From: Rhododendron vialii
Lineage: Eukaryota > Streptophyta > Magnoliopsida > Ericales > Ericaceae
NCBI RefSeq assembly: GCF_030253575.1
Contig: NC_080557.1
Span: 45,770,501 to 45,834,500 of the forward strand
Length of the DNA stretch: 64,000 nucleotides
Direction of reading: 5' to 3'
Numbering within the stretch: position 1 is the first letter of the stretch; the number at the start of each line of letters is the position of its first letter. A program made the position numbers and the translations under genes. The notes below the pieces were generated by a model, which saw nothing but the letters and a program-made list of their open reading frames with translations, ran no database searches and was not told where the DNA came from. Below are positions 1 through 64,000 of this stretch, one piece after another.

Positions 1-1459
1 ATAACTCATAAGGATTGTCAGAGCAACCCAAAATAACCAGGACAAAGTTACAAGGCCTTGTAAACATAGTTTGGATGAGCCGGTAAGGAAAAGAAAACAA
101 AGTTTGGACGAATAACCAAAGAAGTCCTCTATGTTTGAGCCTGCCTGTTAATTGTGCATTTGAAAAAGTTGTGGGTCTCACATTCTTCTTGGCATGGACT
201 CCTGATGATCTTTTTCTAGAGGGTGAAGAAACCATTTTACCCAACCGAAACGTGAAGAACCCATGGCAGTTAAAGATTTCTCCACAGTGAACATGTAGGA
301 CTAAGGGGAGGGCTAGACCAAAACTGACTCTAGAGACGGTAGTTCAAAAGAATCTAGGTTTTTTGCATAGGATGAAATATGACGCCCTTGACAACACTCA
401 ATGGAGAAAACGGATTCATGTAGCCAACCCCAATTGACTGGGACTTCAGGCTCGGTTTGGTTAGTATGGTGAGCATGCAAGACAGTCTTTTATGGAAGTC
501 AACTAAGATATTATATAACCAATATGACTCTCCTAGATGGTATTGCAAATCAACTAGAGTGCAGAACGTTCTGTCAACTTGTGATGACTTTAAAAGTAAA
601 TATCACGCTCCTTCAAGCCCAACACTAAGGAAATTTCTGAGAACCAAACTCGTCCATACACGAAACAGATGTAAATCGCACAAGAGTCAGCAGTTCAATC
701 ATCTACGAGACATTGTTCTGCATCCATAAAACATGCCATTCACAAGTTCTGAATAAAGAAACACCCACCATACAATAATTGAGCAGTTGAATCCATTATA
801 CCACATTCTTATGTATCTATCAAATGCGCCATTTTCAAGATGGATTGGAAATCAATTAAAGTACAAATTGTTTTGTCTACTCTTGACGAATTCAAAAATT
901 AAAGTACTACTCTGCTTCAATCCCGACTCTAAGCAAAAATTTTGAGAGAGGACAGGAAATAGCCCTTCACCCTTTAGCAACTAACAACTTAGAATCTCTT
1001 GGTTCAGATGGGAATGCATCTGTTTCAAACATGTCCATTAGCTAGAAGGCGTTTCTATGTATCTATAAAACAGTTCATTCCCAAGTTGTGTAAAAAACAA
1101 ATTCAATCATAAGATAGTTCAATCAATTAGAAGACATTGTTAGGTATCTATCAAATGACGTGCTCTCAAGTTCTGATTTCAATAAATGTGGTCATGCGTT
1201 AATCCAGAAGTTCATTCCCTAGTTCTGTAAAAACAAATTCGATCTTATGATAGTTCAGCAGTTCAATCAATCAGATCTTACTGTTGGGTATCTATCGAAT
1301 GACGCATTGTCAAGTTCTGATTTCAATCAATTCGGTTGTCCGATAATTCAGCAGTTGAATCCATTGCAAGACATTCTTACGTATCTATCAAACGCGTCAT
1401 TCTCAAGGTACGACTAAACCAAACTCAATATGCTCAAGAACAATCATGCGCAAACGCAC
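1..1459. repeat. Putative intron or intergenic DNA with degenerate repeats
   Basis: No coding exon was recognised here. If the gene at 1460-1798 continues, this stretch is its next intron. Between about 680 and 1400 the same phrases recur in imperfect form: 'cagttgaatccatt', 'gtatctatcaaatg', 'tcaagttctgatttcaat'. This suggests several diverged copies of a unit of roughly 100-200 bp. I see no intact element boundaries. The open frames here are short and have no recognisable product. Confidence 0.4.
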
Positions 1460-1798
1460 CTGCTACACCCATGATAAATGTAAAGGTCGTTGAGTGCACT
1501 CAAAGCAACGCCACCAGTGAGGCAGATCAAGGCGCCGGAAACCACTCTGCGGCCCCATGGACTGCTCTTGGGTTCCTCCGCCGACTTTGCCAAACTGCTT
1601 ACACACGAAGCGGAATTCTGTCACAATACATTCTCGCTATGCTATTTCCTACTAAAAAACTATTGTTCATGAGAAATTGAGATCATTAGGGCTCTCAATC
1701 AGCCCTTGTATTGATTTAAGTTACGATAGAGATTATTACCTTGACAGCTGCGATGTTGGAGTTCTCTTCAGGAAGGAGATTAGCCTCTTCCCTAGCAT
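1460..1798 (-). CDS. Small probable mitochondrial membrane protein, first two coding exons
   Basis: Two minus-strand exons join cleanly: 1740-1798 (ATG at 1798, donor CAAG|gtaata) and 1460-1594 (acceptor gtaagcag, donor AGCAG|gtgcgt). The frame stays open across the join and is in phase 2 at both ends. The N terminus starts MLGKRLISFLKRTPTSQL, basic and without acidic residues, as in a mitochondrial presequence. Exon 2 contains PWGRRVVSGALICLTGG followed by VALSALNDLYIYHGCS, which is one hydrophobic segment. From memory this resembles a small conserved plant protein of the cytochrome-oxidase-assembly COA1/DUF1783 type, but that identification is tentative. Further exons are expected downstream on the minus strand. 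I found none in 1-1459, so the gene either runs out of the window after a long intron or is truncated. A CT tract lies just upstream in the leader (about 1807-1823). Confidence 0.6.
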
Positions 1799-1823
1799 CT
1801 TTCCGTCTCTCTCTCTCTCTCTG

Positions 1824-3094
1824 TGTAAAGTGGAACCCTAACGGCCCAGGTAGTTAGGCCGCCTCTCAATTTTCAAGTGTTAATAATGTGGACTCGTAAA
1901 GACGGTTAAGGGCAAATTACACTATCTCGGAACGTGTTATTGTCTAATCCTCTTTTAAGTCCTAAAACTTTAAGTATTTTCTTAATTTAGATATTAAAGG
2001 AGTGGGTCTTATCAATTTGGTCCATTTGACACTATGGCTTGCCCATTAACTAATGGGTACCACTGGCGACTTTGTTTGCAGGCTGCAGCATCTTTTTTCA
2101 GCCTTATAGTTTTCCAATCTCCTTTTTTGACATTTTAGATGATTGTTAATTGTATTGCAAACATATGGAGTGTTTTTCCTTACTTTATTTTACGAGGATA
2201 ATATTCCATATAGAACGGTACATAATGATTAAGAAAGAAACATTGAAAGGTGCACAAGTATTGTTGTATATGCGACTATAATTCAACAAACAAAATGTAA
2301 GGACAACAACTTTATTATTGTCATATAAACTTTTCAGATTTAATACATCGTTTTGGGCGGCCGCCCTACGACCCTGTAGTGCACACCTCGCCCGCATTAC
2401 AGGACCCCCGAATCCTAGGAAACAGGGTTATTTCTTCATTCTAATGGCCCCGAATCCTAGGAAACAGGGTTATTTCTTCATTCTAATGGTTGATCTGGCT
2501 CACTAAGGAAGAAAGACTTGCTGGATTTAGACATTTTACAGGCTGCACGGTTATCAGCTACCATGCCATACGGCAAAACCTTTGAAGAAAATGTTGCAAA
2601 CGAAAAAGTGAAGGAAAAGAAGAATAATCAAATGTACATATAAAGTAGTACAATTTACAACAACTTAATATCATCACAACAAAATTCAAGACGTATTTTT
2701 ACTCCTCTCCCGCCATTAAAGCTCATCTTCAATCTACAGAGAATCTGTTCTCAATTCGCTAGCAATCCGGGAAGAAACCCCCTTGCATTTCGACTTCTTC
2801 CACATAAATTCCGAATATGCTCACTCAACTATACAGATATCTTCGCCGTTCCTAATAAATAAGATCAACTCTAGTGAAACAACCCGCAAGTACTACTGAT
2901 GTTCGACTTCTCCCACTTCCTACTCACTCGGCTTCGCAAGAGACTTCACCATCCTAATTCCGAAACCATGCCTGTTTTCAAACCAATAAGAGCAGGACTA
3001 CTAACACAGGGTAGCAGCAAGACTGACCAACTTTTGTGATGTTCTGTCCCGTTTGATGCAAGCATCACAGTACATCGAGAATCAAACAAATAAA
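1824..3094. other. Intergenic, AT-rich
   Basis: No gene was recognised between the 5' end of the gene at 1798 and the 3' end of the Vps62-like gene. The only structure seen is the 42-bp tandem duplication at 2406-2489. The region just before 3095 is presumably the 3'UTR of the minus-strand gene. Confidence 0.5.
2406..2489. repeat. Perfect 42-bp tandem duplication
   Basis: Two adjacent identical 42-bp units, 2406-2447 and 2448-2489, each starting ccccgaatcctaggaaacag. The second follows with no spacer. Identity appears complete, so the duplication is recent. The minus-strand and plus-strand open frames that cross it have no recognisable product. Confidence 0.9.
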
Positions 3095-6066
3095 CTAGGA
3101 TCTTTCATCACCTTCCCAGTTGTTCTTTTCCTTCGGCCCAGTAGGACCGTTCTCCCCATACAGCTCTACCGGTAACTTGTCAAAAATATTCTCCACTGAA
3201 TTTCGAAGCGCCAATGGTAAACGATTGATGATCTTACCTAGCTCAGCTCTCGAATCGTACACGACAGTCGGACCCCATTTTCTCATAAACTGCAACCAAC
3301 ATGGCTCTCTAACAATCCCTTCTCCTAGATACTCTGCTGCCATGATCTCGTAACGGGTGCTCGAATCAACATAGTAATTACTACGAGCAGCATCATTCCT
3401 CACTCCAATCCCAAGCTTTGCGGACCCCTGGATGTAGCTACCCGGATGAGGAAAACTGGCATGACCGTTTTTAGATGAGTAAATTATAGCTTTATTCCCC
3501 TCTATGAACTCTAAATCAGAAGCATCCATCCAATTCCCTCCGCTGTGTTGTGAAAAATACACACTCCAAAGCTCCCCAGTGAAGTTGCTTATTCGGAGTG
3601 TGAAATGCTCCCAATCACACACATGTTGTCCAATCTTGCTAAGGGTTCGGTTCATTACTCCAACCTTCAGGGTAGCAGGCCCATTAAAGGGACAAAATAC
3701 CCACATTACAATATCGGTGAAAGTCCCGCCTAAAGCCGGCTTCAAATGGACATAGAGGACTGCACTTTCTAAATCTCCCTTCTTGACGCTCTCTCTTCTG
3801 TCATCACTAGGTAGATCTATCCAGTAAGCCCCGTCATTTGACCCGCCACCTGGCAAATTCGAGCCTCCAGCATCAATTGCCTCGCCAACTGACTCCCCAC
3901 TTCTGCATAACAAGGCACCATTTTTGAAGAACCATGAAACAGAAGATGGCAAATAAACCTCATCGGGATGGAAGAAAATCGTGGGACCGTAGTGCCTTAT
4001 GAGCGCATGACCCTGATCCATATTCGGCATTGCTTGTAGAGTGGGACTTAAGTTCTTCAAACATGAAGGTAGCTCTCCTTCAGAACTCCAATAGCTAGTG
4101 CAGAAAAAAGTCCCCGCGGATACACCTTTCCCATTCAGTCCCCTATCAGAGGGCCTGGTGGTCCAGACTCGAAAGGCTAAGTCTGGAAAGCTATTATTGG
4201 AATCCAGCATTAGTCTATAGTTCTCGCATTTATCTGTTAGATCAGCTCGAACACATCTAAATTCTTCTAATTCAGGCTTGTCTGGCTTGATAGTGACCAC
4301 AAATCCCAAGGCTTTATATCCTTCGGGTGACATGGGTAACCAGAAGAAACCACATCCAACAAAATCTTCCTCATTCCCATCTTTTGAACTCCAGGCTAAT
4401 GCATAATCAAGGGGCTTGAGAAGAGCCGGTGGCTTGTCTTGGTTCCAAATGCATGAATATTCGGATTCAGGCGAAGTCGCTTCACGTGCGGCAAGTACAA
4501 ACCCTCTTAAAGGCTGGTCATTAGATTGACAGTAGTCACCAAGTCTAAAAAACCCATTTGGTATTCCTACAGGTTTATAAAAAGTAACACCTTTTCTCTT
4601 GTCCTGAGGAAAATTGTACTCCCAAATAAACTCAAACTTGGTGATTTCGACGACTTCTATTTCTCCCAAACTTATTCTTCCAGTGGCAAAACCTTTACCT
4701 GAGAATTCAAAGGAAAAAACTCATCAGTGAGAAGCATCAGATAGATAAGTAAATGCCAGAAGACCAACAAAATTGAGCAGTAAAAAGCCAAAATTTTCTA
4801 TCTACCTACAAGTGACAGAAATTACTCTTCTAACATTCTTAAATCAATCTCCAAGATGAACCTGGTAGCAACCAAGCATTATCACATCATCCTGAAGAAA
4901 TTCTTTTCATGACCCCCCGGAACATAAAATGTCCCATTCCCCTCTTCCATATTTGAAAGGCAGATAACTACGAGCCTAAAATTTACCAACTACTCCTTAA
5001 CCAACAATTAAAGTGACTACACAGTTATCGATCCAATAAAGAACCTACAGTACTGAAAATTCAATCCAACAAACAAGAGATCCTGAGCTATTTCTCTAGG
5101 AATTAAACAGGACAAAGTTACAATGGAAAAGGATAGATGACGAGGTTTGGAAACACCAAGACCAGATGGTTCCCTAGTGGTACAAAATTCCCATTTGTCG
5201 TTCTGAAGTTTCTATATGGACGAAATTCACAAACCAAAATTCCAGATGATTCCCATTGTTACGAAGGTTAGAAACTTTTGGATTGTGCAAAACTATCAAT
5301 AGTAAAAACTGAAAGTAAGACGATCATATCGTTGAGCTTTCCCCACGAAAGCCTTTCATCTTTCATCATGTCTTGCGCAACTTGCCCCCTTTTCAAGTTA
5401 ATGGTTGCCTCATCAATAGTTCCACATGAAACTCTGGTAGTAGTAGAACAAGTCAAAGTCACTGAAATATAAGCACAATAATGGCTAATTGTGTTGATCA
5501 GAAAAAACGCAACCGGTGGATATCCTTTTCACACCAGTTTCTCGTACATAACTTGGAGGGACAACAAACCCAAAAAAAAAAAAAAAATGCAGCCACCATG
5601 CACAAGTGTAAATAGTCAATCAAATTCAACACAACAAGAGAGGAAAAAACCAAGCTTTGTCGGAACAATAAAAGAAAGACAATTGCTGAAAACCTTTCAA
5701 ACTAGGTAATTTGACCGAGAGACGGGTGCTAATTGCCTATCAAGCCAAATGAGCCGAGATGGTTGATCAAGCTTGATTTGAAAATCTAATGAATTTCAAA
5801 ATATATTGAGCTTAGATTGTTTACGAGATGAGCCCATATCAAACGGGCTTTAATCAAGCTAAACATCAGCGAATCTCTAGCAAATTGAATTTATACATTT
5901 CAAGCCGAACGAGCCAAGGTATTATGTTGTCAAAGTTTCAGCAAAAAAAGATCGTCATACCTTGAGGCCATGTGGGAATTGGAACCGGCAGAGAGAATGC
6001 GTCGTTCTCTGTAGGTAACAGATTCGGTACCCTGCTCCAATGGAAACACTGGCACCCAAACATCAT
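3095..6066 (-). CDS. Plant Vps62/DUF946 family protein
   Basis: A two-exon gene on the minus strand. Exon 1 is 5961-6066 ([18 protein letters not shown]..., ending TWPQ G|gtatga). The intron is 4699-5960. Exon 2 is 3095-4698 (acceptor ctcag|GT AAA GGT). Joining in phase 1 gives about 569 aa, the usual length of the plant DUF946 (Pfam Vps62) family. The junction reads [16 protein letters not shown], which I recognise as the conserved N-terminal signature of that family. Further motifs are [31 protein letters not shown], and [10 protein letters not shown] near the C terminus. There is no signal peptide or transmembrane segment. In fungi Vps62 is linked to vacuolar protein sorting; the plant function is not established. 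A shorter start exists at the second ATG (6063). A long CT/GA tract lies directly upstream in the leader. Confidence 0.92.
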
Positions 6067-6071
6067 CCGAC

Positions 6072-6074
<3 letters not shown>

Positions 6075-6120
<46 letters not shown>
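6075..6120. repeat. (CT)n microsatellite in 5' leader of Vps62-like gene
   Basis: About 23 uninterrupted CT/TC units beginning 9 bp beyond the first ATG (6066), in the presumed 5'UTR; read on the minus strand it is a GA tract. Open frames that translate it as Arg-Glu or Ser-Leu repeats are artefacts. Confidence 0.95.
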
Positions 6121-6123
<3 letters not shown>

Positions 6124-6475
6124 AACGAACCTGTCATTCTCTCTCCATGTCAAATTTCATGATTTTGAATCTTTGATGATACAGTAGTTCACGTTTGTCT
6201 CCTGTGATAATTACACCGACATACCCCTATTTAGTTGAAATCACACTATAGGTCCTCTTTTCTTTAAAATATAATCGCTGAACCCCATGTCAAGAACGCC
6301 GTTTAATGCAACGGTGTGCTTATTACCATTATAGCCTCCTTTTAATTACAGTACTTTATTAACTGTAATCTCGAGTAATCAGGCTTGGTTGGACGAGTTA
6401 TAGACTTTAGGCCATGTTTGATAAGTGAGTTAGGAGTTGGGATAGGATTGTTAATCTTGTTGTCCCTTTTAACTC

Positions 6476-6608
6476 TTTGTTTGATCGCACAATAGTGGTT
6501 GGGATTAGTAATACCATGGGATTTCCAATCCTCCCAATTCATGGGATTATCAATACCACCTCCCACTAGGTATTACTAATCCTATCCCAATCTCTGTGAT
6601 GCAAAATG
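6476..6608. mobile_element. Short foldback MITE, family uncertain
   Basis: About 35-bp imperfect terminal inverted repeats: the left arm tttgatcgcacaatagtg then gggattagtaatacc matches the reverse complement of the right arm, ...ggtattactaatcctatccc then aatctctgtgatgcaaa. The flanking DNA (6409-6475) carries another copy of the internal phrase gggataggattg, so the insertion may be nested. I could not fix a target-site duplication. Confidence 0.45.
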
Positions 6609-7527
6609 ACCTCCTTACCCATGCTATTTTCTCAAATCCCAAACGTCAATTTCCCATAACAAAAGACATCAATACTAGGATGCCTTCAAGTACGAGGAAA
6701 TAAAATAATTACTAAAGCGTAGTTTCATAATTATTCAACATTGATCAATTATGCCATTGCAACGTTGAAAAGAAATTTCACAATGAGGGAAATGCATCGT
6801 GGGTTTTTGCTCAATAAGTCTCTGGAAGCAACAAAGGCATTTGAACATTCATCATAAGATAAAATGAAGAAAACATTAAATGGAAAGCAGCACAAGAGTT
6901 GATGTACTCAATTAAGATATAGTCAAGCAAAAATCCAGTTCACCAATTTTTCCAAGTAATATCAAAAACTTAACAAGCATTGATAAGCTAGTCTACATGC
7001 CCAAGCTTAATGAAGCAGTAAAAAAAAGCTAAAATAACTCGTAAGACACCATGAAGGCAAGATAATGCCACCTAGACACTAGAACTTAGCACACTAAAAC
7101 AAGAAGAAATCAAGTAAAAAAAACCATCCTCGCCATCAACTGCCTTGTCCACATGCGCCTCTCCCTCGGAACCTTGACCGGATGGTTCCATTTGTCGCAG
7201 CTCCTTATTGTACAAAATTGAAGCAATTGCAAGACACGAGATATACAAAAGAAAGTTTCTTTAATTAGGTTGTATCAAGAAAAGATTGGTATTCAGGACC
7301 CACTAAATATTATTAAAAATATTTCTTTAACTAAGTCAAATGTTTGTTGCGCGGGAGAGACTAATTTCAGTCACTTGTGAGGTTTGAGTCTCAACTTTGG
7401 AGTAACTGTAAGGTTTGAAGTGTATCTCTCTTTTTTGATAAGAAGGTTTGAAGTGTATCTTAATCTAAAGAAAAGTACAGCAATCTACCTGAGATTGGGG
7501 TAGCCTGAACTTGGTCCAAAGCCCTTT
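6609..7527. other. Intergenic, contains a dispersed repeat
   Basis: No gene was recognised. Positions 6631-6926 are a copy of a repeat also present at about 21360-21612 inside a PRP39 intron; shared blocks include gttgatgtactcaattaag and tcaaatcccaaacgtca. The rest is AT-rich without visible structure. Confidence 0.5.
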
Positions 7528-7656
7528 GGGAAATGACAGCCCAGGATGTGTTTTGATAATTAATACCCGCCAAGGACATTTTCAGCATTAAAAATGTTCT
7601 CAACATGTCTTTGACGGGTATTAATTATCAAAACACGTCATTGCCGTCATTTTCCC
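7528..7656. mobile_element. Mutator-like MITE, 129 bp, with 9-bp target duplication
   Basis: This is almost a full palindrome. The left end gggaaatgac... runs into tgttttgataattaatacc, and the right end is the reverse complement (ggtattaattatcaaaacac ... gtcattttccc). It is flanked by an exact 9-bp direct repeat, aagcccttt, at 7519-7527 and 7657-7665. Long inverted repeats plus a 9-bp duplication are the hallmark of Mutator-like elements. It has no coding capacity. The intact duplication argues for a fairly recent insertion. Confidence 0.88.
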
Positions 7657-7815
7657 AAGCCCTTTTGTCTTACATGGCTGTGCCCTTTGTATTATCATGC
7701 ACAAGTGTTCCTATCTATTCAAGTTTCCTAAACAGGCACCACTATTGTTGCAGAAACAGAAAAACCATGAGAGTGTGATTTGTAGGGACAAATGGAATAA
7801 ACTTTGAAATCATAA

Positions 7816-8790
7816 TCACTTTCCATAAATCACATCTGTAGGTGCAATCCCATATTTCCGATTCCACAAAATATGCTGCGCTTGATCAACCGATAGGTGA
7901 GTAACACCAAAAGAATAGCAATCTGTCCTGTCTAAACTCTAAAGCATTAGATGAAACTACATGCAAACGCCTTAAAGCTACCCTATCCATTTCTAACAAC
8001 TTTGAGAGAGTTTCCAATACAAGGGAAAAATGCTTCAGGCCTAGCACATAATGGTTGAAAAACAAGGAATAGTGCTCGCATATCAGCTCCAAACTGCTTA
8101 ATCCCATCGTCTGAGAATCTATAATCTCTGAATAATATGCTGCCAAAAATGAAATGGAGCCCATCTGCAACACTTCTCCGTAAGTCTGAGAAGTCGTTTG
8201 GATTGAGACACGCATCGATAAAACAAAGTCAACTTCTCAAAGTATCCAATGCTTCAAGAAACTCCACAGTTACAGAGAAATCTACGACTTCCGAAGCTCT
8301 AAATAGACCAATATCTTCCTCTTGCTCAAAGAGTTCCATAGGTTGGATATAATCCTGCAGAAGGCCAGCAATTATTTCCATTAGAAGATTCATCTCTAGA
8401 TTAGCCAAGCTCTTAATTTCTTCTCCAAAGAAGAAACAATTATCAGTAGCATCATCTTTTACATTTTCAGCAATTCTCATCTCAAGAAAATCAATATCAT
8501 CACTCCATTCATGCAGTTTAGATTCACAGTATCTAGTGCCATTAATCACCTCACATAGTGTCAACAAGGATTCATCACTGCAGTCAGTAGCAAGGAACTC
8601 AGTTCACTTGTACCTCTGAACAAGCAAAATCAAAAAGGTACCAAAATACTTTGGCTGCTGTTTATCTAATAAATTGGATCCTTGTTAAAATCCCTGGTAA
8701 AGTTTTGCAACGTTCAATCATTTCCCAAGCAAGTTTGAGAGCAGATTCTACAATAAATGGGGCTCAGAAGAGCAGCCCTACTCATTCTCT
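7816..8790 (-). pseudogene. Decayed MAG2/RINT1-TIP20-like tether gene fragment (3' end)
   Basis: Minus-strand pieces in several frames match the C-terminal part of plant MAG2 (RINT1/TIP20 family, an ER-Golgi tethering-complex subunit). In order they are SALKLAWEMIERCKTLPGI (about 8745-8690), then TLCEVINGTRYCESKLHEW plus SDDIDFLEMR, then LNPNDFSDLRRSVADGL, QFGADMRALF and RPEAFFPCI, and finally GVTHLSVDQAQHILW ending at a stop near 7816. Breaks seen: an in-frame stop before TAAKVFWYLF, another after EALDTLRS, and frame changes near 8000 and near 7905. A possible acceptor remains at 8579, so this is a genomic duplicate rather than a processed copy. The 5' two thirds of the gene are absent. It ends about 300 bp from the 3' end of the PPR gene. 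The family assignment rests on remembered motifs. Confidence 0.75.
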
Positions 8791-9087
8791 GCAAGTCCCT
8801 AGCTCTAGTATATCTCAAAATCAGAGTTCAGGGAACTGAGCATCATAACTCAGCATGCAACTAAACATGGGTAAATGCATATCAATAAGGAACTAATGCC
8901 TTTACAATTGCCATTTTCAAGATAAAGGACAACTTCTATTATGCTAAATTTGGTTTACTGTGGGGAAACCCATGAATAAAAAAATGATACAAAATAATCA
9001 AACAATCTGTGGATGTAATGAATACCCAAAACCACAGGCTCTATAATTGTTTAGTGTCTTGTACCTGTCACTGTAAACATAATTCTG

Positions 9088-11739
9088 TTACATGAGTTGT
9101 TTAGTACGTTCAGTTGGATCAAGCCCTTTGCGAAACATCTCCTCAACCCATCTTTTGGCCTCCACAGTCCTACCATGTTTGAGAAAACCATGAGCTAGGG
9201 TGTCATAAGTCCATCGATCAGGCTCATAACCTTTCTGACATAATCTGTTGAATAACTCAATAGCGTGGTCCATATGGACCATGCTTAGTCTTCTAAGCAA
9301 CATATTGTACGTGTAGATATCAAGTGGGAAGCACTGTTCAACCAATTTTTCCAAGTCCTTTACATCTTGATTCATTTTGTGGCTAGAAAAAGAACAAATC
9401 AACTGGCTAAGCAACCAACTAGACGATGTCTCATTCTGCACATCTCTTGTACGAACCCAATCCCAATAAAGCTCCTGACTTTTCAATGAATGGAGTAGAA
9501 GTACATTACCTATAAAGGACGAAATAGGACGGCCAACTTTTATCAAGTCATCAAGAAGATTTACAACCACACTATATCTATTGTTCGAGCACAGCACCTT
9601 TACAAGCTCCTCGTAACACTCTAGGCTCGGTTTCAGTTTGTTCTCCCTAATTTCTCCCAACATCTCCAATGCCAGGTCTGGTTTGTTGGCTTTGCAAAGA
9701 CCAACAATTATGGTGTTGCACAATTTCTTCCCAATCCTTCTTCTCTGGGACAAGTCCCGATAGAAATTTAGAGCATCAGAAATCTTTTCGCTCTTTAGAT
9801 AACTCTGCAACATCAGAATGTCAGAACCCAAATTGGGTTCTATACCACTTCTCGCCATCATCTCATATACTAGTCTGGCCAACTCTGGTTTTCTGGCATG
9901 TCCAGCTCCATCAATGAAAAAATTGTAAACTTGACAGCTCGGCTCATAACGAGACAATTGCATCTCCAGCAATTTGAGAAATTGCTTTTCTGGATTTTCC
10001 ATATCACATACACAACGAATGACAACTCTGTACAGTTTACGGGTAGGACTATGACCCTTCTCTTGCATTTCTAAGAGCAGTCTAGCGGCAATATCTCCCC
10101 TATTGGACTTGTTGAATCCGTATATCAAGTTGAAGTAAGTATTTCTACTCGCTACTTTGTTTGACCTGTTCAATGCCCCATGTACCAAATAACCATCTTC
10201 CACTCTCCCAGCTTTGCACAGAGCGGATATGAACTTATCATATACGGAATCACTTGGCATCATATTTCTCCCTAATGCAACGACAACCAACTCCTTCATC
10301 TTATCAAACTTACCCTCCCTGCACAAGGCATCCGCAAGGATCGAAAAGGTCTTTTTACCCGGAAAATAGCCTTGGTCAACTGAATCCTTCAAAACATGAT
10401 AGGCTTCATCAATGCTCCCATCACCACACAGAGTATTGATCAGATAGTTGTAAGCCATGCTACTCGGGGACAGCCCAAACTCATTCCTTGAATTGTACAA
10501 CTCAAGCGCAACTTCCACCATACCCGCCTTGCAAAAGAAGCATAGAGCAGCATTCATCGTGACCTCATCAGGCAAAACCCTGCGCTCATTCATCTCCATC
10601 AGCAATTCGCACACGTCTTCCAACCGGTTCTCCCTCAGAAGCCTGCAAATCAGAACATTATACCGAAACAAGTCGGGCACATACCCCTCGAGCGTCTTCT
10701 CTCTCTTAAAGAATTCCAAAGCCCCATCTATCCTCCCGGCCTGAACAAGGTCCCTAATCCAAACCCCATAAGCATCCTCCGCGCACACCATCCCCAACCC
10801 GCGAAACTCGTCCAGCAACTCACCCGCCTTCTCAAACTGATTCCTCTTGCAAAGTGCATCCACAAGGGTGCCAACAACGTGCCCGCTCAACCCCCACCCC
10901 TCACTAACCAACCCCCGAATCACCGACTCAGCCTTGTCCAACTGGTTCTGCTTACAAAAATTCTTCACCAGTATCGAATGCGTGACCTCACTATCAAATC
11001 CGCGTAACGAAATCTGTTTCGCCACGACCTCAACTGCGTCGAAATATCTCTCCTCGACCAAAGCATTCAAGAGCACATGGTAAGCGAAGCCGTCCAAATC
11101 AATCCCCTGAAACCGCATTTTACCAAACAGTTGGAGGGCAACCTCGGGCTTACCCGCGACGGCGTATCCCATGACCAGAGTGCTGTAAAACCTGACTTTG
11201 TGAGAGAAACGCTGCTTGGTGTACGTGTCGAGGAAGTCGAGCATGAGGGACATGAGCTTGGCCTTGGAGAGGATCTTGAAGATGGCGATGAAGGTGGCTC
11301 GGGTGTGGTGGAACGGGCCGGGTTGGCGGCCGGCCCAGTCGAAGAACTTAAGGCAGGAGAGCACGTCCTTTCTGGACTTGCCGTAGTTCAACACGTCCAA
11401 CACGAAGGGTTCGGACAGGCGGAGGCCCAGTTGCGTCAGGGCTAAATCGGACGAACCGGATTCCGGGCCGCCGCGGCGGAGTATGTCGAAGATCAGGTCG
11501 AGTAAGGAGTTGTTGCCGGACTTGAACCAGTCTTTGAAGGAGAGGACCACGACCTTGGCTTGCAGTTGGAGTTCATCGCTGCTGCGAATTGTTGTCGTTG
11601 TTGTTGGTGTAGATGGTGCGGTTGCGGCGGTGGCGAGTGAATTGGAAAAAAAGGGGGTGGTGGTGGTGAGGAGGAGGAAGGAGGTGGGGATGGGGGAGAG
11701 GAAAGCCCTAGTTTTGGTGATGCATCTGAGGGTTAGCAT
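9088..11739 (-). CDS. P-class pentatricopeptide repeat protein, probably mitochondrial
   Basis: A single uninterrupted frame of 883 aa from ATG 11739 (codons further upstream are in frame but have no ATG). The first ~50 residues are rich in Thr, Ser and hydrophobics with few acidic residues, consistent with an organelle transit peptide. From about residue 170 onward the protein is a chain of ~35-aa PPR motifs of plain P type, for example YNVLICRLLRENRLEDVCEL, YNYLINTLCGDGSIDEAYHV and YDTLAHGFLKHGRTVEA near the C terminus. No E, DYW or SMR extension follows; the protein ends shortly after the last repeat. PPR proteins bind organellar RNA and act in processing, stability, splicing or translation. 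The layout resembles Arabidopsis At1g71210, but that is from memory. The gene is intronless, as is usual for the family. It diverges from the small gene at 11912 across a short shared promoter. Confidence 0.93.
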   Translation of the reverse strand: MLTLRCITKTRAFLSPIPTSFLLLTTTTPFFSNSLATAATAPSTPTTTTTIRSSDELQLQAKVVVLSFKDWFKSGNNSLLDLIFDILRRGGPESGSSDLALTQLGLRLSEPFVLDVLNYGKSRKDVLSCLKFFDWAGRQPGPFHHTRATFIAIFKILSKAKLMSLMLDFLDTYTKQRFSHKVRFYSTLVMGYAVAGKPEVALQLFGKMRFQGIDLDGFAYHVLLNALVEERYFDAVEVVAKQISLRGFDSEVTHSILVKNFCKQNQLDKAESVIRGLVSEGWGLSGHVVGTLVDALCKRNQFEKAGELLDEFRGLGMVCAEDAYGVWIRDLVQAGRIDGALEFFKREKTLEGYVPDLFRYNVLICRLLRENRLEDVCELLMEMNERRVLPDEVTMNAALCFFCKAGMVEVALELYNSRNEFGLSPSSMAYNYLINTLCGDGSIDEAYHVLKDSVDQGYFPGKKTFSILADALCREGKFDKMKELVVVALGRNMMPSDSVYDKFISALCKAGRVEDGYLVHGALNRSNKVASRNTYFNLIYGFNKSNRGDIAARLLLEMQEKGHSPTRKLYRVVIRCVCDMENPEKQFLKLLEMQLSRYEPSCQVYNFFIDGAGHARKPELARLVYEMMARSGIEPNLGSDILMLQSYLKSEKISDALNFYRDLSQRRRIGKKLCNTIIVGLCKANKPDLALEMLGEIRENKLKPSLECYEELVKVLCSNNRYSVVVNLLDDLIKVGRPISSFIGNVLLLHSLKSQELYWDWVRTRDVQNETSSSWLLSQLICSFSSHKMNQDVKDLEKLVEQCFPLDIYTYNMLLRRLSMVHMDHAIELFNRLCQKGYEPDRWTYDTLAHGFLKHGRTVEAKRWVEEMFRKGLDPTERTKQLM

Positions 11740-23900: not shown

Positions 23901-26900
23901 TTGATGCAGCCCACGGTCATACCAAGAGAAGCAGATGAGCCTGGCTTATCCAGGTGAGTCTCCTTATAGAATTTCCCTGCAGCTCAGGATTTTCACACTA
24001 TAAAGTTGCAAGTAACTAAACACTCAAATACGAGTAGCTTCTACCGAAGCATCTACAATAAGTTGCATGAACTTTGATCCAAACCCTTCTGTACTAGGAC
24101 TTAATGTCCGGTAACAAAATCGAAAGGAAGTGATGGAAAAACTGGTCCGATAAAACAAAATTTGCTCACAAGAAACAAATGTACTGGGCAAGGGAAGCTC
24201 ATGAACTACAATATATGTGCATTGAGCACAAAATTGATCTCCAATGTAACCCTTGGTAATACACAAACAGTCCTCGAATCAAATTAATGACCAGCAGAAC
24301 TTCCCGAGCTCCATCTAGTCCATGCTTTTGAGATAAAACAAAACAATTTCAATGTAAAGCATATTGTGGCAGAGACATGGGAAAAAACTTGGTCATTGAA
24401 GCACACGCAGTAAACAAGGACATAACAATTCCAAACTGTTACTACTGTTCAATAAGTGGCCTCAAAGCTGCAAAATTTAATTTAAGTATGAGTACATTGA
24501 GTAGCAGTTGGGATGGACATGACAACCATATTTTATTGTCACGAGAATTCTGCAATAAAACCAGAAAGTTCCAACATAGAAACTTGGCTCCCTCAAATTA
24601 CAAGCAAGATTGCATTCACTCCATTTTAACAATAAATAGATTAAAGTAGGTTAACAGATAGAGGGAGAGAAAAATAACACTCACATATGCCTGCTATAGA
24701 CAAGTAAATAAATAAATGGAGACCAAAGAAATAAATGAATTACCTATTCAAGTAACGATCCAATTGTTGATTGGGATTCTCTAAAATCCGTGTGTAGATC
24801 GAGGCAAGACGTGACCACTCCTGCTGCATGTATTCATACTCAATATATTTATCCCAAAGCGTGAAAGATAGGTAATCTGATCCAACATATGCTAATCCTC
24901 TGTCAAATAGCCTGAAAGACAATGAAACAACTATCAGTGTAATCTACTAGAACCATCAACAAGGCCATGGAAAGCACATCAACAATGTGTGTCAGTGGCA
25001 CTGATATTGAAGGCGAGTTACAGTCACTTTGCTAGCCCATGACAATCCCAAATTTATCCACAAATACACTCTGCATTTTCCTTCCTAAGGAATACACACA
25101 ATGTCCACGAAATGAAAATGTGATACCTTCTAACACCATAACTTGGACGAGGTGTCTGAGCAGCAATTTTTTATCGATCATTTGATATAATTCAATGTGT
25201 CATTGTCAAAAACAGTAAAACTCTAGGGAGACTATTACACATCCCTTGTGGGAAAAGGAGGAGGTAATAAGGCCATTACATAAAATCAAAGCCAAATATA
25301 AACTCATACAGCTACGCTAGCCCACACCTCAGTAATTATTATTTCTCAAGTGCATTACAGACAATCCTTGCACCGTAATGATACAAGGCATTGTAGCAGA
25401 GATGAAAATTTGGGTCAGACAGCAGTCACAGCACTAAAAAGCATCTAGTCCTCGTGACAATGAGAAAATCTAGCAATCATGCCTCACCACAGGGAACTGC
25501 AATAGCAATGAACAGAAAATCTAAAATAAAAAAATACCTTCGAACCGTCTCTCCGTCTCCATATGCACCAATGGCAAATAAACAATAGTGCAACCAAATG
25601 TCCACAGAATAAGTCACTGCTTGAACTGCCTGTTCGTAGACCTCCACAACTCTGTCAACAGTGCTTAGATTAAACTCATGATCCGCATACTTCTTCCAAT
25701 AACCATAACACAAAGGAAACTCAGCTAGAAAGGAATCATAAACTTTCCGGATGTTCAAAATATTGCCCTGTATAGACGAACATAAAAGATGTTAACTCGA
25801 GTGGAATAACAGGTTCTAGAAACGGGTATGAATACAAGCTCCATTTGAAATGAACAGATCCTTGAATTAACAAAAGCAAAAAGAAACATCCACTAAAATA
25901 CCCCAAAAGTCAAAATGCTAATATAGCCATGAACAAAGGACTCGTAAGACCAGTCATAAACAAAAGGACTCGTAAGCCCACCAGGAAATAAGATGACAAA
26001 CTTATCTGACACGGTGATAAAATTGAATCTGGAGCTGATGATACACATTCAGCATAGCATTGAAAATCAACAAACAAGATAAAGGGGATCAAGCGTATAA
26101 GCCACAAGCAATTTCTAATGTAATTTTCAAAGCAGAAAACAGACCATGAAATGAGAGGGAGAATAAATTCAAAGTCATTTAGAGAGTACTCATTTTCACT
26201 AATCTTTAGTCATGTTGCAATTCTACACTGAGCTTACAACTATGGTAACGTCCTTCGCTGAAATGCAAATTTGTACAAAGAATCAAATGTAAATGGGAGT
26301 GATGAGCTCGCAAACCAATCTGAAACAAGGGCAAACAAGTCCACTGCAACCAATAATGCAGTATGAGAGGGGGCTAGGGGCCATACGGCTATAAATCTTT
26401 ATTGTTGACTTTGGAAAAAAGTACCGGGATTCTTCTAAACTACTACTGTTTGAAAAGCTGAGTGAGTTTCCCAGCCCATTTTTCCTCTGTCCATTGTCAG
26501 CAACCACTTAAAAGGTATCTGTTCTCAGCCGATCCAAACAACAGACACCATAAGTTCAATGCTGTCTGGTTAGAGAAAGTGTCACCAACTCTTGAAGACG
26601 AGATAAACCTCAAGATAAAAGCCAAAAGTCAAACACAACAATTGACTGTGTTGTCAAAGGCACGCTTAGGCGCAAGGCGCATCAAAGCGCAGGGTTAGTG
26701 CCTTGACTGAGCCCAAGTGAGGCGCCTTCAATGAAGAGCAGACAAGGTGTGCCTAAATGAGAAAAGGCACGCCTCTTTCAATTCTAATCACAGCCATAGG
26801 ATCAAAGCTAGGTTAAAGGTATTACTTTCACTCCTTCAGCCTTGACTTCAGTCGATCGTAAATCTCTCCGCTCTCGATCACCAAAATGAAAATAGCACAT

Positions 26901-29354
26901 GTATAATCTCGATCTTCGATCGATCTTCTCTGTCCTCTCTCTCCTCTCCTCTCCTCTTTTCTCTCTCGATCATTATTCGATCTTCTCTCTTTGCGGATAT
27001 AGTTGACATCTATTATTTTGTATATGAAAACAAAAAAACTTTTTTTTTTTTAAATTTCAGAAATATGTGTGTGTGTGTGTGTGTGTCTGTTTCTAATTAT
27101 ACTGCATATGATGAAAAAGTTTTTCTTTAATGTTTTCAGAAAATACACTTTTTTATGTTTTTTATGTGTATTAGACTACTAGGCTATATGGTATTGCTGC
27201 GTGCTATTTTTTCCTCTCTTTTTTTGCCTAGGTGTGCCTCACTTCAAAAAAGCGCGTGCAGCCTTGCGCCTCTCGCCTAGGCCCCAACAGATCTTTGCGC
27301 CTCTCGCCCTTAACAACTATGAGTGTTACCACTTGGGATATGGAACTCCTACCAACTTCAAGTTCGCCAATGGCCAAGTGAAACTGCCAGATGTTTCGAC
27401 ATAGACTACCTCCCATGCGCAAGTATCGGAATTTATGAGTTACCAGTTGTGTAGTTATTTTTTTGTTTATTAGGCATTAACTGTAGTTTTTTGTCACTAG
27501 GACGGGTGACCCGGGTCAAACTACGTTTCTTGGCAGTTGGCTCTGATGTGTGCTTTTAGTTGAATCTTTATTTATGAATTTGGAATCTTAGTCCTCCTAG
27601 GAATACAAAACACATAGAAGCCTGCAAAGCTACATTGTAAAATAACATTTTCTCACCGTAAGAAAACCAACTTTTGAAGGAGACAAGCATTTATAACTCA
27701 CACTATGATAATAAAGAATAACCACCCCCTTTCCACAGGCGCATCAACGATGTGATTAAGGCCCAACATTAGGCATCTCGTCCTTTCAAACTGAACCATT
27801 ATCATAATCCCTCGGAAAAAATACGGGATGTAAATCATCTACTTAGGTACACATGATGGATATATCTCAATTCAGTCACGTAGCATGGTAATCAAGTGTC
27901 CAGAGTTTGAGATACTTCACAAATTCATCAAACACAGGTACATACACACACATAAAAGAGATTATTGTAAATAGAGCTCCATCGTGACGCATATATGGAT
28001 CCCTAACCAAATAAAGTACTGTAAAACAGATTGCTGCATTTAGCTTCACAAAATCAACAAAATCCAAAAATTTCAGCATTGGAAAGTCAACTTCACATAC
28101 CTCCCATATCCTCTCTGTCTCTTCAATTAGGGCAGTCCATGCATTAAAATCTAATGAATTAGTCCTCACAATGCTCCATAACCGTTCTTCTTCAGCAGAT
28201 AATGCTACAAACAAAATATAACAAAAGAAAATATCACAAACCAGAAATGTAGAACATCTAATTTACACATTAGAGAAAATGGTCTCTGGAAAACAGACTT
28301 CATTATTTCATTCACGTATGACCATAAAAAACAGCAACAATAGCAAGCAACATTTCCTTTAAGAGTGAGGTAGAGTAACAGTATTTAAAACGTTACCTTT
28401 AGCAGTAAAAAATTAATTCAGCATACGACATCTAAACTTTGTTACCAAAAAATAAAAGACATCTTATCTTTGGAACAACCAATTCCAAGAGCAAAGAAAT
28501 TGAACCATAGGAAAAATAAACTCGGGAGTGAAGCACAAGCTGCACAACAATGCAATTAACATAACTGCAACCAATGCCAATTAAGGGAAATACAAAGAGG
28601 GAAAGAAGCTTCAAGTGTCCAATCAGCCAGTAACAAAAAGCTAAATCATGCGTACAAACAGCTATATATTCTTCAAGTGACCTATGCATAAATCTCCCCA
28701 ATATTTAACCACAATAAAACTCAGAGAGAAAAAAAGAAAAAGGATTGTTTTAGAAAAAAGCATTGGCTCTGGACACCACCCCACGCGGAACCCTATCTTA
28801 CAGACAAGACAGAGAGACATACCATAACCATCCAGCAGCTGGTGCTCCGAACCAAATCCATGAACATCATCCGACGGATTCCCATTCTCACTTATACCAT
28901 TTATCACAACATTTGCCGATTCGCTAACCTCATTTCCATTGATGGAGGAATCATAACCTGTAACTTTGGATGAATCTGTAACAGCATCTGCACTAGCTGC
29001 AAGATTCTCTTGAGTAGCAGAAAGTCCATAAGATGACCTAGAATTATCAACATCCATCGTAGTAGGAGCTTCCTGCATGACTGAGTTTAAATCTGTACTG
29101 AAGGCTCCACCAGCTGCATTAGAACCATCAGGAATGGTAATGGCAGCATCGGCCACATCAGCAGAAGCATCCAAACCTCCAGTGGTTGTCGTAGCATCAG
29201 AAGAAGACGATTTTCCACCAGCCCCATCAGCAAAGGCAACAGCTTCGGAAGCAGCATTTGAGCTGGTGTTACCGTAATCAGTGGAAGAATAACCAGCGGT
29301 TGTGTACCCCATGACTGTAGATGTCTGAGCAACCACAGTTTCACTGTCTCCCAT
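14997..29354 (-). CDS. PRP39: PRP39 pre-mRNA-processing factor (U1 snRNP-associated)
   Basis: Thirteen coding exons join in frame on the minus strand to 852 aa: 28823-29354, 28101-28204, 25538-25767, 24744-24911, 23148-23502, 22508-22651, 20954-21106, 20721-20837, 19910-19990, 19651-19800, 17897-18199, 16961-17074, 14997-15104. All junctions are GT-AG and phase-consistent. Residues 1-177 are Ser/Thr/Ala/Asp-rich and disordered. About 180-680 is an array of HAT (half-a-TPR) repeats with the family motifs [76 protein letters not shown] and [17 protein letters not shown]. The tail (679-852) has a basic patch, then Q/A/Y/P-rich sequence ending AYYGSYY. PRP39 supports U1 snRNP binding at 5' splice sites in the nucleus; in plants it also affects flowering time. 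Nothing looks broken. Confidence 0.95.
15681..16138. mobile_element. hAT-type MITE, 458 bp, in the last PRP39 intron
   Basis: Terminal inverted repeats ctatgtagcac / gtgctacatag are flanked by an exact 8-bp duplication, gtgagggc, at 15673-15680 and 16139-16146, as expected for hAT elements. The subterminal DNA is rich in cacgg/acacg motifs. From about 15955 to 16050 there are three tandem ~34-bp units containing aataataaaaattattgg followed by acgccacgt. It has no coding capacity. It sits in the intron between exons 12 and 13 of PRP39. Confidence 0.88.
21360..21612. repeat. Second copy of a dispersed repeat
   Basis: Matches 6631-6926 in the same orientation with small indels. Shared phrases include ccataattattcaacattg, atcaattatgccattgcaac, gtgggtttttgctc and agttgatgtactcaatta. 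It lies in the PRP39 intron between exons 6 and 7. No terminal repeats or target duplication were found, so the class is unknown. Confidence 0.7.
26652..27320. mobile_element. GC-rich inverted-repeat element in PRP39 intron 2
   Basis: The left end gttgtcaaaggcacgcttag with gcgcaaggcgc is mirrored at the right end by gcgcctctcgcccttaacaac. Each side also carries a subterminal copy of an 'aggcg...gcgcc' motif (gaggcgccttcaatg; cctaggtgtgcctcac). The element is non-coding and strikingly GC-rich at the ends against an AT-rich intron. No convincing target duplication was found, so the superfamily (hAT or Mutator-like) is open. It contains a CT-rich block near 26930-26975 and a GT microsatellite at 27065-27086. 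Confidence 0.5.
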
Positions 29355-29393
29355 GGTGACAAAATAACTACGTACTTAACTTCACGAGAAAAG

Positions 29394-30340
29394 CTGCAAG
29401 AAGGTGAACATAAAACTAAAGTTATCTTATTGTTTCAGAACCAACTATCAAAATTGGAAAAGGATTTCTAAAAGAGGTGAAATAGTATCTACCCACAAAG
29501 ATATGCATAGAACACGTACATCCTTAGTTAGAACCTGGAGTAAGATATTCAAGCCAATTGTATCCAAATTATCTGTAACAGCTGCTCAACGTATGAAGGG
29601 GCCTGATGGAGTTTTACCCCGTGAGTGAGACCCTTTGAGAGAGACACTCTGTAAGTGACTGAGAGGGTCTACCACCCATCTCTTCTCAGCTTCCAAGAAC
29701 ACCTGATGGAGATGGCCATTCAACGGCCTTCTTGTTTTCTTCTTCCTTCTTTATGTAAATGTATAGGTGTAGGTGTGAGGCAGAGAGGTGTAAACCAGAG
29801 ATCAGAGAGTTGAGGGAGGGAGTTCCATGCGTGCAACTCCATTTCTGGCAACGTGTCGAAAGAGTCTATTCTCTGTGGAGAGGGCATTCCAGCCAAACCA
29901 CGTTAACTTTGGTTTATGTGTTGTGTGTGAGTGATCCCCGATCCCCAACAGGGGACTCCACCACAATTACGGACTGTAACGTGGTTAAGAACCGCGTACT
30001 GTGGTCATTCCAGTTTCAATTACTCTACCGCAATTCTGTTCTAGTTAGTACTTAATAGCAACTTCCTAAAAACAAGCAAGGCGTGGTACTTCTGCTCCAA
30101 GAAACTCAGATGGTTCAGCAACGAACTCTGAACCATAACGCATTCAGGAAACTAAAACCCTACTTCTAACTAACCTTTAATTTCTTAAACGTAAGCCCTT
30201 TAATATTGCAATCAAATATCTGAAAAGCCACATGTGTGCGCATCCATGGAGATAGTCACCAGAAACAAAAAGACTATGAATACGAACACACGAATTAGAA
30301 AACCAAATGAAAAGAAAGAAGTCGCGTAACGAATGCACAC
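29394..30340 (-). other. PRP39 5'UTR intron with a foreign-looking block
   Basis: The minus-strand donor ATTCAG|gtgtgc at 30340 and acceptor ttcttgcag|C at 29393 define a 947-bp intron in the leader. Part of it, about 29600-29960, is less AT-rich than its surroundings and contains gagtgagaccc/gagagacactc and gatccccgatccccaacagg. It looks like inserted repetitive DNA, but I cannot define ends or a target duplication. Confidence 0.45.
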
Positions 30341-30480
30341 CTGAATCTGCGAGGGTTGGCCTGAGAGATGTAGGTTTTGGTTGGGTTTAGGGTTTTCAGT
30401 TTGGAAGAGAGAGAGAGAGAGAGAGAGAGCAGCGGAATTAGGGCTCCGGTTGGGTTATATCGAGGGGGGCTCTGCGACTT
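30341..30480 (-). other. PRP39 non-coding first exon (5'UTR)
   Basis: Upstream of the leader donor at 30340 the minus strand carries a GA microsatellite (30406-30429) followed by gggtttagggttttcag-type leader sequence. The transcription start is unknown, so the right boundary is approximate. Confidence 0.5.
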
Positions 30481-31961
30481 GGTGCGAAACATAAAGCAAA
30501 TATAAGTCGTTGCGGCAATTACACATGTCGCTGTCGAGGGTTGAACCCTCTGATACGGAAGGTTAGAAACCAAACGAGTCATGAGCGATGCATTTTGTTT
30601 GGTTCCTCTCACAGAAATAATTTTTTCAAAATTTTTACATTATTTCGTCATCGGTGTTTTTTCATTTTTAGTGATTTTTTGTCAAATTTTTTACTTATTT
30701 TATATTTTTTAGATGTACATAGCATATCTTTGTTCGAAAAATAAAAGAATTTGTTAAAATATTAAAAAAAAAATATTAAAGACGGAAAAATAGGCAAACC
30801 TATAAGACTTTTTTATCTCAGAACTACAAACCAAACATAGTGAGTCCTATAATTCGCTTTCAATTTTTAGAACTGTTTCGCTTAATTTTTTGTACTTTTT
30901 GAAAATTTTGTTCTTATTCAAAAGAAAATCGCGTTCATTATTTTTACGCTAAACTTTTGTGGAGTATTGATTCGTCTCTATAGGAGAAATCGGAAAAGTA
31001 AAATACCAAAAAAATAATTGAAAATATCCAATTTTAAGCCCAAAAAATAAAAATAAAAATAAAACCTGAAAAATGGTTATTCTCCCAAAATATTTAGGTA
31101 ATAATTTTTTACTTTTGACGAGACAGATCGGATGACCAAAAAATTGGGGCGCAAAATTAACAAACGAAAAAAAAATCAATAAGAACCGAAAAAAAAAAGT
31201 TCATAAAGTTCTCAACACCACCTTACTGGCAAATTTCAGTTTGGTTTTGAAATGTTTTTAAAACATGCTTTCACGTTCACGCACGTGCATCATGCAATTT
31301 ATGTCTTGACTCATGCAAATAATATGTGTATTCGTCCGCAAACACAACGCATGAATTGGGTGTCTAAACACACCGTAATGAAAACAACTTTTTCTCATGT
31401 GGTGATTCTTTTTGTGCATGGACGGACACATAATTGAAGTGTTTGGTGAGCGAACGTCACATAAATTTTTTGAATACATCAACGGGATATCAATTATACC
31501 AGTACAAATTGCAAAAATACTACAAAAAACATTATCATGCAAATTTTATGATCAACTTATAAAGGTGTAATAGTGAATAATCGCATGAATACATACAATG
31601 TTGTATATGTGTGTGTGTTAAAACTTAAAAGTAAAATACATAACCTAATATTCCATCTCTCCTTGGGGAAGTCGCTAAAACTGCGTTTGGCGATCCTTTA
31701 TAATATACTTGTAACTGAACTTGGGTGGGAAGATGGGCGGGTCCCGACTCCGGCGTTTTGGTTTCATGTGGTTTTTTTTTTTTTTGTTTGTTGTTTTCTG
31801 TATTTTCGAATTGATAGTGTCCGCTTTTATTGTACAATGTTCTTCTTATATACGGTATAATATATTGAATGATATGGTTTGTTTTAAAAATTAAAAAAAA
31901 AAACTATATAGTCTTGAATTTTTTACAAAAATACTACCACAAGTATACATAAAAAATAGTA

Positions 31962-32200
31962 CTCCCTCCGTTCCATTTTCATTGTCCATTATTCATTTTC
32001 TATCTTTTGTGTCTATTGCCTATATCTTTTAATTGATAATATTTTTCATGATTTTAACGACTTTGTAGTATAGAAGAAATTAAAATCTATCAAATAAAAT
32101 CCATATTGTATATTTTTGGAAATTCACATTAAAAGATATAAGCGATTGAAAACTGACACGAACATCAAAAAAAAAGACAACAAAAATGGAACGGAGGGAG
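31962..32200. mobile_element. Stowaway (Tc1/mariner) MITE, 239 bp
   Basis: Ends ctccctccgttccatttt and aaaatggaacggagggag are perfect inverted repeats, flanked by TA on both sides (31960-31961, 32201-32202). The CTCCCTCCG terminus with TA duplication is diagnostic of Stowaway MITEs. It is non-coding; the intact termini suggest modest age. Confidence 0.92.
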
Positions 32201-32577
32201 TATGAATTTTGGGTAGGGCGATCACCCTATTTCATCTGCCTCTCGGTCCATCATTACTTATTTGTCTGCTTATTTGACATTAAAAGAAGCTCATCAAAAC
32301 TTCATCTGAACCGTTTATTTGCAAGTCTCAATGTGTTTAACGCTCGTCAGACTCCGATATCTATCTCTACGAGTCATCACGATATTTTTTTTTAAGGGTT
32401 GCTGGACATTTTTCGTATAAAAAGGTGAAACCAAAAGAAAGTATAATCTAATGTAGTACTACCAATTTTACACGTTAATCGGGAGATGGAAGATTATAAA
32501 AAGATGTCAACTGTCACGTAAGTCTTGGCAAAATTTTGGCTTCTGAAGAGGCCCGGGAATACAGCACAAAAATTATG

Positions 32578-32650
32578 CCGATGCCGGGAGCTGAACCCGG
32601 TGGATTTAGCAAAAAGCACATTAGATTGTGCTACAACGGTTGCTGCTTTA
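32578..32650 (-). tRNA. tRNA-like relic (3' half), probably not functional
   Basis: On the minus strand a T-arm-like hairpin ccggg-ttcagct-cccgg is followed by catcggca, resembling the 3' end of a tRNA. Upstream, gcacaatctaatgtgc could be a decayed anticodon arm. The D arm and paired acceptor stem are not convincing. A related relic lies at about 33058-33125. It could be a pseudo-tRNA or the head of a short interspersed element. Confidence 0.3.
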
Positions 32651-32726
32651 GAAGGCTTGGAAATATACCGATTTTATATATGAATAGCTCCTATCAGTTG
32701 CCAAAACAACATAACGTAAAAACTAG

Positions 32727-33050
32727 GGAATGACTTCGGTGTTCCCGGTCATTTTGGGGACACCGTAACTTTTGGCATAACAAAACCATTATGAGCATAA
32801 CCAAAACCTATTATGAACATAACTAAAACCATTATGAGCATAACAGAACCATAACAAGGCATAACTTGTTTGTTATGCTTTAGTTGGGTTTGGTTATGCC
32901 TTGGTTGGTTTTTTGGATATTCTTTAGTTATGCCTTGTTTAGATTTTGTTATGCTTATAATAGGTTTTAGTTATGCTCATAATGATTAAATTATGCCAAA
33001 AATTACAGTGTCCCCAAAATGACCGAGGACACCATAGCATCATCCTAAAA
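32727..33050. mobile_element. Foldback element of about 320 bp
   Basis: Left ggtgttcccggtcattttgg then ggacaccgtaac; right gttacagtgtcc-type block then ccaaaatgaccgaggacacc. Together these are inverted repeats of roughly 70 bp. Inside the left arm a ~28-bp motif (cataac...accattatgag) is repeated three to four times. No transposase, and the target duplication is unclear. Confidence 0.6.
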
Positions 33051-33057
33051 ACTATAT

Positions 33058-33125
33058 GTGCCGTTGCCGGGAGTTGAACTCGGAGTCACCGGGATAGTTA
33101 GCAAATGTCACGTGCCTCCAGCATG
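33058..33125 (-). tRNA. Second tRNA-like relic
   Basis: The minus strand contains gagttcaactcccggcaacgg, a T-arm/acceptor-like 3' end similar to the relic at 32578-32650. It is preceded by gtgacatttgctaac, which parallels gtgctttttgctaaa in the other copy. Probably a duplicate of the same ancestral tRNA-derived sequence. Not a complete cloverleaf. Confidence 0.25.
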
Positions 33126-33885
33126 ACATGATAGTACCCTCCATTCTATTACATTCCACTATCAACAAAATCTACCATTTGTCATCAGGGCCGGTTTTGA
33201 AATTCTCGGGACCTAAGATGAACTTACGAGGGAAATAAAGATATTTATATGAGGAAGAAAAAAAGAGGCCCTTAAGACTTGAATCATATACCTCTTGGAT
33301 AGAGGAATTAAGTTTTTCCACTAGGCTAGCTAGTTTTTTAGTCGTATAAGTGCTAGATTAAATATATATTACATATCTGGCTATGCCTATCTGGGATCCT
33401 AATTTTGATCCAAAATTCGAAGGCTTAAGTTCACCGTCTTGCTCGTCTCGGCTCAGTGCCGACCCCGCCTGTCGTTAAATAAAGCACTTCGCCATTGTCA
33501 CATATCCAAAGCCATTAGTAGCTAGCAAAAAAAATTGCTCCTACTGGCAAGACATGCTCTCAACTGCCGATACATAAGCATTTATAAAGAGAACGAAGGA
33601 GGGTGAACATTACTTTTAATGTGATTAGTGAAAATTGTGTAGGATCCATATAATCAATACATTTTTGGATAATAATGAGTTAGTTTGGGGTGAAATTCAT
33701 ACAATTTTCATCAATTACAGAGAAAGTTCACTCTCTTTAAAGGAGAGCAACAAAATTATTATTATTATTTTTATTTTTACTTATAAAGCCCCAAAGCCCC
33801 TCCACCTCACGCCTGGCAAAAAATAAAATTAAAAAGAATACGGTGTCAAAAAATTAGGCCAAATGGATTTACTCCTTTAGTTCCA

Positions 33886-34246
33886 CTTAACATTTTCTAA
33901 AAGTTAACGTTTTGTTCATATTTGAATGTTTTTCGCGTTTGTTAGTTTGAGCTATTTTTTTTTGTGTATTATTGATTCGCCTCGATGAGACGAATCAATA
34001 AAAATAATTTTTTTTCCACTTTTATTCAAATATTTTGAGAAATAATTATTTTTAAGTAAAAAATAATAATTTTTTATGCTTAAAATAGTTATATTTCAAA
34101 ATATTTGGATAAAAATAAAAAAATTATTATTTTTTCAATTCGTCTCATCAAGACAAATCAACAATTCAAAAAAATTGGTGCAAAACTATCAAACATGAAT
34201 TTTTTTTTAAATAATGACAAAATGTTAACTCTTTAAAAAGTTTAAG
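33886..34246. mobile_element. Long AT-rich foldback element
   Basis: About 170-bp arms. Left: cttaacattttctaaaagtt ... attgattcgcctcgatgagacgaatc. The right arm is the approximate reverse complement: aattcgtctcatcaagacaa ... gttaactctttaaaaag. The centre is poly-A/T. Non-coding; superfamily unknown. Confidence 0.55.
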
Positions 34247-34504
34247 GCCTATTCCACTTTCTCAAATAAGAACTTAAAAAATAATGACATATTTTTAAGC
34301 TTAAAAATAACAAATTTAAAAAAATAATTTGTAAGAAATCTATCAAATAAGATCCATAATGCATATTTTTCATTTAGATAAATTTATTATTTTTAAATTT
34401 AAAAATTATAAATACGTACTTATTTTTTAATGGGTAAACCGAAACACAAGTGGACCTAGGCCACGTGCTAACTTGTGAAAAGGGCGACATTAGTTGAGGA
34501 GGTA

Positions 34505-34505
<1 letters not shown>

Positions 34506-34534
<29 letters not shown>
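34506..34534. repeat. (CT)n microsatellite in TOM9-2 leader
   Basis: About 14 CT units ending 20 bp before ATG 34555, in the 5'UTR. The Arg-Glu frames on the opposite strand are artefacts. Confidence 0.95.
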
Positions 34535-34540
<6 letters not shown>

Positions 34541-34554
34541 TCTCTTCGAGCGCA

Positions 34555-34863
34555 ATGGCGTCCAGAAGAGGCGGAGTCTCTCTCCCAGAGAGGCCACACA
34601 ACAATACACCCAGCGACGGAATCCTCTCCAGGGTTTCCTCTAAGATCTCCGAGTCTCCGATCCTTTACCAGGGCAAGCGAGCGGCCTCCGACGCCGGCTT
34701 CGTCGCCAAGAAGCTCCTGAGGAGCACCGGAAAGGCGGCGTGGATAGCTGGAACCACGTTCTTGATCCTCGTCGTGCCTCTCATCATCGAGATGGACCGT
34801 GAGCAGCAGTTCAACGAGCTCGAGCTGCAGCAGGCTAGCTTGCTCGGCGCACCCCCTAAGTGA
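34555..34863 (+). CDS. TOM9-2: Mitochondrial import receptor subunit TOM9-2 (plant TOM22)
   Basis: A single-exon 102-aa protein with the invariant plant TOM9 core: LLRSTGKAAWIAGTTFL followed by ILVVPLIIEMDREQQ and the C-terminal ELQQASLLGAPP. One transmembrane helix spans about residues 62-82. The cytosolic N terminus (~60 residues) is short and basic and lacks the acidic receptor region of fungal and animal TOM22, as is typical for plants. The protein sits in the outer mitochondrial membrane as a core TOM-complex subunit that docks TOM20 and connects it to the TOM40 channel. The length matches the family (about 95-105 aa), and the start gives the expected N terminus. No introns, as in homologues. 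It appears intact. Confidence 0.96.
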   Translation: MASRRGGVSLPERPHNNTPSDGILSRVSSKISESPILYQGKRAASDAGFVAKKLLRSTGKAAWIAGTTFLILVVPLIIEMDREQQFNELELQQASLLGAPPK

Positions 34864-36913
34864 GATATATTGTTTTCTCATTCGCAGTCAAGCTAGAAAG
34901 GTTGAATAAATGCCGGGGATAATGTAATTCTTGTTTTTAGGGTTCATTGAGATCCTTGTGGTAGAATTTGGTGTTTATTGTGTAATTTTGATTCGTGGGT
35001 CGAGTAATAACAAGTTTCAGGGCTAATAATATTTGTAGTTTTTCTTTCAAGTTCTGGTTCAGTCTTTGTTTGAGGTTTGTGGGATTGTTGCTGTAATTGA
35101 ATAAGTTTGAAACGTTGTGTTGAGTTGATGTTGGTATTTAGTGCTCCGGTGGCCTTTTAGGGTTTTTTCCCAATGTTCAGTAGTTCAATCCAGGGTTTAT
35201 TGTTTGAGGTTCTGTGGGAAGTATCGATGTAGTAGAAGAAGATTGAAACGTTTTGTTGAGTTGATGTTGGTATTAAGTGTTCCTGTAGGCATTTTAGAGT
35301 TTCTTCAAAGTTCATTAGAGCAATTAATAATAATTGTCAATGGAGGTGGGACTACTTCTCTAATAAAACCCAGAAGTTGCTTTGTATGGGTTAGAACTTA
35401 GAAGTATCCAATTATGGAGTTATGTTGGTCAAAAGACAACCAGGGCAGTGTTACTTTGGATTTTGGTCCAAGGACAATTAAGAATCCTGAAGTGCTTATG
35501 TAGGGATTTGTGAGGAAAATGCACCTAGTGATGCTACTCGTGAGATCCTTCTGCAAGTTATCGGTTGTTCAATGGGTGAAGACAACAACCAAATAATAGG
35601 ATGAGGGGATGACCGGTGTTATTGTTAGTGGGGCATTGCTTCGTGTAGGTAGGTATATGATGATAACCCTGTGGTTGTGCTTTTTCTTCCTTGTGTGCTG
35701 AATAAGTGGCCCATGAATTGTTGATTCTCATAACTTGGAAAGCAATTAGCCCTATAGTCATTTAAGGGACAGTATCCTTGATTCTGAACGTGGATCAGGC
35801 GGTTTAGTAATTACATCATTCGTCTCCTTGGTTTTTTCTTTTGCATGTGTGTGTGTTATTTGGGGGGATATTCCTTTTAATTTTCCCACCATAGAGTGAG
35901 TCGAATCTTCCTTTGTTTCTCACTTTGGGATCACTTGTGAATTGTTTGGTCAAACAGATATAATGGAATTACTTTATTAATTTACATGTACACCCTATCT
36001 GTAAGTTCGGAACTTAAAAAAGGAGAAAAGATAATTGATCAAGTAATTCCATTCCTTTGAAGTTTGGTTGGATCCATTGTTTCTTTTGCTCAGAATATAA
36101 CCATATACAGTAAGGGACCCAAGTTGATAAAAAAAAAAGGGTATCAAATGGTTGCATTAACCAGGGCTCTTCTGCAGTGGATGATTACTCATGGGACTGC
36201 ACTGTGGACATGGTTGGCTCTGGGGAGTTTATATACTAAGAGCATCCACACTAGTTGCTAAATTTGGCATAATTTGTTGCCATTTCTCAAAAGTGGCAAA
36301 AGAAATGGGAAAATTATGGCAAAGTTGCCATTTTTGATATTGGCCAAAAATGAAAATGGCAATGGTGAAATGGAAAACACCGGTGCGGATACTTTAATGT
36401 GAGAAGAGATGTGATACAGTGATATGGTTCTGATTTAATTCCGGGTTTGGCTAAGCCTCATAAAGGAATTTAGCATCTCCATTTTAGTTTTTCTTCTATA
36501 TAGCAGAAAGCTATATAAAGGGTGGTTTGGTTTGTGTTGTGTTGTGCTGTAGAGAGACTTGACGCAGCGGAATTCACAAGAGATTAGTTGCGTACTAATC
36601 CAAACGTAGGTAAAAACTCGAATCTACAAGAAAGAGACAAAATCAGAGAGTATTATTGATAAAAGATGAATAATTGATTTTATAACCCTTAGGCCTATAC
36701 CCTTATTTATACTAGTAGGAGTCCTAACAATAAGCTAACTACTTAGAGTGGAAACCAAGCAAAACATACTTGGAAACCAAGACTAACAAACTTAAAAGAC
36801 TGATAGGAATATGCCTAAACAAGCGGCATTAAAAGAGGAATTCCTAAAACGAATAATTCCTAAAATAAAGTTTCCATGTATTTGAAATCTTCTAAATTCT
36901 TGTCCTACATCAG
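34864..36913. other. Intergenic; one MITE-like element and an unknown repeat
   Basis: It begins with the TOM9-2 3'UTR. At about 36238-36398 the ends gagcatccacactag and ccggtgcggatac form short inverted repeats around AT-rich, tggc/gcca-rich DNA, a MITE-like structure. Positions about 36545-36910 are repetitive-looking (gaattcacaagagattagtt gcgtactaatcc) and adjoin the CESA pseudogene. No gene was recognised. The open frames at 35141 and 36064 look random. Confidence 0.45.
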
Positions 36914-39130
36914 AGTATGAGGAATTCAAAGTGAGGATCAATGCATTAGTTGCAAAGGCTCAAAAAATTGCCAGAAGAAGGATGGGTCATGCAAGATGGG
37001 GCCCCATGGCTGAGAAACAACACGCGGGATCACCCTGGCATGATTCAGGTTACTATCGAAATAACCATCATCTGTTTCCTTTTTATTTTCGAAAGAAAAA
37101 CAAATGGGTTCTTTGATCTTCCTTCCGGAAGATGAAAATGGAGATGAGATTGCTTCTTTTTTCTATAGGTTTACCTGGGAAGTGAGGGAGCACTCGATGC
37201 GGAAGGGCAGGAGTTGCCAATGCTTGTGTATGTTTCTCGTGAGAAGCGGCCTGGCTATCAGCACCACAAGAAAGCTGGTGCAATGAATGCTATGGTGAGT
37301 TCCCTTTAGAAAGTATGATCCTTGATTTTGTGGTCTGGCTCCTCCCTATTTCTGATCAGTGATCACCAGTATTGTATTAAATGCAGACGGATTAAGTGAT
37401 GTCATATGACATAGCCAGATTCAGTAAATTGCTTTGTGAGAGCGCCACGATTGGGTAACCTTGATGATTTGGCAATGTTTTTTGATGATCACTGCAGGTT
37501 TGTGTGTCAACAGTTCTTACCGTTGCACCTTCATGTTGAACTTGGATTCTGATCACCACATCAACAACAGCAAGGCTGTTAGGGAAGCCATGTGCTTTCT
37601 AATGGATCCCCAGCTTGGAAAGAAGCTCTACTACGTCCAGTTCCCACAGCGGTTCGACGGCTGATCTTCACGATAGGTACGCCAATCACAATGTTGTTTT
37701 CTTCGATGTAAGTCCACTTGCTCCTTATCAAATTTCCATTACCATATGTAATACTGCATTCTCTACTAGCTATCAAAAGTTTGATGCAGGATTCCTCTTC
37801 CGATTTCCAAAGTTCTGCTCCTGTCCCAATTCACTCTTAGTTGCACAATCATGCCTCAAAATCTGTGTTTTTCTTGATTTCCATCACCTCATGCAACTGA
37901 AAGTGCATTTAGGACAAGCCCAGGGATTTTTGGCGGGAATAGGAATTGCTTGCCCAAAAATTTCGTATGCAAAGCTCATGAGTACATGGTTGTTCCTATG
38001 TCTATAGATCGACATGAGAGGCCTAGATGGGATCCAGGGGCCAGTTTATGTTGGGACCGGATGTGTTTTCAACTGGCAGGCACTATATATGGTTATGATC
38101 TCCCAGTGTCTGAGAAGCGGCCAAAGTTGACATGTGACTGCTGGCCTTCATGGTGCTGCTGTGGTGGTTCAAGGAATCCCAAGTCTAAGAAGAAAGGATT
38201 GAAAGCTCTGATTGGCCTCCGGAGGCATGTACAACAAGAAAAAAATGATGGGGAAGAACTACTCTAGGAAATCTTTGTCTGGGCCTGTCTTTGATCTTGA
38301 AGAGATTGAAGAAGGGTTTGAAGGTTTTGATGAGTTGGAGAAATCATCGCTCATGTCTCAGAAGAATTTCGAAAAGCGGTTTGGACAGTCACCGGTTTTT
38401 ATTACCTCCACTCTAATGGAAAATGGTAACAGCACTTCACTTATCAAAGAAGCCATTCATGTCATTAGTTGCAGATAATGGGACAAAGAGGTGAGTAGTA
38501 TTTATTGGTTTTCTGTTTTGATTAGATTATTTCCAGGACTTAAATGACTAGGATGGCTCATTGAAGTAGGTATTTTAGAATTTAGAGGCAATTCCAAGAG
38601 TTCAATTATTAAAAAATGTCTCAATGAAGTTTGACAGCTAAATTTTCGTACTATTTCACTTCCAAGAAACACATTTTACCGTGCAATTTTATTACAACTA
38701 TGAAGCCAGACTGCCGCACAGAAGTTCAATGCTTCTACATACAATTCATGAGATTTTGACTTGGGTTAGACATTCACAGATTGGATGGATATATGGATCG
38801 GTCACAGAAGATATATTGACAGGATTCAAGATGCATTGTAGAGGGTGGAAGTCAGTATACTGCATGCCAAAGAGACCAGCTTTTAAGGGGTCAGCTCCAA
38901 TCAATCTCTCAGATCAGTTGCACCAAGTTCTGAGATTGGCTCTTGGGTCTGTTGAGATTTTCCTTTGTCGTCACTGCCCACTTTGGTATGCCTATGGGGG
39001 AAAATTGAAGTGGCTTGAGAGGCTCGCTTACATTAACGCCATTGTCTACCCATTCACTTCGATTCCTTTACTTGCCTAGTGCACGATTCCTGCCATTTGC
39101 CTTCTGACCGGAAAATTTATCATCCCTACT
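36914..39130 (+). pseudogene. CESA7-like secondary-wall cellulose synthase pseudogene
   Basis: Plus-strand pieces follow plant cellulose synthase from the catalytic domain onward: [117 protein letters not shown] and [20 protein letters not shown]. The CDCWPSWCCC region and the EEIEEG...[19 protein letters not shown] block point to the CESA7/IRX3 class. Introns are retained in homologous places (after MIQ at ~37049; 37294-37496; 37710-38006; before IGWIYG), so it arose by genomic duplication. Breaks: frame changes in the first exon, in the DxD-region exon and near 37670, a stop replacing the segment after VISC, a stop after SIPLLA, and loss of everything after FIIPT. The QxxRW motif reads QVLRL. 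The N-terminal zinc-finger half is also missing. Confidence 0.9.
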
Positions 39131-39652
39131 GTAAGTATTTTGCGTTTCGAATATGACTGGGGACAAAAGTTGTGTAACACCATAGCTTCTAGTTAATGCT
39201 TGATTTAATTACAAATTACTCCTACTATACTACAAAAAGAAAAAAGGAAAAAAAACTATGTAACATCATAGCAGCTGATGCTTGATTTTACAAACAAGTT
39301 CCTTCAAACTGCCACAGAAAAGAAAATTTACTACGTAATGTCAATTCGAACAACAGAAATAGAAATCTATGTAACATCACAGCAGTTCCTTCATGGAAGC
39401 ATCCATTCAGGAGGGAAGAGCTGGATCAAAGGTCATGTTCCGCTAGGCGAATAAGGCTGAAGTTCCGTATTCTATACTGGCTAAGTGGATCGATTCATTG
39501 AACGGGCTTACTATGCCTTTGCATGGCATATTACTGTGAAACTTACATCATCTTGGAAGAGGCAATTTGGAAGCTTGTGAGCTTTGACCACAACAGCTAG
39601 CATTGATAAGCTTTCCTTCCTCTAAGAATGTCAAATTTAGAAACTGTGTGTT

Positions 39653-39694
<42 letters not shown>

Positions 39695-40673
39695 CATATT
39701 GGATCTCTTTATAAGAGTCTGGAGTCTCTATAGAAGAGTTTCAGTGCACCATGTTAAGTGTTGCTTAACAGAAAATAGATGGCCCAAGTCAAATGCCTCA
39801 TTTCTGCTTTGCTGGAACTTTTACCATCCTGGTCGGAGAAGCATCTGGGAAATAATGTCAACTTTTCTCTTTCTTCTGCCTTACAGGTGGCGGTGGGAAG
39901 ACTGTTAACTGTTTGCTGTTCACAATTCCATCATCCGTCCTGCCATGATAAAAAAAGAAGAAGACAGAGAACAATTTTGTTTGTCCAATCCGCGTCTTAC
40001 AAGCTGATTTCAAAGGTCGAGTTCTACTCATGGGATCGTATGAGAATCAAATCTACATAGTTGGTCTGACCTTAAAACTCAAACCCAATCATCAATCGGC
40101 AATGTCCTTTTACAAGACCAATTGTTGGGTTCCTGGAATTTTACACACTGGAACCGCTAGTCCACCGGAAGAGTTTCGCTCCAGATTCTTTTCTTAAAAA
40201 ATACTCCTGTTTTATGAGACAAATTATTCTTTCATAACACATCATCTTTAATTCAAAAAATAAGTGTTTATTTTCAAATAATTACTAATATTTATTTTGA
40301 GAATCCGGAACAGCTGCCCTCAAGCCACGACTCCTAACTTAACACCTATAGTAATCATAACTGGGTGAAGCTTTTTATTATAAGTAAAAAAATAAAGCTC
40401 AACCTGCTGATTGGGTAAGTTGTCAAATCATTTATTAGCAAATAGTAAATATTTTGATCCTTTTACAGAAACATACTTGAATTAAGGCCACGTTTCGTTA
40501 AGGTTTTTATTTTTTAAGTATTTATTTTTCGAATTTCTCTTAAGCGGAACGGGGCCTTGATGACTTTAACAACAAGTACACTTTAATTAAGAAAAGGGTG
40601 TTTTTTTTTTCTGCTAAGCAAGAAAAAAATTTGTATCGGCCTTATAAACATCTATATCCCCATCTACAAAATA
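39131..40673. other. Intergenic after CESA pseudogene
   Basis: No trace of the missing CESA 3' exons was found. It contains a (TG)n(AG)n compound microsatellite (39644-39694) and a tiny foldback at about 40490-40560 (aaggccacgtttcgtt / aagcggaacggggccttg). Otherwise featureless and AT-rich. Confidence 0.5.
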
Positions 40674-41936
40674 CTCCCTTCGTCCCAATTTAATTGTCCT
40701 TTTTAACAATTCGTACCACTTTTCAATTGATTATATCTTGTAATTTATAATGTTTTATATGATTTCGAAAGTATTACAGAACTAAGCCGAAGGTACATAA
40801 ACACCCCCTTACCTATAATCTTTTTCCATAAAGACCCCCTCACATTTAAAATCGCCCATATAGACCCCCTCAACTAATCTCCATTACCCAAGTGACACCC
40901 TTCCAACTCAAAACCATTTGTGATGAACCCTCTCATCCATAAATTGAACAAAAATACCTTTGTTGTATTACATACATATACTCCCTCTAAACCTTCTCTT
41001 TCTCCCATCTACAAACAACCTCCAATCAAAACCCAAAACTAGCACAGGTAATCTCTCCTCCCCCCTCTCAACCACAAGTAATTTCTCCCTCTCCATCTAA
41101 ACTATTCTATCTTTATACCCTCACCAACTAACCGCTGATTTTCGTCCCGCTCCGGCGACCTTCTTTTCTCTCTCATCCAATACATACTCTCTCTCTCTCT
41201 AAAGAACCCAAACAAGTTACAAAAAAAATAGTTGAAAAAAGCAATGCAGCCGCCGCCATGGCCACGACCAGTTGCCACCACCATTCTCCTCCACTTCTCT
41301 TCTCTCACATCTCTCTCCTTTCCTTCCTCTTCTTCCCTTCTCATTTCTTCTCAGCAAAAGAACCACCGTGGCGCCACGGTTTTCATGCTATTTTTGGTGG
41401 AATCCAATATTTATGGATGAAATAAGTGAAGATGCAATTTTAGGGTTATATACAAAAAGTTATCTTTAAAATGATTGATGCAAGGAAAAAAGAAATTGTA
41501 TAAAAAAAAAAACAATTAGAACAATGATTGATAGAATAATGGTATAATATAAATGTATTTTTTTTTTTTGCTCGAAGGTATAATATAAATGTTAAGGGAT
41601 TTTCATGGAACAAAGTGATAGTTGAGGGAGTGTTTATGTACTTTTGCCTTATAAAAAAGGGTATCTTTGTCATTTCCTCCATTTCTGTTAATGGAGTTAG
41701 CATTTTTTTCGTTTCCAGTTGTTGAGGGGGTCCATATGAGCGATTTTACATGTAAGGGGGTCTTTGTGGGATAAAGCGATAGTTGAGGGGTGTTTATGTA
41801 CTTTTGCCTAGAACTAATCGAGATTTATCAAACAAGATCCATATTCGATATGAAATTCATTACGAATTTAAAGATTTAACTCGTTTTTTAGCCAGTTAAA
41901 ATAGAACGAGGGACAATTAAATTTGGATGGAGGAGG
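40674..41936. mobile_element. Stowaway-like MITE carrying a nested element
   Basis: The left end ctcccttcgtcccaattt followed by aattgtcc, and the right end ggacaattaaatttgg then atggaggag, are inverted repeats next to TA dinucleotides. The two halves (40674-40784 and 41810-41936) together have the size of a Stowaway MITE (~240 bp). They are separated by the 1.0-kb insertion at 40785-41809. Confidence 0.75.
40785..41809. mobile_element. Inverted-repeat DNA element nested in the Stowaway MITE
   Basis: Ends agccgaaggtacataaacac and the reverse complement of gtgtttatgtacttttgcct, with inverted similarity continuing about 90 bp (for example aaaatcgcccatatagaccc against the reverse complement of gtccatatgagcgatttt). 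It is flanked by a direct repeat agaacta(a), 7-8 bp, at 40778 and 41810. A partial second copy of the right end lies at about 41617-41650. The interior at 41240-41400 is GC-richer and includes gccgccgccatggccacgac, possibly captured host DNA; no transposase was seen. Confidence 0.65.
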
Positions 41937-42032
41937 TAAAACATCTACTTAATTCACCATTATAGAAATATAAGTACTTACAATAAAACAACTAAATTCT
42001 GATAAAAAAGAACGAAATCCGATGGCCTAAAT

Positions 42033-42560
42033 TGTAACGACCCGGATTTTTGACCCAATTTTTTTTTAATACAAATTTATATTGTTAAATTTTTAATTCA
42101 ATAACTAATTAGATTGAATAATTAAAATATATTATTACGTGTATAATTGATATTATTTGCATTATTGTATAAGATATGTATTTAAACTTTAAATATACAG
42201 GAAATCAGTGATTCATATTCATCTCTTATCTTTCCTATCTAAACCCTAAGTAGAACTCTATTCAAACTAACTCTTCACTTCTCTATCTCTCATCCTATAC
42301 ATAAAAGCGTCCAGATACATTCTCACCATGTACATACATGCGTCCACATACATTAGAATTGAAAACTCCCCCCAAATGTGGCACTTGTCCCCCATCTTTT
42401 TATCATTATCAGTATCACTCTCCTTCCTCATTCCACCACTTCTACACTTATCCTCTCACCTTCTCACTACCTTATTCTCTCTCATTATACATACCCACAT
42501 AAATCCGAATATTGAACACCAGTATATTATTTTACTCTCAATTATATTGTTGAGTCTAGA

Positions 42561-42594
<34 letters not shown>

Positions 42595-45500
42595 GTGGCC
42601 GTAGGTGTGTGCACACCGCCGCTGTGGGCCCTGTTGGAGTGCCACCGGACGTTGCCCCGAGATTTCAAAACCACCATGGTGATCTACGGACACCGTACAA
42701 CACTTATCCGAACTTAGAATCGCGTTTGAGGTAGTTTTCCGAAAACCCAAAACCTTTATCTGCATTTTAATGGAGTTACTTAGATTTAAAGTTTATTGAA
42801 GATGATGATCTGCTGTTAAATTGTTAATTTATTTTTAGTCCTGTTTATATTAAAATTTAATCTGGTTGTGCTGGAATGATTAGTGTTATACCCTGTGAAA
42901 ATTTATGATCGTTTAACAAATGTTTGATTGTGAAATTATTATTGATGTTGCATTGTTAATTTGTATTTGAGTGGACGTTTACGTGTTTAATAAATTATTG
43001 GGGTAGATAAATGTTTATGAAATATTAACAAGAATATTTTACTAGTAAAAATTTATTTAGATTGTAAACAAGAAATATTTTAGATTATATATTAGTTAAT
43101 CTTTAACTTTAATAAATATTAACTAGAATAGCCTCGCATAATTTTATTGTTATAAAAATCTCATATTAATATTTAATATAGTTAGTAAATACTAAATTTA
43201 GCAATAAGTATTTTTCAATAAAAATTTGTTTGTAAAATCTATGAATAATATGATAGTTAAAGAAAATGTTTAAATAGTAAAAATGTTTTATACAATTTCT
43301 AAATGAGAGAAATAGACTTAATTTTAAGTGTAGTAATTAATTGTTTGACTGAATATTATTTTGTTACTCGCATGATAAATTCTATGACATGATTAATTTT
43401 ATCGCATGGTTATGTGTTGTTAGTACTTTTAGTTGAAATGTTGAACCGTGCGATATTTTGTTGTGGCTGTAGATTGTACAAATAGGTTCCCTGGGTGGTT
43501 ACGAGTAGTGACTCATGTAGACGATGTTAAGTAAATGGAAATTGATAAAGTGTTGGAAGTGTGATTGTGTGGATTGTGATTTGAGCCATGGTGATGGCAA
43601 GGGTAACCTATGGGGCCCTGTGTTGAAATGGGTTACCTGAGGGGCCCGGTGTTGTGACACTAACGTATGATACGTCATGGGAAGTTTTTCTTCGAGGAAG
43701 AGAATGGGTCCCATGAGACGGTTATAGTTAGTGAGTCGCTAATGTATGATACGTCATGGGAAGTTTCTCTTCGAGGAAGAGAATGGGTCCCATGAGACGG
43801 TTATAGTTAGTGAGACGTTAATGTATGATACGTCATGGAAAGTTTCTCTTGGAGAAAGAGAATGGGTCCCATGAGACGGTTATAGTTAGCGTGGGGTAGT
43901 GGATGTCCGACCCTAATGTACGATACGTCATGGGATGACTCAATCCTCTTGTTATGGTCTTAAGTGAGAACATACTCGGTACATAACTTAGATGCGCTCA
44001 CCTAGGACCCTGGTGCAGGACAAGCAAGAGGAAGGGTGGACCCATGGGACGATTGTAATTAGTGGATGTGGGAGGAAAGGATCTCGCGGAGAGAATCCTT
44101 AGATTACATGTAAGATGATGGATAGTAAAGAAAAAGACGATGTGTTATTATTTTGTACCTTCGGTGTATTATGAATTATTATATTGTTGATCTGCATATT
44201 GTGGTATTGGGTTTTAGGATTTCTACTTAGTGAATTATCACTCAGGATACGTTTGTATCCTGGCAAATCGTTTGCTTCGGCGTTCAATTTGCCAGAGTGT
44301 GCAGGATTTCACAGTGGAGCAGTTGATACAGGTGGGACCCCTGAAACGGAGTCTGGGCCAACATTGCTTGGAATTTCGTGTCAAAATTAGAGTCGCTCTG
44401 GAGTTGCTTTTATTAAGTAAATGTACATAAATTTTTGTATTATTTTGAAATTGTAATTTTTGTATAAGGATAAATAGGGGTCTAATAGTTTGTAAAATTT
44501 AGTGTATCTTTGGGTTAATGCTTCCGAAATTCTTTGGAAAATCGGGGCGTTACAGAATGGTATCAGAGCATAGGTTGAACTCTCGGCCTTGGGTAGATTG
44601 GGTAGATCACTTTCCGAGAGCGTAAACCTGAGTTACTTGTTGTGGTTATTACTTATTTTAAATCTAAACTATAAGTATTATTTAGCCGTCGTTCAACTTA
44701 GACTTCGAGAGCGTACTGTGAGAAAACATAGGTCTTACTTGCTTGACTTTTATGTGATACGTTAATTATTTTTTTTTTTTTGTTGAGTGCAATGTTGTTG
44801 TTTGACTCCAATGGTTTTAAGATCAAAAAATAATAATTTGGAAACTATAATTTCATGTTTGTTGTCAAAATTAATTTTCATAAAAAACTTTTATTTAACA
44901 TACAGTTGCTCATCGTCCTTAATCTCTTTGAACAAATATCTTTTTGGAATCTAAATATATTTTTCAGGAATTCTTAAAATGGATTCTTTTTCAAAAACTT
45001 TAAAAAAAAAAATTGAAAATATCTTTTATCAACGTAAATGAGTTATAAATTTTTTTTATTGTTTTAGTTTGAAATTTCTAAACACACAATTTCGAGGACG
45101 AAATTATTTTAAGGAGGATAGATTGTAACGACCCGGATTTTTGACCCAATTTTTTTTTAATACAAATTTATATTGTTAAATTTTTAATTCAATAATTAAT
45201 TAGATTGAATAATTAAAATATATTATTACGTGTATAATTGATATTATTTGCATTATTGTATAAGATATGTATTTAAACTTTAAATATACAGGAAATCAGT
45301 GATTCATATTCATCTCTTATCTTTCCTATCTAAACCCTAAGTAGAACTCTATTCAAACTAACTCTTCACTTCTCTATCTCTCATCCTATACATAAAAGCG
45401 TCCAGATACATTCTCACCATGTACATACATGCGTCCACATACATTAGAATTGAAAACTCCCCCCAAATGTGGCACTTGTCCCCCATCTTTTTATCATTAT

Positions 45501-45651
45501 CAGTATCACTCTCCTTCCTCATTCCACCACTTCTACACTTATCCTCTCACCTTCTCACTACCTTATTCTCTCTCATTATACATACCCACATAAATCCGAA
45601 TATTGAACACCAGTATATTATTTTACTCTCAATTATATTGTTGAGTCTAGA

Positions 45652-45685
<34 letters not shown>

Positions 45686-47646
45686 GTGGCCGTAGGTGTG
45701 TGCACACCGCCGCTGTGGGCCCTGTTGGAGTGCCACCGGACGTTGCCCCGAGATTTCAAAACCACCATGGTGATCTACGGACACCGTACAACACTTATCC
45801 GAACTTAGAATCGCGTTTGAGGTAGTTTTCCGAAAACCCAAAACCTTTATCTGCATTTTAATGGAGTTACTTAGATTTAAAGTTTATTGAAGATGATGAT
45901 CTGCTGTTAAATTGTTAATTTATTTTTAGTCCTGTTTATATTAAAATTTAATCTGGTTGTGCTGGAATGATTAGTGTTATACCCTGTGAAAATTTATGAT
46001 CGTTTAACAAATGTTTGATTGTGAAATTATTATTGATGTTGCATTGTTAATTTGTATTTGAGTGGACGTTTACGTGTTTAATAAATTATTGGGGTAGATA
46101 AATGTTTATGAAATATTAACAAGAATATTTTACTAGTAAAAATTTATTTAGATTGTAAACAAGAAATATTTTAGATTATATATTAGTTAATCTTTAACTT
46201 TAATAAATATTAACTAGAATAGCCTCGCATAATTTTATTGTTATAAAAATCTCATATTAATATTTAATATAGTTAGTAAATACTAAATTTAGCAATAAGT
46301 ATTTTTCAATAAAAATTTGTTTGTAAAATCTATGAATAATATGATAGTTAAAGAAAATGTTTAAATAGTAAAAATGTTTTATACAATTTCTAAATGAGAG
46401 AAATAGACTTAATTTTAAGTGTAGTAATTAATTGTTTGACTGAATATTATTTTGTTACTCGCATGATAAATTCTATGACATGATTAATTTTATCGCATGG
46501 TTATGTGTTGTTAGTACTTTTAGTTGAAATGTTGAACCGTGCGATATTTTGTTGTGGCTGTAGATTGTACAAATAGGTTCCCTGGGTGGTTACGAGTAGT
46601 GACTCATGTAGACGATGTTAAGTAAATGGAAATTGATAAAGTGTTGGAAGTGTGATTGTGTGGATTGTGATTTGAGCCATGGTGATGGCAAGGGTAACCT
46701 ATGGGGCCCTGTGTTGAAATGGGTTACCTGAGGGGCCCGGTGTTGTGACACTAACGTATGATACGTCATGGGAAGTTTTTCTTCGAGGAAGAGAATGGGT
46801 CCCATGAGACGGTTATAGTTAGTGAGTCGCTAATGTATGATACGTCATGGGAAGTTTCTCTTCGAGGAAGAGAATGGGTCCCATGAGACGGTTATAGTTA
46901 GTGAGACGTTAATGTATGATACGTCATGGAAAGTTTCTCTTGGAGAAAGAGAATGGGTCCCATGAGACGGTTATAGTTAGCGTGGGGTAGTGGATGTCCG
47001 ACCCTAATGTACGATACGTCATGGGATGACTCAATCCTCTTGTTATGGTCTTAAGTGAGAACATACTCGGTACATAACTTAGATGCGCTCACCTAGGACC
47101 CTGGTGCAGGACAAGCAAGAGGAAGGGTGGACCCATGGGACGATTGTAATTAGTGGATGTGGGAGGAAAGGATCTCGCGGAGAGAATCCTTAGATTACAT
47201 GTAAGATGATGGATAGTAAAGAAAAAGACGATGTGTTATTATTTTGTACCTTCGGTGTATTATGAATTATTATATTGTTGATCTGCATATTGTGGTATTG
47301 GGTTTTAGGATTTCTACTTAGTGAATTATCACTCAGGATACGTTTGTATCCTGGCAAATCGTTTGCTTCGGCGTTCAATTTGCCAGAGTGTGCAGGATTT
47401 CACAGTGGAGCAGTTGATACAGGTGGGACCCCTGAAACGGAGTCTGGGCCAACATTGCTTGGAATTTCGTGTCAAAATTAGAGTCGCTCTGGAGTTGCTT
47501 TTATTAAGTAAATGTACATAAATTTTTGTATTATTTTGAAATTGTAATTTTTGTATAAGGATAAATAGGGGTCTAATAGTTTGTAAAATTTAGTGTATCT
47601 TTGGGTTAATGCTTCCGAAATTCTTTGGAAAATCGGGGCGTTACAG
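42033..47646 (+). mobile_element. Gene-less LTR retroelement with 2.5-kb LTRs (Ty3/gypsy-type ends)
   Basis: Two direct LTRs, 42033-44555 and 45124-47646 (2,523 bp each, offset 3,091 bp), flank only 568 bp of internal DNA. The LTR begins tgtaacgacccgg and ends cggggcgttacag. A primer-binding site, tggtatcagagc (initiator-Met type), starts 2 bp inside the 5' LTR boundary at 44558. A polypurine tract, aaggaggatagat, directly precedes the second LTR. The 5-bp target duplication is taaat (42028-42032 and 47647-47651). The internal part encodes no gag or pol, so this is a non-autonomous (LARD-like) unit that looks structurally whole. I noticed one base difference between the LTRs (in attcaataa[c/t]taattag), so the insertion is very recent. 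Confidence 0.93.
43661..43897. repeat. Three 79-bp tandem repeats inside the 5' LTR (same in 3' LTR at 46752-46988)
   Basis: Units start at 43661, 43740 and 43819, each opening with taa(c/t)gtatgatacgtcat, and a partial fourth lies at about 43915. Each carries gatacgtcatgg, whose reverse complement ATGACGTATC contains the TGACGT core bound by plant TGA-type bZIP factors. Also repeated are gagaatgggtcccatgag and cggttatagttag. This is an array in the LTR, probably in its promoter/enhancer part. Confidence 0.85.
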
Positions 47647-47692
47647 TAAATTGAGTTTTAGGAGTGATTATTCAATACTCTTGGAGTTCCGC

Positions 47693-47853
47693 CACGTGAG
47701 ACTTTATGGACATTTCCTATCACATATTGGTCTGGGTTTCATCACTGATGTGTGGTGAAGAGGGTTCTAAAGCATCACGTGGCGTGCTCTAACAACAACT
47801 GCCGATGTTGTGAATCATACGTGATACCAAGCAGATCACGTGCACACCACGTG
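47693..47853 (+). promoter_or_regulatory. Copy A promoter with four CACGTG boxes
   Basis: CACGTG cores at 47693-47698, 47776-47781, 47837-47842 and 47848-47853. The last two form the sequence atcacgtgcacaccacgtg. They are conserved, with the same 11-bp start-to-start spacing, in copies B and C. These are G-boxes, typical sites for bHLH (PIF/MYC) and bZIP factors. The region starts only about 50 bp downstream of the LTR element. Confidence 0.65.
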
Positions 47854-47899
47854 TTCCACAGTTCGCTAACAGAAGCGCCAACTGTACAAAGCGATCAGA

Positions 47900-48042
47900 A
47901 ACCGTTTTGTGAGCTGGAAATTGAAAAGCTCGCTTGGCGGGAAACAGAAAACCGAAGCAAACCTATCCAATTCTCTCTCTCTCTCCACATTCAAGACCAG
48001 CGAGAAGCAAAACGACTCCTAGTTGAAATCAATCACCAAGAG
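47900..48042 (+). other. Copy A 5'UTR exon
   Basis: It contains gcgggaaacagaaaaccg, a short (TC)7 tract at 47972-47985, and ends atcaatcaccaagag|gtaatt. The same exon with the same donor occurs in copies B (to 55234) and C (to 61723). There is no ATG, so it is untranslated. The left boundary is approximate. It would be spliced to the exon starting at 49061. Confidence 0.65.
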
Positions 48043-49077
48043 GTAATTCTCATTCGGTTTCATCAATTGATTATCGCGTTTTCCTCACATGCACGACTGT
48101 TTATCCACATCACTCTATTCTTGATGCAATCTGCCCAGTAATCGAACTTCGTTTCTTACTATTAATCGCACAGGAGTGTTGCATTTGATGTTTTATCGAG
48201 TTCTACAATTGAAATTCTGAATGTTATGTTTCAAGAAAAACTGCATCCGTACACTGTAGTTTTATTGAATTTTGATTTTAGGGCCCGATGACTTCCATTC
48301 AAGAACAGTATCGCTTATGTGTTCACGGACTTTGGCGGTTGTTGGATATTGTAAGCGATCGGTTTATTTTCTCGAAACCTGATTGTATCGTCATATCATT
48401 GTTCTAGAGTTTAAAACCTCAGGCACGTGATTTTCTGTGGTCCTGGGGTGTGGCCGAGACGTTGTAGTTAAAGTATAGAAATATTTTGTTTGTTTTTCAA
48501 TTGCCGACGATCAGAACTTGTACGATTACGGTGACAGTCATTGTGGTTATAAATATTAATTGTGTTGTAAAGATAAATTTCTTTGGTATTTCTCAGTTTC
48601 TCGCCACTAAAGAATCGTCTCCTGTCAGGATTTTCCGGTCTCTGATGAATTTCAATTTACGAATATGCAATTGATATTTTGTTAATTATGTTGCAAGAAC
48701 ATTATATTGAGGCATGCGACTGTACATTACACAGTGAGGGTTGTCTTGTGCTGCTTTATAATAGAGTAGAGAAAGAAAGTTCTCCATCAGTGTTTTTGTG
48801 TTGAAGGGCTTTGTCGGAAGAAGGTAGACACCGGCTGGGTTTTCCATTTAGTTTTCCCGTTAAGAATACTTACATAGACTTGCATAATTTCTGCATAATA
48901 AAGTATGAACTCCAACCTTTTTCGCAGGAAGGGGGCACTTTAGATATAGGAAAATCCGCTTTAGTATTTCTCTCATCCTGCCTATCGTTGATAAAATATT
49001 CTTGAATGCTGACATGCAACATTTATGTTGTTTTAATGTGTCTACTTTCTTTATCATTAGAGTACAGGCATCAACTA

Positions 49078-52000
49078 ATGGATGGAAATAGGCGTAAGGA
49101 AGAAAACAGGGAACTCATGGCGGAACGTATTAGACTTCACATCGCGGTAAGTCCATGTTCCATTTGTAAGGAACAACTGATCTAATGATCTTGTAGGCCA
49201 TGGGCTTGCAGTCTTGTGTAACTGCACGCCAAGCATCTATTTAACTAAATTTGTAATTCTGTGGCAGAATTCTGAACCATCTTATGGGGGAACTTCCACA
49301 GACCCTAAAGCTGATGATGCAATGGAAAATGAAGAGGGTGAGCAAGCACCCGCTGCTGGTGACGACCTGGATAACTCTGAGACTTGTGTTAGTTTTCCAG
49401 ATAATAGTGCACAGTCAGAGCAGTCATCGCAAGAACCCACTGCAGGTGATGACCTGGATAACTATGAGAATAGTTTGAGCTGTGCAGATAATAGTGGACA
49501 GTCAGAGAAGTCATCTGACTCTGAAGATATCCCAGATAACATTGAGGAAAATGACACCTTCTACTTGGAATTGCAAGAAGTAAATAATATCTCCAAGGCA
49601 GCTTACAAGGAACTCATGACATTGGCTGTTGAAGCAAAAACTTGGGTTGTAGCTACCCCTGCATTGGGTTCACTTGAAGAATTCCTTCAAATGTTTCGAA
49701 GTCCACCCCCGCCAGGAAAGAGAGTTGAACATTCCATTCAGAGTGCAAGTGTTCCAACTGACCCGGAACTTCTGGTTTCTATAATGATGGATGTGGTGAG
49801 ATTCATCAACTGTTGTAGGAAGTTATGTTGGTCTAGTAATTAATTGTCGTGCCTTTGAAGAAAAGATTCCAGTAAGCTCACTTATAGGCGTCTTAATCTT
49901 ATCTTACATGATTGCATCTGATTTATGGAAATAAGCCAAGCTAATTCTTACCTTCAATTAGTTGTTACAGTGCAAATTCTCCAAATGTTCTCACAGACTA
50001 GGGAAACTGAGAAGTTAATACAGTTCTCTCTTCTGCCCCTTTCAGTAATATGGAGTTATCTCTTCTGCTCTTTGTATTGCCCATTTGCTACATAATTGAC
50101 AGGGCCAACAGCACCGAAATAACTGCCACATCTGCTTGCACTAAATATGAAGTGTAAAATGATCTAGCCTTAAAATCTCAAAGATTTATGTTTTGCCTTG
50201 TTTATAATGTTACTCCTGCAAACAAATAGAGTGCTGGTTTAAGCCAGAATCCAGGCTTGATGGAAGATAGTTTGTTAAGTACTGAAAATGTTACCCAGGT
50301 CCTATAAGTAGATACCAAACAAGCATGAAAGCATGCTCATATTTTTTTCTCTAATTTATCGTTGGCCAAGTAACTGACAGGTTTAAGATTTGAGTCTTAT
50401 ATCTCTCCCACATGTTTTTGTTAGAACTTTGTATATTATTTCTGTTCATTCAGGATAGATGGGCTTCGTCCTTTTCCCACATTGTCTCTCGTGAATCCGT
50501 CCATGATCCACCTGATGTGTTGCTAAAACTGACAAAGTATGAGGAAGCAATCAAATCCATACTGCTGGTAAGCTTTCCGGCAGCTCATAGAGTTCGGCAT
50601 GCTGGATTTCCCACACCTTGGAATTTTCCTCATAGTATACATGTTGTCTTATTCATTTGACATGTCTTAATCTGCCTAGTCATTTTGGGTTTCAATTGTG
50701 TTATCTAATTCTTGTTTTTATTTTCTATAGGTGGACGCGGAGTTCCAGTTACCAACTCCACTGGTTCAATCAAGAAAATTCTGTCTCTTCAGATGTCTCA
50801 GGAAGATCCTACCTGATGTATGGGCCATTGTTGACATATCAAGAGATTATTTCCCAGGTGCAGTTGTTTCTGGATTGGAAAACATATTCCGGAAGAGGCC
50901 ATCAGGACTATTAGTCAGGAGGAATGGAAACTATTCACAGGTTAGCAAAATGAATTGTTGTGGTCTTTCTCTGTATATCAGTATATGCATGTTGTATGTT
51001 TATGAGGAAGATGACTGTACAGAGATTATGTTTCCTAAGCAGTTTCTCTTTATATTTCAGCTTTTATCATCTGTCATGTTATATCGCTTTCCTTGCTGAT
51101 TTTTTCCAACTTATGCACAGGTTATTTGGATTGAGAATGTGGAAATTCCTGAAGTTCAGTCAAAAGATGGCATCTACCTTGGGTTGATCAATTCAAATTT
51201 AGCATTCTCTGCAAAGCGCTGGGTTGATGCATTGATATGGAAAATAAAACGAGATTTTAGCAGCTTCTCTCAAGTGAAGATGAAAGTGAACCAAAGAGGT
51301 TTGTTAGTTTCCATTCCATATAGGAGTTGCTCAGGAAAAAGTTGACCATAGTTGTGAAAATGCTCGAATGGTTATATTCTGTTTAGCACGTCACATCTAA
51401 AATTTGAGTGCGTTAGCTAATACTATCACTATTACTGTTTAACTTTAACACAAATTTATTTTAAAGGGCACGTCACATAATAAAGAACGGAGATGCAATC
51501 ACGTAGGCTTCTTATTTTGTAGAGTACGCCGTAATCCGGTACTCCCAAGTTTTTGAGGCACATATCACATCATTTCCACTACAGAAGGCATTGAATCCAA
51601 AACTGGGTATCATACTAAGACATGGCATAAATATTTGAATGTATTGTTTTGAGATAAAAACACTGCTGAAACAAGAAACATTTCCCTTTTAACGCAAATT
51701 TTATTCCTGCAGCTGCCACTCACCTGCTGAATTTAACTGAAACCATGAGGAAGGTTTACTTAGACATTGTCAGTGAAACCCCTGATGAAGAAAAATGGGT
51801 TACTTTGTCCAACAAGGATGTAAGAATTTTGAGGAACTCCGATGATCATGCTGACTCGGGCGTAAAGAATTACATAGCTGTGACGAGCTTTCGGCTTCAG
51901 ACAAAACCCATCTCACTTACTGATTTTCTGGTAAAGAAGAATATGGATATACAGGTATATACTTGAAACTAATGCTCTCAGAGAAACTCCACTCCTTACT

Positions 52001-53321
52001 TAAATCTCTACTCAAACTCACATTTGAGCAAAAGCTTCATTCCTTCTCAAATCCATATCAAATAGAGTTTTAATAAAATCCGTACTGTGAGACTCTAATC
52101 GTTGTTCATGTTTTGAAGGCCTTTTTGGGTCTACCAAATTTGCAATTATACCATTAATGAAGCTTTTATTCAAAATTATGCTTCAAGTTGAGTTCGCCCA
52201 TTGGAGTACCTCAATTTTTACGCGAATTTGGGTTGTAATTAAGCAAGGGCTGGAGATGGACTTTTTATTCAACAGGTTATAGGAGTTTCTAACTCATCCA
52301 CACATTGCAGTGGCCTACATTACTAAACGTGGAGGAGCCAGAAGAAGTGATCAGGTTTTCCTCGGAGAGTAACTGCATTACTCTACATAAGAAAGTAGTT
52401 TTCCTAGCCGAGACCACACAGGTTCCATTAGCGCAAGTTTTTTAAAGGATGCCTCATTAGTAAATTTCATCCTGGAGTTTCCTTTATACTGATAGAGTAC
52501 TGCTGTCATTTGACAGGATCTTGAATATCTGTTACAAGAGAATTCAATGGATGGATTTTGTTTCTTCGTTACTTCAACACCAATTAGCAAAATAGATGTC
52601 GACATTGCTCTCTTGGTCGGTAGTTCGGGACTTGTTCCGGTGCAGCCTTCAGGATTTGCAATAATGCCTGATGGTTTCCATTCTAATGCTTCCTTAGTGA
52701 CAGTTGCCATCCAACAACAACTTAACGTTCTGGACACTGATCAAGCAATTCTTATAATGTGTGATCTTGTTAACACCATCGTTAAAGAGATATCTGAAGA
52801 AGGTAACTTTCTCCCTAACGTCTACCTTGAGAAATTCTTCTTCTTCTTTTTTGTCAAAATGAGATTCATTCAAGAACCTAAAGACACATGTGGGCAAATA
52901 GATACTTGCTATGTCATTGGTCCCATCTGATTTGTCCTAAAGTTATTGGTTGGATTTTAAGGTTCATACAAGCCTTTGGAATTGTGGATTCTAAAAGATA
53001 TTATTTGGGAGTTTATTTCAACAAGCACAATCGTAAAGGAAATTTAATGATCAATTCATACAAGAAAGGCTTCCCTGGAGTGTATATTTGAAACCAAAAG
53101 CGTGTTGAGCCTGCATCTTCTTGTATTTGACCTGAAACAATGACGCCATTTTTCGGTTCAAATCGCATGAATTTTTTTGCTGGTTACTTTTGTATAATGC
53201 AGCTACTGAGTTGTCTATCACCTGTGGAGGACCAGTCTCAATTTATGATGTGGCCATTCTATACTTCAACACTGAAAATGTTTCTGAGAGTGCCTGTATG
53301 GTTATTGCTTTGTTGTTCTAA
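49078..53321 (+). CDS. HD-ZIP IV-derived START/SAD protein lacking the homeodomain (copy A)
   Basis: Nine coding exons join in frame to 618 aa: 49078-49146, 49268-49795, 50454-50567, 50731-50940, 51121-51298, 51713-51954, 52311-52421, 52517-52802, 53203-53321. All are GT-AG and phase-matched. Residues 1-23 (MDGNRRKEENRELMAERIRL...) look like the end of an HD-ZIP zipper. Residues 24-128 are acidic with an internal duplication. A START domain runs from about 129 to 350 (SKAAYKELMTLAVEAKTWVV; AEFQLPTPLVQSRKFCLFRC; VWAIVDIS; RPSGLLVRRNGNYSQVIWIE; LAFSAKRWVDALIW). The HD-START-associated domain runs from about 370 to 600 (TSFRLQTKPISLTDFLV; VQPSGFAIMPDG; SLVTVAIQQQ). No homeodomain exon was found between the 5'UTR exon and the first coding exon. 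In HD-ZIP IV proteins START binds lipids and SAD mediates interactions. Without DNA binding this protein could act as a dimer partner or competitor; that role is inference. Confidence 0.88.
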
Positions 53322-54875
53322 TTATGTTCATGTTTTACTTTTTTTGCAGCTAGCAAATTAAGCAACACACCAAGCTGAACTTTGTTCTTTGACTGATTTG
53401 AGAAAATGAAGACGGTTCTTGTACATTCCAAGCTGCTTTCTATATCCACATGACTCGAAAGTTGAAACTCGTCCTTTTTCTGCAGCATATGATGTCAATA
53501 CAGTAGTCATTCTTGGTATATAAAATACAGGTGGATAGTGAAGCTGCATTTGACTTCTGTAGGTGTCAAACACTCAAACTTGCTTTCAGATATATAGCAG
53601 ATATGTACGGGTAATAAGAAAGAAGCAGCTTTTGAACTGATATCCTGTGATTCCATGATATTTTTTTATTTTTGAAACCTGAATCCATGATAGATCAATT
53701 CTCGTTGGGATACTTGCGGGGAAGCAATTCTTCTCAATCTTCACTCTATCTTGGCGCTTTCAGTCTTCGTTCTCAGAATTATAGTGACGTTTGATGTTTT
53801 TTTATAATTACTTTCACGCTCTTGTTTCTAGCAACTTAACTGAGAACGTGGATTGAAAAAGGGGATTAGGAGTAACTCACTTACCTGACGACATAGAGGA
53901 CCTACCAATCATTCATAGGTATAGTAGTAACTACTAAATAACCTCTCCGAGCAAGCAAGCGAGTGAGCTAGTAGTAAGCAAGCCAAAGCACCCCGACAAT
54001 TCCTTTCAAGTCTCCAACGCAATCAGATTCAAAGAGAGGGAGAGGCCAACGAATTATAAAAAGCAGGTGGCCGGTAAAGAGTAAGAAGCGAAGCGAAGCT
54101 GAAGGAAGGCGAGCGCGGTCAGATAAAGAAAGGGTCCGATGAGGGGTAGGGACAGGCCATATATCCCTCTTTGTGTGAGTCTCAGGTTTGTTGACGTTCA
54201 GGATGCCGCTTATGTCATAACCTCCGAGTTCCCAACAGACTAGTCCAATGGCGTAGCCAGAATCTGATATCAGCGGGGGCACAATCCAACTCATACAACT
54301 TGATTTTGAAAAAAGAAGAAGTACTCCGTATATATCTATCTCCTTTCTAAGAATCCGACAATACGCCTAATTTGAGTTTCTTTTGAACTATTTCTTCAGG
54401 ATCACTATTAAAAAATTTGTTCAACTATCACATTATCTTAGAGTAGCAATTAAATTTCTAGTTCTAAACGAGTTGTTGATAGATTTAACAAGAGAAAGAA
54501 GAGAGAACGTGTGAAGGAGCCTGACTTAACTTGAATTTTGTGACGAGATAGAAATTGTAATTTTGTAAACACGTGGTGGGTTGGGGGCTAAAGTTTAGTT
54601 AATGGAGGTTTGCCGAGAGTAATTAATTATATATAGTGGTCCTGGAGCACCGTCATATGGTGCCCAACACTCTTCTCCATTACATATTTAGGTGAGATTC
54701 AAAACAAAAAGTCTTGAGCCTTATATGAATACACGATGGAGAAGGATATGTTAGCATAGCGTGTGATGGTGTATTTGAAGTACTCAATAATTTTTTCGTG
54801 CTTTGAAGTATGAGGTTTCTAGCTCAGGTCCACACCAGCAGCGGATGTTAGCATAGCATGTGATGGTGTATCTTT
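53322..54875. other. Spacer between copies A and B
   Basis: It starts with the probable 3'UTR of copy A. No further gene was recognised; the minus-strand frame at 53968-54294 shows no family resemblance. Some phrases (ggcgtagccagaatctgata, agcgggggcaca near 54248) resemble edges of common plant repeats, but no complete element could be bounded. Confidence 0.45.
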
Positions 54876-55148
54876 ACCGGCTAATTTGTCGCTACGTAGA
54901 TAATCGGGAGTACCACGTAAGTAATGCTCAATAATAACTCATCTTTAAGAGGGTGAAATGTGTCACGGCCGCTGATGCGTTGGATCCTACGGCTCCCCTG
55001 ATACCAATCAGACCACGTGCACTCCACGTGTTCCACGGTATCACTATTACCAAGCTGCCAACTATATTAACCGCTCAAGAACCGTTTCGTTAGCAGGAAA
55101 TTGAAAAGCTCGCGTGGCGGGAAACAGAAAACCGAAACAAAGCAATCC

Positions 55149-55183
<35 letters not shown>

Positions 55184-55369
55184 CAAGACCAATGAGAAGA
55201 AAAACTACTTCTAGTTTTAATCAATCACCAAGAGGTAATCCTCATTCGATTCATCAATTAATCATAGCACTTCTGTTATATTCAAGACTACGTATCCACA
55301 TCACAATATTCTCTGATTCAATCTAGCCCGTAATCGAACTTCGTTTCTTACTCTTAATCGCACCACAAG

Positions 55370-57659
55370 TGTAACGCCCCGAAAATTCGAAGACATTAAA
55401 AATAATAATGAAAAGATTATTTTCACAAAAGAAATTCATAGATTTACTGCGTCACCATTTCAAAAGCAAATGTCATTATTTTACAACCGTTTCGAATAAA
55501 TCAAAATATTACAATATCCAAATAAACTTAGAAGCTTTCAAAATAAAGTAGACTTAAATTAATCAGAGCGACTATGCGCACGGAAACCAAAGTTTTCAGC
55601 TTCTTCCTCGTTAGGATTTAACTCTATCGAATCGTACGACACTTCTGTTCCATCTTCGGTACCTGGCGTTCGAGTTACCAGGGCAACATAGTACCGTGAG
55701 CGATGACGCTCAATAGCCAAAACCCACCCGAACCCATAACTTACAAGCAGCAAGAAAATATAATTGAAGCGCATTGACATAACATAAAGAGAGAACAATT
55801 AATCATTTTATTACTATTCTTCAACCTAAGTGAAATCTCGAATCTTATCCACAGATCCGTTCCCACCCATAACCTCTGGCACAAACACTGGTGTGGTCCG
55901 ACTCCCCTTTTCTAGATCCAGATGAAAGATACCTAAGTTATATACCTGGATATCCCATCCGCAACCATAAGTTCGGATAAAACTTCACCGGCAACGCTTA
56001 AGCGCCGTCTAGCCCAGGTTGAACTTCACCGGCAACGCTCAAACGCTGTCTAGCCCGGGTTGTGACGTAAGCACAATGCCACCTTATGTCCCGTCCCAAC
56101 ATCCGAGAGCCGACCACCACCATGCCGTACCTAGGGTTTGAAAATCCATAAATTCAACAGATCACCACCAATCAACCTCCAACAATTCAAATCTCCGGAT
56201 TCCTTGTCCGGAATCCCAATCACAGTCTCTCACTTTATTAAATTTTTTCCGTTAACCATATTTCAACGTCTAAGATGATAAATCCGCACATCGCAACCAT
56301 CGCAGGATCCTATTTGTCCAGTCTATCAGTATAACAACATTTCACACAGTTCAACATTTTTCGAAACATGCTCATGGTCTATAACAACAATTAAATTCGC
56401 GATAATAACAAATCATGCTATAAGGCTAAACACGGAATAATTTATCATACGTTAAATTTAATCATGCAATTTAATAATCCAACTAAACATACCAACATGT
56501 TAAAACTATTTAATCGTGCGATAACACTAATCATGCGATTAAAACAAATTAAGTTATTCCTTTTATTTCTTTTTCTTTTTTTGAAACTAAAGTCTACGAT
56601 TTACTCTTAATCACCTCGGGACTTGTAATCTTAGCCTTTAATACTCAAGGGTAAGATTTATGAGTTAATCTATTTGAGGGACTAAACTGCAAATATTCTA
56701 AGAAATCTTCAAATCCAGTGGCTACTATTTTCTGGAAAAACAGTGGGTTTCGATCGGTTCAACCGGTGGCATCGGAATCGAAAACTAATTAACGTCGGGG
56801 CTTGATATTAACTTTTACCATTCAAGAGTTAGATTTACAAGCACTTAAATCACAAGGGGTTAAACTGTAATTAATCCATATATTTTTCTAAAACCCAGCG
56901 ACTACTGTATTATTCGGAAAAGAAAACAGGGGTGGGGGGGGTTTGGCCGGACTCGACCGACGCCGTCGGGTTCGATTATAATCATGCCGAAATGCTAAAA
57001 TCAATACGGAACATAACATATATTTAGGGAGGTGAGTTCGGACTACCTCTCGTCCGGCGAAACAATTTTCGGAGAGATTCGGTGGCGGGTCGGAGCGGCG
57101 GTAGAACTCGGTTGGTGGTGACCCGGTTAATGGAGATGACGATGTACGGTAGTGATTGGAATGTACGGCGGCGGTCGGATTCCGGTGGTGAAGAGATGGA
57201 CTACGGTGGTGATGCTCGGGGTGGTGATGGAGGTACACGGCTGGGGTTGGAGAATGGAGGAGTGGTGGCCGGCTGAAATTTCTCTCCCTCTCTATCTGCC
57301 GAAATGTGTATAGCCTGGGAACCAGAAAATGAAATGGAGAAGGCGGATATAAACTTGGGTTTAGTTTTGCACGGGGGCTAATACCCAATGGTTAAAAATG
57401 AGCTGTCAACGCTAGAGGAAAATAGGGAGGGAAAAGGGGATTTGGTCTCTCCTCTCTCAGCCGAATATTTTGAAGGAAAAGGTGAGGGTTTGTTCCGGAA
57501 CAACACACGCACACACTACTAAAATTACTCGCTGGACACGCACACACAATCAATTACAGAATAAAATTTGGTGTGCCGGAATAAATAATTTTTTCGAACA
57601 GAAATATTATTTTTGTTTTGATAATAATTATTATTTATTAAAAAATACAGGTCTTTACA
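55370..57659 (-). mobile_element. Solo LTR, about 2.29 kb, gypsy-type ends, in copy B intron
   Basis: In the plus direction it starts tgtaacgccccgaaaattcg and ends acaggtctttaca. A 5-bp duplication, acaag, flanks it (55365-55369 and 57660-57664). Read on the minus strand the end is ...ttttcggggcgttaca, like the LTR end of the element at 42033, so it belongs to a similar family in reverse orientation. There is no second copy, primer site or internal region, hence a solo LTR. It contains an imperfect duplicate of cttcaccggcaacgct (about 55984 and 56025). Confidence 0.85.
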
Positions 57660-57918
57660 ACAAGTCCTGCATTTGATGTTTTTTCGATTTCTTGATTTGA
57701 AATTCTGAACGTTCAGTTTCAAGAAAACTACATCCGTAGTTTTCTTGAACTTTTGATTTTAGGGCTCGATAACTTCCATTCAAGAACAGCATTGTGTATT
57801 CACGAACTTCGATGCTTATTGAATATATTTTAGCGATTGGTTTATTTCCTTGAAACCCGATCGTATGTCGAAATTTTATTACTGTTTCAATGTTTAAAAC
57901 CTCAGAAATGTCATTTTC

Positions 57919-60525
57919 TGTTGGGATTATGCCCGGTAATCCCACCCGCAACGGAAGCGTAACAAATTAACAAAAACGAAATCACACAAAAAGAACACAC
58001 AACCAAAATACGTGGTTCCTCAAATTCGGGTACGTCCACGGGAGAGAGAGAAATCTTCCACTATATGAAAAATAGAGATTACAATCTGAGATGTAAAACC
58101 CTCCCCGAGCTCCTAACACTTAGCTCTATACAATGTTTTACACTCATCCCCACAACTCTATTTTTCTCTCACATCTTTTCTCCTCTCACCTCCTGGGTGA
58201 CGTATCTGGCAACCCCCAAAGGGCTGCCCTCTTTTTTTTTCTTTCTCACACTCGGCACACATGCACCACTTCACTTAAATAGGAATAAGAGAGGAATCTA
58301 CACACTTAGACTCTTCATATCCCAAGTATCACAAATGCTCCTTGGGACTTTTCAAGCACAGCCGGCTAATTAAAGAGAGGATTCTAGAGGCAAACAGCCA
58401 ACCCATTATTCACTTTTCTTTTTCTTTTCAAACTGCATTTAATGTGGGAAAACCCCAACAAACACCCCCTTTCCCCACAGAAAATGCACCCCTTTTGCTC
58501 GGGCACCTCGCACCCCATCACTGCGTGAACGTCTAGTTATCCGCAACTTGCCTATTCACCGGATCAATCATAGAACTAGCATCGCTTACACTGCCCCCAC
58601 CATCCGTTCACAGCGCCTGTGTCATTCCTCTGAATGTATCCTTGCTGTGCTCGGTAGTTGTGTCTGATCTCGAACGCCCGTGCCTAATCACAAAACACAA
58701 TCCATGACCCTATCATCCTCCTCGTGCATCTCAAATCACAACTGCAACTCTCAATGATAGGCCTTCCAATTGAACCAGACTGTCTCCGATCATCGTCAAT
58801 CATCTTCGCAAACCATCGCTATAGTGAGCGTCTGTGTCACTACCAACCCGAGTGTATCCTTGCTCACTAGCTCCGCGCATGTTTGCCCCGATCAACCTCC
58901 GATCCCTGCAAGTCTGTTCTATCAATCTTTCATTTTTGCCACTTCCCTAAGCCTCCTGCCACTCATCATTAGCTCTCCCCAGGTCACCTCTCTGTCACTC
59001 ATCCATCATCGTTCCGATTCCTGGCTTCCCAGCATCTCCAAACCGATCTATTACTTACAGCAAGCGCCTGTGTCAGTTACTAGACGAGCAAACCCGCTCG
59101 AATGTAAAAGTCTCCTTGCTTGCTAGCTCATAACAGATCACCACAGAACATCCTCGCTGCTTCCAAGCCATTTTCCAACCCTAAACCAGCCTCCAAATAC
59201 CCGATTCCTGCTCAACTAGCGCAATCGCACCTGCCTAGGAGCCTCCAATCAGAAAACGGAGCGCACGGTTGAATCCGGAATGTCGAGATACTCAAAATCG
59301 ACTACTCACTCGCCAAAAAACGGAGTCCAAACCGCTCCGAAATCGCGAAAACAAATCTGACTGCGTGGCCTTGACCCTGACCCTGCTGATGTGACATTGC
59401 TGACGTGGCATCTGCTACACTGAATCATTTTCCTTGACAGCTTTTCCAACCCATCACATGCTGCCTACCCTTTTTCTTTTTTTCCTTTTTTTTCTTTCTT
59501 TTTCCTTTTCTCCTTCACGCACAGCCTGCCTACTCCGAGAAAAAGGAAAGCTCCCAGCGCGTGCACCACACCCGCGAGACTAGATCTGACGCGCCCGGCA
59601 CGCGTCACCTTTGACCGGCGCGTGCTTTCTCCTCCGGCCACTTCCGGGGACTTTCCAAGCACTCCCAAGATCGTCTCTTCAAGACGCATCTAACCCTGTG
59701 CTCCAAACTTCAATCCAAGGAACTACGAGTACGGGCTTTTCAAAAAACGTACCTCGCCGCCGCCTTTGACCGGCCATTGCCGTCATCTCCAAGCTCCTCC
59801 GGCGACGTGCTACACATATCCGTACTCGTCGAGACGAGACAAACACAACCCCGTGCTCCAATCTCGCATCCAACCACTCCTTGAACAAGCCGACCGCCTC
59901 TTCGCCGCGCGCCTCTGCCGTCTTCAACCGTGCTGTGCTTCTCCGGTGAACTCCCGATCTTCAACCACAGCTCTGATACCGGTTGTTGGGATTATGCCCG
60001 GTAATACCACCCGCAACGGAAGCGTAACAAATTAACAAAAACGAAATCACACAAAAAGAACACACAATCAAAATACGTGGTTCTCCAAACTCGGGTACGT
60101 CTACGGGAGAGAGAGAAATCTTCCACTATATGAAAAATAGATATTACAATCTGAGATGTAAAACCCTCCCGAGCTCCTAACACATAGCTCCATACAATGT
60201 TTTACATTCACCCCCACAACCCTATTTTTCCCTCACATCTTTTCTCCTCTCACCTCCTGGGCGATGTATCCGGCAACCCCCAAAGGGCTGCCCTCTTTTT
60301 TTTTTCTTTCTCACACTCGGCACACATGCACCACTTCACTTAACTAGGAAATAAGAGAGGAATCTACACACTTGACTCTTCATATTCCAAGTATCACAAA
60401 TGCTCCTCGGGACTTTTCAAGCACAGCCGGCTAATTAAAGAGAGGATTCTAGAGGCAAACAGCCAACCCATTATTCACTTTTCTTTTTCTTTTCAAACTG
60501 CATTTAATGTGGGAAAAACCCAAAA
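57919..60525 (-). mobile_element. TRIM-like non-autonomous LTR retroelement, 2.6 kb, in copy B intron
   Basis: Two LTRs of about 542 bp (57919-58460 and 59984-60525), opening tgttgggattatgcccggta, flank 1.5 kb of internal DNA. Orientation is minus: the complement of an initiator-Met primer site (gctctgatacc) lies at 59970-59980 beside the right LTR, and the polypurine tract (complement of aacaccccctttccccaca) lies beside the left LTR. Target duplication is ttttc (57914-57918, 60526-60530). The internal part has no gag or pol and includes a long polypyrimidine stretch at 59468-59515. The LTRs differ at several scattered sites, so it is older than the element at 42033. Confidence 0.9.
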
Positions 60526-60996
60526 TTTTCTGTAGCGGGGTGGGGGCGAGACATTGTTGCTCAAGTAGAGATATATATATCTATATATTTCTCGTGTTTT
60601 TTAATCGCTAACGATAAAGATTGTACAACTCCAGAGATAGTCTGGGTGATTATAAACAGCAGTAGTTATGAAGACAAAAAACCGCTGTCTTCGTCGCCAC
60701 CAAAGAATCGCATCCTGTAAGGATTTTTCCGGTCCTTGATCGAATTTCGATTTTATATCATGAAATTCATATGCTGTTAATTATGTTGCAAGAAAGTTTA
60801 TACCGAGGTTCGCAACTCTTAGCTAGATTGCACATCAATGAGGGCTGTCTTGTGTTGCTTTATAGTATTGAGTAGAGAAAGAAGGTTCTCTGTTAGTGTT
60901 TTGCGTTGAATGACTTCGGCAGAAGTAGGTAGACATTGGATGGGGTTTTTCCTTTTAGTCCAGCCAATTTGGATAGTATTGTTTCCGTTCGGTTTT

Positions 60997-61360
60997 AAAT
61001 GGGTACCACAAAAATGATTCAAGCCGCTTATTATTCTTAAAATGTTTTTTACGGGTTGATGTAAAAAAATTAGCTTAGTTCGATGTTTGGTTTTTATGCT
61101 CTCCTCATTTAATGCTTGCCCATTTAATAGGCACCAAACCAGGACCAAAGAGGAGTGGTTTTTCTTCTTTTCTCTTTCTTTCCTCAATTCCCAAACAGAC
61201 CTTACTATTTTTCCATTCTTAGATCATTTTTCCTCAGTATTTTTCATGTGACATTGTCACATTGCTACGTGGTACTCCCCGCAAATAAAATATCGTCACT
61301 ACGTTTTGACTCCTTGCCGTCCAACCTCAAAACAAAAGTGAATGATAATATCTCTGCCGG
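60997..61360. other. Spacer between copies B and C
   Basis: Short AT-rich spacer without a recognised gene. Upstream homology of copy C to copy B begins at about 61358 (gccggctaatttgtggctac). Confidence 0.5.
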
Positions 61361-61488
61361 CCGGCTAATTTGTGGCTACGTAAATGATCGGGAGTACCAT
61401 GTAAGCAACGCTCGATAATTACTCGTCTTTTAAATGTGTCACAGCCGCTGATGTTTTTAATCCTACAGTCGCCTGGTACCAAGCTGAT

Positions 61489-61525
61489 CACGTGCACTCC
61501 ACGTGTTCCACGGTTACCAAGCTGC
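61489..61525 (+). promoter_or_regulatory. Copy C promoter: CACGTG pair
   Basis: CACGTG at 61489-61494 and 61500-61505, start-to-start 11 bp as in copies A and B, followed by ttccacggttaccaagc and a TATA-like aactatataaacc at about 61525-61538. Confidence 0.65.
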
Positions 61526-61587
61526 CAACTATATAAACCGCTCAAGAACCGTTCCGTTAGCTGGAAATTGAAAAGCTGGCGTGGCGG

Positions 61588-61615
61588 GAAACAGAAAACC
61601 GAAACAAAGCAATCC

Positions 61616-61671
<56 letters not shown>

Positions 61672-61723
61672 ACGTTCAAGACTAGCGGAAAGCAAACTAC
61701 TAGTTTTAATCAATCACCAAGAG
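61588..61723 (+). other. Copy C 5'UTR exon with long (CT)n
   Basis: Same exon as in copy A, with the CT tract expanded to about 25 units (61618-61668), ending ccaagag|gtaaat at 61723. It contains no ATG. Confidence 0.65.
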
Positions 61724-62974
61724 GTAAATTCTCATTCGATTCATCAATTCAATCTAGCCCGTAATCGAACTTTGTTTCTTACTCTTAATCGCACCACAAG
61801 TCCTGCATTTGATGTTTTCCGATTTCTTGATTTGAAAATCTGAACGTTCAGTTTCAAGAAAACTGTATCTGTAGTTTTCTTGAATTTGATTTTAGGGATC
61901 TATAACTTCCATTCAAGAACAGCATTGTGCATTCACGAACTTCGATGCTTATTGAATATATTCTAGTGATTGGTTTATTTCCTTGAAACCCGATCGTATG
62001 TCGAAATTTTATTATTGTTTTAGTGTTTAAAACCTCAAGGAATAGCATTTTCTTGCGTTTTTATGAACAGTAGTTGTTATGAATAGAAAAATCGCTGTCT
62101 TTGTCGCCACTAAAGAATCGCTTCCTGTCAGGATTTTCTGGTCCTTGATCAAATTTCAATTTTATGTTATGAAATTCATATGCTGGTAATTATGTTGCAA
62201 GAAAGTTTATACTGAGGTTCGCAACTCTTAGATTGCCCATCAATGAGGGCTGTCTTGTGCTGCTTTATATTGAGTAGAGAAAGAAGGTTCTCTGTTAGTG
62301 TTTTGCCTCGAAGGACTTCGGCAGAAGTAGGTAGACAATGGATGGGGTTTTTCCTTTTAGTCCAGCCAATTCGGATAGTATCTTTTCCGTTCGGTTTTAC
62401 CCCAGGGGTATTCAGTCTAGCTCTGTATAAAACACAATTCTACTAGTTAAAAGCCGAGTATCATTTAACTTTCAGTTCGGGTTTAGGGTTTAGGGTCATT
62501 TGGATATCATGAATGAGGCTTTGTGTTGTTGGAAATGAAATACATGACACTTAGTTTTGGTTACTTGGGAAAGCGTATTGATACTCAGAACAGTAACAAA
62601 ATAGCGTACCACCTTGTAAATATTCCCACGTTGCTGGATTAAATAACGGCTCATGACTTTGTTGTCATCTCAACCACATTGAAGCTTCGGGTTTTGGTAT
62701 CATTTATCAAGGCATTTGAGTTTCTCACAATTTATAAGATTATTATTATTATTTTTTGCATAACTTCTGCATAATAAAGTATGAACTCCAAACTTTTTCG
62801 CAGGAAGGTTGCAGTTGAGATATAGGAAAACCGCTTTGGTATTTCTCTTATCCTCTTGTTTATTGCAGACATGCGACATTTATGTTGTTTTAACGTGTGT
62901 ACTTTCTTTGGCGTTAAGAGTACAGGCGTCAACTAACGGATATAAAGAGGCGTAAGGCAGAAAACAGGGAACTC

Positions 62975-63955
62975 ATGGCAGAACACACGGTTAGTCCATG
63001 CTCCATTTCAAGGAACAACTCTAGACTATGTGACCATATTCAACCTATTTGCAGGCCATGGCCACGTAGTCATGTGTAACTGGCAGGCCAATTTTCTACT
63101 ACTTCACTAAGTATGTACTTCTGTGGCAGAATTCGGAACTATCTTATGGGGGAGCTTCTGCGGACCCTAATGTCGCTCCTGCAATTGAAAATGAAGAGGC
63201 TGAGCAAGCACCCGCTGCTGGTGATGACCGGGTTAACTTTGAGAATAGTTTGAGCCTTGCAGATAATAGCGGACAGTCAGAGCAGCCATCCAACTCTGCA
63301 GATATCCCGGATAACATTCAGAATAGAAACAACTTCTTCTTGGAATTGCAAGAAGCAAATAATATCTCTAAGGCAGCTTACAAGGAACTCACGACAATTG
63401 CTGTCGAAGCAAAAACTTGGGTTGTTGCTACCCCTGCATTGGGTTCGCTTGACGAATACGTGCAAATGTTTCGAGGTCCACCCCTGCCGGGAAAGAGAGT
63501 CCACTGTTCCACTCACAGTGAAGTTGTTCGAATTCACCCGGATCATCTGGTTTCTATAATGATGGATGCGGTGAGATTCATCAACTCTTCTTAGGAAGTT
63601 AGGTTAGTCTAGTCGTATTAAACTGTTGTGCCTTAGAAGAATGGGTTCCAGCTAATTCTAGTAACAGACAGACTTGTCGGAAGATAGTTTGTTTAGTAAC
63701 GAAGATGTCACCAAACAAGGATGCTTGTATGTCTTTCTAATTTGATCGTTTGGCCAAGTAACTGACAGGATTGAGTTTAATATCTTACAACTCTCCCACA
63801 TGTTTTTGTTAGAACTTCGTATAATATTTCTTTTCATTCAGGATAAATGGGCTTCATCCCTATCCCACATTGTCTCTCGTAAATCTGTCCCTATCCCACC
63901 TGCTGTGTTTCTAGAGCTGGGAACGTTTGATCGTACAATCAAATCCATGGTACTG
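62975..63955 (+). CDS. HD-ZIP IV-derived START protein, copy C, 5' part (runs off window)
   Basis: Exons 62975-62989, 63130-63570 and 63842-63955 correspond to exons 1-3 of copy A, with the same phases and splice sites. The upstream ATG used in copy A is ACG here, so I place the start at the next in-frame ATG (MAEHT), 5 codons before the donor. Exon 2 has one acidic unit instead of two (NSLSLADNSGQSEQPS). It then enters the START domain (NISKAAYKELTTIAVEAKTW; ATPALGSLDEYVQMFRGPPL). Exon 3 reads DKWASSLSHIVSRKSV. The frame is open to the donor at 63955 and the gene continues past the window. No homeodomain sequence was found upstream (61724-62974). Function as for copy A. Confidence 0.8.
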
Positions 63956-64000
63956 GTAAGCTATCCGGCACCTCGTAGATATCAGCATGCAGGGTTTTTC

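Follow-up and report, generated by a model that had tools for sequence, protein, structure and literature searches.

The question raised by this locus is whether a START-domain gene that carries no detectable homeodomain is a working regulator or the remains of one. The HD-ZIP IV relatives of this gene (copy A) regulate leaf-surface and hair cells, and the sequence-only reading had placed it in a tandem family whose ancestor lost its DNA-binding exons, gained a new 5′ exon and was then duplicated. If copy A is functional, it would be a natural case in which the lipid-sensing and dimerising roles of HD-ZIP IV regulators are uncoupled from DNA binding, something so far addressed by mutant and deletion constructs (PMC9706426); if it is simply in decay, it is a commonplace transcription factor paralogue deprived of its DNA-binding end.

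The window, by which we mean the whole 64,000-nucleotide stretch of Rhododendron vialii DNA that was analysed, has ordinary plant genes in the neighbourhood of the family, as judged from long minus-strand frames for a Vps62-family protein (3095-4720) and a PPR protein (9088-11745). Exons matching PRP39 HAT repeats lie at 23139-25791 on the minus strand, a TOM22-like frame at 34498-34863 on the plus strand, and a cellulose synthase family gene or fragment at 37603-39079 (Pfam E 3e-58 for 38642-39079).

Nine coding exons of copy A on the plus strand (49061-53321) are predicted from the sequence to join into a protein of 618 residues. The frame begins with the ATG at 49078 and is uninterrupted up to the stop codon (53319-53321) that closes the final exon. 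Each of the nine coding exons has an AG acceptor, and each of the eight before the last has a GT donor. The features of copy A are as follows.

47900..48042, plus strand: exon 1, predicted non-coding, from the alignment of A with C and a donor word common to A, B and C
48282..48350, plus strand: possible extra 5′ exon, with plausible borders in A
49061..49146, plus strand: exon 2, with the start codon at 49078 and a zipper-like stub
49268..49795, plus strand: exon 3, acidic linker and beginning of START
50454..50567, plus strand: exon 4, START
50731..50940, plus strand: exon 5, START
51121..51298, plus strand: exon 6, end of START, with W341 in AKRWVDAL
51713..51954, plus strand: exon 7, PDF2-like C-terminal domain
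52311..52421, plus strand: exon 8, PDF2-like C-terminal domain
52517..52802, plus strand: exon 9, PDF2-like C-terminal domain
53203..53321, plus strand: last exon as first modelled, with an alternative acceptor at 53350

The 3′ end of exon 1 at 48042 is defined by its donor and the 5′ limit of 47900 is approximate; no ATG was found in 47900-48042. The candidate mini-exon at 48282-48350 was rejected, as its donor is not kept in copy C and it would add upstream ATGs to the leader, and this segment is probably intron rather than exon. Which last exon is used is uncertain from the sequence: the acceptor at 53350 is richer in pyrimidines than that at 53203 (16 versus 12 of 20) and would yield a protein of 588 residues ending in SKLSNTPS.

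Pfam searches identified two nearly full-length domains in the predicted protein. START spans residues 137-345 (E 3.1e-12; 46.7 bits against a cut-off of 22; profile positions 9-201 of 207), and PDF2_C, the PDF2-like C-terminal domain of HD-ZIP IV type that had been called SAD, spans residues 370-573 (E 2.9e-17; 63 bits against a cut-off of 27; profile positions 7-228 of 241), stopping ahead of both versions of the last exon. A third row, Dfp1_Him1_M, fell under its own cut-off, and there was no row up to E 1 for MEKHLA, the domain that follows START in HD-ZIP III proteins and in whose place copy A has PDF2_C. As a control we used a START-to-end segment and a homeodomain segment of PDF2, both as provisional sequences. 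The former reached 347.4 bits with PDF2_C and, over part of START, 147.8 bits, and the latter scored 70 bits with the Homeodomain profile; the copy A scores are thus far under those of this PDF2. Alignment of copy A with the provisional PDF2 segment gave 125 identities over 385 aligned residues and a score of 365, as compared to a maximum of 51 among 100 shuffles. A search of solved structures returned three rows up to E 1, none of them to START, the best being a TCF7L2 fragment (E 0.14) matched through the acidic linker; exon 9 alone returned no row, and a single-sequence structure prediction had a mean pLDDT of 32.1 and gave a useless model. Splice borders, open frame and Pfam thus agree on the nine-exon, 618-residue START and SAD protein that had been proposed, and the kinship of copy A with the START/C-terminal half of HD-ZIP IV proteins is supported at the level of sequence.

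The same profile searches found no homeodomain in the copy A protein, and because the control homeodomain was readily scored, a normal one would have been detected. The check with START and Homeobox profiles that the sequence-only reading had suggested therefore bore its architecture out. We also considered that copy A might be a standard HD-ZIP IV gene after all, with a homeodomain exon that had been overlooked because it lies upstream or is interrupted by an intron. The frame of exon 2 does run on upstream of the ATG as far as the acceptor at 49061, and it aligns there with a provisional zipper sequence of the kind that stands right after the homeodomain. However, the homeodomain words W[FV]x[NS]R[RK], FQNxR and QNRR were absent from all six frames of the whole window (a scan that would overlook a degenerate or intron-split domain), and Pfam searches of 47650-49083 and 60520-62942 in all forward frames found no homeodomain, the sole row being Spa1_C (E 0.27), under its cut-off. 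In addition, the predicted non-coding first exon is common to three copies and an LTR element lies beyond the first exon of A, so that we hold an overlooked homeodomain to be very improbable.

What remains at the N terminus is a stub that we tested as exon 2, including a few residues ahead of the ATG, joined to the opening residues of exon 3. Against the first half of the HDG11 zipper and its loop none of 1000 shuffles did as well, whereas the matches to other zippers were weak, being equalled by 33 (ANL2), 64 (PDF2) and 75 (GL2) of 1000 shuffles; this is a strong fit to one of four comparison zippers, all of them provisional sequences. The stub alone had no match in Pfam. The zipper-loop-zipper of HD-ZIP IV proteins has a CPxCGG motif in its loop, and these loop cysteines are missing from the stub. 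Counted from its ATG, exon 2 encodes only 23 residues, enough for about three heptads; with the cysteines missing as well, the stub would not be expected to dimerise alone. A zipper-like remnant fits an ancestor that, we infer, once had homeodomain exons.

Comparison of the window with itself (matches at E 1e-6 and of 60 bases or more) placed two further copies downstream of A.

54877..60997, plus strand: copy B, comprising the promoter and exon 1 (donor after 55234) with portions of intron 1
57919..60523, strand not assigned: LTR-type element within copy B, its terminal repeats identical at 518 of 538 aligned bases
61361..61723, plus strand: copy C promoter and exon 1, from self-comparison, alignment of A with C, and donor
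62919..62989, plus strand: copy C exon 2, 15 bases shorter than that of A
63130..63570, plus strand: copy C exon 3, from the alignment of A with C
63842..63955, plus strand: copy C exon 4, followed by the window end

Copy B had no match to coding exons 2-10 at these thresholds and is broken by two transposon-like inserts, the second of which, about 2.3 kb near 55375-57655, matches a gap in the self-comparison and is possibly a solo LTR. Copy C matches A piecewise from the promoter to intron 4 near the window end, the identity being 0.77-0.86 across exons 2-4 and 0.65-0.81 across the intron pieces. Its exons 2-4 are open over 208 codons, but the start ATG of A reads ACG in C, so that translation of C would have to begin at the next in-frame ATG, which corresponds to residue 14 of A. 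An in-frame 87-bp duplication in the linker of A (49342-49428/49429-49515 in exon 3) is absent from C. The C fragment alone had no match in Pfam; since the equivalent part of A had none either, this result says nothing about C. The claim of a tandem family thus stands insofar as copies of A exist, but only A is complete, B consisting of 5′ parts and C being cut by the window end; likewise, C shares the architecture of A in its open exons 2-4 and intact splice sites, but not in its start codon.

The order of events can be read in part from the 5′ end. Over 47795-48042, a stretch that takes in exon 1, A and C are identical at 185 of 221 aligned bases; the exon 1 donor in A reads CACCAAGAG followed by GTAAT, and CACCAAGAG followed by GTAA occurs in all of A, B and C, ending exon 1 at 48042, 55234 and 61723, respectively. 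Because the predicted non-coding exon and its donor are shared by all three, the new 5′ end predates the duplications, and because no homeodomain was found between exons 1 and 2 of A and C either, the loss would also predate them. Of the history that had been proposed, then, the shared first exon and the missing homeodomain hold, whereas the ancestral homeodomain exons can only be surmised.

A young LTR element occupies 42028-47646, ending about 0.25 kb before 47900, the placed start of exon 1 of A. Its 2.5-kb ends are identical at 2526 of 2528 positions with 563 bases between them, TGGTATCAGAGC, which we take to be a typical primer-binding site, directly follows the left end, and TAAAT was seen by eye at both outer borders. 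A tandem repeat at 46744-47026, its unit about 79 bases long, lies inside the LTR and is present in both LTR copies.

To what extent the copies have been under selection since A and C split was estimated from 208 aligned codons of exons 2-4. With dN of 0.183 and dS of 0.190, dN/dS was 0.96 (bootstrap range 0.60-1.63), and the differences numbered 27, 38 and 37 at the three codon positions. Neutral simulations in which transitions had their observed share of changes (52/102) gave a median dN/dS of 0.79 (2.5-97.5% range 0.50-1.32), and 78% of the runs were at or under the observed value. Because that value lies within the neutral spread and not below what drift would give, no purifying selection on amino acids is visible since the split, and constraint on the sequence of copy A appears to have been weak since the duplication. 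A refined regulatory function, as had been suggested for the family, is so far unsupported, since the A and C pair is without visible amino-acid constraint.

The reading frames tell a different story from the sequence they carry. Under drift, the region compared between A and C would be expected to have 3.2 stops, and 3.6% of runs had none. For the remainder of A, supposing that half of the distance between A and C lies on the branch of A, the expectation is 3.5, with 2.7% of runs free of stops. Both coding indels between the copies, 15 and 87 bases, are multiples of three. Frames thus seem better preserved than sequence, which would fit relaxed or diversifying evolution of a still-coding gene, or a very recent death.

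A dying or recently dead family, in which A is a young pseudogene or an unconstrained gene, B a 5′ relic and C a copy without the start of A, is accordingly a serious possibility, albeit one to which we give less than even odds. It would account for the dN/dS near one with no excess of third-position differences, for the loss of the ATG in C, for the reduction of B to 5′ parts with inserts and for the young LTR element close by on the 5′ side of A. It does not sit well with a nine-exon frame that is unbroken, for which the two drift chances multiply to about 0.001 (if half of the distance is on A's branch and the two parts are independent), with coding indels that are both in frame or with modelled splice sites that are intact in A and, so far as visible, in C. 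Diversifying selection on a fast-evolving gene, with a new lipid-sensing or partner-binding role, would explain why frames are open while replacement and silent changes have similar per-site frequencies, and the linker duplication present in A and absent in C would suit it; however, dN/dS does not exceed 1 and falls within the neutral spread, and the comparison is based on a single pair of copies, so we consider this quite unlikely. Copy A looks like a real gene and may be drifting rather than newly employed.

Whether a protein of this kind could act at all depends on START and the C-terminal domain. W341 of copy A, in the context AKRWVDAL, aligns with the tryptophan of the provisional PDF2 sequence in AKRWVATL, and we take it to be the published START tryptophan, an assignment that depends on that provisional sequence, in which 277 residues come after the tryptophan. 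The ligand-linked tryptophan thus seems to be retained in copy A. In one report (PMC10126025), the conserved tryptophan is located in the fourth START helix, the ATML1 substitution W471L weakens ligand interaction, the matching PDF2 residue is W463, and the START ligands of PDF2 and ATML1 are very-long-chain ceramides. Homodimerisation of GL2 and PDF2 needs START, as does the stability of GL2 (PMC9706426), and, in cotton, the GbML1 portion made up of START and HD-SAD binds GbMYB25 (PMC3645734). These published contacts, together with W341, make a competitor that works through START/C-terminal contacts possible. However, the zipper is named as the dimerisation motif in PMC10126025, and because A has no usable length of it, A may fail altogether to pair with the HD-ZIP IV proteins. 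Copy A might, at most, titrate HD-ZIP IV or MYB partners.

Our preferred explanation begins with copy A as, very probably, a strongly diverged HD-ZIP IV paralogue cut down to START and the PDF2-like C-terminal half. Its ancestor would have lost the homeodomain exon or exons at an exon boundary and then acquired the non-coding first exon, and local copying, one copy only partial, would have come afterwards. The protein may still bind lipid via START; without DNA binding or a usable zipper, it would act, if at all, by using START and the C-terminal domain to contact HD-ZIP IV proteins or the MYB partners of these, making A a weak lipid-dependent competitor. Taken alone, the mechanism of lipid-dependent competition is tentative, whereas for the whole chain of reduced paralogue, loss history and competitor action we put the probability at roughly 0.45. 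In its favor we counted the START and PDF2_C matches, the similarity to PDF2, the HDG11-like stub, the context of W341, frames open beyond the drift expectation and the in-frame indels; against it we counted the neutral-range dN/dS, the ACG in C, the weak stub matches to ANL2, PDF2 and GL2, the young LTR element near A and a zipper too short to use. The bolder proposal, that the local family consists of fast-diversifying, lipid-gated interferers made of START and C-terminal domain only, which tune epidermal HD-ZIP IV or MYB proteins without DNA binding, strikes us as rather unlikely.

Like the HD-ZIP IV proteins PDF2, ATML1, HDG11 and GL2, copy A has START followed by a PDF2-like C-terminal domain and, as judged from provisional sequences, a tryptophan in an AKRW context near the end of START and a stub that may be a remnant of the first zipper half. 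Unlike them, it has no detected homeodomain, a zipper of at most about three heptads and no loop cysteines. The Arabidopsis HD-ZIP IV relative At5g07260 was reportedly described by Schrick et al. in 2004 as a START protein without homeodomain, and its likeness to copy A is drawn from that description. On that description, homeodomain-less HD-ZIP IV relatives would already be a known kind. Printed names for the locus disagree: three papers place it among FWA paralogues with HDGs, PDF2 and ATML1 (PMC3704650), place it under HD-ZIP (PMC7479207) or label it oleosin in one table (PMC12021429). Searches of the open-licence literature by wording and locus name gave no direct report of homeodomain-less HD-ZIP IV proteins among the matches listed, and the accessible parts of PMC12652440 and PMC12295190 do not mention them.

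Rice offers a parallel in another class. According to PMC8455945, rice START-MEKHLA proteins without HD-ZIP exist, and loss of the HD-ZIP part is suggested for one locus, while gain from a minimal START is suggested instead for another. As described there, these are, like copy A, START-bearing relatives of an HD-ZIP class without the HD-ZIP part, but they are kin of HD-ZIP III and have MEKHLA instead of the PDF2-like C-terminal domain of copy A. KNATM and the little zippers are proteins without a DNA-binding domain that interfere with full-length relatives. Copy A would resemble them in binding full-length relatives without binding DNA; whereas those proteins retain MEINOX or the zipper, copy A retains START and the C-terminal domain.
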